64,000 bases of DNA from Chalara sp. BL73 (lineage: Eukaryota; Ascomycota; Leotiomycetes; Helotiales): assembly GCA_918026815.1 (NCBI GenBank), contig CAKJVC010000092.1, positions 1,236,888-1,300,887 of the forward strand. Reading direction: 5' to 3'. A program made the position numbers and the translations under genes. Of this stretch, positions 1 through 64,000 are shown piece by piece. Position 1 is the first letter of the stretch. Each line of letters starts with the position of its first letter. The notes beneath the pieces were generated by a model, which was not told where the DNA came from, ran no database searches, and saw nothing but the letters and a program-made list of their open reading frames with translations.

Positions 1-760
1 ATTCAAGGATGAACATATCACGGATGCCCGTAGTAACCCGCATCATAATCCCTAGGCAGATGTGGAAACGCTGCTTCTGTCAGAAATATGGTCTATTGCA
101 CAGGGAATCAATTAGAGGATCTGCGAAGGTATCACGGTGATGGAATTACAGGCTTGTTGGAGCGTTACGTGGTGATGATATTATCTACAACGCAGAGCAG
201 TAAATGAGGGGAAGACATGCTCTAGCTCCTTGGCCTACTTACGTAAGCCGATTCCTGACAGCTTCACCGTGTCCCCACTCGTGACCCTGTCCCAATGATC
301 CAAGCCCTTCAATTTTCATGATGTCTTTCCGAAGTGTATTCCACATTTTTCTGAGATATTCATCTTCTCGGTAGCTTCACAAGAATCGGGCTGATGGATT
401 GTCATATCGAAATACCAACATAAGGCTGACGTAGATAGAAAATAGCATTATTGACCTGCCTGGTTTGAATCAAATTCTTAATCATTACATCAGGAATATT
501 TTCCGGCATCTTTCTAATTTTGGTGTCCTCGTCAACGACTTCCCCCTTCCAGACTTGGACGTATTCTGGCAACAAGCTTGAGTAAAGCTGACTGAGTGCT
601 TTTAGTGATATTGCTGTCCAGCACCAATTTTGAGCATTTGGCTAGGTGCTTCGCAAAAGCCCTGGACGGTCATTGTGCCATGGCATCTCGCGTGCTTTGT
701 CTTCGCAACGAGGTCGTGGATACCATGTCCAAACTCATGGAATGACATCCAGACTTAATT
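1..760 (-). pseudogene. M3-family metallopeptidase (thimet oligopeptidase/saccharolysin-like) relic, continues past left edge
   Basis: Reading the minus strand from about 755 downward gives HEFGHGIHDLVAKT, the zinc-binding HExGH site of M3 oligopeptidases. It is followed by an EAPSQM segment, then in a shifted frame LKALSQLYSSLLPEYVQVW, then FDMTIHQP, and near the left edge YDAGYYG. All are landmarks of the M3 catalytic domain in the right order. The frame changes after the zinc site, stops interrupt later blocks, and nothing upstream of the zinc site is recognisable before about 780. I read it as a decayed, 5'-truncated copy. Intact members are soluble zinc peptidases that trim short peptides; this copy should be inactive. 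Confidence 0.75.
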
Positions 761-1129
761 TATGCTTTAATAGCCTAGGTTTAATAGACTAGGTTTGTTG
801 GCTGTTGGCTTGGAAAAATTGCAAACTAATGCTGTCGCTGGGTAACTTCGTTGTCCATCTGCCTTTTAAAAACCCTACTTCAACAACTTTATTCACCCCT
901 GGCAGAGGCTCGACCCGATATCTATTAAGATTTAAAAAGCGCTTAGGTACTTTAGCTGTACGGCGTGTACTACAGCGCATACAACCCTACACTTCAAATT
1001 ATTCTGCCAGTGTGAACGCCATAAAGAAAAAAGATAATCCACGTCGACCTTTTAACCCCTTCGTTGCCAATTGATTGTCACCCTATTCGTTTTTAATACG
1101 TTCAACTTTAGGTTACCTCTTATACTATA
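761..1129. other. no gene recognised
   Basis: Both strands hold short open frames here (about 60-90 codons) with no recognisable domain. The segment lies exactly between two gene relics, so it may be the trace of an inserted element, but I see no terminal repeats or target duplication. Confidence 0.3.
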
Positions 1130-1500
1130 TTGCAACACGGATCGCCCGTGCTCGAAAGGACATGGATCTTAACAATTTATTTCCGTTATTTGGAGACATT
1201 CTATTTCTTCTATTTCCTTTCGCACCATGTTCAAGAAGAAGCAGAATCCAATAGAAGTTCTGCCTTTGTATTTTCACTCCGTACTGCATGAAATAATGCT
1301 GTGCGGCCAAAGCAGTCTTTCATGCTTGGACCACCTTCTTTCAGCAAGAGTTTGATAACACTTTCGCTTCTAATTTCTACTGCGAGATACAATGGATTCT
1401 GTCTGTCCATTGTGTCTTATTTCCTGAAGTCGGCCACTGGTGCAATTACTACATGGCAAAACAGCGCCGTGCGAACTGAAAGTAAAAGAACATCAAATTA
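1130..1500 (-). pseudogene. ankyrin-repeat protein relic
   Basis: The minus strand translates through DRQNPLYLAVEIRSESVIKL followed by DCFGRTALFHAVRSENTKAE. These are two adjacent ankyrin-type helices with the usual G/Q-x-T/N-x-L-x-x-A pattern. A third piece, LLLEHGAKGN, is found only in another frame, and an in-frame stop precedes the first repeat. No start, no N-terminal domain and no continuous frame remain. It is probably a dead fragment of a larger ankyrin-repeat gene. Confidence 0.6.
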
Positions 1501-1610
1501 AATTCTTCGGCAATACTCAGATATCTTACCATAACTAGTCTTACTCTTCGATATTCTCTCCCAAATTTCAAGCTATATCGTCACCCCGTTTCTGTTCAAC
1601 TTTATACATT

Positions 1611-3769
1611 CTAGATGTAATATTTAGCTTTCCCTTCAACCACTTCCTGGCCATCATCATGGCCGGCAGATGCTCTCCGGCGTTCAATTTTCTTGTTGGT
1701 GTGCCAGTAGCTAATCGTGTTGAATATGGCAATCACGATAGCGGTGGAGATCAGAGCAACGACAACAGTCCATCCAGTCTTGTAACGTGGCCTATCTTTG
1801 GCTTGGAAAAGCTGGCTGCCGACTATTCCGGAGGCATTGGCTGACATGATGAACATTGCCTATCTGAAATTAGCATTGGATAGATTGGGTGTACGAATAT
1901 GGACTCACCATTCTGATGGATCTATCAGCGGGATTCTTGGCGTTGGCGGCCAACCATGAGCCATTGACAGGATCTGCGTATGTCAGCATATGAAGTCGGT
2001 CACCTCCGAACACCTACGCCAAGATGTTGCAAATGCCGACGACAGCGTGAGTATGGCAAATTTTCCATCCCTGTTGTTGGTGGCCGCAATGAGCAGATTT
2101 CCGATCTGATCATATGGTTAGTTCATGGTGTTCAAAAGGCGCTGATCTGACCTACGCAGAAGCCCAACCAAAAGAACAACCCGACAATAATAATTAAACC
2201 CTTTTTCTGTAGCTTATCGCTTATTAAATTTAGCAAGAGAGACTAGTATAGGAGAGAAGGACGCTTACGCAGTCAAGCCCACAACGACATTGACTGGGAT
2301 GACCAACCAGCCACCAACAGATACGAGAGCATTGGATTTTAGACGATCGTAGCCATATGATACAACAAGTGAGGGTCCATAAGCCCATAGTACCCCAGCC
2401 GGGGCAAGTGCGCATATTGTGAGCAGCAAATGAGGATAGATGCGCCACGTCGTGAGCTATTATGATGATGTTAGTGTACTTGTTCTATTTCTCCCAAGCA
2501 ACAAACAAACTCACAGTGTCTTTTAGTTGTGCCATACTTATTGACTTCCTCACCTCGCCATCGGGATTCTCCAGGCGGATTCTCTCTCTCATGATGTGTA
2601 CTTCTCGTTCGGTAAAGTATCTGAGACCTGTCAAGGTCACAGGATTTGCAGGTGTTCCAGGGAATAAGCTGGCAAAGATGCCGGCGACTAAGATAGTGAA
2701 TAGCCCTTCAATCTTCAGTTTGACCCGAATTAGTGAAAATTTCAAGAAATATCTTAGTTATACTTACAATAAACATCCACTGCCAACCAGCAAGGCCCGA
2801 AACTCCTCTCATTTGAAGTCTATCTTGATGTCAGCGTATCGTTTTCCTGGTAGAAATTGAACTCACATTCCATATGCGACCAGTCCCGATGATGATTGGG
2901 CAATCACATTTGCGAGAAAGAACCAGGCAAATCTGACAGCTAGCTCCTTTCTTCTGTACCAGAGAGTGATTGTGAAAAGTCCTGCAGGTATAAATCCTGA
3001 CTCACAAAGCCTAGGTAGAAATTAACTTTCTTGCTTTTTTTTAATTTTTTTTAATTTTTTTAATGTATGTTATAGATACTTACCCAAGAATTAGACGAGT
3101 CGCCAGATAAGATGCCAGGCCCTTTTGGAAAGCCTGGAATGTTGCAACAAGACCACTGCAGACAAGTTAGTGACCAGACTTCGCAGAGGTATGTGAAACA
3201 AGATGGTAGGAAACTTCGTACAATGCAACGATCTGGCAAGATATCCAAATTGATGGGCCGACACGGTACAAGATAATATTGCTTGGAATCTATAGGTAAT
3301 TTAGCGTGCGAACATTCGACGAAGTGAACATTTACCTCAAGAAGAACGATGCCAGCTGACAATAGTTGCTGACCAATATTGAACTGATTCTGTGTGATGC
3401 CGACATCGCGGAAAAAGAAATCCGTCAATGCATTGCCACTATCCATCAAAGTTCGGTTATATTTCAAGCTGTGCTAGGGTATGTTGAACGTACATGTTGC
3501 CACGATCATATTGAAGAGCAAAAAAGCCGAGGCCAAGCAGTACCATAACAATAAAGTCAAGTCTAACACTATTAGTATATGACGCGCCATGGGGAAGGGG
3601 GGATCAACTTTCGGACAAGACGCGTCTCTTCATCGGGAGTCCAATCTACTACTGAGTCTCTGATACTACTATTAGGAGAAGATTCCTTGTCTGTAATTGC
3701 TTCAGACGTAGTCTTCTCATCCCGGCCATCTGCTGTGTAACCATAGTAAATCTGATCTGAGTTTCCCAT
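1611..3769 (-). CDS. MFS anion:cation symporter, Dal5/allantoate-permease family (possible sulfonate transporter)
   Basis: A multi-exon gene encodes a 12-helix major facilitator. The N-terminal exon ends with DWTPDEETRLVRK, the soluble lead-in typical of fungal Dal5-type permeases. Later exons give LDFIVMVLLGLGFFALQYDR, ALTDFFFRDVGITQNQFNIG, QQLLSAGIVLLE, SNIILYRVGPSIWISC, FIPAGLFTITLWYRRKELAV and a cytosolic tail after FQAKDRPRYKTGW. All major blocks of the family are in order and no frame break was seen. Dal5-family members import allantoate, nicotinate, small peptides or, for yeast Soa1, sulfonates. Substrate is inferred only from the divergently transcribed TauD-type dioxygenase starting 324 bases away, which suggests sulfonate or taurine uptake across the plasma membrane. 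One intron carries a run of T/A blocks. Confidence 0.85.
3031..3064. repeat. low-complexity T-rich run inside an intron
   Basis: Three successive runs of T separated by AA lie inside a transporter intron (on the minus strand, from the donor GTAAGTATCT to an acceptor ending CTACCTAG). It looks like simple-sequence expansion with no coding effect. Confidence 0.8.
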
Positions 3770-4092
3770 TCTGAGAAATGTCGAAATTGAGCTCGCAGTT
3801 CCGGCCGTCAGATGTGCATGAAACCTTGGGAGGGATGCTACATAGCTTTATCGGAAAACTTCAAGGAGTTGAGAACTCGCGTGTCAATAGATCATTCCCG
3901 ATGTCACCGCCAAGCGCGCGTTATAACATTGCGGAATATTCAATTTGACAAAGAATACCTATACGCCGAGATGTTTCTCGTAACCTCCTCCATGAGGGCA
4001 TATCAGGAGAATCTAGCGTAATTGTCTTAATGGTATACTGTTATTTGTTGACATCGGAAGTTAGATACACAAATCACAAAAAATCTCAGACA
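3770..4092. promoter_or_regulatory. shared divergent promoter of transporter and TauD-like dioxygenase
   Basis: The two start codons lie 323 bases apart on opposite strands, so this stretch must hold both promoters. I did not find an obvious sulfur-regulator (CACGTG-type) site by eye. Confidence 0.6.
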
Positions 4093-5891
4093 ATGGCTAG
4101 CAAGGGGACAGATACACGGCCGGTATCCGATGAATTTGATTTGCGAAAGATGTAAGTTTATTGTTGGTGGGTGGAATGACACCTTTGGACAGTCATTTCG
4201 CATCATTTTGGTGCCGCCCCCACGTAATGTTGCGACAATGACAAAGAACTACTTTCTCTAGAATTAACATTTATTTCACAACTATCCCGCATTCTGTACT
4301 GTAATCTGGAAAGTAGAAACAATAAATTAATTGCTAAATTCTCCGTTTCCAGAATGCCTTCAGATTTAGAAGCTTTTAAGCACATCTCGCCTGATTCAGG
4401 CACCCCAATAACTATACATCCCCTATTCAACCCCAAAATTAGGAATTGGGAGCCGAAAGACCCAATACGCGAGGAAATACAGCCTCCCAAAGATCGTGCA
4501 TTTTTCGCTGACCCAGAAAAGAAGGCGCTTCTGGCAGTTGCTAAGCAAGTAGACTTAACTGAATCGATTGGAACGGTTCTGGAAAATGTACAGCTATCTC
4601 AACTTGATGATAAGCAATTGGATGAACTTGCATTATTGGTCAATGAGAGAGGTGTGGTCTTCTTCCGTGATCAAGACTTGAACACGGAGCAGCAAGTCAA
4701 ACTCTTCGAACATTATGGTATGGTTTCTTGATCTGCGCCAGAAAGAAAAGTGTGGTGCTCACTTAATGGACTAGGTATACTTGACAAGCATCCAGCACAA
4801 AAGGATACAAAACATGTTGTGATCAGGGGGAGTACAAACGATACCCGTGCGGAATGGGCATATACTCCTTGGGTAAGAATAGCAAAGAAGAACCGGAAAA
4901 ACGAACAAAACTAACACTCTTTCAAAGCCCATCGGGGATTTTCATGCAGACACCTCTTTTGAGATTAACCGTAAGCAAGTGGGCGAAAAAAGCAGTTAAA
5001 TAAAGTTTCTGACATTCTACCAGCTCCATCATACTCTATGTTGAGAATGGAAGAACACCCCACTGTTGGAGGTGACACAGCTTGGGTATTTGCTCTATAC
5101 AAACATTGATGACCTGCACAGGCTAATAAGCTTAGGTTTCCCAATATGGTCTATATGATGCCCTAAGTGATGCCCTGAAGCGCTTTGTAGATGGGTTGCA
5201 TGCAGTTCACACCTCGAGATTACAATGTAAGGTACTAGCTCTCACGTGACTACATGAATGTGCTAACGCAGCCTTCAGATGACACAATCATCGACTCTTG
5301 GGGCGTTGGCCCTAACAGACCGCCAATCGATACCCATCACCCTGCTGTCCGCACTCACCCTGTAACTGGATTGAAAGCTTTGAATGTAAACCCGGGTTTC
5401 GTCACTGCGTTCGCTGAGCTCAAGAAAGAAGAGTCGGACAAATTGCTCGACTTCTTCAAGCTCCATCTCCACGCCGCTGATGACCATTCTGTCAGATGGA
5501 AGTGGGCTGTCGGTTCGGTAGCTCTCTGGGATAACGTGAGTTGCGTGAAAGGATTCTGCCTTTTTTTCGGCAGATATAGTCTCATGCTTGACTAACAATA
5601 GTGCAGAGGGCTACTTTACATCGCGTCATTCCAGGAACCCATACGGAACCACGACGAGGGATCCGCACGACGGTCTTTGGAGAGAAGCGTACGTCTCTAA
5701 TTTATCTGGCACTAAAATGCCGCAACTAATTGAGAACAGCATTCTTTGATCCAAATAGCGAAAGTCGAGCCCAGAGGGCCGCCAGACTCAAGAAGGATGT
5801 AGAAATCCGGCAAGCAGATGGGAAACCGAATGGAAATGAAGCCACCAACGACGCAAGCAATGGGACTACCAATGGGACGAGCGCTGCGTAG
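4093..5891 (+). CDS. TauD/TfdA-family 2-oxoglutarate-dependent dioxygenase
   Basis: This is a non-haem iron enzyme of the taurine/alkylsulfonate dioxygenase family, which hydroxylates sulfonates to release sulfite using 2-oxoglutarate and O2. A short first exon (4093-4151, MASKGTDTRPVSDEFDLRK) splices in frame to 4353. A start at 4354 is the alternative. The second exon has the family's entry block VFFRDQDLNTEQQVKLFEHY. A later exon gives IGDFHADTSFE, the first metal ligands (HxD). Near the C-terminus, ATLHRVIPG supplies the distal His and RRGIRTTVFGE the 2-oxoglutarate-binding Arg. The tail is Asn/Gly-rich and ends at 5891. Divergent pairing with a Dal5-type transporter supports sulfonate use, but other TauD-family substrates cannot be excluded. 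Confidence 0.88.
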
Positions 5892-6430
5892 GACGTGGAA
5901 ACATGAAATGTACGTTAGCATAAATTTTAAGGAGAACAATACCTGAGGAGGAGCAACTTGAAACATGCTGTGGATATATGCGCTTGAATACAACCTTTAA
6001 TTAATGAACCAAATCGTAGCATTGAATAGTAGCGCGGATGCTGATTGAAAACGGTATAACTGCTCTTGGACTAACAAAGCCTAACTAGCTAATGGTAAAA
6101 AAAAGGGGGAAAGGACGGCCCGAGCCATGGTTTGAACACATGCGATACTTAACTACGTATCGGCCGACAAAATCACTCCTCTTGCTGATAAAATAATAAG
6201 AGCCATTGATCCAGATTGACAAGCGAGTTTATGCCTACTCTGATATCTCCTGTTGAATGAGGACTTAGGTTCCAGAGATCACCGGCGTGGCTTCCTCGCA
6301 CAGCTTTGCGTCTGATTGCCATCTTTTGATGGAGGTGCTCCTTTCAAAACCTTCGCGCCTGCCTTCGACAGCCATATCGTGGCCAAGTCTGTTCTTGCCT
6401 AGATGCTGTTCTAGTAAACAGTGAGGTGCC
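5892..6430. other. intergenic, nothing recognised
   Basis: This holds the 3' flank of the dioxygenase gene and distal upstream sequence of the next gene. Its open frames are short and without family features. Confidence 0.5.
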
Positions 6431-6439
6431 ATATAAAAG
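6431..6439 (+). promoter_or_regulatory. TATA box of the secreted Cys-rich protein gene
   Basis: ATATAAAAG lies about 210 bases before the start at 6649. It is followed by a strongly pyrimidine-rich leader (about 6450-6600), the usual arrangement for a highly expressed fungal gene. Confidence 0.5.
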
Positions 6440-6648
6440 CACTCCCTTCTTGGTGTTTTGCTTTCCTTTCTTTCTTCTTCACCAACATTGCTCCAATACA
6501 ATATCAACTTCCAACTCTCTTCCCCCAAACATTCCATACTACTGCTTCTCTGCTTTCAACTCCATCAATTCTTGCTTACTTCAATCATATTCTCTTTGTC
6601 AATTTTCACAAGCCGATTAAACTTCTGGCACTTCGTCCTTACGGCAAG

Positions 6649-7414
6649 ATGAAGCTCACCATTCCAACAGCCATCGCTATTTTGACTTCTATAGCTACAG
6701 CTGTAACAAGTCCCATCTCAGTTGTCACCACCTTGATCACCAAATCATTACCCGGTGCAAAGAGCCAACCTACAGCAAAGGCATCGCTTAGTGTCATCGA
6801 CCAGCGTCCCTCTCATTCCATTGCAGGCACCAAGGTTGTCATCCCAGCCGCATCCAATACTGCTGCAATCCTCTCGGCTGTCAGTTCGGTCACAGCGAAC
6901 ATTCTACCACTCCAATCAATCTTGCCAGCATATTCCAACCCTTTCAGTTCAGCCTCTCCTCCTTGCCCAAACTTGGAGAAATGTAAATCCAAACCCAAGT
7001 GTCTCATTAAAGCGCTCCAGAAGACGAAATACGAGCGTTGTTCCGCAGATGACATGAACTTACAGCAGAAGGATATTGACAGCTTGTTCAAAGAGCAAAA
7101 CGATCATTATGAGGATCTGGTTGACTGCCTTCGTGCTGGTGTCGATGAGATATTTGGGCTCTCTGGATGCGAGAAGCTGGATTACGGATGCAGCTGCTAT
7201 TATCCGGCCACCACTATCCTCTCTGAAGAGGCGTCAGAAGTCATCTATGAAACATGCAAAGGAGGTGTTAGTCCATTAGCAAGTAAGTACCTATCATTCA
7301 AACCGATGCGACATTGACTTTTAATACACAGAAGCCAAGAAATGTGCTATCTCCATCTGCGAGATCCAGTATATCCTCGATAGGCTCGCTTCTAACCGCG
7401 AGTACCAGAGGTAA
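6649..7414 (+). CDS. small secreted Cys-rich protein with partial CFEM-like cysteine spacing
   Basis: There are two exons (6649-7282 and 7332-7414, phase 1). I start at MKLTIPTAIAILTSIATAV, a clear signal peptide, rather than the upstream in-frame ATG at 6421, which lies before the TATA box. A Ser/Ala-rich stretch of about 100 residues precedes a cysteine-rich half. This half has CPNLEKCKSKPKC, then LVDC, GLSGCEKLDYGCSC, YETC and, after the intron, KKCAISICE. The C-x3-D-x2-C-x-C piece (CEKLDYGCSC) resembles the middle of a CFEM domain, though the flanking spacing fits poorly. Function is unknown; extracellular location is inferred from the signal peptide. It could be an effector-like or haem-binding CFEM relative. 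Confidence 0.75.
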
Positions 7415-7741
7415 GCTAGGTCATGGTCTGTTTTCCCGGGGGGATGGCCAATAAAAGCGGCGGAAAGACGCGTACGGGGTTCTGGGTGTGGTGCTGGTAA
7501 TTCTGTTCAGTGAGGTATAGTTTTGCAAGGACTTTCAAGGCACGGGCTGCTCTTGATTCTGTTTTTCGATCAGTAATACAAAGATGGTTACATTTTCCCC
7601 TTAAGTTTTCTGTATGCTCAAGTGATGATGTGACGAGCCACTGAATGATCAGCAAACCCTGCCAATCATATTACTTATTAAAAGTCCGGTTCTCCATAGA
7701 AGAGAAGCATTTGGAGCACACACATCACTAGCATTCGTTTG
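7415..7741. other. convergent 3' flanks, nothing recognised
   Basis: This lies between the 3' ends of the secreted-protein gene and the acetyltransferase gene. I see no further feature. Confidence 0.5.
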
Positions 7742-8290
7742 TCAGAGATCTTTACTAAAGAACGTAGCATCACATCTCGTCCCATCAGCCCAACTTGCGT
7801 ATGACCTACAAGTCCCCCACTCCTCCCATCCGAGCCTCTTGTACATATCCCTCGCTGGCGTCTCAGTAGCAGTATCCAGCGTCAACATTTCTCTCCCAGT
7901 CTCCTTCGCAAACTGCTCAATATGAAACATCAGCATCCGTGCGATCCCTCTTCTCCTCGCATCAGGTCTAACCAAAAGCTTCACGACCTCCGCACGATGC
8001 AGGTGCGTGGTTTTGGGAATTATAGAGAGCTGGACCGTGCCGAGGATCTCTGGGGAGGTGTCGTACGTCAGGATGAAGAGGTGCAGGATCTGCGAGGAGA
8101 TGGGCGAGCTGAGCTGGCTCCAGTATGTGGATGCGGAGGGCAGGGACAGCGGCGCGTGGAACCCGATTGAGGAGCCTTGCGGATCGTTGACGCATTGGCA
8201 GAGAAGGGTGGATAGGGAGTTTACATGCTGAGGAATGTCAGATGCGGTTAGCTGGGTGATGGTGTATCCCGATGACAGAGGCTCTCGCAT
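7742..8290 (-). CDS. GNAT-family N-acetyltransferase
   Basis: A single exon of 182 residues, the usual size of a one-domain GNAT. The acetyl-CoA-binding motif A is visible as VVKLLVRPDARRRGIARMLM, with R-R-R-G-I-A matching the Q/RxxGxG/A pyrophosphate loop. It is followed by the helix and the LTLDTATETPARDMYKRLGW block that ends the fold. The N-terminus (ITQLTASDIPQH) matches the first strand of the domain. Enzymes of this type acetylate amines of small molecules or proteins; the substrate cannot be told from sequence. No functional link to neighbours is evident. Confidence 0.88.
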   Translation of the reverse strand: MREPLSSGYTITQLTASDIPQHVNSLSTLLCQCVNDPQGSSIGFHAPLSLPSASTYWSQLSSPISSQILHLFILTYDTSPEILGTVQLSIIPKTTHLHRAEVVKLLVRPDARRRGIARMLMFHIEQFAKETGREMLTLDTATETPARDMYKRLGWEEWGTCRSYASWADGTRCDATFFSKDL

Positions 8291-8766
8291 ATTTGGTGAG
8301 GTTTGTGTTTACGCAGTCGTTGTGTGATGCTGAGGTGTTCATGATGTGGGGCAGCTTGACACGACCTTAATCTTCTTCTCATTCCGACTCCCACTTTTCC
8401 ATGTTTATGTACAGGGACGGATTTTATAAGCAAGTATATCGACTGATCTTTGGCTGTGATCAACTGATTGCAGACCCGTAATTTACAGTGAAGGGTGCAA
8501 GAAGAACGGATGGCAAGGCAATGGTTAGCGATTCAAAATCGAAAAACATGGGAAGAATAGCCAGCGTAACTTCCCAGATTCTGTTCCGCCCCTATACTTA
8601 TTATACATTAAGTTGCTGAGGACTGAAGATTGTAGCTCCTTGTGTTGCTGTTTTAATCCATTATTTTTATGTGCTTTATATTTGGACACCTAGACTGTCA
8701 TTTTCGTTTGCTATTACTTCCTCTTTGAACATGATATTCTACGCTTATTTCAGCCGGTTCATTTTA
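8291..8766. other. intergenic, nothing recognised
   Basis: Upstream region of the acetyltransferase gene. It is AT-rich, with no clear open frame or regulatory site. Confidence 0.5.
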
Positions 8767-9165
8767 CTAAATCACCAGTGGTTTGCTTAGATGACTTAGT
8801 TCGTTTAAATGATTTGTGTTGCTTGCATGAACTGGAGGGCTTGAATTCGTTGGGATGTCACAATATATGCTTGCTAGCCTCCATTTCATTTGTTTGTACA
8901 CTCTACATTTTAGAGCTTGCACCTTATGGTTTGTGCAAGTGGAGCATGACTTCTCAAATGGTGCCAAAGTTGCCACTACACAGCCAGTTGCAGGGGCGGA
9001 GACTGTCAAAGATGACGCATTTGCAATACAGGTCATAGATGAGTGCCAGTTATCACATATAAATTCGATGGCAATTGACTGAGGACCACCATTACAAGCA
9101 ACTTGACAACACAGCATCCTTCTTTGGCGTAGTGCCAATGAACCTAAAAGGCTCCTACAATTCAT
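8767..9165 (-). CDS. uncertain Cys-rich ORF, possibly a small secreted protein with unplaced exons
   Basis: A 132-codon minus-strand frame includes CNGGPQSIAIEFICDNW, MTCIANASSLTVSAPATGC and EKSCSTCTNH. The density of cysteines and the Ser/Thr/Asn composition look like a mature small secreted protein, but the open frame has no signal peptide. A GTGCAAG donor after TCTNHK may end the real exon, so the trailing residues may be intronic. The 5' exon was not found. It could equally be a fragment or chance ORF. Confidence 0.3.
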   Translation of the reverse strand: MNCRSLLGSLALRQRRMLCCQVACNGGPQSIAIEFICDNWHSSMTCIANASSLTVSAPATGCVVATLAPFEKSCSTCTNHKVQALKCRVYKQMKWRLASIYCDIPTNSSPPVHASNTNHLNELSHLSKPLVI

Positions 9166-10272
9166 TTATAATGCCAAATATATATATTATTAAGCCACTC
9201 ACTTAGGAGGTATGATACATCGTCACAGACATGTCGATTCGAGTTGTTTACTTGCGATCAAGCAAGAGTTGTCACGTACGTTTTCTGATTCATAAAGTGA
9301 TTTAAGGCGTTTAACAGCTTTTTAAATAGTGGACCCGTTGCATGGACCAGTGGGAGGACCTGCATAATTACTTGCACCCTTAACCCGTTAAGCCGAGCGC
9401 CGTTCAAATACCTATACGGCGCAAATCTGGGATGTCTGTCAGGACCATATTTAGAATCAGTCTTTGAAGTTTCGAAATTATCCGAGTAAAAAGGCAGGTA
9501 TCATGTACGCGATACTGATCTGTTCAAATTGAGAGATAGGCGAGACGAGCAGGTGCAAAGGCGTCTCCCTTGGAGATAGAATCACGGATAGGAAGCAAAA
9601 TGTACTAATGAGGAGCTGTATGTAGAAGGCTGTGGGCCAAACCCAATTACCAAAGAATTTCGCTCTATTTCTCATCTAAGTCTAATAGAATCTATACCAG
9701 AAAGTTGTATTGCTAAATTTGAAGTCTGATTAACTTCGCTGTCGTCTTTAGCATATGCCTTATTTCTGGAATATATTATAGAAGTATAAGCTAAGTAACA
9801 TAAGAGTGGCATGTTGCGTGCAAGTTTGCCTAATAAATTTCTGACCCTATCTAGAATCTACCAGTCTTATTCCCGTTGCCACTCTTCATTCTCATAGTTA
9901 TCGATATCGCGACTCAATTCCCAGATTTTTCCTTTGCCCAAGCAAGGCAGATACTCTTCATCTAGTCAAATGCCCTGTCTCAAACATGTTGACCCGTATA
10001 CCATTGTGTCCAACATTTCATTCTAGGTGCTTTTGGCTACCGTTCAAGACGTTAGGTTGGCTTTGTTTTGTTATGCTAATAGCAAGGTCAGACTTTGTAT
10101 GAGCCTCGTTATTTTCATTCAGTATAAGAGGTTTATCCTACAGACTGTGCACAACTTTATTCAGTGTAATATTCCATTACTATTTCGGTAGCTATAAAAT
10201 CTCGAAAACGTCACGCAAGCGATGACTTCCCCTTAATCTTTCACTTCCTTAACACGAAAAACATTTATGTTG
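9166..10272. other. intergenic, nothing recognised
   Basis: AT-rich sequence of about 1.1 kb with only short open frames. Confidence 0.5.
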
Positions 10273-10659
10273 TCACCTTCTGGCACTTCTCTGTGCATCT
10301 TGGAATGCCCTCATTCTATCCTCCATATCCTTTCTGTACTGGACGAATTTCGCATTATGCGCATCTAAGGCGCTCTTTTGTCTTTCTGCAAACTGGCAAA
10401 CTTCAGAATACGCGGCGCTATATACCGGTGATGTTGCTTGTTTCGCACGTTGCGCATCCAAGGCACTCTTTTGCCTTTCTGCGAATTGGCGATATTGAGA
10501 ATACGCCGCGTTGTATGCAGATAGTCCTCCTTGGTGATTGGGATCAAAACTCCCTCTGCCTGTAGGACCCTGGTAGATTCTGCTAATAGGACCTTGGTAG
10601 GGGTTAAATGGAAGATATGGCGTATTGGGCCGCTGTGCCGGGGTTCTTCCACCGTCCAT
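10273..10659 (-). CDS. hypothetical small protein with a duplicated QFAERQKSALDA repeat
   Basis: A single exon of 128 residues with no signal peptide. The N-terminal third is Pro/Gly-rich (MDGGRTPAQRPNTPYLPFNP). Two tandem copies of a unit of about 35 residues follow: AYNAAYSQYRQFAERQKSAL and VYSAAYSEVCQFAERQKSAL, each continuing DAxxAK. The C-terminus is charged and helical (YRKDMEDRMRAFQDAQRSAR). The duplication is visible in DNA as well (about 10340-10420 and 10440-10520). The repeats would form amphipathic helices. I do not recognise the family; the repeat conservation favours a real gene over chance. Confidence 0.55.
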   Translation of the reverse strand: MDGGRTPAQRPNTPYLPFNPYQGPISRIYQGPTGRGSFDPNHQGGLSAYNAAYSQYRQFAERQKSALDAQRAKQATSPVYSAAYSEVCQFAERQKSALDAHNAKFVQYRKDMEDRMRAFQDAQRSARR

Positions 10660-11559
10660 TTTACGTAATTGAAGCTTTCTCGTTGCGAATAGAGCTGATG
10701 CTTGCGTGGTTGTTATTAGATGGCTTAGAGTTGTGCTGGATTTTATCGAGTTCTTGGCAGGTGCAGGTGATGGTGAGTATCGTAGAGTTGTGGTTTGTAA
10801 AGAGGCGTTGAAGGAGAAATCCAGACCTTTATACTGCCTAGCAGAGAGCTTGATTCAAGCATCCGGTTCCAAGACTCATGTCCCAGGTGTTTGTGAGTGT
10901 GCTAGCCACGTATATTAGATGCATGACTAGAGCCTCTGATTTAGAGACTAAAAGCCAAAATTTAATCATTTGAATCACTTAATTCTGCTGTTCCTGTCGC
11001 GTATCGCTCCCGTCCCTAGAAATGATAACCTAAAGTCACCTTCTTCTCTAGCCCTTCTATTTCGGCCACAAAATTATAATGACAACTTTCAGCCTAAGTA
11101 TAGCCCAGCCGTTTTTCAGAAGGACTATGAAACTAGATCGAGAAAGTTGTATCTAATAGCAATCATTTGATGTAGTGGTGAATCTGAAACATCTAATTCG
11201 ATTCACCGATTCTACGTGAGCAAAAAGCACATTTCTTATTCCACAAGCCAAATTGGTTTGTATGTTGTGATTCGCTTGCGTCCGAATATGTCATTATTTC
11301 AAATATTGCTTTCACTTACTATCGTGGTTATGATTCGTCAGTTCACCTTTCCTTCAATGTATCAAATATAATCTGGCGGTCAGCTGCAGCAATGGCAAAG
11401 AACTCCAGCTCTACAGAAAATCTGCCCCCCTCATAGACTTCCCAGATTCCGGTAATCTCACGGGCCGACACTCAAAACCTTTCTTCCAACGATAGCCATA
11501 GCCTCTCTAACCGACGCTGTCTCAAAGTTGAATCTCAGAGACAAAGAGCTCTCAACATA
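10660..11559. other. intergenic, nothing recognised
   Basis: Upstream region of the repeat protein gene plus AT-rich sequence. The open frames here have no recognisable content. Confidence 0.5.
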
Positions 11560-12224
11560 GGCTAGCCCGGCCTTCCCATCACGTGAATCCACAACACAGT
11601 TTGTGAGCTTGCCTACCAAGATGCGTTGGCAACTTTACGAAGAGCTACTCCTGAACCCCACCGCGATTTCCTCTGACAAGGAAGAGCGCAATTGTGACCA
11701 AGGCCCACTTGCCTATTTGATGTGCTAGCCAGCCCCAAAAAATCCACAACAACGTTAAGGCTTTGCTCAAGGCGACCAAAGTAACTTGCCAAAGCGGCAT
11801 CAGACGGGATATCAGGGTGCCGTTTGTTATTTTCAACCCAGATGCTACCTTTTTCGGGCTCATTACCACAAAGCTATGGCAAGGCCATTGTTTCCCAGAC
11901 TGGGCGATGTAGTCCTTATGGCGCAAAATTGCTTTGCTCTATCATTGCGATTCCTTAAAACAGCTGACCTTGAGAGAGTACGATGCGTTTGTCACGGTCG
12001 ACTATGGTGATTAGGAATTTTATGAGAACATGGAGCATTCGCCCCTGGATACGAGCGCGAACCGGGTGCGGATTATCAACATGCCCTATGGCGAGTTCAA
12101 CACCGAGCTCGGGAGGAATATTACTTGCTCAGGGGATTTGTGCGACTATTCCTCCTCCGGTGAAGAAGGCAAGCCGGTTCGCATAACATACGGGTATCAT
12201 CGTGCTTTGGCTTCAAGGATCTAA
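11560..12224 (+). pseudogene. possible decayed F-box/2EXR-like gene
   Basis: The plus strand reads FVSLPTKMRWQLYEELLLNP, which resembles the entry helix of fungal F-box-like and 2EXR domains (LPxExRxxIYEELL). It runs into a stop at about 11730. Further pieces in other frames (VPFVIFNPDATFFGLITTKL; RVRIINMPYGEFNTE) follow on the same strand without a continuous frame or convincing splice sites. I read it as a decayed gene at low confidence. Confidence 0.3.
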
Positions 12225-12789
12225 GAGATTCCTACTTCGTTCAAAATGGTAGAAGATGAAGAGAATAGCCATGATCCCGACACGACACTTGCTACAACTG
12301 AGAGTTATTTGGTTATGGCCCTTAGAGCCTTTCAAGTGATGGAGACTGTCTAAAAGATGGTGAAGATACAGAATAACAAGCATAATTGTCCTTTCTCTTC
12401 TTTAACAGAAATACATATTGCTCTCGAACGTGAAGTCGCCTCTTACACATAAGTACTCTTAAAGACTCCACTGTGGGAGGAGAGCAAGGAGCTTGGTAGA
12501 GCGCTCCTTGTGTAGTTAATATATTTTTATGAGTTTGGTGAATTGGAATATGCCAATGTGCTTAGGCAAAGCCTTACCGCGAGAAAATATACTCTCTTGA
12601 TTTTGCAATTCGTACTCAGAGATCCTTCAAAAGCTCAAACCGTTAATTATTATCCGATCCTGTTCATAAATGCTAACTTATATGCGCCCCGTCGTAGAAT
12701 ATTTGCAGTCTCTCATTGGTGCGATAATCGAGAGCCATTAAATCCACATTAAACTGCCGCTACTCTAAGTAGCCGCCAGTACCAATTCC
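12225..12789. other. intergenic, nothing recognised
   Basis: AT-rich stretch downstream of the SDR gene, with no feature supported. Confidence 0.5.
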
Positions 12790-13850
12790 TCACTTACTCG
12801 TCGCCTTCTCAAACTGTCCCAGCGTAAAATCCCACACCTTGGTCACCAAACCACTTGCCCTATAGCGTTCCAGCACCTTCTCCCCCGCTCCTCCGGCAAC
12901 AACCTCGTTCTTCTTGTTAGTCCTCAAGGCGCCGCCTGTGTTGAACCTGCCATCGGTCAAGATCCATGCCTGTCTGGTCCCACAAACCTCAATCGTCACT
13001 CCAAGAATATACTGCACCGTATGCGCTATTCGCGTTAAAATTGCGGTAAACACTCTGCTAATGAAGCTCGATCCTTCTGGAGCTTCTAGCCTGCTAAATA
13101 TTTGCGTCCTCACCAAGCCTGGGAAAGCATGAATGAACGTAATATTCTTGTTCGCCAAGTCCTGCGCCAGGTGTTCGAGAGCAAGCGTGGTAAAGGTAGT
13201 GGTCTGCGCGATAACTGCTGTCCATTTATAGTTTTCTGGTTTTAGAAGGCCTAGATCTGATTCGAGAACTGGGATATCTCCCTCCCTCCCACCGTTTAGG
13301 ACGTTCAGAACCCGTGCAGCGGGGGCTCTGCGAAGAAGAGGGAGAAGATTGTTAATGATACGGATGCGGGAGTAGTATTGGATAGTGAAGCACGTATCTA
13401 GGCCTTCTTCCGTGTCTGTTGATAATTAGCACGCTATTATTTCGCCTTAGAGCGCCGTTGTCTTGGGGCTGGTGGAAGGGACATACATGTCGCTTTATTC
13501 AGTGGGAAACATCCTTGACTCATATACAACAAATCCACCTTGCTCTCCTTCTCGCTGATCTCTTTCGTTGCTCGGTCAATATCCTGTATCGAGCCAACTT
13601 GCGCCTCTACGAAAACAATTTTCAGTGTCGGATTCAGGGTCTTCAAACGGGCCTTTTGGGGAGTAAACTTGGAGGCTGATCGCCCGAGGACGTAGAATGT
13701 TGCGCCGGGTAGTATCTTTGCGAGGGCTTCGATGGTGCCAAGACCAATCCCTCCAGTTGCGCCTGCGAATACTGCGATGGTTCCAGCATTATCCGGATGG
13801 GCTTTGGCGTAGTCTGCATTCGCCCTAGATATGGTGGAGATTGCTACCAT
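12790..13850 (-). CDS. short-chain dehydrogenase/reductase (NAD(P)-binding)
   Basis: Two exons (13487-13850 and 12790-13415) give about 329 residues. The N-terminus has the Rossmann dinucleotide loop TIAVFAGATGGIGLGTIEAL (GxxGGIGxG) followed by VLGRS, which favours NADP. The N-N-A-G position reads LLYMSQG, and the segment normally holding the YxxxK catalytic pair reads ENYKWTAVIAQTTTFTTLAL, so the usual Tyr/Lys pair is not obvious. A later block, ITFIHAFPGLVRTQIFS, is characteristic of a fungal SDR subfamily often met in secondary-metabolite loci. Substrate is unknown. The atypical active site leaves open a non-catalytic or divergent role. Confidence 0.8.
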
Positions 13851-14489
13851 CGTGGTGAAAGGTCATTTTAGTAATAAAATATATAACTGCCAGAAGGGTC
13901 GACTTCGTATATATATCAATCATCACCAGCCGACTGAGTAGCTCAGCCATTATTCCCTGCGGTTCCTGATGTTCCGGCTGTCGGTTCGGGAATTTTGATT
14001 GCGCTTCGGCTTTTGGTTGGTGGGTGGCTGCGGAAGAGTTGGATGCCCGTTTGCGTAATGCTGATCTGTTCATAATTTATTAATAAGCGCCTCCAGACGT
14101 GCTTCGGAATATCAGATTTCTCCACGAAAGGATATACTTACCTTCACAATGACGAAGGACTTGCTTCTCAAAGGTGAATGAGGCGAAAAGTATGTGCCTT
14201 TTGAAAATAAGGGAAGCTACACATCTTCAGCCGCGCAGTTGCAACAAATCAGATCACCTATGAGAAGTTAAAGGAATGACGAGACTAACGTCTAATATCC
14301 ATCATGGCATTTAGCTATCTTAATCATAACACCTTCACCTCGCTGGGGACAATGTGCCGAAAATTCAAACTAGACTCGAAATGTTTTCATTATCATATCT
14401 TCATTCAAAATCGAGTGCCAAATCCAATGCTATGCCCGCCAAACGCCATTTCCAAATTGTTTCTCACCAAATTGCTGGTCCTAGTCCTA
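13851..14489. other. intergenic, nothing recognised
   Basis: Upstream of the SDR gene and downstream of the amine oxidase gene. Short overlapping open frames on both strands show no domain. Confidence 0.5.
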
Positions 14490-16887
14490 TTACTTTGTAC
14501 AACATGCCGCGCCATCCGATGCAACCACTAATTTACTCATTTTATCTGACGCATCTAGCACCTTGCCCTTGCTCGCGACTTGGCTGGGCGTCGAGCAGTA
14601 GCTAGGTGGAACATCCAGAGCTGGGTTACGCAGGAAGAAATTTCTGGGTCTGAGGAGTAGGGTCATGGGCTCAGCAGGCATGATGGGGAAGTCTTCTGGG
14701 GATGGGAAGTGCGTGATGCCAAAGGTATGCCACAGTACGATGTCAGTGTTGTCAATGGGCTCGTCACCATTGGCGATCCATTCTGGAATGCCGCGGGACG
14801 GCTGACCAGAGGTTTGGGGTACGTGCCGTCCTGCAGGGAAGATTTGTTCGTCATTGTCTGGAGAATATTAGTAGAACCTTAAGACGAAAACGGTGTAGGG
14901 CTTACACTTTGTGACATGGACGGCGTGACGAGCAAAACCAGCACGCTTCCACACCAGGGATCCCTCCTTTGGAAGAAGACCTGGAACTTCTCTGCTAACA
15001 AGTTTATAGCTGACTGGTTTCTTGCTATATGGGTTGAGCTTGTTGGGGTTTACCATCTCCCAAGTCCTTGAAGTAGATCCGTCATAATCGCTGATGGACT
15101 CCTTGACAGTGCTGTACTTGGTCTTTTTGGCATAGAAAGCGTTTCCGTATGGGTTCTCCGCGCTGCCAACGGGAGCAGCTGGAACAGCTGCATCAACCTG
15201 GAAAACAGTATTATTTGGTCCATCGATATTGGGGTCAATTCGCAAACAGAAGAGGTGCTGGTGGTTGTGCGCATTGACTCCGGGATAGACCTCAGTTCCC
15301 CAACCATGGGTGTCCTCTCCTGGATTCATCGCATAAGTGTTCAGGATGCCAGTGAGCTTGATCTCTAGCTGAATGGTACCATCCTGGTGGAAGATCCAGT
15401 ACACACAGTACTCATAATTGGCAGCTGTGAAAATATGAGAGACGATCAACTTGCGGCCACGGGTGACAATAACGGAATCGTCACGGAAATCGGTGTGTTT
15501 GAAAAGAATACCAGCATCCTCTTCATGAATACAGATGGCATTCTTGATGGTTGTGCTCTCCCCTGCTCGATTGACAAACGCAGCGCTATGTATCAGAATC
15601 TCGGAGTTAGTTTTGTCTATTTGAGAATGAATTCCAGATGGGGAAGCTCTTTCAGGAGCGAATTACTCCCAAGACAGGGTCAAGGAGTACTTGCATGTCT
15701 TGGGAGCAAAATAGCTCCAAAAACTGTCTAAACGGTGGATTTGACTCCGAGAAGCTGAAACTCACTCTATGTAATGAATCGCGCCCTTGCAGTCACAACC
15801 TAATGACAAGCTGTTGGTCATATAACCTCCACCGTATTCGCCAAGATCGAAAGCATGCTTCCGTTGATGTGGGTGTTCTGGGTTTCCATACGGAACAACC
15901 ATTTCTGCCAAAGACAGTCGATAGAATGTAGGACGTTCATTTCCCTTGTCGTTGTAAGTAATGTTGTTGAGGACGATACCCTCCTTGTAGTTGAACCCAA
16001 CATGGAACTTCCAGTTTTGCCAATCGATGACCCGCCCATCGACCTTGAATGAAACGCCTTCCGGCTGTGTGATATTGATAGGCTTGATATCTTTCCTGTA
16101 ACCACCATCTGCTTCAATACTCGCTGCATGGTAATTGTTTGGCTTCGCTTGGTTCAGGGGTCTGCGGACGTCTGGGATATCGATGTGGATGATCTCTTGC
16201 TTGCTGGCGTCATAGATCGGGCAGAAGTCGAGAGGGAAAGAGTATTGTGAATCGTCAACGTGAGGTCGGTAGTACATTAGAGCTTGTTGTAGCCTGACAT
16301 CACTACCAAATCTGTGATCGTACCCAATTGTCCATGCTGACAAGGTTAGCAGAACAGAATCTTTCGCGCCAGCGCACACTTACGATCGCAAAAAACCTTG
16401 TCCATATCTGTTGCTGGGATGCCGCTAAGTACGCATTGCTCAATGACCTTAGGGTCTTTCCGTACAACATGCTCCACAATCTGCAAATCTTCCATGGTAA
16501 TCTACTACTTATCAACGATTGTTCCGAGACCCACGTTTACGTTCTACTCACCAATGGCTGTACACCCTCCATCTGCTCCCACTTGATAATCTTCTTCTCT
16601 TCCAAATCAACTAATCCATCATACACCTTCCCTTCAAGACCCAGAGCGACCACATCTGCAACTCTCCTCGGTCGTGCGATGCTCTTAGGATCAGCAAGCC
16701 ATTTCAGCATCTGCTGCTTCCGTGGCTCCCAGAGTGTGATGGCATTGTAGTAAAGCTTGCCGTGCTCCTTGCGGATCACTTGAACTGCGGATTCAATCTC
16801 GGCGTTGGAGAGAGGGTCAAATGGGTGAGGAAGCGGGGTGGCGCCAGTGACATGTTGTGTTACTGACTTCAGTCTGTCAAGCGCCAT
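14490..16887 (-). CDS. copper amine oxidase (TPQ enzyme)
   Basis: This enzyme oxidatively deaminates primary amines to aldehydes with release of NH3 and H2O2. Exon 1 (16552-16887) starts MALDRLKSVTQHVTGATPLP and holds the N2 domain start. Later exons carry TIGYDHRFGSDVRLQQALMY and the catalytic-base segment HAFDLGEYGGGYMTNSLSLG. The topaquinone site NYEYCVYWIFHQDG has its modifiable Tyr. The copper ligands are NAHNHQHLF plus a third His in HTFGITHFP. The protein ends LVVASDGAACCTK at 14490 without an obvious peroxisomal SKL. All catalytic landmarks are present and in order, so it should be active. Preferred amine is unknown. Confidence 0.92.
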
Positions 16888-17774
16888 TTTGGTGTGTGTA
16901 GGATACCACTACTAGTTCAAAAGTCAAGCACCTGGTAACAGATGAGGTCACAAGCAGCTAGAGGGCAATGGCAACAGAAGAAATGATATAGAGATGGAGC
17001 TGGTTGGAAGAGCAGTCAGTATTATAGCAAATGATTAAGCTCTCGGGAAGCTGTATATCAATTGGGCAAGAACAACAAGAATGGGATTCCATTATTGATT
17101 GAATCGTGTAGAAGGCTCATGGCTGGACCATTTGCCCCTCCTCGCCATGGTCCTAGCCGTCTAGCAGCAGCACACAGTAGGTGTTGGAGTAGCTGGCCGA
17201 AAGCATCGTGAATGGCTGCGGTGAATTTTGATAGGAAGGGAATGTGGTCGGATAAACAATCGATAAGAAAATCACCGGGTTCGATGCCCAAATTAGGCCT
17301 AGCTCAGGGCCTCGATTCCATTGGCATGGGCTCATAAATCCCTTCCAATCAAATATCCAGCACCACTTGATCCACATCTGAATATGGAGTAGAGTTCCTT
17401 CGAACGGTAGTGTTGAGGCTAATGAATGTCTATAATCTTCCTGGTTGGTTATGTCGACCGTTTCTCTGTTAGTGCACTACACACTTGCATAGATGCTTAT
17501 TTTCGCCCCCCTTTTTAAGCGACTTATTTTAACCTATCCGTCGAGGACGTATAGAGATAAGTGCTGCAAAGCTAGGGCTGTAAAATGTTTCACTTGATAT
17601 AGTAGATGATGTCTCCTGGTCGGATCGATACGCTGTTATATTCGTCCATTTGATTTAGATTAGCGATATCACAGCCAAGATTTCTATCTTCATCTTATGT
17701 ATGCATTTCTATTATCTCATACTGTGTCCTTTCTATGGACAGAAAACCCAAAAGAGCTCCCTACAATAGCAGAA
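16888..17774. other. intergenic, nothing recognised
   Basis: Upstream region of the amine oxidase gene and 3' flank of the esterase gene. No further gene is supported. Confidence 0.5.
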
Positions 17775-18895
17775 TTAGCAAACGTTTGGTCCGGTCACCA
17801 ATCGCTCGGCCACTTTTTGGGCCAGGACATCATGTATTGGATATGTCGGATGCAGGCTGTTCAACCAGAGGTATTGATCAACAGGAACCCCGCACGTTGC
17901 ATCGAAATAGCTCGGATTAGGCGTTCCACTGTATTTTATAGTTAGTTCTCGCCTCCCTACCGCCAGCCGTAGGACCTACTTCTTGTATGCCTCACAAAAC
18001 GCTGTCACATTTTTATACCCAGAAGTCTGTGGGTAGCTCTTGGGGTCGTCTAGTACCTGTGTGAAAAGTGTCCAAGAGTCCACAGTAAAGACGTTGACAT
18101 CTGGAAACGTTTTCTTTAGCTGAGCCGCCATATCGGCAAGCAGCACATTCCATGCCAAAATAGCGGCTTTCTCTATTGCCTGGTACTCAGGTGTCAACTC
18201 CAAGGATAGAGGAGCACGGTCGACTGGCGGGACATTGACAAAGGCAAAATTCCGTGCTCCCGCATAATAGAGCTGATCGACCAGACCATGATAGACAGCA
18301 AAGATATTAGCATAGAGTTTCGTGGTCTCTTCCACACCCTTCCACCAAGAATTTCCTACATCATTGATGCCATCAAAAATGGCGAAGAGTGTGTCTTTTG
18401 AAGTCCAAGGAGCGAAAGAGGGCTTTGAGGCATAAGTCGGGAACCATTGATTCTGAATCTGATCTGCGACTGAAGAGACTGTCGGCAGGTATGGAGCGAC
18501 TAGAGCTGAATTAATTGTGGCACCACCATAAGCTATGTTATAGGTGAGCACAACAGACTTGTTGTGTTTGACGGTGAGAAAGTCTACCCAGTTGGGACCG
18601 TTTGCGGATGTCCAGCCTGGATAAGGGGGGTTGCCTAGAGGATTAGTTGGTGTAGGCTGGATGCCAGTCTCGTTGAAGCTTGTTGAGGTGTACGAATCGC
18701 CGCTGAACTCGGTCAAATCAAAAGTTGGCAATGCTTTCGAACGACTTACAATATAAAAGCATGCTTGATACTCGACCATCCAGGCCAATTAGCATTCGCT
18801 TTACATGTTTTCGCAGGCACCGCAGCTTGGACAGCTCCAGAAAGCGCAGCTACAACTAATAGCATCGCCCACTTAGAACCCCACTTAGAACCCAT
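17775..18895 (-). CDS. secreted SGNH/GDSL carbohydrate esterase, CE16-like
   Basis: Three exons (18750-18895, 17980-18702, 17775-17928) splice in frame. Exon 1 encodes a signal peptide (MGSKWGSKWAMLLVVAALSG) ending in Ala-rich cleavage residues. The first intron splits the block I motif, giving HAFIFGDSYTSTSFNETG after splicing. Block II is IAYGGATIN, block III GINDVGNS, and the last exon supplies DATCGVPVDQYLWLNSLHPT with the catalytic His of block V. Reading only the longest open frame would lose both the signal peptide and the catalytic His. CE16 enzymes remove acetyl groups from hemicellulose oligosaccharides outside the cell. The signal peptide contains a short tandem GSKW duplication. 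Confidence 0.9.
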
Positions 18896-19594
18896 TGTGT
18901 TCTATATAAGAGAGTATCCGCTCAACACTCTGAGTATAAAACTTCTAATTGATTGATCTAACTAGTAAGACCACACCTTCGCAACAGACACAATTGTGAA
19001 GGAAAGGTACAATCAGGACCAGAAGGAGAGGGCAACCCATCATGAGCGTTGAAAATATAGGATAATATAAAGGAAAGAGTCTTCACAATAGTTAGATTGA
19101 TTGGCGTCGTCTTATCCAGGCACAATGCAAGATCTCGGAATGTGTGGTTCCGCCAGGCACAATCCATCAAACTCCACTGTAAGTCAGGTGCGGGAGACAG
19201 ATTATCCGTCCGATCTTTAATCTAGACGAGAATTAAAGATGATGATTGGTTAAAAGAACTGCGGCTCATCGGTTGTTTCGGCTGTACGGATGGTATTGCC
19301 AGATAAATGTTCCGTGAAACAGTTCCTTGGAAAGATGCTGAATGTATAGCATGCACTTGAAGAAATGACTAAAAGCTATCGCAGATTAACATTCTCAACT
19401 TTGAGAAAAACATAGTCGAAGAATCTAGAAACAACAAAGTTCGAATGATCTATATATTAAGAATAACATTATTTGTAAGGACTGTCGTTATCGTTATTCA
19501 TCACTACTCTACCAAAATGCTTGTTCGTTGCCCACGTTCTCTTGCCTTTCACTACACATTATGGCCGACCACTCCGTTCATGAGGTTATTGCGT
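18896..19594. other. intergenic, nothing recognised
   Basis: Upstream of the esterase gene and 3' flank of the repeat-peptide gene. No open frame is convincing. Confidence 0.5.
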
Positions 19595-20533
19595 TCATGG
19601 AAGTCCAGCAGCCCAAGCATTGACAGCACGTTTGTAGGCACCGTAAGACGCGTATGTGGTTGGGGGCGGTGGTGGAGGAGGATAAGAAGTGTAGGTGCCG
19701 TATTTTCCGTACTTTCCGTAGTTACCATAGTCACCATCTATCTTTAATTAGAATCACTGTTCAATACCCAATACTCAAAACAACTTACAGTCGGCTGGTG
19801 CGGCATCCGGGGCAGCATCTTTTTTCTCCAATGGAGCTGCCTCGGGTTCACGTTTGTATGTCCCGTAGCTGGCATATGTTGGTGGTGGAGGAGGGTAATT
19901 GGTGTACTTTCCGTACTTCCCATAATTGCCATAATCACCATAGTCTTTGGGGGCTGCCTCGGGAGCTGCTTCCTTCTTTTCAATGGGCGCAGCAGCCTCC
20001 TCTACCTCGCGCTTGTATGTACCGTAGCTGGCATATGAACCGTAGTTTGTAGGAGTTGGTGAAGGTGGTGGCGGAGGAGGGTAATTCGTATATGAGCCAT
20101 ATTTACCACTGACAACTGTCAGAGATTCTTTCTTCAAGTAAATGAAGATGGCTAAATGCTTTGGGGGTGAGCACTCACTAATTGCCATATTTGCCATATT
20201 TGCCATAGTCCCCATAGTCCGCCTTCTTCTCGAGAGGTGCAGCAACCTCTGCATCACGCTTGTATGTACCATAGCTTCCATATGAGCCGTAGTTTGTTGG
20301 TGTCGGGGAGGGTGGCGGAGGAGGAGGATAGTTGGTGTATGATCCGTATTTACCACTAGAGTCACTGTTGGAGCTGAAATCTGAAGAAAGAATTGGTAGG
20401 GATATACTTACTAGTTGCCATAATCCGCGGGTGCGGCCTCTGGATCAGCCTCCGCAATAGGAGCAGGAGCTGGTGCTGCCACTGCCGCAGAGGCAATGGC
20501 AAGCAGGGTGATAAGTTCTGCAGAGAAGAGCAT
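19595..20533 (-). CDS. secreted Tyr/Gly/Pro-rich repeat precursor with Kex2-type KR sites (candidate dikaritin-like RiPP precursor)
   Basis: Four exons (20412-20533, 20179-20355, 19789-20108, 19595-19737) join in frame. A signal peptide (MLFSAELITLLAIASAAVAA) is followed by an acidic Pro/Ala pro-segment. Four imperfect repeats then follow. Each has a (D)YGxYGKYG-type stretch, a T-N/S-Y-P5-7 polyproline run, a YxSYGxY segment and Lys-Arg. The first three repeats are separated from the next by acidic Ala/Pro linkers, the third starting REPEAAP, ending in or containing EKK. The tail is AVNAWAAGLP. Dibasic KR after each unit is the classic Kex2 cleavage signal, and Tyr-rich cores flanked by such sites are the hallmark of UstYa-dependent dikaritin precursors. 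An UstYa-family gene lies 1.5 kb away in divergent orientation. The alternative is a structural cell-wall or secreted proline-rich protein. Confidence 0.75.
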
Positions 20534-21489
20534 GTTGAGATACGGAGATGACAGGAGTGAAGCAAAAATATGACAGCTTCCTGGTGGAGCTTTCGAACGA
20601 AGGAGGGTGTAGTGACAGAAATCCTTGAATGAAAGGCGTAAGAAGTTATATATCTTATACCTTTGAGCTTACCATGACGAGATACAGATAGTATGGCCGT
20701 GATTAACGGGACTTGGTGATCTCAGGTCAAGTGCTCTCGTTTGCTTTGTCGACTATCTCCAGTAGCTTAGCTTCGGCGGCATGCCTGCTTCAGCAGAGTA
20801 CGAACTCGTATTGAACTGCATCAACTGGGCATACAATGATGCCATGCAGTAATGAAGCCGAACTTGACTTCATGGGAAGATCGGGAGTATCGTGAAGGCC
20901 ATCACCGTATGCTCGCGGCGCTCTCCCACACTTGAGGTCAGAGTGCTCTCCCCATGACTTCATTTATCGTATATGCAAAGCAATCTAAGCAGCTCACATA
21001 TTGGCAAGATGTGCAAAGCAATCCTAGCAAGCCAACTCCATAAAGCTTGTTTCGATGGGGGTGGTGTTTATCAACCGCTCGGCTTTGCTCAGCTCAGCCT
21101 AGCTTTTGGCGCGATGCTGATGGGCGTTATAAGCTCCACTGTTCCATTTGCAAACGGCCATTGCACCCCGTGGGCGTTTTCCAAGCTTGTACTAGTGCTC
21201 CAGTGCATAGAAATACCACCAAGTACAGCCAAACCCAAAAGGTTGTTTTCGAAGAAAGTTGTCCGCCTGCGCATGCCATCATAGGCCAATATGGCATTGT
21301 TGATACGCCATCTGCAAGATGTGCGGCAATCAATGGCGGGGTAAGCAATACGATATGATGTAGGTGAGGACTGCGGGTGGGGTGTTATATTTTAGTATAG
21401 GTTGTTGATATTTGAATGGAGGGGAGGAAGAGGAGGAGGATTAATGGCTGGACCTCGTGTTGTAGAGTAGAGGAGTGAGGAGAAGAGAG
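20534..21489. other. intergenic; purine-rich tract, no gene assigned
   Basis: Plus-strand frames at about 20973-21358 include a CSICKRPLHP segment but show no domain I can name and no start or splice support. A GGA/GAA-rich tract lies at about 21415-21445. Confidence 0.4.
20646..20652 (-). promoter_or_regulatory. TATA box of the repeat-precursor gene
   Basis: TATATAA on the minus strand lies about 115 bases upstream of the start codon at 20533. Confidence 0.45.
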
Positions 21490-21880
21490 TTAAAGTTGGT
21501 CCATCGGGTACGAAGTAGCAGGGGATGATGGCAGTGCCGAGAGACCACTACAGTAGAAACTATTAATGAGTTAGTCATCCATCCAGCCACCCACTTACCT
21601 CATAACCCAACTTCGGCATATATTGTAGTTCCTCAGACTCGGACAATGAATGACAAACGGAGCTCCAAAGAAATATCCATCATGCCCCATCCCGTGATCC
21701 TCCCATCCGGCATAGAGAGCTCGTATTCCTTTGGTGCTGGCGGCCCTAAACCAGCCCTTGTTACGGTAGCCATATGCATACTCATCCTGAGTTAACTTCA
21801 CCGCGTTTGCAAACCTACTCGTATTGCCCTGCTTGTCCAGTCTATTATTGGCATGGCTTGAGAGATCGCATCATAATGAT
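21490..21880 (-). CDS. hypothetical protein fragment between precursor and UstYa-like gene, 5' end unresolved
   Basis: The minus strand is open through ANNRLDKQGNTSRFANAV, EYAYGYRNKGWFRAASTKGI and RALYAGWEDHGMGHDGYFFG. After a GTAAGT donor and a TAG acceptor it continues to a short Ser/Pro-rich C-terminus stopping at 21490. The sequence is rich in Gly, Tyr, Trp and His and does not look like chance. An in-frame stop lies just upstream of the open stretch, so at least one 5' exon is missing from my model. I do not recognise the family. Its place inside the candidate RiPP locus makes it worth resolving. Confidence 0.35.
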
Positions 21881-22074
21881 ATCTAGATGGTGCTCATAAT
21901 GTTCAAGTATAGGAAGCCTGCTTACGTGAAGGTGCATCTGAATCAATCAGTTTATGAGTTTGACCTCCCCCAGCTGTGTAACTCAAGTCTTAATTTCTTC
22001 AGAACTTCACAACAGTTGTACCTGTTGAACATCAGTCGCAAGATAGAAAATCAGAGAAGCCTCATACTACCATC

Positions 22075-23133
22075 ATGTACACTCCGATCAAAGAGGAACA
22101 CGACCATGAAAGCGCCCAATCCAGTGAAGACTACGATGCTCTCTTATTTGAATCCAGAGCTACGCGCAAGAGATCTAGCCGAATAAATCTATACCTCATA
22201 TCCTCGATTCCCCTTCTGTCAATCTCTCTACTTGGCCTAGGTATTTGGATCGGAAGCAGGTGGTTTGCGCATCCTAACGATATATGTCCTCGGCATGTAC
22301 AGCATTATTGTAAGTTGGCCCAGCTAGAAACTTGGTCTGGACGAGGCTGATTCTTTGAAGCGCCTATCTTGAAAGAAGTCGACACCTCCATTCGTACGGC
22401 GACGTTCAATGGCTCGCTGCTGAAGGAGAACGTATTTCGGCAAGAAGCTGGGCCTGAAGTTGATGCTGCCTGGGATTCTCTGGGCGTGGGCTGTGAGTTT
22501 TATTCATTGATCTTCCATCTCAGAGAAATCGGGTTCGGAGATGCTAACAAACATATAGATCGAAGTTTGGCGCTTCCTCCAAGCGAAGCTGCCGAGTCCG
22601 GCTTTAGGCCAGACCAAGTCAAGATCAATGAGAAATATGGCGGTGGATTCCCAGCAAATGTAGAGGGACTTCATCATTTGCACTGTCTGGTAAGTTATAA
22701 ACCACCTCAGATTCTGCATTTTCTGACGGCTACAGAACCTCGTCCGACAAGCTCTTTACTATAATTACGATTATTACCATTCTCGGGGACAAGGAGCATT
22801 CACAAACGACGACAACATCGTGCGGCATCACGTCTGTAGGTTATCCCTTCCATCTATCTTACTCCACACGCTAATAATCTTGCCTTATCAGCCCACTGTC
22901 TGGATATAATTCGCCAACAGCTCATTTGCCAACCAGATACCGGTCTCCTCGGCCAAGTCTGGTGGAATCCATCCTCTCCCACCGCGTTCGTCGACTTCAA
23001 TACCGAACACAAATGCAAGAACTTCGACGCGATTCGACAGTGGGCAGAGGAGAGACAGATTCCGGAGACTGTTCCTATGGATTTCTTGCAGCCGCCGAAA
23101 GAAGGCGACTTAGTCTACGAGCAGATTCCTTGA
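22075..23133 (+). CDS. UstYa-family (DUF3328) oxidase/cyclase-like protein
   Basis: Five exons (22075-22309, 22361-22492, 22559-22689, 22736-22835, 22892-23133) give about 279 residues. A cytosolic N-terminus precedes one membrane helix (INLYLISSIPLLSISLLGLG). The lumenal domain contains both signature motifs: EGLHHLHCLNLVRQAL, and HVSHCLDIIRQQLIC after the fourth intron (HxxHC twice). Between them is YNYDYYHSRGQGAFTNDDN. UstYa proteins act in the secretory pathway on Kex2-released peptides, oxidising or cyclising Tyr-containing cores in ustiloxin-, phomopsin- and asperipin-type pathways. Others act in non-peptide clusters. The neighbouring Tyr-rich KR-repeat precursor makes a peptide substrate likely here, but this is inference. 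Confidence 0.88.
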
Positions 23134-24391
23134 ACGAGAAGGCGTATCGCTGTGTTTGCAGATAAATCTTGGTCAACAGGGTTCAGATATGCCTGCTTCA
23201 TCTGCTGATGCAGAGAGGGCATTGAATTGAAGATGCTTGTCCGCGCCCTCATGCCTCAAATATGCCTAGGAAGCTGAGGTGAGGTTGAGGCGAATAGTCC
23301 TTCTCACTGTGAAACAAAGTTGGAGCGCACTTTGGAGGCACAGGAATTTCCTGACTTCAGTGGCATCTGAATTTAACGAATAGCTAGTATTCGGCGGCAG
23401 ATGCAAACCATGTAAAGCTGGCATTGATGCTGACACATGGGGCACAACCTCCTCGTTTTCCGTGCCATAAGCATGCATTTGCTGCCCTCTAGTCTTCAGA
23501 ATCAAAATCATTCAAACAGTCTCGTCTCACTTCCATTACCCTGTTTCTAGCGCTGGTTTTTCCTATTCAAGCCATCGAGCCTCACATGAGTCGCGTGCAA
23601 ATGCATCCAAAATTCCATATCAGAGGCTTACGTTTCAGCATTATCGCCTCACTGATAGGTTCCTTGGCCTCGACAAGCAATCCAACGTTCATTCTTGGCT
23701 TCTCCAGCTCTTGCCAACCACCTCCCCCATCCATCTCATCTCACCCTTATCATCCGCCTATCGCCCTTCCCTGTCTCCAAGGATTCTCCAAAGGCCAAGA
23801 TTAGTTCTACATCAATCACCCCATCTCATAGGCTGATCCTTCCGAGAGCTCCCCCTCATCATGTCCATGGTTCAATACTTGAAAATCGCGCTTTCGAGCT
23901 ACACAGCATTTCTCTCCTTCTGTTTGAGGCCGTTACACAGCTCCCCAGCTGTTCTTCTTCCGGGGCAAAATGACTGGTCTATGATCTGCCATGCTTACCA
24001 TTTCCCTTGGATCCAGTGATCTCTCATCTCACACACGCAAAGAACAATAGAAGCCTGGACAGAAGCCTGACCAGAGACGCGGAAGCTTCTAACCTGTTTC
24101 TTTGCATGCAGATCCCAAACCCTATATCTTCACCCAATCAAGCAAGCCTGCCAGCGTAGCCTTGGCAACCCGTATGCATGCTGCTTCTGGTCTCATTGAG
24201 AGATGATTTCCCTCGACGGCAGGGGAGAGAGCCTCAAGGGAGCTTGTGCTGCAAGACCCTTCGGTGTTACCGATGTTTATCTTTTCGAGCGTTAGGCTGT
24301 CTGGGCGACATATAGCTTGCTGCGACCCTGAACGCGTCTTGATTTCTACTTCATCTTCATCTTTCGCGGATGCGGAATAGTATACAACAAG
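23134..24391. other. intergenic, pyrimidine-rich leader of the permease gene
   Basis: CT-rich sequence at about 23690-23960 looks like upstream or leader sequence of the permease gene. Open frames on both strands are low-complexity translations of it. No gene is supported. Confidence 0.45.
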
Positions 24392-26159
24392 ATGAGGGAA
24401 GATACGGTTAATGTCCACGCCGGGAGCGCATCGGCGCCAGTATATGAGAAAGGTACTGAACATGAAGTCCGCGGTTCTAGCGAGTCGGGGCGCATTGAGG
24501 GAGTGGTGACTGAGACAACCCATCGCGGTCTGAAGGCTCGCCATGCGCAGATGATTGCGCTTGGAGGAACAATTGGTATCTACCATGTATAATCTTGCGT
24601 GAGGAGTGATCGCTAACGAGAGCCAGGTACCGGACTCTTTGTTGGTTCTGGAGCAACTCTCGCCAGGGGTGGCCCTCTCATGATCTTCCTTGCCTATTCC
24701 ATCATCGCAGCCTGTGTCCTATGTGTGGTAACTGCCATCGTGGAAGTCGCTGCGTATCTCCCCTTGAGCGGAGGCACAATGAGCTACTACGGCCATCGTA
24801 ATGTCTCTGACTCGCTCGGTTTCGCTATGGGTTGGCTTTACTTCTATTCTCTTGGCATATTGGTCCCCTACGAAATTACTGCCGCCGGAATCGTCATTGA
24901 GTACTGGGATGCTCCAGTCAATATGGCTGTTTGGATCACAATCTTCATCGTTGTGATTGTAGCACTGAACGCCTTACCGGTGCAGTATTACGGGGAGACA
25001 GAATTCTGGTTTGCTTCACTGAAGGTGTTCATGATGATTGGTCTCCTGCTCCTCTCATTCATCATCTTCTGGGGCGGTGGTCGTAAGTTTCTTCTGTTGC
25101 TACTTTACCTAGAAACTTTTTCTGACCTTTTCCACAGCAAAACAAGATGGCATCCTAGGCTTTCATTATTGGCGCGACCCCGGCGCGACAAACGAGTACC
25201 TCCGCCCTGGGGCAACAGGCCGATTCATCGCCTTTGTAAAAGTAATAGTCATGTCCGCGTTCCCCTTCACCTTCGCGCCAGAACTCCTCGTCGTCACCGG
25301 CGGAGAGATGAAGAATCCTCGCCGCAACCTCCCCAAGGCTGCGAAACGCTACTTCTTCCGCCTGGTCTTCTTCTACATCGGATGCGTTGTGGCAATCGGG
25401 ATCATCTGCCCACACACGCATGAAGACCTCACCGACGGCGGCGTCGGAGCCGCATCCAGCGCCTTCGTCATCGGCATCGATCTCGTAGGCATCAAAGGCC
25501 TCGGATCCGTCATCAACGCCGTGGTCATCACATCCGCTTGGTCCTCCGGGAACTCTTTCCTCTACATGTCATCCCGCAGTCTCTACTCCCTCGCCGTGGC
25601 TGGGAACGCTCCCAAGATCTTCACCCGCTGCACCGACAAAGGCGTGCCATATATGGCCGTCATCGCGGCCGCGCTCTTCTGTCCCCTCGCCTACCTCAAC
25701 TGCGCGGAGACCGGCTCCACTGTGTTCAACTGGTTCGTCAACCTAACCAACACCTCCGGCTTCATCTCCTGGATCTGCTGCGCCATCGTGTATCTGCGCT
25801 TCCACAAAGCCGTCAAGACGCAGAACCTCGCAAAGGAAAACATCCCCTACCATTCCTTCCTGCAGCCCGTCGGCGCGTACGTCGCCATCGTCGCGTTCAC
25901 GATTTTGACCCTGATCAACGGCTTCGACGTCTTCTTCCCCGGAAAGTTCAACGCTACGAGCTTCTTGACTGCATATATAGGCATCCCGCTGTTCTTGAGC
26001 ATCTACTTTGGCCACCGGATATATAGCCGCCGTGACCCGTGGGTCATTCCTAGCAACCAGGTGGATCTGTACACGGGCATCGATGTGGTGCTTGCGAACG
26101 AGCATCCCGACCCCAAGGCGGATACCTGGCAGAAGAAATTACAAGGCATGCTCACATAG
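24392..26159 (+). CDS. amino-acid permease (APC superfamily, fungal YAT family)
   Basis: Three exons (24392-24575, 24627-25082, 25138-26159) encode about 553 residues with 12 hydrophobic segments. The cytosolic lead ends HRGLKARHAQMIALGGTIGT, joined across intron 1 to GLFVGSGATLARGGPLM. This is the substrate-binding first helix (GTGLFxGSG) of fungal amino-acid permeases. The sixth-helix region reads AFPFTFAPELLVVTGGEMKN, with the NPRRNLPKA loop and SSRSLYSLA later. The C-terminus ends in a hydrophilic tail. It imports amino acids with protons across the plasma membrane; which ones cannot be judged. The third exon is visibly more GC-rich at third positions than the surroundings. Confidence 0.93.
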
Positions 26160-26812
26160 TTCTGAAGCTCAGGCGGAAAATACGGCCAGGTTATGTATTT
26201 AGGATGCAAAATTGTAGAGCTTTTTGAGCTCCAAACCTTCGTTTGCGATATGTGGTGCTTCTGGTCTGTTGCTTTCTTGAACAGGCGGGGGTTATAACTT
26301 CTACACTGCTGTCGAATCATGGTTTTCTAAAGCCGAGCACGGTGAGTTGAATGAGATACCACTTGAGTGGAGGTGATTTCCCCCTACATTGCGATGCATG
26401 AGCGTTGCGTGCATTTTAATTCGGTGCATATTTACAATGAATTCAAATGCTCGACTCCATGATAAGCATTATATATGAACTATGCCAGAAGCAAGGGATG
26501 AGAAGTTAGCATGGTAAACAACTTTCAAGATGTAGTTTCGGCAAACTCATAAAATGATTTGTGATCGCCAAAGTCAAATACCAAAGGATTTCCATCATCA
26601 CCTGCCTAATCCCATGTTCGCGCAAGATGACAAGAGATAGCAGACTCGCCCATCAAAATGTGACAAAATGCGACAAAATGCAAAAACAGTCATCTCATTC
26701 TTATAACATGCCCCGCTAAGTAGAAGTGCATCCCAAAGTCCGTACCACTTCCCATGAATCGTCAATTTTATGTAATCATCATAAATAATCATAATTCTTC
26801 TCATCTAGTGCC
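26160..26812. other. convergent 3' flanks, nothing recognised
   Basis: AT-rich sequence between the permease and phosphoglucomutase 3' ends. Only short open frames are present. Confidence 0.5.
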
Positions 26813-28655
26813 TTACGTCTTGACGTCTGGCACAGTGCGGCCGATATGCTCTTGGAACTTCAACAGATCGGTTGCGAGCTGGATATCCGGCTTCAAGAAG
26901 TCCTGTGCATCTTGTCCGTATGCTGAGGAATCACTGGTGTGCTTCTCAACGTAAAGACGAATAGTTGCTCCTGAACTGCCGGTCCCAGAAAGACGGACGA
27001 CGATACGGGCACCATCGGAGAACTTCACGTATAAACCCTGGTTAGGGGAGACGCTTCCATCGAGATCGGTGTATGAGAAGTCACCGGCCTCTGCTACTGT
27101 GCGGCCTAAAGAATGATCAGTGAAGTTATATCGGAGGAATAGGATTTACATACCATCAATCTTGCTCCCAACAAACGAAGAGCCCTCAATTTTGGCGGTC
27201 AGCTCCTTCACAACCTGTGCGGCGCCGTCACTGCTCACGTTCTCATAATCGTATCTAGTGAAGAAAGTTCGCCCATAGGTAGTCCAGAAGTCATGCTGGA
27301 TCTTGGCAATGCTTGGAGTGACACCTGGATTTGCTTCACCTACGCCAGCGATGATATTCAACCACGCGACAATAGCCCAGAGGCCATCCTTCTCACGGAT
27401 ATGGTTGCTGCCAGTTCCAAAGGACTCTTCTCCACAAATGGAGAGCTTGTCCGCGTCAAAGAGTGCGCAGAAGAACTTCCAACCAGTTGGTACCTCGTAT
27501 GATTGAAGACCCTGAGCCTTGGCAACAAGATCAACAGCACCGGATGTTGGCATACTGCGTGCTAGGCCATAGACACCGTTCTTCTTGAAATATGGAATCA
27601 ACTTCGCATGATGAGCAATAATGGCCAAACTGTCTCCCGGTGAGACGAAAGCCTTGGCACCATAGATCATGTTTCGGTCCCCATCTCCATCACTAGCAGC
27701 ACCAAAATGGATGTTTCCCTTGTCGACCGCCTCGACCAGGGAGCGAGCATACGTCAAATTGGGATCAGGGTGACCTCCATTGAAATCTGGAGAGGGGACA
27801 CAGTTCTGTGTGCTAGAGCTAGAAAGACCAAGCTCCTTCTCGAATATGGCCTTTCCGTATGGTCCTGTAACACCAGAGAGGGCATCGAAGAGCACCTTGA
27901 AGTCCTTGTTGTCTTGGAAGAATTTCTTGATGAGAGGGAAGTCAAAAATATCCTTGAGCATATCGACGTAGTCTGCAGTAGAATCAATGATTTCGACCTC
28001 TAATGCATCGTATGTCGTTGTGCCAATTTCGCTGATGTCGATGTCTGGAATATCGGCAATCTTGTATGAGGTGAGCTTCTTGGAAGTCTCGAAGATCTTG
28101 TTAGTGACGGATTCTGGGGCCGGTCCACCATTGGCAAGATTGTATTTGATTCCGAAATCATTTTTAGGTCCTGCATGTACGTTGTTAGTGAATGTTGCTC
28201 CAATTGGGCACTGGGAGTATTGGAGAGAAGTACCTCCAGCGTTGTGGCTGGCCGTCAGCAGAATACCACCTGTAGCTTTACGCTTGCGAATGATGTGAGA
28301 AGCCGCAGGAGTACTCAGGATGCCATTCTGTCCAATCAATAGCTTCTTGACACCATATGCAGCACCAATCTTTGCAATCAGCTGTACAACCTCTGGGTTC
28401 CAATATCGTCCATCGCCTCCAATGACCAAGAAGCTGTCTTTAACCCCTTCTGGAATAGACAACAAGATGCTGGTAACAAATGATTCGCTATAGTGAGGTT
28501 TTTTGAAAACGGCGACCTTTTTTCTCAAGCCAGAGCTGGTCAATGGTTAGTTGAAGCTGGTTGTTAATGTTGACAGGTGGGGTAAGTATGACATACGTTC
28601 CTGGCTTTTGGTCTGTGAAGGATTCAAAAGTAACGTCCTTGATGTTAGCACCCAT
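26813..28655 (-). CDS. pgm: phosphoglucomutase
   Basis: This enzyme interconverts glucose 1-phosphate and glucose 6-phosphate in the cytosol, linking glycolysis to glycogen, trehalose and cell-wall UDP-glucose. Exon 1 starts MGANIKDVTFESFTDQKPGT; the long central exon is 27146-28543 region; the last exon is 26813 to about 27090. Landmarks are ILLTASHNAGG (phosphoserine loop), AASDGDGDRNMIYG (metal-binding DGDGD), CGEESFGTGSNHIREKDGLW (sugar-binding loop) and VVRLSGTGSSGATIRLY (phosphate-binding loop). The residue after the active-site His-Asn is Ala where most family members have Pro. The gene looks complete and functional and is a housekeeping gene unrelated to its neighbours. Confidence 0.95.
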
Positions 28656-29203
28656 AATGAGAATGGTATCACAGAATGAGATGAAAAACGATGATATGTT
28701 TGAAGAATAAAGAGAGGAGAAAGGAGGTGAAGGGGAGGGGAGGGGAAAAAAAAAGTATATTGTCTTGACATTTTAAACAACGATGATTTGCGCGGGGTGA
28801 CACCGGCGTCATCGCCAACCTGCAAGCCATGTAGAAATTGTAGGGGGGCAAAGAAACATGAACAGGCTGGTCCAATCACTAGAACCGCTCTCAGGGGCAA
28901 AACACCTTTTCCCTATACGCCACATCTCAACAAACATTTGAACAACGTCTAATCATCAACAATAATTTTTTGGGGGGGTATTTATCGGAATTTTACTTTC
29001 ATTTTCGAATTAGCTGACCTCTTTCCACTAATGAACATCCCGTTTCGACCTCATCAGTTTCCGAATCTTTGCGAAGCTCAAGACATTGTTGTTCCCGATT
29101 TATTCCTGCTAATGCTGCAGAGGCCGGGTCCGATTGAGCCCACAGTCGTAGGCCAGACATTCTCCTACCGCTGGCTGTTCATGCCCTCTGCCACCCTGAT
29201 ATC
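28656..29203. other. intergenic, purine tract in phosphoglucomutase upstream region
   Basis: A GA-rich tract (about 28708-28752, ending in an A run) sits about 55-95 bases upstream of the phosphoglucomutase start. On the coding strand it is a CT-rich leader, common in strongly expressed fungal genes. Nothing else is seen. Confidence 0.5.
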
Positions 29204-29904
29204 TCATTTATCCCGCTGAAAGATAGCCTCCTTATAATACCTCGCCTCCTCAATGCTCTCCAAGATATCCTCCTTCGCTCGATGCAATCCCTTTTTCTGC
29301 GGAATCCTCAGATTGACATCCAAGCTCGACCATCGCCTCGCAGCCTCCTTCAATGTGCTCACATCCATGATCCGGTGGTGCAGATGCTCTAGAACTTTTC
29401 TATACGGTAGCTTATACAGGAATGCCTGATCTGCGTGTACGCTGTTCCCTGCCAGTAATGCTCTCTTAGGTTCGGGCACATATTTTGTGATGTATGAGAG
29501 GAGACCACTGGCAGCCTCTTCCGGCGAAGTACTTGATGCTAGGACTTTCGCCGTAAGGCCAGAAGCACCGTGGGTTTTGGTGCACCATTCGCCCTGGAGG
29601 GAGTTTTAGTGCTGAATATAGGTAGGTGGGGGAAGTGACAAATGCACCATTTTGTCCATTGTTTCCTGCGATTGATGTACCACGCAGCCCCATCCCTCTT
29701 CGTCGAGTAATTCCAAGTTTCCGTTTGTTATCAAGCAGAAGATTTCAATAATTACGTCGTTGTCCCTGTCAAGGCCAGTCATCTGCTGCTAGCGTTAGCA
29801 GAAGCTCGATATATGCATTGATACAACACCCAATTGCTCAGTTCCTGTCGCTTTACCTCGCAATCAATCCATATTAAAGGATGAGCGGTCCGGAAAGCTG
29901 CCAT
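29204..29904 (-). CDS. rex2: oligoribonuclease (REX2/Orn, DEDDh 3'-5' exonuclease)
   Basis: This enzyme degrades 2-5-nucleotide RNA fragments, usually in mitochondria. The start MAAFRTAHPLIWIDCE runs to an intron and joins MTGLDRDNDVIIEIFCLIT, restoring the family's WIDCEMTGLD with the first Asp and Glu. A second intron lies between QSQETMDKM and GEWCTKTHGASGLT. The remaining DEDDh residues are in GNSVHADQAFLYK, HHRIMDVSTLKE and LHRAKEDILESIEEARYYKE. Size (about 190 residues) matches the family. No mitochondrial presequence is apparent at this start, so either a further upstream start or exon was missed or the protein is cytosolic. Confidence 0.9.
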
Positions 29905-30529
29905 ATCTGGTTGTTCTAGCGAAACTTCAGTGGAAAATTGTCAACCCGTTGCAAATGTGCAGAAAAGCAGCATAGCTTCTCCCTTCCACATCATACTTTG
30001 ATCGCGGGGTAGGCCCTCCCCACACGTGACCAGATGCCCCTCTCCCCTCTCATAGCTGTATCCTAGGTGAGATGAATTATATCTGCTAGTTAATATTTTG
30101 GATTCTAAGTATCTCCGAGATGCTGCACTTACTCTGTGGGACGGTCGTGCTTTGTGCAGAGTGCAGATCCGGCTCAGAACAACCACTTCCAACACTACTA
30201 AAACAACGCAGCAGATAAAAATACATAAAATTTTCACAAGTCACCATGTAAAGAGTTCACTTAGAAGATTGATTATTGTGAGAAATGAATAAAATTTCCG
30301 GATGCTTAATGCCAACGCAACACAATGAGTCTACCTTCAAGCACATGAACCAATGCGAGGACCCTCAGGTTGCTAATTTGTTCTCTATATAAACAGCACC
30401 AAAATACAGTACGGTAAGACCATTAATCGGACGGAATTCACCAGCACAATGCGCAATCCCCTTTGCCAGTCCCGTATTTGCTTTTACACATTGGTAATCT
30501 CCCTTATTAGTCTGTAGTCATGTCCTCCA
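29905..30529. other. intergenic, nothing firmly supported
   Basis: A minus-strand frame at about 29941-30237 begins with a strongly hydrophobic segment (MKILCIFICCVVLVVLEVVV) but continues into non-descript sequence. I do not call it a gene. Confidence 0.35.
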
Positions 30530-30800
30530 TTAGGAAGGTTTTACAATCCAATCCCGAGGTGGAAAGCCGGTGACTTCTGGCCTAAGGTGGATTTGACGCT
30601 TAGTGGCCCTGGTGGGAATTGCTTCCTTGAGCTTGCAATAGTTCAAGTCCATGGCGCCGATGCGAGATGCGACATTGTGCTCGGCTGAATCCAGGCCAGG
30701 GGAGCATTGAGAATAGCGGCCAACAATCCAGATGTTGTTCTGAGCATTGCAAAGACACTTTTGAATGGCACGTAGGGCGATACCATTCAATGGCTCATCA
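30530..30800 (-). CDS. uncertain Cys-containing ORF
   Basis: The minus strand is open through CVDVDEPLNGIALRAIQKCL, CNAQNNIWIVGRYSQCSPGL and YCKLKEAIPTRATKRQIHLR. Regular cysteines and a coherent composition suggest an exon of a small secreted protein. No signal peptide or confident 5' exon is visible and the family is unknown. Confidence 0.25.
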
Positions 30801-31640
30801 ACATCGACACATTACTTAAACGTACTAATAGCTTTATTGTAAGTGTACGAGAGATGGCACACCAAGACAGTAGAAAATTATCATGGAATGAAGAATATTA
30901 TATTCCCAAGAATGATCATCAGTTAAATATATGCGTCGACTCCGGGGTTATAGTTCCTGCACGATCGTACTTACATCCATACCACAACACACAAGTACTA
31001 CTTCATCCCAGCACATTTCGATGTCCTCAAGGATAGAGAGCGGCAGGCTCACTTAAGCAAAACTATATGTAACAAATTTGAGTCAAAATCTGAGCGATTG
31101 CACTGCACATGAAGGACCTGCCAGAAAATACAAAATGGACGAATGTTGAAAAGAAATGGCCCTCATAGCGTTGAAGAAGAAGATATGCTTGAAAGCTGAG
31201 GTCTGCGAATAAACCTAATCGGCCCGGCCGGATCGGACACTGGAGTCGGCTATTCTGGTTTAAACGGGATGCCAAGCCCTCAAGTGTCCACCAAATTTCT
31301 ATTGTAATGAAAGAGAATTGTCATCATCGCAATACTGCCTTTCTCGTAACGATGCATTGCACCTTTTGCTTCATTGCCACCTACATGGAAGGCTGTTGGA
31401 GAGTTTAAATGCTCAACGTTAAAGACCGCGGGATGATGACTCTGTGGCTAAGATCTACGACTCCCATTGCTCCATGCGGGGTATATACATGTCACCAGCA
31501 GGATGGCTGAATACCAAGAAAATCCAAGATATCGATCATGCTATAGCTCTTGAATTTCTTTGAGAATTGGGGATATCAATCATGGCAATTGATCATAGCA
31601 CAATAGATCTTTGTGCCATCAACAACGCTTCTTTGCAATC
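30801..31640. other. intergenic, nothing recognised
   Basis: Upstream region of the PQQ dehydrogenase-like gene. No convincing open frame. Confidence 0.5.
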
Positions 31641-33126
31641 ATGAAGCTTCTCCCCAGCACATTCCTATCTCTGGCCTTTTGGCTCGGCAGTTCTGCAGCA
31701 GCTAACTGCCCGGCATTGCAAGCTTCTTATCCAGCTCCCGTCGTTTCCGATGGATGGAATGCAACTCTCATTGTGCAGGATCTGGATTCTCCGCGTGGCA
31801 TTCTCTTCGATAACGCTGGCGGATTGCTCGTAGTACAACAGCGTAGTGGTATCGTACACTTAGCTCTTGAGGATGGTGATAATGGCTGCGTGAGAGTATC
31901 GAAACAGACGAACTTAATAGACCAGGACTCTGTGTGTAAATTATTCTCTACTGAGATGTTGTGCTAATACCTATCAGCTCAATCATGGCATTACGCTGTC
32001 TGAAGACGGCAAGACCCTCTACGCATCTTCATCAGACGAAGTCTATTCATGGAGTTATGATGCTTCAGGACCATCGGTGACCGACAGAACTACGGTGGTT
32101 AGTGGTATGGATAGTGGTGGGCATACATCTCGAACCCTTTTGATGTCGAAGAAGGAACCCGGCATTCTTGTTATTTCTCGTGGCAGTAGCTCCAACTTCG
32201 ACTCGCAAGCACAGAGGGTATCATCGGGGATTTCGCAAATCAAGGCATTTGACTTGACCAACCTGAGGGGGAGCGTATATGATTATTCCAGCCAAGGAGT
32301 TTTATTAGGCTGGGGCCTGCGAAACTCTGTTGGCGTGGCAGAGGAGCCATTGACTGGGGCAATATACAGTGTTGAAAACTCGGCGGATGAGATCAGACGG
32401 GATGGCGTGGACATACATGAGGATAACCCGGGAGAAGAAATGAACTTTCATGGCTACCTCAATGGCTCTACTACTGACCAAGGTGGAAATTATGGATATC
32501 CGGACTGTCTCGCGCTGTGGGATACCAACGTACCGAATGCCGGATCTCTTTCGGTTGGCAGTCAGTTTTCGGGTAATCAAAACAGGTCAATCGATGATGA
32601 GTTCTGCGCCACTCAACGTGTGCCTCCGAGGTTGACTTTTCAGGCACATATGGCGCCATTGGATATTATATTCCTACCTAACGGAACAGAGGCATATGTC
32701 TCTTTTCATGGGAGCTGGTAAGCACACTCATCGCCGTAGCCTTCTCAGCTAATAATTAATAGGGATCGAACAGACCCTGCTGGATACAAGATATCCGCCA
32801 TAGCGTTTAATAATGGCTCGCCAGTAGCTGCACCCGATAGCACAACATCCACTAAGGATATCATGACCAACCAAGACAACTCGCAATGCCCTGATAGCTG
32901 CTTTCGACCAGTGGGGCTTGCACTAGACTCAAGTGGGCGAATATTCATGAGCTCAGATTCTACAGGAGAAATATACATATTGGCCAAAGGTAGCGTGTCG
33001 ACCGCAACTCCAACAGATACATCGTCTCCGTCGCCATCGCCTACGAAAGGTGCCGCACAGCTGAGTTACACTACATGCACTAGTTTGTGGATACTGTCAA
33101 TCTTGGGGGTAGTCATGCTTCTTTAA
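31641..33126 (+). CDS. secreted, GPI-type PQQ-dependent sugar dehydrogenase-like protein (sorbosone dehydrogenase/AA12-like)
   Basis: Three exons (31641-31931, 31978-32717, 32763-33126). The start is the signal peptide MKLLPSTFLSLAFWLGSSAA. The body is a six-bladed propeller of the soluble glucose/sorbosone dehydrogenase class: NATLIVQDLDSPRGILFDNA, then LNHGITLSEDGKTLYASSSD, WGLRNSVGVAEEPLTGAIYS, NYGYPDCLALWDT, APLDIIFLPNGTEAYVSFHG, and FRPVGLALDSSGRIFMSSDS. A Ser/Thr/Pro linker and a hydrophobic C-terminal tail (SLWILSILGVVMLL) predict a GPI anchor. AA12 enzymes oxidise sugars such as fucose or aldoses with PQQ and can feed electrons to lignocellulose oxidases. Cofactor and substrate here are inferred from family. 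Confidence 0.85.
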
Positions 33127-33746
33127 GCTTGGAATGATCCACACCTATTCGCTGAAAGATGCTTAGATATGGCAAGCCTAGAATATGACTTTGTAAAGTG
33201 GAATCCTTTTGATGTGTTCTCAATTTCTATATACTGGGTATGATGTCCTACATTTGGTGAATTTGCAATCTACATGCAGTCTATAGTGCAACATTCAATA
33301 ATCGCTATTTTTAGTTAAATTGCGACCCTACGAGCGGGAAAGTTCCATGCACGTTTATCACGTTGCCTTGAAGATGTAAATTTCAAATTTAGCCAGAATT
33401 CCGGAAGTATTGTCACCATGCTCCTACAGGGAGATCGACCAATAAACCAGAACATTGGAACACTTTGAATCCAATGGCTTCTAGAATTCCTCAGCTATAC
33501 CTTTTCGGCATTCCCCTTTAGGTTTGCTTCGACTCGATATGGTCAGGTTCGTCGTATCTCTTCTTTGGAACTACTTCAGGTTGTGTATATGATAGCTATT
33601 ATGCATACTCGTACCAAATTTCTCACCCCCTTTTAGCTTGTCTTCATATCTACTTCTATATAGCTATGTACAATCGTGAGTTTCATGGATCAAAGTTTTT
33701 GCTGAGACGCACCTCCTTGCCGTTGCTGCAGCATTCTTAATCGGAG
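33127..33746. other. intergenic, nothing recognised
   Basis: AT-rich, no open frame of note. Confidence 0.5.
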
Positions 33747-34622
33747 ATGAGATTTCACATGGGATTGGCAGCAATAGCCTTGCTGGTAATAAGTGCAGAA
33801 TGCAGACCGCAGGTAATCATCTCACGCACACAAACTCCCATCGACCCCGGAGGACCTGGATTTACATTCACTATTCCTGAATTTCCCGGTGCTACTTCTC
33901 GCACCGTCATCATTGGCAACCCGACCTTTACACTGCCTACAGATCTGCCGACTTCGAACTCCTCTAGCACACCTTCGAAGCCTACTTCGACTTCGAAAAG
34001 CTCGACATGTGAGTTGTAGCTGCCTCAAGGCATATGCTTAGGCTGATGTGTGTCTTAGCAACTTCAAGCTCAACTACCTCAACTAGCACAAGTATGACTT
34101 GGCAGCAAGGTCTTTCATGCTTTATTAAATAACATATTCTAGCAGAGCCTATAACAACCTCCGCAACCTCAAATAAAACCTCAACAACCAGTTTGTGCTT
34201 CTAATCTCGAATCTATTAAGCTGTTTACTCACAATTCTAAGCAGAGATTTCTTCATTCTCAACCTCGAAATCCACATCCACAAGTGTGCACCCACACCTC
34301 TTAAAGGCTTCACATCATGATACTGACAGTATCTGCAGCTTTGATAACATCAACGTCTACCTCAAAATCGCCCACAAGCACAAGTCCTCCCTTCCCACCC
34401 CTTTTCACCTTGCATAGCTAATAATTCGCAACAGCATCTTCCACCGCGCCTTCGTCGTCAAGTGGGATTACAAGTACATCTGAGCAGCCAGTTACTGTCA
34501 CCTTCACTACAACTTTGGCCACTACAAATACAGCTACCGTGACTTGGACACCGCCATTTGGAGGGATAACAAGCACCTTTGGGACGGTGCTGCCTACGGT
34601 GTGTATTGGCCAGATATGCTGA
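33747..34622 (+). CDS. secreted Ser/Thr-rich surface protein with tandem phase-1 mini-exons
   Basis: A signal peptide (MRFHMGLAAIALLVISAEC) is followed by a Pro/Gly segment and a Ser/Thr-rich region split by five introns. Exon 1 ends at about 34009. Mini-exons of roughly 30-45 bases follow near 34060, 34144, 34244 and 34337, and the last exon runs from about 34432 to the stop at 34622. Every junction I can place is in phase 1, and most mini-exons end ACA-A before the donor, so the units can be skipped or repeated without loss of frame. The last exon reads VTVTFTTTLATTNTATVTWT and ends VCIGQIC. Such proteins are heavily O-glycosylated wall or secreted proteins; no enzymatic domain is present. 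Confidence 0.6.
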
Positions 34623-35101
34623 TTTTTAGGTAGGAGGGTAGAGTCAAAGATCTTGCTTCTGCGGACAGATTGTTGGCGGCAAGAAGGTAGATGCAAGATT
34701 CGTCTTTTATGCACCATCTTTTCCGACCATTTGCAGGAAATTTGGGGTGTCCAGAGAAACCACAATTCATACTCTATCTTAACTGCTTCCCGGTTGTCTT
34801 ATCCTACTACTCCTTTAAAAAAAAAAATTCACATATTCCGTTCCATATCTGGACGGAATGAAATAAAATAGCAAGTGCCGTTCGCCTGCAATTTTTGCTG
34901 CATGCAAGTGAAAGAGATGCGTGTCGGAGATCTTGGCAGCATCGGTTGGTTTGACAAGGTGATTGATTGGCTTCTTTACCAACAGCATGCTGACGAAATT
35001 TGGTCGGCGGTCCTAATTCACTCTTTGTACCTTCTTCTAACATTTCGCATTGAAAGGTACCACAAGTTGCACTATCCCCAGCTGATTTGGCCAATTAAAT
35101 C
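34623..35101. other. intergenic, nothing recognised
   Basis: Upstream region of the ABC transporter gene with an A run near 34815. No gene is supported. Confidence 0.45.
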
Positions 35102-38100
35102 ATGTCCCATGATTGGTGCGGAACAGATATCGAGAACTCCTTCGGACCGGTCGTTAGAGGCTGTCGAGGGAACTTCGACTTCACGCTATTCTTTGAGCAC
35201 CTGGTCTTATCAATCATACCGTCTGCGATATTCCTTGTCTTCGCGGTTTGGCGCGGTTACAGACTTTTTGGCAGCTCCCCCAAAGCTCGGGCGGGATGGC
35301 TCCTGCGATCAAAGATAGTGGGTGTCTCACCCCTCACTAGACCGCATATATCGTGATAGCACTGATAATGGACGCTCATAGATCTTTGCAACAATATTTG
35401 CGGCAATTCATGTCTATCTTCTAATACAGTCTACAAGTCCGACTTTCTTTCACATCCGCTCTAGTATCCCCACGGCCGCATTATCCCTACTGGGTGCTTC
35501 TGGGATCCTTGTGTTGTCACCGCTTGAACATGTTCGGTCTCTCCGACCTTCTACGGTTTTGCAGATCTACTTGCTTCTAACACTTCTTTTCGATACGGTA
35601 GTATGCAGAACAATATGGTTGATCACAGACGAGGCTACAACGACGTGGGCCTTTACGCTCTCTGCTGTCTTGAAACTTGTGTTACTCTGTCTTGAGATCG
35701 CGGAAAAAAGACATCTTTTGGTACCTGAATATCATCACCTCAAATCTGAGATGACTTGTGGCTTCGTTAGTATGAGTGTATTTTGGTGGTTGAACAGCCC
35801 TTTCATTGAGGGATATAAGAAAGTTCTAGTTCTAGCCGATCTCGATGGGCTAGAGGAAGCTCATCGTGCAGAAGTCCTTGAGCGAAATATCGAAGCTGAT
35901 TGGGCCAAGACAGCGCGTGAAAAACCTCATGCTTTGCTTCGCACCCTAGCCTGGACTTTGCGATGGTCTTTGTCAGCTAGCATATTTCCTCGACTGTGTA
36001 TCATCGGATTCAAGTTTTCACAACCATTTCTAATACGTACCCTGATCGATTATTTCGATTCACCGATGCGCAAGAAAAATACCGAGTATGGCCTAGTTGG
36101 TGCTTTTGCTTTGGCATATTCTGGGGTTGCTCTGTCCAATGGATTCTATTGGTATAAGGTATACCGTACCATAACAATGGTACGCGGTAGTCTCATCTCC
36201 ATGATATACTCGAACACCTTGAAACTGGCATTGGCATCTCCAAATAAATCTGTACCAAGCGCCTTGATGAGCACTGATGTTGAACGAATATGCATCTGCA
36301 TGGTCAACCTACACGAGCTGTGGGCAAACTTGCTCGAAGTTGGCATTGCAATATACATCTTGCAAACACAGATCGGGATTGCTTGTGTTACTCCGGGCCT
36401 TCTAGCTCTTGGTAAGATATGGCTAATTCCGAGAAGATTGCTTGAAGCTAAAGATTCCAATTAGGATGTGGTTTCGGTACCTTCGTCCTAACCTCACAGG
36501 TAGGTAAAAGACAGGGGGCCTGGCTCAAAGCTGTCCAGAAAAGGCTGACAGCCACCGAATCGACACTCGCCTCATTAAAAGGTATTAAGATGATGGGACT
36601 GACAGAAACACTGGTCAAAGTTATTCAGAATCTCAGAATTGAAGAGCTCTCATTAGCCATGAAATACAGAAAATTACAGGTTACAAGCATCGTCATTTGT
36701 AAGTTAGTCGAAAAGAAGTCACGAACTCTGCTAAAGCCTCTCCAGCGCTCGTCATTAATGTCACCGGGCCAGCCCTCACGTTCATCACCTACACTATTAT
36801 TTCGGCGGTTCGTGGAAATGGAACTCTTTTAACATCTCAGGCTTTCACTTCCATCACGGTTCTTGCGTTAGTTGGAACTCCACTCATCACATTAATTCAA
36901 GCTCTACCTACAATCGCGTCTGCCGTCGGATCAATGACTCGTATTCAAGGATTTCTGAACCAGCCAGGGTGTAAAAATGCTCGCCTAGTTGATGTCTCAC
37001 TGTCAAGGAAGGTATCCTTAGTTGAGACTGAGGACAATGCTAAGAATGTCATTCCAATGACTAACCTCATAGGAAGGCAGGTGGACGATTTGAATGATAA
37101 TTTGAAACCGGTTGTTACTCTTCTAAATGCCGATATTGGTTGGGAAACGAGTAAAATCCTTCACAATATCAATCTCAGAGTTAAGCGGGATACCTTAACT
37201 ATGATTGTAGGTCCGATCGGGTGTGGAAAGTCGACACTTCTGAAGACAGTTTTGGGAGAGGCTGGGATTTTCGCCGGTAGCCTTGATGTGGCTTCCAAAG
37301 AAATAGCCTTCTGCGATCAGAGTCCGTGGTTGACCTATGGCACCATTCGCGAGAACATTGTTGGTGTATCAAACTTCCCGTTTGATGAGGGATGGTACAA
37401 TACTGTTCTCCACACATGCGTACTTGAGCAGGATTTGGAACAGCTCCCACAGGGAGACCAAACCGTTATTGGTAGTAGAGGAACCGCCATCAGTGGTGGC
37501 CAGCGGCAACGCATAGTAAGCTATACATTGCCTTGTGGAGATAAGAAATTCATTAATTGCGCATAGTCGCTCGCCAGAGCACTTTTCTCAAGGAAGAAGC
37601 TTGCCGTATTTGATGATGTTTTTTCTGGACTGGATACAAGCACCGAAGATAGAGTCTTCTCCCGTGTTTTTGGACCGGACGGCTTACTTCGCAAGCATGG
37701 TATCACTGCTATCTTAGTCACACATCGCGGTAAGTGAGTCCAACCGAAGTTGCCAAAGATCTAACTAAAGCTAGTGCGACATCTACCACATGCTTCTCAG
37801 ATCATAGTCATTGATGCATCCGGTAATATCACTCAGCAGGGAAGCTTCCAGGGATTAAACAACATCGATGGATACGTCAGAGATCTTATGATCAAAGTGG
37901 AATCTGGAGTCACAACCTCCGAGAGTATTGGGATTTCGAGGGGGCAGGTCCAGCATGTAACGATGAGCTCAATCCGTGATGGCCCCGCAGATATTGCCAG
38001 GAAATCTGGAGATTTCTCCCTTTACAAGTTTTATTTTGGCTTTGCCGGGATTGACAATGTGGTAGTCGCTTCAAGCTCTTTACTTGTTTATTCTTTTTGT

Positions 38101-40000
38101 CTGGTATTTCCGAGTAAGTTTAGCAAGCGGCCAAGTAGAACGCTGCTGAATATACGTAGCCATCTGGTTATATTGGTGGTCCGCTGCAAATGAGGAGCGC
38201 CCTGGGCAGGAAATTGGCAAGTATTTAGGAGTCTATGCATTATTGGGTGTGTTGGGGCTGTTGGCATTATTGCTTTTCTGCTGGTTAGTTTTATTCTTTA
38301 CCAAGCTTGATAAGTTCTGACCATACCTATTTATAGGAAAATGATCATTATAATAGCGCCAAATTCCGGCAGAAAGCTCCATGAGCTTCTTTTACGACGT
38401 GCATTATGGTTGGGTTCCTCTTAAGTTATTGTGTCGTAACCTAACATATTATGTACAGGGCACCACTGACCTTCCACACGAAGACTGACATTGGAACTAT
38501 TTTAAACAGATTCAGTCAGGATATACAGCTCATAGACTTTGAAGTCACTACATCTGGTATGAGTGCAGCTGAAGGTCTGTTCGCTTAATCATTAGTTATC
38601 CGGCAGGTTGTTGACTTACATCACTACAGCTTTCAGCACAACAATCGCAAGATTGATCATGGTGTGTATCACAGCTAAATATGTTACTGCCGTTATGCCA
38701 TTTACTTTGGTTGTTGTGTATATCATTCAGAAAGGTTATCTTCGAACGTCACGGCAGCTTCGCCATCTCGACCTTGAGGCCAAAGCACCCGTTTATTCAT
38801 TATTCGTCGAAACTCTGAATGGTCTAGCTACTATTAGAGCTTTTAGCTGGCAAGAGAATCTTCGGAGACGGAATCACATACTTCTTGATGCAGCGCAAAA
38901 GCCTTTCTATTTGCTCTATTGCATTCAACGTTGGCTTCAATTGGTGCTCGATATGCTGCTCGCAGTGTTGTCTATACTTGTGGTTGTGTTTGCTCTCAAG
39001 TTTAGAAGTGAAACAAGCGGCGGTAGCACCGGCGTTGCACTTGTAAATGTACTTACTTGCGGACAACATCTAGTCTTGTTTGTCCAGAGGTGGACTTTGC
39101 TGGAAACTTCAATTGGGGCCGTGTCGCGTCTGAGAGCTTTCTCATTACAAACCCCTTTGGAGACTCGACAGGACTCAGCACTGGAACTATCCACTTGGCA
39201 ACCAAAGGGATCTATTGAAATTGACAATATAAGCTGTTCATACAGGTAAGCAATTGTCCATAGTTAGTCACGCGTATTCTAACTTTTCACAGTGTGGATT
39301 CGCTAGTATTGCGAAACGTAACACTCTCAATCCCCCAAGGCTCAAAAATTGCTATTTGTGGCCGCACAGGAAGTGGCAAAAGCTCCTTCATTCTATGCCT
39401 CCTGCAGATACTGGACCTTTCGAGTGGAAAAATATCCATCGATGGGCTCGATGTCGCTACATTGCCTAGGGAGAGTGTGCGTTCTGCATTTGTTACGGTG
39501 CCTCAGGATTGCATGCTGCTCGATGGCAGTATCCGATTTAACCTTGATCCTCGAGGTTGCGTAAAAGAGACCAAAGTAGAGGAGGCGTTGCGCAAAGTAC
39601 AGCTCTGGGACATCATAAGCAATGCTGGACTGGACAAATCCGTAGATAGCCTGCATCTCTCCCATGGCCAATTGCAGCTTTTCTCGTTGGCTAGGGCAAT
39701 GCTGAGTAGCGCCAACATCCTCATTCTAGATGAAGCGGTTAGCAGGTATGTTTCACCTTTTCTGGAAAGTCCACTAGCACTAACTTTCGTAGCGTGGACC
39801 GTGAAACTAATATATTAATGCAATCACTCATCCGGAATGAGTTCCTTGAGCATACCGTCATTTGCGTGGAGCACCACTTGCAAAATATTATGGACTATGA
39901 TAAAGTTGCAGTATTTGACTCTGGTGCACTAGTTGAGTTTGGATCTCCAGCTGTATTGCTGAATGAACAGTCCAAGTTTAGCGAGATGGTAATATCTTGA
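35102..40000 (+). CDS. full-length ABCC-type ABC transporter (multidrug resistance protein family)
   Basis: A multi-exon gene encodes an exporter with an N-terminal TMD0 and two TMD-NBD halves. It starts MSHDWCGTDIENSFGPVV, as fungal ABCC proteins do. NBD1 has Walker A IVGPIGCGKSTLLKTVLGE, signature ISGGQRQRI just before an intron, and Walker B KLAVFDDVFSGLDT. NBD2 has ICGRTGSGKSSFILCLLQIL, signature LHLSHGQLQLFSLARAML, Walker B ILILDEAVS and D-loop SVDRET. The H-loop region reads VICVEHHLQNI rather than the common AHRL. NBD1 with Asp-Asp and NBD2 with Asp-Glu at Walker B is the usual asymmetric ABCC pattern. Apparent breaks near 36420 and 36700 resolve as short introns, so the gene looks intact. 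It probably exports amphipathic anions or toxins. It adjoins the nitrogen island but membership is unproven. Confidence 0.9.
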
Positions 40001-40225
40001 AGGTGGTTGAAAGCGGAAGCTAAGTAGTAAGTGTGGAAAGAGGCACTTAACACCTTTTGTAGTAACTCATCACGTTTTTTATATTTTTTATTAAGATTAC
40101 TAAAATCTACTATAAGGAGCTCAGGAGACAAGTTAAAATACACTAGTTTATTAGTTTGTTACGCTGTAAATTCGATTTTAATTTTTTTTTTTGGCCTCTA
40201 ACTCTATTAAAACCTCCAGCAAATG

Positions 40226-41299
40226 CTATATTTGACGTGTTTCCAGTTTTACGAAAGCGATAGCTCCCGTCGACGGGGTACAATTCAGATACTCAAAGTG
40301 AACATCCCCAGCCTTAAGTACAGACACTTCATGCCAAGTCCTCAACCTGCGCTTTTCTCCGAACGTCTTCGCATGCTTGATGGCTCCAAGAAATATGGCC
40401 TTATGAGAGGGATGTTTCTCAGCCCATGACTCCAGGTCGGCAAGACTGCGGAAAAACCCAGCGGCGCATGTTTCCCTCAGTATTTGCTCTGTACTACTAC
40501 CTTTGTTTCGGAGAAACCTTAAGCCAATTGTCCCAGTGGCAGATGAGTTCTCCCACAGATAGCTCAATCCAGTTCTCAAAGCGGGCTCGAGCTTGGTCTC
40601 GTAGGCCGCGCGTTCTTCACTTCCGCAGTTCTCCCAGAACTGCCCGGATCTGATGTGCACTATGTTCTCATAGTTCGAGCCTGACAGATATTCCCCATGA
40701 CCTTTGGGAAAGGGGGTAGGTGGCGCGGTTTCGGTTTCTGCGGCAGGGAGAAAGAGGTCATGGCCTGAATCAGGGATACGATCACGTGCAGCGCCCCAGT
40801 ATGCAGAATAGGTATGCTCAGCAGGTTCTGATCGAGGGAGTCTCGCAAGGCCTGGAAGATAGTCCAGACCAGAGTAATTAGTCTCTAGTCGGCTGGCCGA
40901 GGTGGCGAAACGCTCACACCAAAGCCCGACTGAGCTTTTATTCTCGCCCAATGATTCATAGATCTGCGGTAGTCGCAGTGATTGCCAGCTCTTAGCGTAA
41001 GAGTCTAGATCAGAGTAGTAACATACGAACACATCCGATCCTGCCTCGTCATGTCCATCAAGAACAACGAATGATTCGTAAGCAGCCGGTGGTAGTTCTT
41101 CCAACCATGATTGGATTGCTATGTTCGCTGCGTTGGTGGTGGTTTGGGCAGACGAGCCCGAAGACTTCCGCTGCACACCCACGTACAGTGCGTAGACATT
41201 ATCTACTCCGGCAGGGAGCTTGAGCTGCCATCGAGGTATTGGTGGTCTGTAATTCTTCGGTTGTCTAAGGGGATAGATCCTGTTCACTGGGCAACTCAT
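40226..41299 (-). CDS. aldoxime dehydratase (phenylacetaldoxime dehydratase family, haem enzyme)
   Basis: The enzyme dehydrates aldoximes to nitriles using haem bound directly to substrate. I start at MSCPVNRIYPLRQPKNYRPP, giving about 357 residues, the family's usual length. An in-frame Met 32 codons upstream (41395) is the alternative. Visible blocks are VYALYVGVQ near the N-terminus, VGLWCERFATS and YLPGLARLPR centrally, and WAEKHPSHKAIFLGAIKHAK with the probable haem-ligand His. The last is RTWHEVSVL with the second, catalytic His, close to the order known for bacterial and Fusarium enzymes. The product would be a substrate for the nitrilase 2.6 kb away in divergent orientation. A TCTTCCGCGG site lies about 180 bases upstream. 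Confidence 0.88.
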   Translation of the reverse strand: MSCPVNRIYPLRQPKNYRPPIPRWQLKLPAGVDNVYALYVGVQRKSSGSSAQTTTNAANIAIQSWLEELPPAAYESFVVLDGHDEAGSDVFVCYYSDLDSYAKSWQSLRLPQIYESLGENKSSVGLWCERFATSASRLETNYSGLDYLPGLARLPRSEPAEHTYSAYWGAARDRIPDSGHDLFLPAAETETAPPTPFPKGHGEYLSGSNYENIVHIRSGQFWENCGSEERAAYETKLEPALRTGLSYLWENSSATGTIGLRFLRNKGSSTEQILRETCAAGFFRSLADLESWAEKHPSHKAIFLGAIKHAKTFGEKRRLRTWHEVSVLKAGDVHFEYLNCTPSTGAIAFVKLETRQI

Positions 41300-41480
41300 T
41301 TGCTTGGTCCTGTTATGACGGCTTACTGCGGAATTCAATGAGGCTGTAAAGCGAGGTACAAACCAGAGGTCAATCCTGTGTTGACTTATTCCCATCTAGA
41401 TGGGGGTATGCCGTATTTATGAGTCATCGGCCATCGAGACACCAACGATTGCATCTGCGGAACCATAGCCGTTTGTCCGC

Positions 41481-41490
41481 TCTTCCGCGG
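41481..41490. promoter_or_regulatory. CCGCGG-centred candidate regulator site, aldoxime dehydratase promoter
   Basis: TCTTCCGCGG, within the inverted repeat CTTCC-GCG-GGAAG. The same ten bases occur upstream of the flavohemoglobin gene at 52373. CCG/CGG half-sites are what Zn2Cys6 regulators bind. Confidence 0.4.
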
Positions 41491-42131
41491 GAAGTGCCGC
41501 ACATGTGCACTACCTAAAATCAGCAAATAATTGGCACAGCCATTCTTGTTCATTAATGATTTTAACCCCTGTACCATCTCTATTGCATTTAGTAATATTT
41601 ACGCAATATTATTTATTTCGTAATTCAAAGCTGAGAAATCCTATAGAGTTACTTTTCTTTTGACATGAAGTCGAGCATATATATGGAAGTAAACATAAAC
41701 TTACATTAAAACTTATTTTTACATTTAGGTTATGGAAAGGCGTGGTTACGTAGCAATAAATCAACGGTAAATATCTTATTTGCTATCGAAAAGTATAAAA
41801 TATCACAATTCTTGTTGGTGTCTATCTGAAATGCCACAGTTTCAAGCACGTTTCTCTAAACATTGAACTATTTTTGGACTTTTAACTTGTAAAGATTTTG
41901 CTTTATACTTTCGCTTCTTATCTGTCCTTTGTAAACGTCCAGTAACTTATGCTTTATTTAATACTTGAAAATTAGAAAAATCTAAGAATAAGCACACTTT
42001 TTAGAATATAATCTAAGGTGCCTAAAAATAGAATGACCATTTTACTTATACTCGGAACTCAAGTAGGCTAATAGGTTTTTTTTTAATAAAATCGAAAACT
42101 AAAATTTTAATTTTAATTCTTGATAGAACTC
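41491..42131. other. AT-rich island
   Basis: From about 41580 to 42120 the sequence is conspicuously AT-rich with no open frame, ending at the dead end of a GH3 relic. It could be RIP-mutated repeat sequence, but I see no transposon motif. Confidence 0.5.
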
Positions 42132-43480
42132 CTATCCAAAAAGAACAACAATGTTATCAATACAGAAATTGTCATCATACCTCTCTTCCAGATTCAATGT
42201 TGCAAAGACCTCAACACCACCGCAGTTCATAAAGTTCCGACTTATTTCCGTCCAGTTGGTGTTATCAATGATTGGGATGTCATCGATAAAGAATTTGGCT
42301 TTCTCAGTAGTTGGTAGGCTCAGCTGATAAGTGCCAGAAGTTACCAGCTGGAAAATGCCTCGTACTTGATAGCAAACCTTCTGCTTGTGGAGAGCTGCAG
42401 GAGTATCACCATCACTCATTAGGTATACCAGAGAATTGTGCCAGTGTGTTGTAGCAACCACACCACCTTGGAAACCATATCCGGGATAAAATCCGACGTG
42501 AAAGCCAGTAGATTTTCCATCCGGGGTTCGAAGAATGCTCCCCATGGGTGGTGGCTGGAGTTGCGTAAAGATCTCCCGATCATGCATTGTCTCAATCGAT
42601 GAGTTCATTGCTGTTGCTGTCTCGCAAATAGAGCAGTAAGGCGTGGTGATATTATATGGATTGGCATTAGCTCTACCCGTGCCTTCAGTTGTTGGTGCCT
42701 TTGCATTGGTCCAATGACAGCCAGTTTACATATCTTATTTGCACCCAGGAAAGAGCGCTATCATTCTTCAATAATAAAGCCCCGCCTGCAGCAGCACCCC
42801 TATTCGTTTGACGGAATTCCTCCTTATTCATGGAATTTGCGGCCTCATGTACACGTCAGTCGCCATTCTCAGCTGCCGTTCGTCCGCCGAAATCCCATTC
42901 GAAATGTCTTCGAGTAAGTCGGCTTGAGAAAGGGCTTGTAGTAGACGTGTCACACTGGGGTCAACATGATCTTGATCTGACAACTTACCGACCGAACTGC
43001 TTCTGCGAGCGCTTTGCCATATCGAGTTGGCTGCCCAGGCGCTTCCAGGTCTGTATGGGCGTTCAGGCTTCTGATGGTATAATTGAGACCACCCCAATTG
43101 CTCATCACAAGTCTATCAAATCCCCATTCTTCGCGAAGAATATATTTCACGAGGAACTGGCCAGTGTCTGCATGTTCTCCATTTATTTTGGGGTAGCTCG
43201 TCATAACTGTCCACGGCTGGGATTTTAGGGCCATATTGAACAAGTATATCTCCCGCAGAGTTCGCTCGTCGATTTGCTCATCCATGTTGGAACGCCTGGT
43301 CTTCATGTCATCCGGCACATAGTATTTCATGCCAGCGCTGACTTCCCGGCTTTGGACACCTTCAAAATTTGAATTTCAAGTCGATCGATGTTGCAAGCTT
43401 CCCACACATTTTGCCCCGAGAGTAGTTGGCATTTCTCGTCAAGTGTCAGCTCGTTCATGATTTGAGCAATGCTCAAAGAA
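42132..43480 (-). pseudogene. GH3 beta-glucosidase relic with PA14 domain
   Basis: On the minus strand the N-terminal block MNELTLDEKCQLLSGQNVWE is followed, after a frame change, by MKYYVPDDMKTRRSNMDEQI and ERTLREIYLFNMALKSQPW. Then come VMTSYPKING, LREEWGFDRLVMSNWGG and LNAHTDLEAPGQP. This is GH3 order, but about a hundred residues between the first two blocks are missing. The catalytic nucleophile Asp of MSDW is replaced by Asn. A PA14 domain (TGFHVGFYPGYGFQGGVVAT, FFIDDIPIIDNTNW) follows at 42132-42608 and the C-terminal domains are absent. Internal deletion, frameshift and lost nucleophile all say pseudogene. It sits between the aldoxime dehydratase and nitrilase genes. Confidence 0.85.
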
Positions 43481-43875
43481 CGGTTCGCCGTGGTGGAGAA
43501 TGATTCGATACAACTTTTAAACTAGACAAAACCAAATGACAACAGGATCAAGGCTTATTAGTTTGCAGCCTTTGTCTTAGACCTTACCAAATGCCTGAAA
43601 TGGTTTCTAGGATGGTTTAGACCCACAACACTGCGGGCTATTCTCGGCAAGAATGATTGCCATCCCTCTAGATTAAGCGGAACGGATGGCACTCTTCCAC
43701 CGGCAATTGCGGGGAACACGATTCGATGCTGAAATCAGACAGAAAGCGACCTGAATACTCCTTATGCATCTCATATCATATTAGCAGTCTTGAGCTGAAT
43801 GTCTCTTCGGGCCTGACTGTTTCTTTACTACATAAGTCCCTATTTCCGGCAATTCTCCTCCCTATCACTTGCACA

Positions 43876-44976
43876 ATGGCGGGTCCGATTCGTGTTGCTG
43901 CCTGCCATGCCTCGCCCGTCTTTCTTTCTGCCAAAAAAACGACAAACAAAGCTGTCTCTCTCATTCAACAAGCAGCAAAGAATGGTGCTAATTTGGTTGT
44001 GTTCCCCGAGACCTTCATTCCAGCATTCCCGGTCTGGAGTTCCATACGCGCACCTATAGAAAACCATGGACTTTTTCAGGAAATGGCAGAGCAGTCAATT
44101 TTCATTGATTGTGAGGAGATGCATGCGATACGAATGACGGCGAAAAAGACGAATACCATCGTTAGTATTGGCATATCAGAGATAGTTCGATATAGCTCCG
44201 CTTGCCTATTCAATTCCAACGTTATAATCGGGCCGCATGGCGAAATTCTCGTGCACCACAGAAAGCTTATGCCGACATTTTTCGAAAAATTGACTTGGAG
44301 CCCAGGTGATGGACATGGCTTACGGGTTGCGGAAACTGCGTTTGGGAAGATTGGAAACTTGATTTGTGGGGAGAACACCAACCCGTTGGCCCGTTATTCA
44401 CTCATGGCTCAAGGAGAGCAGTTACATATCTCGACATGGCCTGCTATATGGCCGACGAGAGCTTCCTGCGCAGATAGAGGCGCTATCTCAGGCGACGATA
44501 TGGAAAAGGGGACTAATTATGACAACATTGCTGCAAATAGAACAAGGGCATCTGCTCACTCTTTTGAGGCTAAATGCTTTGGTATACTCTGTTCTGGGCA
44601 CCTGGACAATAGGGCAATAGAAGCAATAGCAGCACCATCAAGAAGTTCGAGCTACATCCGCAGTATCATCGAACATTCACCACGTGCTGCAACGATGTTC
44701 TTAGACCCTACCGGAGCGTTACTGCCAGGCTACACTGTTGACCTGACCTCAGGGGAGAAACAGCAGAAAGACTTTTTACAAAATGAGGAGGACATATTGT
44801 ATGCTAATATGAATTTAGCGGATTGTGTTGAAGGAAAGCAGTATCATGACGTAGTTGGTGGTTATCAGAGGCTTGATATCTTTGAATTAAAGGTCAACCG
44901 CTCTCGCCGGGAACCGGCTGTTTTCTTTGAAGAATCTTCTCCAGAGACGGCAAATTTAGATGAGGAGGCCACTTAA
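43876..44976 (+). CDS. nitrilase (arylacetonitrilase-like)
   Basis: It hydrolyses nitriles to carboxylic acid and ammonia. I start at MAGPIRVAACHASPVFLSAK, the normal nitrilase N-terminus, giving 366 residues; the upstream 50 in-frame codons look like leader. The Glu-Lys-Cys triad is complete: VVFPETFIPAFPVW (E45), HHRKLMPTFFEKLTW (K130) and NLICGENTNPLARYSLMAQG (C164). ISTWPAIWP follows as in fungal arylacetonitrilases. With the divergently placed aldoxime dehydratase it forms an aldoxime-nitrile-acid route. A TCTTCCACCGG sequence at 43693 resembles the sites upstream of other genes in the island. Confidence 0.93.
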   Translation: MAGPIRVAACHASPVFLSAKKTTNKAVSLIQQAAKNGANLVVFPETFIPAFPVWSSIRAPIENHGLFQEMAEQSIFIDCEEMHAIRMTAKKTNTIVSIGISEIVRYSSACLFNSNVIIGPHGEILVHHRKLMPTFFEKLTWSPGDGHGLRVAETAFGKIGNLICGENTNPLARYSLMAQGEQLHISTWPAIWPTRASCADRGAISGDDMEKGTNYDNIAANRTRASAHSFEAKCFGILCSGHLDNRAIEAIAAPSRSSSYIRSIIEHSPRAATMFLDPTGALLPGYTVDLTSGEKQQKDFLQNEEDILYANMNLADCVEGKQYHDVVGGYQRLDIFELKVNRSRREPAVFFEESSPETANLDEEAT

Positions 44977-45819
44977 CACTAGAAATGATGCCACACTATA
45001 GGAATGTCTGCATCCACGTCCAATAAGAGCTCCTCTGCCCAAATTTTCGAAGAGAGGATGAGTATGAAGAAAAAGAAAGGTATAAGCAGATTATAGTAGT
45101 CGCCTCAGTTTCGTTGTACTTTCGCCACTTAGGAAGCATGGATGACTATAGTCAATCCCAATTCTCGAAGCCATTTTTAAAATATCTAATTGGTTAGTTC
45201 TATCCATGCCCTTCTAGTGGCAACAGCACAACGAACCGGGGGGGGGGGAGAACTGTATCTCGTAATTCAGCTTGTTCTTTTCAAGTTGTAATATATGGCT
45301 GGAAGCCACTTTAATATAAGCCACAAAAATTAAGAAAGAATGCGGACCTAGACTGTCAAGAGCGGAGAAAGGCAATGAAAGGCCGCCGTAAACCATTCTG
45401 TCACAACCACGACCCTTCTCCCTAACTGTCTGGCTGTCCAATCTCCATACTTTTCAAGTTACCCGATGCGCGGATACGGGGAAAGAGGAGAGCCTAGTGA
45501 GGGCTTCATCGACAATGCGACCCCAAGTCCAAAAGGATACATTGAAAGTGCTCAGTGCTCAGTGCTCTTTTGTTCTTATCTTTCGTAGACCATACAATAT
45601 CGCCTCCTTCATCAAACACTTCTCGTCTCGATTCATGTGTTCGTAAGAGCCTAGATATCACCTTCAGTTCTCCGGTCTCTTCATCAGAGCGCCGTATCAG
45701 CTGGGGTAATCTCCCTTTGCGTTGCCAACTCCGTAACCACGCCCACGACGGCTCTCTTATGGGCTCCCTAAATATTATGCCATATGTATCACACACTTCA
45801 GCCTTAAAATCACCAATAC
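44977..45819. other. intergenic with an 11-G run
   Basis: A homopolymer of 11 G lies at 45238-45248. Minus- and plus-strand frames at about 45506-45827 show no nameable domain. Confidence 0.4.
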
Positions 45820-46275
45820 AACCGTGAACCCCTGCGCAAAGTTTATAGGCATTATTCTCGTAAGTTCTGTGCGTACTTTGTACATGGCTTGTATTTCTCC
45901 TGTTGGGCTCTATGTGCTCTCCTTACCATAGGCATCTCATATGGAGTAAGTTATCGCCTGCATGATACACACCACCTCATATTAATGTGCAAAGACTTTA
46001 GCCTTGGCACTATCTACGTGGGCATGGAGAATTCTATCCTTGTTGCAAGGTGTTCCTCCTATTTCGGCTATAAGCATTCTTTCCTTTCTTCCGGAATCTC
46101 CTCGCTGGCTCGCATATAACGACAAGAAGGAGGAGGCACTTGAAGTGCTTGCAAAGATCAACAGCGGTTACATAGAAGCTCCTACTGAGTATGAAAAGAT
46201 GGAAATGTTCCCATTAGAAAGATGTAGAGGTAAAATACGCAAGACTGCCCTCCCATCGCGAATGATAAGCTAATA
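45820..46275 (+). pseudogene. MFS sugar-transporter relic
   Basis: The plus strand preserves AWRILSLLQGVPP, FLPESPRWLAYNDKKEEALE and VLAKINSGY. This is the end of helix 6 and the central loop (PESPRWL, EEAxxVLAK) of fungal sugar porters. A preceding piece (FSCWALCALLTIGISYG) matches helix 5 in another frame. No other helices remain on either side, so this is a short dead fragment. Confidence 0.75.
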
Positions 46276-46743
46276 TAAAGATGATTTAGTTTAGATCCCT
46301 TGCCTACCCTTAAGATCATTAAGCAAGGGATGACAGGGCGGAGTTATACTGGTAGATAATAGTATCCTGGGTGCCACAGGCTACAAGGACTCGCTAGAAT
46401 ATCTTGGCACTCTAGAAACGGGTTCTAAAATATTACTGTTCCACTCGTCCATGGCTTTGAGATGAGCGTCAACCTTCCTGAAGAATAAGCACCACAATGG
46501 TTGGGATTATTAGACCCTTTAGGCCCTTTTCACGAGACTGGAGATACAGAGTATTACTCGCGTAGAATATGCATTATTACATCGGTTTTTTGATGACTCA
46601 CAAGGACAACCACCTCAAGAAAGCCTATATTCATAGCCCATCGTTGCTTCTGCTTGAAGTGCACATCTCCGCATATCATCAGACAAAACGCATCCAAGCC
46701 GAGAGTCTAAAGCTCCGCCATTAAGCCAGAACATTATGTTTGC
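46276..46743. other. intergenic, nothing recognised
   Basis: Between the transporter relic and the GDSL esterase 3' end. No feature is supported. Confidence 0.5.
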
Positions 46744-47908
46744 TCAAGCGGAGAGATAAGTTGCCCACACGCTCCGTCCGTTAATTATGTCGACGAAGTT
46801 ATTGGCTACAATGCGCCATGTTTGCTCACTAGGATGAAGTTCGTCATACCACATGAATGCATCAGGATTATCCTTGTCAATGCGAACACAGTCAGTACTT
46901 TTAAGTGTGCAGTGGTTTATATAACCAGTAACATTATAGGGCGGTGTGCCGTTCAGGTATTGGGCCGGGTTATGGTAGATGTCGCGCATCTAAGAGAAGA
47001 GGTCAGTTGGCACATTTGGTAAATTTCGCACACTAGCTCACCAGGCCCTCAAGATTCATCAGGACAAACGATGCTCCTGGGTATCTTTGTTGAAATTTCA
47101 CTTCTAGTGGCATCCTGCTCTTATAAATTGCGTTTGTGAGGCTCACCTGTTCCAGCATTCGCTGCGAAACACCCGTGATGTTGCTGTACTTGTCTGGCCA
47201 AAATTGTGTCGCCTGCAGTCCGCCATCATCTGGCATAGCATATTGTGGCGCAAGGTACATTGCTCCCAGAGTGTGAATGACAAAATAACGACCGCCATGT
47301 TTGAAGAGGCGGCCGATTTGGCGGAAAACACAATCAACGTAGTCCATAATAGTAGTCCCAGGAGTTTGAGAGTCAGTCAGAAATGCATATGCTCCAATAT
47401 CATTTCCACCTATCATGATCGAGTAGACAGTTGACTCTGCTGAGGTATTCATAAACTTGGTTCCTCTGGAAGACGAGTATCGGCTATCCTGAATAAAGGC
47501 GGGGAGCTCGTAGGTATCTATATCCGGAAACATTTCCCCAGTTGCACTGTAGATCCGCGGAGTAAGGTTGTTAGCACATACGGCTCCCGACACAGCGTAG
47601 TTGTGAATATTAGCTCCTGTATACTGTCCGACATAGGACGGCCAAGGACGTCCGCCGTCCGCAGCAACAAAATCCTAAGGCAAAGGTCAGCAAGTTCCGT
47701 TATATGGGTTTGGGGATTCAGATGAACCAACACTGTCGCTAACCCAACCAACTGGAGGGGTACTTCCATTGTGGGACCCAACATAATTCAGTCGTCCGTT
47801 ATCTGTCCAACTATCTCCGAATACGACGAGGTCGGTAAAGTTCTGAAGATGCCACGCATTCGTGGTGGCTCCAAAAACGAAGACAAAAAGTGAAATAAAC
47901 AATCCCAT
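46744..47908 (-). CDS. secreted GDSL/SGNH esterase
   Basis: The start MGLFISLFVFVFGATTNAWH is a signal peptide. Block I is LVVFGDSWTDNGRLNYV. An intron whose donor follows VGWVSDS joins to DFVAADGGRPWPSYVGQYTG and NYAVSGAVC (block II Gly). Block III is SIMIGGNDIGAY. The last exon (46744 to about 46990, after an intron following MNLEGL) gives MWYDELHPSEQTWRIVANNF with the Asp-x-x-His dyad. All four catalytic blocks are intact. Members of this family release acetyl or acyl groups from plant polymers or lipids outside the cell. It shares no obvious pathway with the nitrogen genes flanking it. Confidence 0.9.
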
Positions 47909-49269
47909 AGTGTAAAGACTTTCTGCCTCACTCGGTGCAGACACGAACAATTGTGCTTTTGCTCTTTCCTCAGGTATTTTTTATTACAAATAAAATTAAA
48001 TGTAGTGCCTGGTTGACATATCTCAAATTTAATGACTTCACAGGTTAGGCAAAGTCTTTAAAGGATAAGTTATTGAGCTAGATTCTCCATCAGTTTTGTG
48101 CTCGGTGGTTGTTCGGTCAAATGGCTTCCTCCTTGCGGGATCACATCTCCACATATTCAGTCTACTCCATAGGAATACAATCAGTAAGCGTGGAGGAAAG
48201 AACTACAGTATCTTCCATCACAATTTCTAAACGAGGGATAATATAGCATCCACATTTAAGACAATCAGTGTGCGCCATTAGACAGATATGTCCACTCCTT
48301 TCGAGAAGTTGAGTTAAAGTCGTGAAGATGAGTATGCAGACTGGGGTATGAATAACATGTAGCTTGGATTCCACAACAACACTGAGAATCTGATATAGTT
48401 AGTAGTCAGCTCACTTCAAGAAGCTACAACATGTTTTGATATCTACGGAACACAAAACTACTGGCTCTCCTCTCCTTCATGGAAAAGTCAAGCCTGCTTT
48501 GGGAGCCAGACCTCCTTCCGCCGCTTCCGCTGTATCCGCGGATCACGATTCAAGGGAAGGTGAACAGACTCTTAAGAGCTAGACATATCAAAAAGCTGAG
48601 ACATCCAATTGATAAAGTGTCCCACTAGCATGATACTAGAAAATACCCCATGTACTAGCGTGCGGCAATTACGGGGAGATGGGATGGGATGATGGAAGGC
48701 GGCTATTAGCATCCCAACGCCAATCACGGATCCACAACTGAAGCGTCTTCCTTCTCTTCAATCAGATACATTTCCATTGTATAGGATGGGCAATGATTTG
48801 GTTTTTCTCAATCAATTGATAATGTAAAGATTTGGCATTACCTCCATTTGCTCATCTAGTATCTAGTGCTAATATATTACTATCTCCGCATTTAAAGCTT
48901 CCTAGACTAGCAAAAATGTATTCACCATTCTTGGATTATAAGATCAAATTGCGTAGCAACTAGCCAACCAGTCTCTTCGCCATAAAGCACATGCAACGGA
49001 GCGAATAGCATGTGCATCAGATTGCGGAGGGCAGGGAACACAATAACCACCATTGTGACTTGGACATTAAGGGAGTGCTTTCCTATCCCCGACTTGGATC
49101 CATTAAGGGCCCCATACTTTATTCACGTAGGGGAAACGTTGGATTTTTGCATACGAGGCATCAACAAAAATACAACCTTCCGCTCCCAAAAGAATTTGTC
49201 GAATGAACATATATTCAAGCGCTCAAATTAACTCATTGAATTTGTCATCTCACCAGGATACTGTTCAAT
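47909..49269. promoter_or_regulatory. shared divergent upstream region of GDSL esterase and nitronate monooxygenase 1
   Basis: About 1.4 kb with no convincing gene. It contains CTTCCGCCGCTTCCGC followed closely by a CCGCGG palindrome, about 730 bases before the monooxygenase start. Confidence 0.5.
48534..48543. promoter_or_regulatory. ATCCGCGGAT palindrome, candidate regulator site
   Basis: A perfect 10-base palindrome with a CCGCGG core. It is preceded by two CTTCCGC units and lies upstream of nitronate monooxygenase 1. Confidence 0.35.
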
Positions 49270-50376
49270 ATGACTTCACTTCAAGCATCTCCAAATATGC
49301 TACAGCATGATTACCCTTGGACGGCGACTCCTCTCATTGTTTCGGCGCCGATGGCGAAAGTTGCAAAGCCCGAGCTCGCTGTAGCTGTCTCTAAGGCAGG
49401 GGGGATTGGCTTCATTGCTGCAGGCTATTCCAGTGACAACCTTCTAGATCTACTCGAAGAGACTGCCGAGCTCTTATCAGGAGAGGATGCTATGATCAAA
49501 CCGCCCAGGAACACTACAGCTGAGCCTGTTATCCTCCCTGTTGGCGTAGGATTTATTGCTTGGAGCGCCTCACTGAAGACAGCAATACCTGCCCTGAAAA
49601 TTTATCGACCCTGTGCCATTTGGCTATTTGCTCCCAAGGCAGATTTCTACGACTTGGTCCCTTGGGTAAACCAGATCAGGGATGCAACTTCACGAAAGAC
49701 GAAAATCTGGGTGCAAGTTGGCAGTGTGGCAGATGCTATCACGGCGGCTACAATATTACAGCCAGATGTTCTAGTCCTTCAGGGATCCGACGCGGGTGGG
49801 CATGCGCTGGCTCGTGGTGCCAGTATCATTTCGTTGGTGCCGGAGGTGCATGACAAACTTCGGGAGATTCAGCCACAGAATATTAAGCCTATCCAATTGC
49901 TTGCAGCAGGCGGCATTAGTGACGGCCGCGGGGTCGCCGCTTCGATGGTCCTAGGCGCCCAAGGATGCGTGCTGGGGACTAGATTTCTCGCTAGCCCGGA
50001 GTCCCTCATTGCAGATGGCTACCAGAGGGAGGTTCTACGGGCCTCCGACGGCGGTTCCAGCACCGTTCGAACCACAATATATGACAAAGTACGTGATATA
50101 CATGGCTGGCCATCCTGCTACGATGGCCGAGGCTTGGTCAACCGGACATATACTGAGGCGGTCAGCGGTTTGAGTTGGGAGGAGAATCAAGACCTTTACC
50201 TGCAGGAATTGGAGAAAGGGGATGAGGGATACGGTCCCCAGGGTAGGCTAACAACTTATGCTGGAACTGGGGTAGGTCTTGTCAAAGAAGTTATGCCCGC
50301 GAGGGATATCCTCATGTCCGTGCGGAGAGAGGCAAATAAGCTTTTATACCAAACACTATATGGTCCGAAACTGTAA
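49270..50376 (+). CDS. nitronate monooxygenase 1 (2-nitropropane dioxygenase family)
   Basis: An FMN enzyme that oxidises alkyl nitronates, including propionate 3-nitronate, to an aldehyde or keto product plus nitrite. A single exon of 368 residues. Landmarks are the N-terminal TPLIVSAPMAKVAKPELAVA, AVSKAGGIGFIAAGY (FMN phosphate side), VLQGSDAGGHALARGASIIS with His178 in the position of the catalytic base, LLAAGGISDGRGVAASMVLG, and GTRFLASPES. Full length with no break. A second, divergent copy lies at 54319. Between them lie the flavohemoglobin and tautomerase genes, which fit handling of the products. Confidence 0.93.
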   Translation: MTSLQASPNMLQHDYPWTATPLIVSAPMAKVAKPELAVAVSKAGGIGFIAAGYSSDNLLDLLEETAELLSGEDAMIKPPRNTTAEPVILPVGVGFIAWSASLKTAIPALKIYRPCAIWLFAPKADFYDLVPWVNQIRDATSRKTKIWVQVGSVADAITAATILQPDVLVLQGSDAGGHALARGASIISLVPEVHDKLREIQPQNIKPIQLLAAGGISDGRGVAASMVLGAQGCVLGTRFLASPESLIADGYQREVLRASDGGSSTVRTTIYDKVRDIHGWPSCYDGRGLVNRTYTEAVSGLSWEENQDLYLQELEKGDEGYGPQGRLTTYAGTGVGLVKEVMPARDILMSVRREANKLLYQTLYGPKL

Positions 50377-50855
50377 TATATTTCTTAACGGAGTATGTTA
50401 GAGTGCCAATTATTGGATCACCATAAAATATTTCTCGGTTGGTTATGCGTACAGTTGACCTAATATTGCTTCGCTTCTATTTTACTTTGATATTTCTAGG
50501 GGGGAATAGAATGAAACACGGCTTGTGATAACTTGCGCCTCAAGATTCTTGAATATAATGAATGGGCGTTTACATACTATCGTTTCAGGTTCTTGTTGGC
50601 GTCCTACGCCTCCCCGTTGTATTTTTCACGTCTCACTAGGATTAGCCTCGTTATTCAACAAGTTTAGGGGTGAGCGAAAGGACATGATCAGCTACTTGAA
50701 ACGCGGCTGGATACTGGCATACATTTTAACATGAAATTGGACCTTTCTATAACAGCTGTACTAGATTCTTGTGCCTAGCTGCCGGTTTCGATAAGCTCTG
50801 AGGAGCGCTCTAGTCTAAAACGAGATATCTAAATTAATGTCCATAAACTCAATCG
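50377..50855. other. convergent 3' flanks, nothing recognised
   Basis: Between the 3' ends of nitronate monooxygenase 1 and flavohemoglobin. No gene is supported. Confidence 0.5.
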
Positions 50856-52106
50856 TTACGTCCGCGCTTGAAATGAATCTGCTCCAAAGCTTTCCATCTT
50901 AATCCTAGACTCTGGCACATTATTCTCAATTAATATCTCCCTAATATCAGACATGAAACTGTCGGGACCACAGATATAATACTCCGCTACAGATCCAAAT
51001 AGCAGATCATTTTGTTTATCTAACCTTGCAAGGTCCATGCGGCCAGCGTGTTGGAATCTGACACCCAAGGTATCCTTCTCGATCAAGTTCTTGATAAAGA
51101 TATTTGAGCGCACATTCGGAGCTTTTTCGCATATTTCGCTTATATGCCTGCCAAAAGCCTGAGAGCCAGTTCGCCTTGCCGCCTGAATCCAAGAGATGGG
51201 TTGGGTAGAGCCTGAAGCTACTAAACTGTTCAGCATAGACATGACAGGCGTAATTCCGACACCAGCTGAGATAAGCACAACAGGCAAAGCCTTCTCAACG
51301 ACTTCGGGACTAAGGTAGTAATCTCCATGAGGATGTGAAACCCGAATTCGATCCCCTTCAGGCATGTTGTGCAAGGTGTTGGAGACAAGCCCAGCGTGGG
51401 CAGGTGACGTCCCATCAAATGCGTTAGCACCATCTTCGCGCTTTACGCTAATGCGGTAGTAATCGTTATGGTATGCGTCGCTGAGGGAGTACTGTCGTGC
51501 TTGCATATATGGAAGGCTTGGAACATGAACCCGAACAGATAGATATTGACCAGGCCGAAATGATGGTAATGGTTTGCCATCAATCGGCTGGAGATAGAAC
51601 GAGGTGATCTCTTCTGATTCTTTGATTTTTTTTGCTATTTTAAATTCCTTCCACTCCGCCCAATCTGCATGTGGTGCATACAGTTTTAGCTCCTGCGCAA
51701 TCATTAAGTTTGCGAGCTGTTTATAGGCTGCAGCCCAAGCCTCTAAAATATCGGTTGTCAAGGCGGCTCCAAGAACTTCTCCTAGAGCTTCTAAAAGATA
51801 TTGTCCAACGATATCATATTGTTCTGGCTTTACAAACAGTGAGGCATGTTTTTGGGTAATGCTCTCAACAGCTCCGCCCAGTGCTGCGAGGTTATCGACG
51901 TTGACTGCATACGCATATAATGCACCTGCTAGAGCCTGAGACTGGTGTCCATTAATCTGCTTGGTTTTATTAAAGATGTTAAACAGATCTGGGTTCTTCT
52001 CCAACATGTTCTTATAGAACGTGGTGGTAATGTTGGTACCATGCTCTGCAAGTAAAGGCACTGTCGACTTGATGACCGCGATTTGCTCTGCCGAAAGAGT
52101 CATCAT
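50856..52106 (-). CDS. fhb: flavohemoglobin (nitric oxide dioxygenase)
   Basis: It converts NO and O2 to nitrate using NAD(P)H, protecting against nitrosative stress. A single exon of 416 residues, the usual size. The globin domain has TTTFYKNMLEKNPDLFNIFN with Tyr31 at the distal B10 position, and ESITQKHASLFVKPEQYDIV with the proximal haem His87. The reductase part has QARQYSLSDAY (FAD-binding RxYS), PVVLISAGVGITPVMSMLNS (NAD(P) pyrophosphate) and the C-terminal YYICGPDSFMSDIREIL. All domains are intact. Its place among nitronate monooxygenases, which generate nitrite, suggests pathway-specific detoxification rather than a general stress gene. Its upstream region has TCTTCCGCGG. Confidence 0.96.
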   Translation of the reverse strand: MMTLSAEQIAVIKSTVPLLAEHGTNITTTFYKNMLEKNPDLFNIFNKTKQINGHQSQALAGALYAYAVNVDNLAALGGAVESITQKHASLFVKPEQYDIVGQYLLEALGEVLGAALTTDILEAWAAAYKQLANLMIAQELKLYAPHADWAEWKEFKIAKKIKESEEITSFYLQPIDGKPLPSFRPGQYLSVRVHVPSLPYMQARQYSLSDAYHNDYYRISVKREDGANAFDGTSPAHAGLVSNTLHNMPEGDRIRVSHPHGDYYLSPEVVEKALPVVLISAGVGITPVMSMLNSLVASGSTQPISWIQAARRTGSQAFGRHISEICEKAPNVRSNIFIKNLIEKDTLGVRFQHAGRMDLARLDKQNDLLFGSVAEYYICGPDSFMSDIREILIENNVPESRIKMESFGADSFQART

Positions 52107-53343
52107 GTATCGGGTTGTAGAGGGGAAGACAAAAAAAAGTTTGTGTTTGGGTTGCGATCACAGTTGGTGTGCGAAAGAAGATGAGAGTAAAAATATTTTT
52201 CCGATGTTGCTCACGCTCTCATATATATATGCAATGGTCCTCTTAGCCTCGTATAGGCAATGCAGCCGGAAATTTAATTCGCCTTCATTCTCGATAAGGT
52301 TAGTCTTACCAAAGTCTGCCAGGCAGAGAGAAAAAAAAAGGAAAAAAAAAGGATCATCATATGCGTCGGGTCTCTTCCGCGGAGAGTTCAGATGCTCCGT
52401 GGAGAAGCGTTCTTATTATAGGCCTGAGTTTCTGACTTGTGACTTTACAACAGGGTGGATCTGGCGAAACACACTCGATGGCAGTGTATATTTAGAGAAA
52501 TATTCTGTGTATATGCGACGCGATGCTGTTACTATTATACATTTTTTAACTAGGCGCTACCCTAGTGTCTTTTAAGGAAAATTTCCCCATCCATCGTATC
52601 TTTAGCAATCCCGTTACAAGTAAATAGCTTATCTGGATTTTGTGATCATGTAATTTGAACGCTAAGTAGACAACTTCTTGGATCCTTGCAGCTGTGATGG
52701 CATTTTCCTTCCACCGAAAGATTCAGTCTTGGAAGTTTGCGAAGCATTCGAAGTTGAATTTGGTAGTCTCCAAAGCCACAGAACATGCTGATACTGATAT
52801 CGAGCACCCTGTAATAACTGGGGGACTGCTTATCGCGTGCTTTGCTGGCATGTGGTACCGCAGACTCCATAATTAATGAAACGATTCTCATGGCTACATA
52901 ATGGCAGATTGCTGAGGCTGTGCCACTGCCAAACTATTTCCCAGTGCTCTTCATGCTTTTGCTGAGGTACCAATAGAGTCAGGCAAATTCTGTAATCACT
53001 ATGCACAAGCCATGGAAGCCTTTCTTGCTGCTATGATGGATATAAGTCAGATGTAGGAGGAGTATATAATGAAAGGCTCAAATATATCTAATATATAAGA
53101 AGACCGTGGACAGAAAGAGTATTAAAGGCCGATCAATCAGTTAGTATGGTACTTTGAACTATTTCCATAGCTCTGAAATCTGTTAGAAACATGTCGTGGA
53201 ATGGTCGGGAGTTTTGCTAACAATTATTGTCAGACATTTCATTGCGGTAGGGTCAAGACCAGCCCATATCGCTGCTAGGCAGTACCCAAATATTCCAAAA
53301 AGAAATATACCTTTCTTTTAACTGGCCGTGCATAATAACTCAA
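52107..53343. other. flavohemoglobin upstream region and tautomerase 3' flank
   Basis: Contains A-rich runs at about 52331-52350 and a CCGCGG site. A plus-strand frame of 184 codons (52021-52575) overlaps the flavohemoglobin start and has no family features, so it is not called. Confidence 0.45.
52373..52382. promoter_or_regulatory. CCGCGG-centred candidate regulator site, flavohemoglobin promoter
   Basis: TCTTCCGCGG, about 270 bases upstream of the start and identical over ten bases to the site at 41481. Confidence 0.4.
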
Positions 53344-53828
53344 TTATGCGGACGGAATATCCCTAGTCGTAAGCTTTCCAGTCAAAAACTGAGCTTCTCC
53401 ATTCCCAAAACTCCAATCTGCAGTTGTATTTTCGACACAGGAGATAATCAAATCCTCTCCAGAAACTCCGCATGATGCGAAGAGTTCTCGCTGGAGTGCC
53501 TTGTAGGTTGCCTGCTTCTGCTGGTTGTTGCGTCCCTGCTGGAAGATCTGAATAATGACGAGTTTGTTGCTCCGGATGAAGCCGAGATTCGTGTCTTCAC
53601 ATATGAGTTCGTAGTCATCATGTTGAGTCACGATCTATGTTGTAGGATAACACCGCAATTAGTACCGATGTGTTACCGTTCCTTAGGGACAGGAGCTCTT
53701 ACCTGGTATCGATCACGTTCAGGGGCATTGAAATGGTTAAGCATTACCTGTTGGACGATGTCGGCTAGCTTCTTGATCTCTTCAGAGGATCTAACCCCCT
53801 TAACAACATCGATTTTAACAAGAGGCAT
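53344..53828 (-). CDS. tautomerase-superfamily protein, malonate semialdehyde decarboxylase-like
   Basis: Two exons (53703-53828 and 53344-53634) give 138 residues starting MPLVKIDVVKGVRSSEEIKK, so Pro-1 becomes the N-terminal catalytic residue after Met removal. Downstream, FNAPERDRYQ and IVTQHDDYELICEDTNLGF, then VENTTADWSFGNGEAQFLTG, closely follow the bacterial malonate semialdehyde decarboxylase pattern as I remember it. The Asp next to RYQ (position 38 here) matches that enzyme's Asp37. Of its two Arg residues (73, 75), the first appears as Gln74 and the second as Arg76. Family members also include cis-CaaD and 4-OT-like tautomerases. A decarboxylase acting on the malonate semialdehyde released from propionate 3-nitronate would fit the neighbours, but the Arg change makes this a hypothesis. 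Confidence 0.82.
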
Positions 53829-54318
53829 GATGAGTAAAGTAAAGAATGTTAATCACCAACCTCCCGGCACATTCATCATGGGAATCTTTATGTTAAGTTG
53901 TTCTTAGTCACCAGTAGACTTGCCGCGGCTAATACCCGCAATACCCGCAATACCCGCAATAAGCCCATCAGTTAGATAGGCCATGACGTGTGATATTGAA
54001 AAAAAAAACTAAAAAAAAACTTGAATTTCTCATTCAAAATTAGCTGAATAGAGAGGCAAATAAAGCCTACATAAGGGGATTATGTGATTCAAGTTTGACA
54101 TAGCAGATATCCTCTCAAGTCAGGGATTAGTCAACGGCTGGACTAGCCTCTGGGTAGATGTCTCTAGTGGTATCCACGAATTTAAAAGCAGGGCTATATA
54201 ACTAAGTTGTTCTCCGTGTTGGAGCACCAATCCCTTATGCCCCAGTTCCAGTCGAACTGCCCACTGCCGAGACGGCCGTCATTTTTGCATTCATTTTCCG
54301 GCGACAACGCTACGCAAT
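53829..54318. promoter_or_regulatory. shared divergent promoter of tautomerase and nitronate monooxygenase 2
   Basis: The two starts are 490 bases apart on opposite strands. Inside are GCCGCGGC (53922-53929) and, directly next to it, a tandem repeat of nine-base units. A runs lie near 54000-54020. Confidence 0.6.
53931..53957. repeat. three tandem AATACCCGC units
   Basis: Three perfect copies plus a partial fourth, two bases after the CCGCGG core, in the divergent promoter. The spacing of nine bases is close to one helical turn, as expected of clustered protein-binding sites. Confidence 0.75.
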
Positions 54319-55392
54319 ATGGCAAGTCACTCCCTGAAATTGACGGAAAAGCTTGTGAGTTCATATCCATGGATGCGCACTCCATTTATCGTTGGAGCGC
54401 CAATGCGGCTTATCGCAGGACCTGAACTCGCAGTTGCCATCTCGTCTGCTGGAGGTCTGGGATTCATTGGACCAGGTAACGACACGAGGCACACGGCTAA
54501 GATCATAAACCGTGCCAAAGAGCTGATTCCTGCCAGGCTTTCGATGAGTAGCACTTTAAAGACATCTGCTGAGCCTCCTCTACCGGTTGGCGTTGGATTT
54601 CAAACGTGGAACGATGACTTGGAAACTGCGGTGTCTCTGATCAGAACTTATAGACCTTGTGCGGCTTGGCTGTTTGCCCCAAGGCATGGGCAAGAAGAAT
54701 TCGACTTGTGGACAAAACGTATCAGAGATTGCTCCCCGGACACATGTGTTTGGATCCAAGTGGGTACGCTCAGAGAGGCTCTGCAAGCTACACAAAGCCC
54801 GACGCCTCCTGACGTGCTTGTCATTCAAGGCGCAGATGCTGGAGGACATGGCAGAGCAATTGATGGGATTGGGCTGGTGACTCTATTGCCCGAGATTGCT
54901 GATGCAACACAAGACTCAAATATTCCACTCATAGCTGCAGGGGGGATTGCAGATGGTAGAGGTGTAGCCGCAGCGATCTGCCTAGGTGCCTCAGGAGTCG
55001 CAATGGGAACACGATTCCTTGCCGCGACAGAAGCACAAATTAGCAAAGGCTACCAGAACGAGGTCGTCCGTGCCAAAGATGGTGTGGCATCTACCCAGCG
55101 CACCACTCTCTATAATCAGCTTCGTGGCACTATTGGCTGGCCTGAGGAGTTCAGTCCACGTACGATTGTAAATAGAAGCTGGTACGAGCACAAAGCTGGC
55201 AGGCCGTTTTCGGAGCTGAAAAGACTACACGACTTGGCATCGGAGGCTGGTGATGCAGGATGGGGTCCTGAAGGGAGGCTCGCAACATATGCGGGTGCAG
55301 GAGTTGGCTTAGTTCGTGACGTACGAGATGCGCAAGAGATTGTTATTGGCACTCAAGATGAGGCAAAAAGACTAATAAAGAGCCTACAGTGA
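54319..55392 (+). CDS. nitronate monooxygenase 2 (2-nitropropane dioxygenase family)
   Basis: A single exon of 357 residues, paralogous to the gene at 49270. Landmarks are TPFIVGAPMRLIAGPELAVA, ISSAGGLGFIGPGN, VIQGADAGGHGRAIDGIGLV with His177 at the catalytic-base position, LIAAGGIADGRGVAAAICLG and GTRFLAATEA. A late block, EGRLATYAGAGVGLVRDV, matches that of the other copy. It shares a promoter region with the tautomerase, so the two are probably co-expressed. The two paralogs differ enough to have different nitronate preferences. Confidence 0.93.
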   Translation: MASHSLKLTEKLVSSYPWMRTPFIVGAPMRLIAGPELAVAISSAGGLGFIGPGNDTRHTAKIINRAKELIPARLSMSSTLKTSAEPPLPVGVGFQTWNDDLETAVSLIRTYRPCAAWLFAPRHGQEEFDLWTKRIRDCSPDTCVWIQVGTLREALQATQSPTPPDVLVIQGADAGGHGRAIDGIGLVTLLPEIADATQDSNIPLIAAGGIADGRGVAAAICLGASGVAMGTRFLAATEAQISKGYQNEVVRAKDGVASTQRTTLYNQLRGTIGWPEEFSPRTIVNRSWYEHKAGRPFSELKRLHDLASEAGDAGWGPEGRLATYAGAGVGLVRDVRDAQEIVIGTQDEAKRLIKSLQ

Positions 55393-55713
55393 GCCTGGCT
55401 ACGATGGAGCATTTCTAAGGCCGCTCAAGATGTAAATACTTATAAGATTACCAGAAAAATAGCAGTCGGTCAATCCGTTAATGTTCCTAAGCTCGATTAC
55501 TTTAGACAACGAAGTTCTGTAAGTTATTTAAAAAAATTGAAGTAGTTCTCAGACCGATAGGTCATCTATATTACACCTAGGTGCTATTCGTACACAAGTC
55601 TAAGGATAAGGGAAGCTTATATCATTTTAACTGTCTAGATTCCTGGGCCGAAACCAAGTTTGCTTCCACATGTCCGGGGCAATGATTTAGCCCCAAACTT
55701 CGGTGGTGCAGAA
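55393..55713. other. convergent 3' flanks, nothing recognised
   Basis: Between nitronate monooxygenase 2 and the regulator 3' end. Confidence 0.5.
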
Positions 55714-57417
55714 TCAGACTAAATTAATAGGTCCCGCTCCTTGGTACATATTGATTATGTCTGTTCGCAAAAATTGTTCTATGTCAAATTCTTGCAAACC
55801 CGGCATATCTGCTACTAAGCCTTCCAGCCAGGAGAACTCCTCAGAAGTGGGGTTCAACTGCTGTGGTGGAGTCATTATTTCTCCTTGTTGGTCATGCATA
55901 TTAAGGGCATCACTAAACACTTTTATATCTTCCCTCCTCCGCTGCTGATAGAGCAAAACTAGTAGGCATGCGGTGCTATAAGCAAGTTTCATGGTTTCAG
56001 TATCGTATATGGAAGCAACAAGCTCCAATGTCCGCATGGCATCGGGCAGTACTGCTATTGATGCACGCGTGTCCATCACGAGTAGGATACAGATGGTGTG
56101 AAATGGTACATTCGCCACGTGGTGCCATGGGCAACAGTCCCTGACTAAAACACGGGCAGAATGAAGGCCATTCTTCAGCAATGTAAGGATTTGCTCTGTA
56201 ATGGCGGAAGAGTTGTTGAAGCTCCATGTGCCGAGATGCCGAAGGATGCAGAGTACAAGGTTACACTGGGCGAGAACTGATGGCGGCTGCGTGTGGATGC
56301 CGTTTAAAATTTGTGAGAGTGTTAATTCAAGGTCTTTGTCATCTCCCGCTTTTCCAGGATCTAGACTAGCCGACGCTGGCAGGAGATTCAGCAGCTCTGT
56401 CGTATAGTCACCAGATTTTGGTGATGGAGGGTATGCAAAAATGCTTTGGAGTGAGACCCTAGAGAGCCCAAGATCAAAGGAAGCCCACATATTCAAATGT
56501 TGTGCTACTCCAACAAGCCGCCTTCGGATATCTGGGTCATACGACGCGCTGCGTGGAAAGACGGTATCACCCGATGGTTCAAGGTGGAGGCCTGAAGCCT
56601 CAACAAGATGCATTAGAGTAGAACTTGCTATCCAAGTTGGATGAGGTTGAGCTGTTAGTCGCATATAGATAACTCGGAGAGCCCAGCCAGTTAGAAGATC
56701 CACAGTCGGGGTTTCCGATATTTGGTGCAGGTCCAAAATAGAGCGAGCTGATTCCACTAGGTGAAGTTCCGTGATTGTAGGATTTCTTTGAGAGAACAGG
56801 GACCCAAGAGCAGCAACGCCACTAAGAACACTGTCATACAAATTATCGGTCAGGGTCATTCGCCACCGGGCTGCTAGCCGCTCAAAATATGTATGACGGT
56901 CGATAAACCCATAACACGGGTGTACTTTCGAAAAGTAGACGTTGGCTAGTTCTTTTATATCTCCCTCGGAGGTTATGTCAACAATAGACAAAGGCGGGCA
57001 GGGTTCGGGGCCAGAACGTAACTGCCGCGAGCCAATATTCCACCCAAAGAGGCCTAATTTTGGTGCATTCGCTTGATCAATCTTGAGGCCAATCTTTCTC
57101 ACAAATGCTGCTCCAGAATTCGCCTCCAGGCACCGGACGAGATTTGGAGAGCCCGATGATAAATTTGTCTGGCTCGACGATATGTGTGCTTGGTCGGCGG
57201 TAGTGACCACTGGCTCTGAAGATATCCTTGTCGCGGTTGATTGTTGCGTAAAATTGTGAGGTTTTGGTTGTGATTGAACTTCGTAATAGCAATCATAACC
57301 CCAATTATTGCAGGTGACGCAGGGGTTTATGCCGTTACATCTCCTTTTACGCTCACGACACGGCTCACAAGCTACCCTGATACGCTTGCGCTTTCGCTGT
57401 TCGACTGTGTTTGCCAT
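55714..57417 (-). CDS. Zn2Cys6 transcription factor with fungal-specific middle domain
   Basis: A single exon of 567 residues. The zinc cluster is at the N-terminus: RVACEPCRERKRRCNGINPC then VTCNNWGYDC, with Cys17, 20, 27, 33, 36 and 43 (CX2CX6CX5CX2CX6C), preceded by the basic RKRKRIR. The middle homology region is recognisable in YFSKVHPCYGFIDRHTYFER and ALRVIYMRLTAQPHPTWIAS. The C-terminal acidic/Pro segment precedes a short tail. It is intact and located at the edge of the nitrogen island, so it is the natural candidate for its pathway regulator. Zn2Cys6 proteins bind CGG/CCG half-sites, consistent with the recurring CCGCGG sites. Confidence 0.93.
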   Translation of the reverse strand: MANTVEQRKRKRIRVACEPCRERKRRCNGINPCVTCNNWGYDCYYEVQSQPKPHNFTQQSTATRISSEPVVTTADQAHISSSQTNLSSGSPNLVRCLEANSGAAFVRKIGLKIDQANAPKLGLFGWNIGSRQLRSGPEPCPPLSIVDITSEGDIKELANVYFSKVHPCYGFIDRHTYFERLAARWRMTLTDNLYDSVLSGVAALGSLFSQRNPTITELHLVESARSILDLHQISETPTVDLLTGWALRVIYMRLTAQPHPTWIASSTLMHLVEASGLHLEPSGDTVFPRSASYDPDIRRRLVGVAQHLNMWASFDLGLSRVSLQSIFAYPPSPKSGDYTTELLNLLPASASLDPGKAGDDKDLELTLSQILNGIHTQPPSVLAQCNLVLCILRHLGTWSFNNSSAITEQILTLLKNGLHSARVLVRDCCPWHHVANVPFHTICILLVMDTRASIAVLPDAMRTLELVASIYDTETMKLAYSTACLLVLLYQQRRREDIKVFSDALNMHDQQGEIMTPPQQLNPTSEEFSWLEGLVADMPGLQEFDIEQFLRTDIINMYQGAGPINLV

Positions 57418-58108
57418 TTGAGCCTGAAGGGAAATCTGCCTTTGAAAAGAGCAATCAGTTCCCTTGCCTTTGGTAAAAGAAGACTAGAACTAGAAAAGCC
57501 TCAGCAAGGACACAAGACAACTGGAGACCGAAGAGGAGCATTCTCAAAGCTGCGGGGGGGGAAATAGGTTTGTGATTCAGCACGTGATGTATGTTTGATT
57601 CTGACTAATCCCAGCTGCTCATTCGCTGCTGTGCAACCGCTGGTCCACTAAGCAGCCGACACCCTCCTAGACCCGCGACAGGAATAGCGAGTGGGAACTA
57701 TTAGAGTGAAAGCTGGACATATTCGGCCTGAAGAGCGCTGCCAATCCCTCTTGCACTAGCAAGAACTGAACTTGGTAGGCATCGCAAAAGAACAACATGC
57801 AGTCCATGTTGTGAAGAACTAACCTCAGGCGTGTCAACGTGGACATAGCACCTCGAGGGTTAATCCCGTCTACAGTAAGTAACCCAAAAACCTTATTTTG
57901 CCCAACTTTGCCGTAGTTGCCACGCACGGGCCATCTAGCAAAGCTAATAGGAAACTCATTACTAATGTCTCCAGTACACCTCAGGCTTAATTCATGATAC
58001 TAACAGTACTTTATCCTTCAGACGCTACATATACATACTTCACCAATATCCTATAAGGCATCGATCGTATGGTCTAGTAGAGCGACTGACTTGAAGTGAA
58101 TTGTTGCA
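57418..58108. other. divergent upstream region, nothing recognised
   Basis: Lies between the regulator and the next transcription-factor-like gene, both transcribed away from it. No gene is supported. Confidence 0.5.
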
Positions 58109-59762
58109 ATGGCCTGGGATAATCAGGACATGGTTAGCCAACTCCCCGTGCGTGTTTCTAATCCCAGCAGGAGATCAAGCATTGCTTTCGTTCATTTGTC
58201 CCACCCAGACGATCTTCGGAGTCGCAATATCCAGGCGGTAGTTCGCAGCCATGTTATGAGAGATATTGGGCGGTCGCGCCAGAAGAGGTCGCGGCTGGTC
58301 ACCATTCCTCTTGAGGTTGTGTCGCAGCCGCTCGAGTCTGGAGAGCACCACATGTACGGGCGAACTGGCCCTGATAGGCTTCTTATCACTCGTCCGCCTG
58401 AGGCTCTGTGGCCTCGTCTCTTGTTGCCACTCAACCAGCTCGGCATCTTCGGAGTCGATCTAGACGATAGGGCCTTGCAGATTATACACTTGAGTGAGCC
58501 TGGCTGTGGAGAGGGTTGGTCAGCTTTGGCTCGAGTCTGCTAACAGACGCTCTCTACAGTTAAGTTGGATATAGAATATAGATATCAAGCCTTCCACGCA
58601 ATCTGGATCCGCATTGCCTTGTCTGACCCCAGTGCCCTATATCTTTGTTTGGCAACCTCCCTGCTTTCCTGGGATCGCAGGAATAACTCTTCCGCTGGCG
58701 ACTTCGCCAGGAATACCGAAGCCGCAAATTACTATACAATGGCGCTTAGGCAGTTGTCGGGACGTTTAAGCGACCCCTCGGAGTGCACGAGCGCTGGAGT
58801 TATAGCAACCATTGTTGGATTTCTTTGCCACGATGTTGGTGATTGTCCTTTCTCCTTGTGCCTGCTTCAGCTAAGACCCTTAACAGGCACACACCGGCGA
58901 ATGGAAGCGCTGGGCTGTTCACCTTGACGGTCTTGATCGCATATTGGCACTCCGCGGCAGTGCGGATGTATTAGAGAAACATGTTGCACTAATCGCCTTC
59001 TGGTTGGTTTCCTTCCACCCTCCGCAAAGTGCATTCGATGGCTCATAAAGACTGGGTAGGCTAGATATTATCGGTAGCTCAGCCCTTGATTCTCCGCCTC
59101 GATTCCCTATACCCAAAGAACTCACTGCACCCAGCACATCATCCGAGGAGATGCCACCAGCTTTGCGAGCCGTTTTGCTCCACATGCGATTAGTATTCCC
59201 GCGGCTCTCCACTATTTGCCAGACCTTGTGCATGATGTCTTCAGTGGCACAGATAGTCAATTACAACTGCAACAACCTGCACTTTTGGCAAGATGCGGTC
59301 GGCGCTGTAAGTCTGTTGGGTCCTGTTACTCACCATCTACTCTCTCTCTCAAGGATATCCGACGTCTCTAGCGAGCACTCTGGGGCCCTCGTTATAGGTG
59401 AGTTGATCAGGCTAACTTGCCTGATGCTACTCTCCCGCCTCAAGAGCCTGTTCTCCTTGAACGTGTTAGATAAGATGCCGCTCTGCACGAAATTCATGGT
59501 CGCGGTAGCTCAGTCTATGGAGGAGGACGTGCCTAACTCGTTGATGGACATCAAAATTTGGGCTCTCATTTCCTCTGCCCTTTTACAGCCCGAGGATAAC
59601 ACAAAGGCACTGATACCCCACATCCGAACCGCAGCAAGGTCCAGAGGCATTGCTAGTGGCCGTAACGCGATTGACTTGGTACAAGGGTTGATCTGGATTA
59701 GCACTCTTATGGGACGTCGAGAAGCTCAATTAGCCGACGACATTGGGATGGTATACTCATAA
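58109..59762 (+). CDS. fungal-specific transcription-factor-like protein (annotated in fungi as tachykinin family), no zinc cluster
   Basis: The N-terminus carries IAFVHLSHPDDLRSRNIQAV then VRSHVMRDIGRSRQKRSR, the signature of this family. The body matches the fungal-specific middle region (QAFHAIWIRIALSDPSALYL, AANYYTMALRQLSGRLSDPS, HTGEWKRWAVHLDGLDRILA, ALDSPPRFPIPKEL). Apparent stops near 58530, 58925 and 59050 are removed by three introns. The last runs from a GTTGGT donor after AF-TG to a GGTAG acceptor, restoring FWLDIIGSSALDS, so the gene reads as intact. No DNA-binding zinc cluster is visible, so it may act as a partner or be only historically a regulator. Confidence 0.72.
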
Positions 59763-60439
59763 ATAGTGGAGGAGATTCTGATACTGTCACAAAATTCGAG
59801 GGCATCTACTCTACTACGTAATAGGGTATAACACTGAGGACGCGAGAAACCGTATATGGAGACCAGGGCAAGAGACAAAGAGCAGAAAATGGTCACGGAT
59901 AGCGTAAGAGCTTCCAGAAGAGAACACATAGCTTGGGAATTGTACATGTGCTATAACCATAGTCGCCCCATTGCACTTTCCACTGATTGTAATAGATTGT
60001 GTGTTGTGTGTTTGTGTGTGTATACTTTTTAGATGCAGCCCCCTCCTCTCGTTTGTCGAACAGCCGCATAACATAACACTATACGCAATTAATAAGGTGC
60101 TTCTACTGGAGTACTATAGTACCAGATCATGGTTTAAAACCTTTATATATCACTAAAGCTCACGATGAGTGTAGCACAACATGAAGGCGGCCACTAGCGT
60201 CTGACCATGGCCCCACAACAAGCGCTTCATCAGCATCAACAATTTTGGCTTTGGTGACTATATTGCCACCCTGTATTGGAGCACGCTCCCTTTCCGGCTG
60301 ACGAACTGCAAAACGAGTCCAAAATGAGTCTTCGCCACTCACGTGTCAACCTAGATACCCAGGCTAGTCCTTGTCTTCATCGACCAGGGTGCGTGGTTGC
60401 CTCAGATGGGTAAGGGGTTGATGGACTCTCACCTGGTAC
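59763..60439. other. intergenic with a GT-rich run
   Basis: A GTGTGT-type run lies at about 59999-60021. No gene is supported. Confidence 0.45.
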
Positions 60440-61058
60440 TCAGTGATTCTGTCAGGGCTGCCTCGGCGTACCTGGTGTGCAGACATCTCTGTTATCGAAG
60501 AGCTTTGTAAGAGCAAGGAGGAGCCCATCGTTGGTTATGCTCACATGCCCAGCCACTTGCACTGCTTCTCAGCTTAGTTTTATAGCCTGCTGGCTAACTT
60601 CAGCGTCAGCCCTGCTAGCCATTAACCGCTCTTTTGGTGAGATGGCTGCCTCTACCGCCGGTGCCCTGTCCCCCGAAGATGCCGTGGCGGGCTACAACCG
60701 CCGTGGTCAAGTTGCCGCCGAGATTAAGCAGAAGTATCCTGATCTCCACAATCCCATACTGGTAGTCGGTGCTAGCTGTACTGAAGTCAAGATGGCCATC
60801 AAAGGTCCTAGCTTGACTAGCGTAACTGTTGCTTGGGCAAACTCTCCCAATTGGACCGACGTCTCCTGTTACGAGGATGTTGACAAGCTGGATTCTAAGC
60901 CGGAAAGCCGTAGTACTTTTAACCGTAAGCTCCGTGTGGATATTTCTTACCACTCTGCTCACATGGTGCTGGGGAATACATGGCTGGCTGCCATCAAGAA
61001 TATCCGCGCTAAGCCTTTTGCCGAACGGCTAGTATGGGTGACGGAATATAGTAAATAG
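60440..61058 (+). pseudogene. polyketide synthase acyltransferase-domain relic
   Basis: The plus strand reads WCADISVIEELCKSKEEPIV, the start of a fungal PKS acyltransferase domain, then breaks at a stop. From about 60640 an open frame gives AASTAGALSPEDAVAGYNRR then STFNRKLRVDISYHSAHMVL. This corresponds to the YAAGALSxEDA and the RKLxVDxAYHSxHM segments of reducing PKS acyltransferases. The GHSxGE nucleophile motif and the flanking ketosynthase and dehydratase domains are absent. It is a short, frameshifted remnant and cannot make product. Confidence 0.8.
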
Positions 61059-61859
61059 AGTAGAAAAGGACATACCTATTTGATTGCCGAACCAGGGGAG
61101 TGAACTATCTAGGAAGTGACTAATATCAACTCCCTACGAACCTCGAGTAAGCCGTAGCCTGAAGCCCCCGACCTCAAAGCTATGCCATGAACTTTCAATT
61201 ATCTCAGCCGGAAGCCAATCTTACGGCGAAAGTGTGAAATATGACTTGCCTATATAGTACAGTAGATACCTTATATGTTCAGAGAGAAAATCCAACGGAT
61301 AACTATGGAATCTGGTGGAGGTGGTTTGAAGGGCTTTGTTAGCAAAGCATTCTAACTCAAGATTATATTAGCTACTAGCTCGTTAGTCCGTCACCACTGA
61401 TCATAGTCGCTGAGACCTTTGCCGCCAGGTGCAACGCAGGGGAAATTGGACATCATCCCACTCTTTCAAAATTGTTCGATCCTAGATTGCAGACTATCTC
61501 TATTCACTATTTAGATGCTAGCGACGAGGGTGAGGATCCCGCTTGTACATACAGGAATTATCTGACTTGGCAGCGCAGAAGGCATTGAACTTATTCTGCT
61601 GGAACAATCGAGTGCTCAGCGTTATTAGTTGGTTGGTCAATTTGGATTAGTAAGTTTTCCAACAGATTCGTAAGATCACCTGACCATCGGGGTGCCACGG
61701 GTTAACCCGACGTTGAATCGTTTTCGTAGCAACTACCACGCCTTCAGAGAATAAGCAGGCAAAAGAACGCTGACTAGACTTTGGTCCTTTATGACCGCCG
61801 TTTTCTGGATAACTAGCGAGTATAAGTCTTTATCACCGAGAGTTCGCTAACTGATCAGC
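61059..61859. other. intergenic, nothing recognised
   Basis: Between the PKS relic and the decayed regulator. Stop-rich on both strands. Confidence 0.5.
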
Positions 61860-63507
61860 ATGGTGTCCTTGCGAAGCATTCGTGGGTGTTGGACTTGTCG
61901 GGTCCGTCGCAAGAAATGCGATGAGACTCATCCTACCTGCAAACTCTGTCAGTCGCTACACATTACCTGCCATGGCTATAGCGATAATCGGCCGGAGTGG
62001 ATGGACAACGAAGATGAGAAAAAGGCTGTAATTGACAACTTGAAGAGATCAGTCAGACTTAGTACGCGACATCGGAAGACATTGCAAAATTTAACACCAG
62101 TGTCTTTGCATTCACCATTCACAGCATGTTCATCACAACCATTATCACATGATAACCATGCTCTGGAGTTGCAAGGTAGAGACCCTGATAGCTTTTCAGA
62201 TGCCAATAAACCGGTTCTTGAGGTATTTCCTGGTCGCCTGGGACGAGAACCCTGGATTGATTATGCATTTCTTTGACCACGTTTTCCCGATCCAGCACCC
62301 GGGCTACAGACCACTTGTTGAGGAGGGGGTCGGGGATGGTACCTCTCTCTCATTCTTTCGAATAAAACTTTATACCACGCAGTACTATGTCTAAGCGCAT
62401 ATCATCGAGATATGACGATGAGGCAGAGAGGTGCGACTTGCCACGAGCTTGCTTTACAAGACCAAGAGATGCACAATGCATTGTCCCTTCAAGGTACTTC
62501 AACAGCAGCTCCAAGGCGATGCAAAGTCGGCGGGCTTAAAGGAGAGAATCGGCATGCTAGCAGGCATCATACAAATGATGTACTTTCAGGTCAGCATTGG
62601 TTTGCCTCTGTCGTCGAGAATTGCCGGCTTGCATGTGTGCGTTGCCTGTGCGCTAACAAATCTTAGCTTCTATTTTTAATGACGAGCAATGGAAAATTCA
62701 TTTAGAAATTCTGATCGTGATGATCAATGACGTCCACGAAGATGTACTAAAGGTTGTCCATTCCAGTGACCCGTCAGTCTTTACGTATGACGAGCCTCCA
62801 GCTTTCGTCTTTTTTGCGGTTTCCTCATTTGGGCGGATCTTCAGTCAAGTATCTCCATTGGAAAAGCACCTCAACTTAGCAAACTACACGACCAGGTGCT
62901 GAAAGAACTCCCTGCATTTTTCCGACTCCAGCACATTATGGGCTGTGAGAGCTGGGTCCTTCAGATTATTAGCAAAATCGCCAATATCGGAGAATGGAAA
63001 GCCAAACAGGGCATTATTGGCAAAATTAATACGACAAAACTTCGCAGAAACTCGGAACAAATTACAAATGACCTAGATCAGGGTCTAAGGAGGATAGAAA
63101 AAGAGCTCCAAAATATGTTGAGCCCGCCCAATCGCTCACCTCTAGAGACTACCCAAATCTTTGCCTTAGCAGCAAAAACATTTCTGCATATTACCATTTC
63201 TGGACCACAGTCGGATCTTGTGGAGATCCAAACAAGCGTTTGCCGAACAATTCACGCACTGAAACTGCTAAAAGATAAGAATCAGCTGAAAGTGCTACCC
63301 TGGCCATTATACCTGACAGGCTGCATGGCAATGGGACAAGACCGTGAATATATCTTAGACTCGTTTAACACAATACATATATTATATTCTGGAGCCTGTA
63401 ACCAGGACAGGTACTCCCAGATGTTGAAGCGATATTGGGCGATCAAGGAAACCAAACCGGACTGTGATATATGGGACACTGGCTCTGGGCGGCCTTTATT
63501 TATTTAG
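61860..63507 (+). pseudogene. Zn2Cys6 transcription factor with several frameshifts
   Basis: The N-terminus is intact: MVSLRSIRGCWTCRVRRKKC, then ETHPTCKLCQSLHITCHGYS (Cys10, 13, 20, 27, 30, 37). The rest follows the family order but in shifting frames. LIMHFFDHVFPIQHPGYRPL is followed, after a run of five G (about 62323-62327), by GWYLSLILSNKTLYHAVLCL in another frame. VLQQQLQGDAKSAG again shifts. LEILIVMINDVHEDVLKVVH shifts after DEPPAF into LIWADLQSSISIGKAPQLSK. One real intron (acceptor CTAACAAATCTTAG near 62668) removes one break, but at least three breaks resist splicing. C-terminal sequence is complete to 63507. It is probably decayed, though base-calling errors could explain the homopolymer case. 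Confidence 0.72.
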
Positions 63508-63670
63508 TATCTTAGCTGTGTTTCTGGCTTCATAACTAAGTTGTACATCCTCAAAATGGAACCCGACACTCTATATTGGCCACCCTGTTACGCAAAACTG
63601 CCTACCATCTCCAGCATAGATACATCATGCATACGTCGAAAGTCTTCCCCGGCATAGTCATTACGTTTCG

Positions 63671-64000
63671 CTAAGTCGACCATTTCTTGACCGAGGGTCT
63701 GGAAGACACAGTCTCCCACCACATTTTCAAATGTGGTCTGTCCATCACCATGTCTCCAATCTCCATTTTAAACATTCGATTCACATACGGAACGAAAAGA
63801 TGTCGACCAAAGAGAACTCATTTCCGGCCATGTATCTCTGTTTCCCCAAAATGCTGTTGTAGACGTCAAGTTTTGTTGAAAGTCCTTTTACGCTGTCGTC
63901 CAAGATCTCGGGTACTGGGCCAAGCCCTGGTATCTATTTGAAAGAAGAATAAATATTAGCTGGTCGGACTTCTGTCGCAATAGATATGAACCGCATTCGC
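63671..64000 (-). pseudogene. glutathione S-transferase C-terminal part, runs off right edge, one frameshift
   Basis: The minus strand from about 63935 reads IPGLGPVPEILDDSVKGLST, KLDVYNSILGKQRYMAGNEF and SLVDIF, the C-terminal helical domain of a cytosolic GST. One base out of frame it continues FVPYVNRMFKMEIGDMVMDR, then HLKMWWETVSSRPSVKKWST and a stop at 63671. A TTTCAAATAG acceptor near 63940 marks an intron upstream. The single frame change at SLVDIF/FVPY has no splice signal, so the gene is either broken or carries a one-base sequence error. GSTs conjugate glutathione to electrophiles. The thiol-binding N-terminal domain lies outside the window. Confidence 0.7.

Follow-up and report, generated by a model that had tools for sequence, protein, structure and literature searches.

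The aldoxime, nitrile and nitric oxide genes of Chalara sp. BL73 analysed here, which lie in a 64,000-nucleotide stretch of DNA (the window), on balance form two gene blocks side by side, each of a known kind and linked loosely at most (Table 1). The observations are family membership, intact sites in the aldoxime dehydratase (Oxd), nitrilase and flavohemoglobin (FHb), a second Oxd–nitrilase pair in the genome and gene pairings that exceed chance; the substrates, the flow between enzymes and the regulation we infer. In block A, the divergent Oxd and nitrilase would dehydrate an aldoxime to a nitrile and hydrolyse this to acid and ammonia. In block B (NMO1, FHb, tautomerase and NMO2), FHb would turn NO into nitrate and the flavoproteins may handle a further oxidised-nitrogen or semialdehyde product, by a reaction not fixed. 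The Oxd–nitrilase and FHb–NMO pairings would each have been kept together independently. Unrelated genes between the enzymes and the lack of a shared promoter word argue for two blocks.

Table 1. Positions in the window of the genes, relics and other features discussed
Feature	Position	Strand	Remarks
Oxd	40229-41299	-	one open frame; PF13816
GH3 beta-glucosidase relic, truncated	42132-43521	-	parts of GH3 N domain and PA14; outside the pathway
Nitrilase	43876-44976	+	PF00795; Glu-Lys-Cys triad
Sugar-transporter fragment, relic	about 45808-46343	+	PF00083 positions 167-230 of 452 only
GDSL esterase/lipase gene	46744-47980	-	several frames, introns likely; no evident pathway link
NMO1, PF03060 flavoprotein	49270-50376	+	convergent with FHb
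FHb (NO dioxygenase family)	50856-52103	-	globin, FAD and NAD domains
MSAD-like tautomerase	53344-53828	-	exons 53828-53703 and 53634-53344; PF14552/PF01361
Intergenic region tautomerase/NMO2, divergent	53829-54318		contains junction 54237
Contig-end segment, repeated on C118	54237-64000		C118:491760-501522, different left flank
NMO2, PF03060 flavoprotein	54319-55392	+	46% identity to NMO1
Zn2Cys6 regulator	55714-57417	-	Zn_clus and Fungal_trans

Block A bears out the preliminary description, which had named an aldoxime dehydratase here, a nitrilase with a complete Glu-Lys-Cys triad and a route from aldoxime through nitrile to acid. The Oxd scores 345.9 bits against PF13816 in a Pfam profile search (curated cut-off 25). 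Aligned with 120 homologues and the genome's second copy, it has R172, E139, S218, H299 and H323. Four of these correspond to residues of characterised Oxds (R172 to the Arg, S218 to the Ser, H323 to the distal and H299 to the proximal His), with roles that we take to be those in the solved bacterial enzymes. As judged from this alignment, the active site is complete. Among the best 120 relatives listed is one from Bisporella sp. PMI_857 (96%). The nitrilase triad consists of Glu45, Lys130 and Cys164, in the motifs FPETF, HRKL and CGEN; its family match in NCBIfam scores under the cut-off.

The genome search found two Oxd loci, that of the window and one on contig C49, where the Oxd has residues R-E-V and also adjoins a nitrilase. 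The nitrilase is divergent from the Oxd at both, across 2.6 kb in the window and about 2.8 kb on C49. With 12 CN_hydrolase and 2 Oxd loci in the 58.7-Mb genome, the chance that both Oxds have a CN_hydrolase within 2.9 kb is P ~2e-6, under uniform placement and for a gene set picked by eye. Because the Oxd site and the nitrilase triad are complete and a second such pair exists, the predicted aldoxime-to-nitrile-to-acid route is well supported.

An Oxd adjoining a nitrilase has been printed for Fusarium graminearum and Ochroconis mirabilis (PMC4738786, available portion). Like the pairs of these fungi, Bacillus OxB-1 and Bradyrhizobium, the window combines an intact haem Oxd with a full-triad nitrilase; it differs from those known pairs in that the genes are divergent, with a GH3 relic and no regulator between them. 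Neither a Pfam search nor inspection of open reading frames found a regulator gene between the two genes of the window pair; such a gene is common in aldoxime–nitrile pairs and not required, and the O. mirabilis pair is likewise without one (same portion of PMC4738786). The GH3 relic, the transporter fragment and the GDSL gene that stand among the enzymes were absent from the preliminary description.

In block B, the previously reported flavohemoglobin is confirmed; no other turned up in the genome. It has all three domains, scores 458.6 bits against the NCBIfam model for NO-inducible flavohemoprotein (cut-off 432) and keeps Tyr30, Gln54 and His86 (Tyr B10, Gln E7 and His F8, presumably in their usual FHb roles), as do all 121 of 121 sequences in the alignment. 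Convergent with FHb, NMO1 stops 479 bases short of it; an NMO-family gene less than 500 bp from FHb would arise by chance with P ~3e-4 (uniform placement, set picked by eye). In Botrytis cinerea, Bcfhg1 adjoins a divergent NMO and both are NO-induced (PMC9324006, in the part available). The window FHb is similarly flanked by NMO-family genes; the Bcfhg1 pair has one NMO, divergent, whereas here NMO1 is convergent and NMO2 divergent with the tautomerase gene between, an arrangement of FHb and NMO2 that carries assembly doubt at 54237. Botrytis is absent among the best 120 NMO2 relatives listed.

Two nitronate monooxygenases had been proposed, and this holds at the level of the Pfam family (PF03060; 100.6 and 124.8 bits, cut-off 28), not for proven NMOs: PF03060 is wider than NMO, and nitronate monooxygenase is only a family label here. 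Among solved relatives, FabK entries come top for NMO1 by sequence and for NMO2 by sequence and fold, with NMO entries after; PA1024 and proven NMOs rank behind FabK at roughly equal distance from the window proteins. NMO2 reaches 105 bits against the FabK NCBIfam model, far under its cut-off of 453. Both proteins resemble the superfamily of FabK, the NADH:quinone reductase PA1024 and class I NMOs in their TIM-barrel flavoprotein fold and conserved GGH histidine; His176 is invariant in 37 of 37 sequences. The active-site residues of class I NMOs are Met, Asn, His, Tyr and Lys (PMC11510023, portion available), and His176 would be the histidine of this set. From sequence, NMO1 and NMO2 appear to form a fungal PF03060 subfamily, its exact reaction not fixed, to which FabK is nearest by sequence and fold. 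Since both fit FabK better than characterised NMOs, the nitronate oxidation step formerly assigned to the window is not established. Two more NMO-family genes lie 10 kb apart on contig C9; we rejected them as a comparable locus, there being no Oxd there and one gene, by eye, being of a different subfamily.

The malonate-semialdehyde-decarboxylase (MSAD)-like tautomerase is present as claimed, once in the genome, with a single 68-base intron and FHb as its neighbour; all three of its solved matches are MSADs. In common with MSADs 2aag and FG41 (3mjz), it keeps the proline at the N terminus and the aspartate within DRYQ/DRFQ. Like FG41 it has a single Arg at the GR position, whereas of the arginine pair in 2aag the first is replaced by Gln in the window protein, a fungal, putative MSAD with one intron; the roles of Pro, Asp and the Arg pair we assume to be those of MSADs. 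Tautomerase_3 (PF14832) was rejected as its family: none of eight genome matches falls in the window, and the protein belongs to PF14552/PF01361.

The right-hand end of the locus carries the assembly doubt. Positions 54237 to 64000 (9.8 kb, with NMO2 and the regulator) are the end of contig C86 and recur on C118. Over these 9.8 kb the two copies differ by 15 gap positions, in homopolymers, and by 2 mismatches next to each other, for which reason one locus assembled twice appears a better fit than a recent segmental duplication. Left of the segment on C118 is a type III PKS gene, and this PKS flank is also on C171, followed by a different continuation. The junctions on the three contigs—C86-left to segment on C86, PKS flank to segment on C118, PKS flank to other sequence on C171—fit better with C118 than with C86 as the chimera. 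The window's gene order is also favoured by Bisporella sp. PMI_857, in which the contigs bearing the relatives of Oxd, FHb and NMO2 all measure 1,111,728 bases.

Other genomes were compared by matching species names by eye between the lists of the best 120 relatives of Oxd, NMO2 and FHb, with Bisporella counted in each. Among the matches listed, Oxd and NMO2 are on equally long contigs in two of nine shared names and on different ones in seven, Oxd and FHb on equally long contigs in one of four, and NMO2 and FHb in three of 11, two being 8-Mb contigs. In Melanomma pulvis-pyrius, the contigs of the Oxd and NMO2 relatives are both 163,112 bases long. Bisporella and Melanomma are the two names with equally long Oxd and NMO2 contigs. 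As to block B as a conserved unit, the three of 11 names for NMO2 and FHb speak against it, as do three Penicillium species with NMO/FHb locus tags thousands apart (N7478_004354/011759, N7532_010598/000976 and NUU61_009184/003568).

The Zn2Cys6 regulator at 55714 that had been reported does have its two domains. It is convergent with NMO2, its promoter points away from the enzymes and frames to its right also bear a fungal regulator domain; we rejected it as the cluster regulator, and it probably does not govern all genes of both blocks. Six promoters were compared for words of 8–12 and for paired CGG triplets, in two arrangements with 16 spacings each (32 in all). No 8-mer is common to four of the six, and no 9- or 10-mer to three; four 11-mers each occur in two promoters only, roughly the chance expectation (estimated, not computed). 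CGG-N7-CCG, one of the 32 arrangements tried, occurs once in the FHb promoter, once in the tautomerase/NMO2 promoter and five times in the window.

It is unlikely that the genes act, as first proposed, as a single co-regulated cluster for detoxifying plant aldoximes, nitriles and nitro compounds or for drawing nitrogen from them. All enzymes do lie inside 17 kb, Oxd and nitrilase are complete, and fungal Oxds act on indole-3-acetaldoxime, that of F. graminearum also on phenylacetaldoxime (PMC8955678, in part); but NMO activity is not established with FabK nearer, no role of FHb towards plant metabolites is apparent, and relics and the GDSL gene stand between the enzymes. Moreover, the promoters have no word in common, the regulator faces away, and seven of nine listed names split Oxd and NMO between contigs, against the equally long contigs of Melanomma. 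With Melanomma as one further genome with Oxd and NMO and with no shared promoter word, the case for one joint cluster is thin. Two observations nevertheless run against the two-block reading: the Oxd/NMO2 co-occurrence in Melanomma, and the 4.3 kb between blocks A and B (chance P ~5e-4; uniform placement, set picked by eye). Mere chance neighbours, with the adjacency of NMO2 and the regulator partly an assembly product, are very improbable: the contig-end segment does recur behind the type III PKS gene whose flank is also on C171, and most shared species names among the matches listed place the genes on different contigs, but the junctions fit a chimeric C118, not C86, the Bisporella genes are on equally long contigs and the chance values are small (2e-6, 3e-4 and 5e-4).

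We also doubt that the genes are a set for cleaning up nitrosative damage, in which FHb would clear NO, the flavoproteins nitro adducts, Oxd and nitrilase the oximes and nitriles from C-nitroso products of NO, and the tautomerase a semialdehyde. C-nitroso alkanes give oximes by tautomerisation, and no FHb besides that of the window was found in the genome; yet the NMO activity of the PF03060 proteins is putative only, and the C49 Oxd–nitrilase pair has no adjoining FHb. The genes that NO induces in B. cinerea include those for FHb, its adjoining NMO, a cyanide hydratase and a nitrilase; the authors propose nitrile formation upon NO exposure, but aldoxime, oxime and tautomerase each have no occurrence in the main text of that report, as far as available (PMC9324006). 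An NO clean-up island, in which neighbouring enzymes would each dispose of NO or of the nitro adducts, oximes and nitriles that it gives rise to in the fungal cell, and in which Oxd and nitrilase would have an endogenous role besides plant oximes, is rated rather improbable.

In the literature searched, we found no joint account of aldoxime dehydratase and nitronate monooxygenase, and no description of the full gene set, including Melanomma pulvis-pyrius aldoxime or fungal 3-nitropropionate NMO clusters; one paper that joins flavohemoglobin, fungi and aldoxime concerns nitroaromatics, to judge by its title and opening lines. As no paper had both enzyme terms, the full set seems undescribed there; the earlier statement that no such fungal cluster was known stands for the whole and not for its halves, both already printed (PMC4738786 and PMC9324006, each in its available part). 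Should the two blocks prove to be a single unit, they would link the aldoxime dehydratases of fungi to NO metabolism. Even if the blocks are separate, the locus is useful: it offers a canonical Oxd, with a second, R-E-V Oxd beside a nitrilase in the same genome, which gives context to a group of Oxds described as poorly known in the available part of a review (PMC11568032).

The locus consists of two side-by-side blocks, each of a known kind: an aldoxime dehydratase (Oxd) with a nitrilase, and two PF03060-family flavoprotein genes (NMO1, NMO2) with a flavohemoglobin (FHb) and a tautomerase resembling malonate semialdehyde decarboxylase (MSAD). The evidence that they form one joint cluster, as the preliminary description proposed, is weak. 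A nitrilase is reported to adjoin Oxd in O. mirabilis, with F. graminearum cited for the same (PMC4738786), and in B. cinerea an NMO gene lies adjacent to and divergent from FHb, NO inducing both as well as a nitrilase and a cyanide hydratase located elsewhere (PMC9324006). A literature search found no paper with both 'aldoxime dehydratase' and 'nitronate monooxygenase'.

The window is the final 64 kb of its contig (C86, 1,300,887 bases) in an assembly of 58.66 Mb and 199 contigs. All seven features named earlier, including a Zn2Cys6 regulator, were located as described; a GDSL esterase gene and two relics, one of a truncated GH3 gene and one a piece of a sugar transporter, lie among them. An ABC transporter gene adjoins Oxd, and a fragment-like stretch near the contig end gives a weak, sub-threshold match to the acyltransferase domain of polyketide synthases. 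Identity to the corresponding proteins of Bisporella sp. PMI_857 (Helotiales) is 96% for Oxd, 98% for NMO2 and 96% for FHb; the source organism is therefore closely related to that fungus.

Features of the locus and related loci elsewhere in the assembly
Feature	Location	Strand
ABC transporter	window 35382-40000	opposite to Oxd
Oxd	window 40229-41299	-
Nitrilase	window 43876-44976	+
NMO1	window 49270-50376	+
FHb	window 50856-52103	-
MSAD-like tautomerase	window 53344-53828	-
Repeated segment	window 54237-64000; C118:491760-501522	
NMO2	window 54319-55392	+
Zn2Cys6 regulator	window 55714-57417	-
Acyltransferase-like fragment	window 60447-61058	
Second Oxd (C49)	L009:8796-9890	
Second nitrilase (C49)	L009:4971-6067	divergent from second Oxd
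Third nitrilase-like gene (C195)	L018:4781-5338	

Six-frame genome searches, in which only the best candidates were scored, gave two Oxd loci, 12 CN_hydrolase loci (matches merged by place; two others and one weak match among them with the window nitrilase as query), nine NMO-family loci with the C118 repeat left out, one globin and one MSAD-like tautomerase. Assuming uniform placement, and uncorrected for the gene set having been picked after inspection, P is ~2e-6 for a divergent nitrilase within 2.9 kb of each of the two Oxds, ~3e-4 for NMO1 lying <500 bases from FHb and ~5e-4 for the 4.3 kb between the blocks. The third nitrilase-like gene lies on C195, and both Oxd matches are on other contigs.

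Co-location elsewhere was judged from the longest-contig sizes of the best 120 proteins per search (of 614 Oxd, 3425 NMO2 and 5522 FHb matches), equal size being taken as one contig and species names being paired by eye; strains sharing a name may differ. Among these, Oxd, NMO2 and FHb of Bisporella sp. PMI_857 are all assigned to a contig of 1,111,728 bases, and Melanomma pulvis-pyrius has one of 163,112 bases for both Oxd and an NMO. Nine species names appear among both the Oxd and the NMO matches listed, seven of them with differing contigs; four names are shared between Oxd and FHb, with agreement in Bisporella only. Three of 11 names agree between NMO and FHb, two through 8-Mb Penicillium contigs that are little informative, and the locus tags of these two genes are widely separated in three Penicillium species. 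About 0.017 Oxd-NMO coincidences are expected on contigs <400 kb in the eight genomes other than Bisporella, assuming 40 Mb and one NMO per genome; the true expectation is higher because fungi carry several NMO genes. On balance, then, contig sizes tell rather against wide conservation of a joint cluster, for which Melanomma is the sole hint.

The contig end itself is repeated on C118 at 99.83% identity, with 15 homopolymer gap positions and two adjacent mismatches. The C118 flank left of 491760, which holds a type III PKS gene and, judged by eye, a copia-type element, matches C171:1-8915 at 99.69%, after which C171 continues differently; three junctions are observed (C86 to repeat, flank to repeat, flank to C171 continuation). 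Extracts L017, L019 and L026 show these repeats, and C118 was probably misjoined close to 491760. The simplest account, and a probable one, is that C118 is falsely joined and that C86 and C171 give the true neighbours; the C118 copy might also derive from translocation between nuclei or from very recent duplication. The Bisporella contig backs the order seen in C86 only as far as contig membership goes. The repeat casts some doubt on the linkage of NMO2 and the regulator to the other genes. The junction falls to the right of Oxd, nitrilase, NMO1, FHb and the tautomerase, and the segment 49000-54236 is found at a single place in the genome.

The two reported nitronate monooxygenases are present as PF03060 genes (46% identical to each other), but their label is less secure, as the family also takes in FabK and NADH:quinone reductases. 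Against solved proteins, the seven best NMO2 sequence matches are FabK-type (one entry bears the label putative nitroalkane dioxygenase), followed by Pseudomonas NMO and PA1024 at a similar rank. With an AlphaFold model of NMO2 built from 37 sequences (mean pLDDT 90), rows 1-15 of the fold ranking are FabK-type, PA1024 takes 16 and 17, P. aeruginosa NMO appears from 18 and yeast NMO at 39, with small differences in TM-score. FabK entries also top the NMO1 sequence matches, PA1024 ranking under NMOs, and all NCBIfam matches fall far under cut-off, FabK being best. Nitronate oxidation by NMO1 and NMO2 is therefore possible, not established.

The second Oxd-nitrilase pair, on C49, is separated by frames of no known family. 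Its putative Oxd is 26% identical to that of the window over 313 aligned positions and, in an alignment of both with 120 listed homologues (n=122), has Arg-Glu-Val at the Arg-Ser-His positions and a gap at a further Glu. This resembles the 'REV' active-site type, which a review (PMC11568032) describes as found widely in fungal homologues and poorly known, if, as we infer, those letters denote these positions.

The window Oxd has the Arg (122/122), Ser (118/122), distal His (121/122), proximal His (122/122) and Glu (119/122), the residues expected in an active enzyme. The nitrilase triad is complete; the Tyr, Gln and His of FHb are conserved in 121/121 sequences, and FHb scores above the NCBIfam cut-off for NO-inducible flavohemoprotein. 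The tautomerase aligns with solved MSADs along its whole length, with Pro and Asp conserved and one of two arginines present, as in the FG41 chain. Overall, the enzymes are predicted to be sound, and the flavoprotein step is uncertain.
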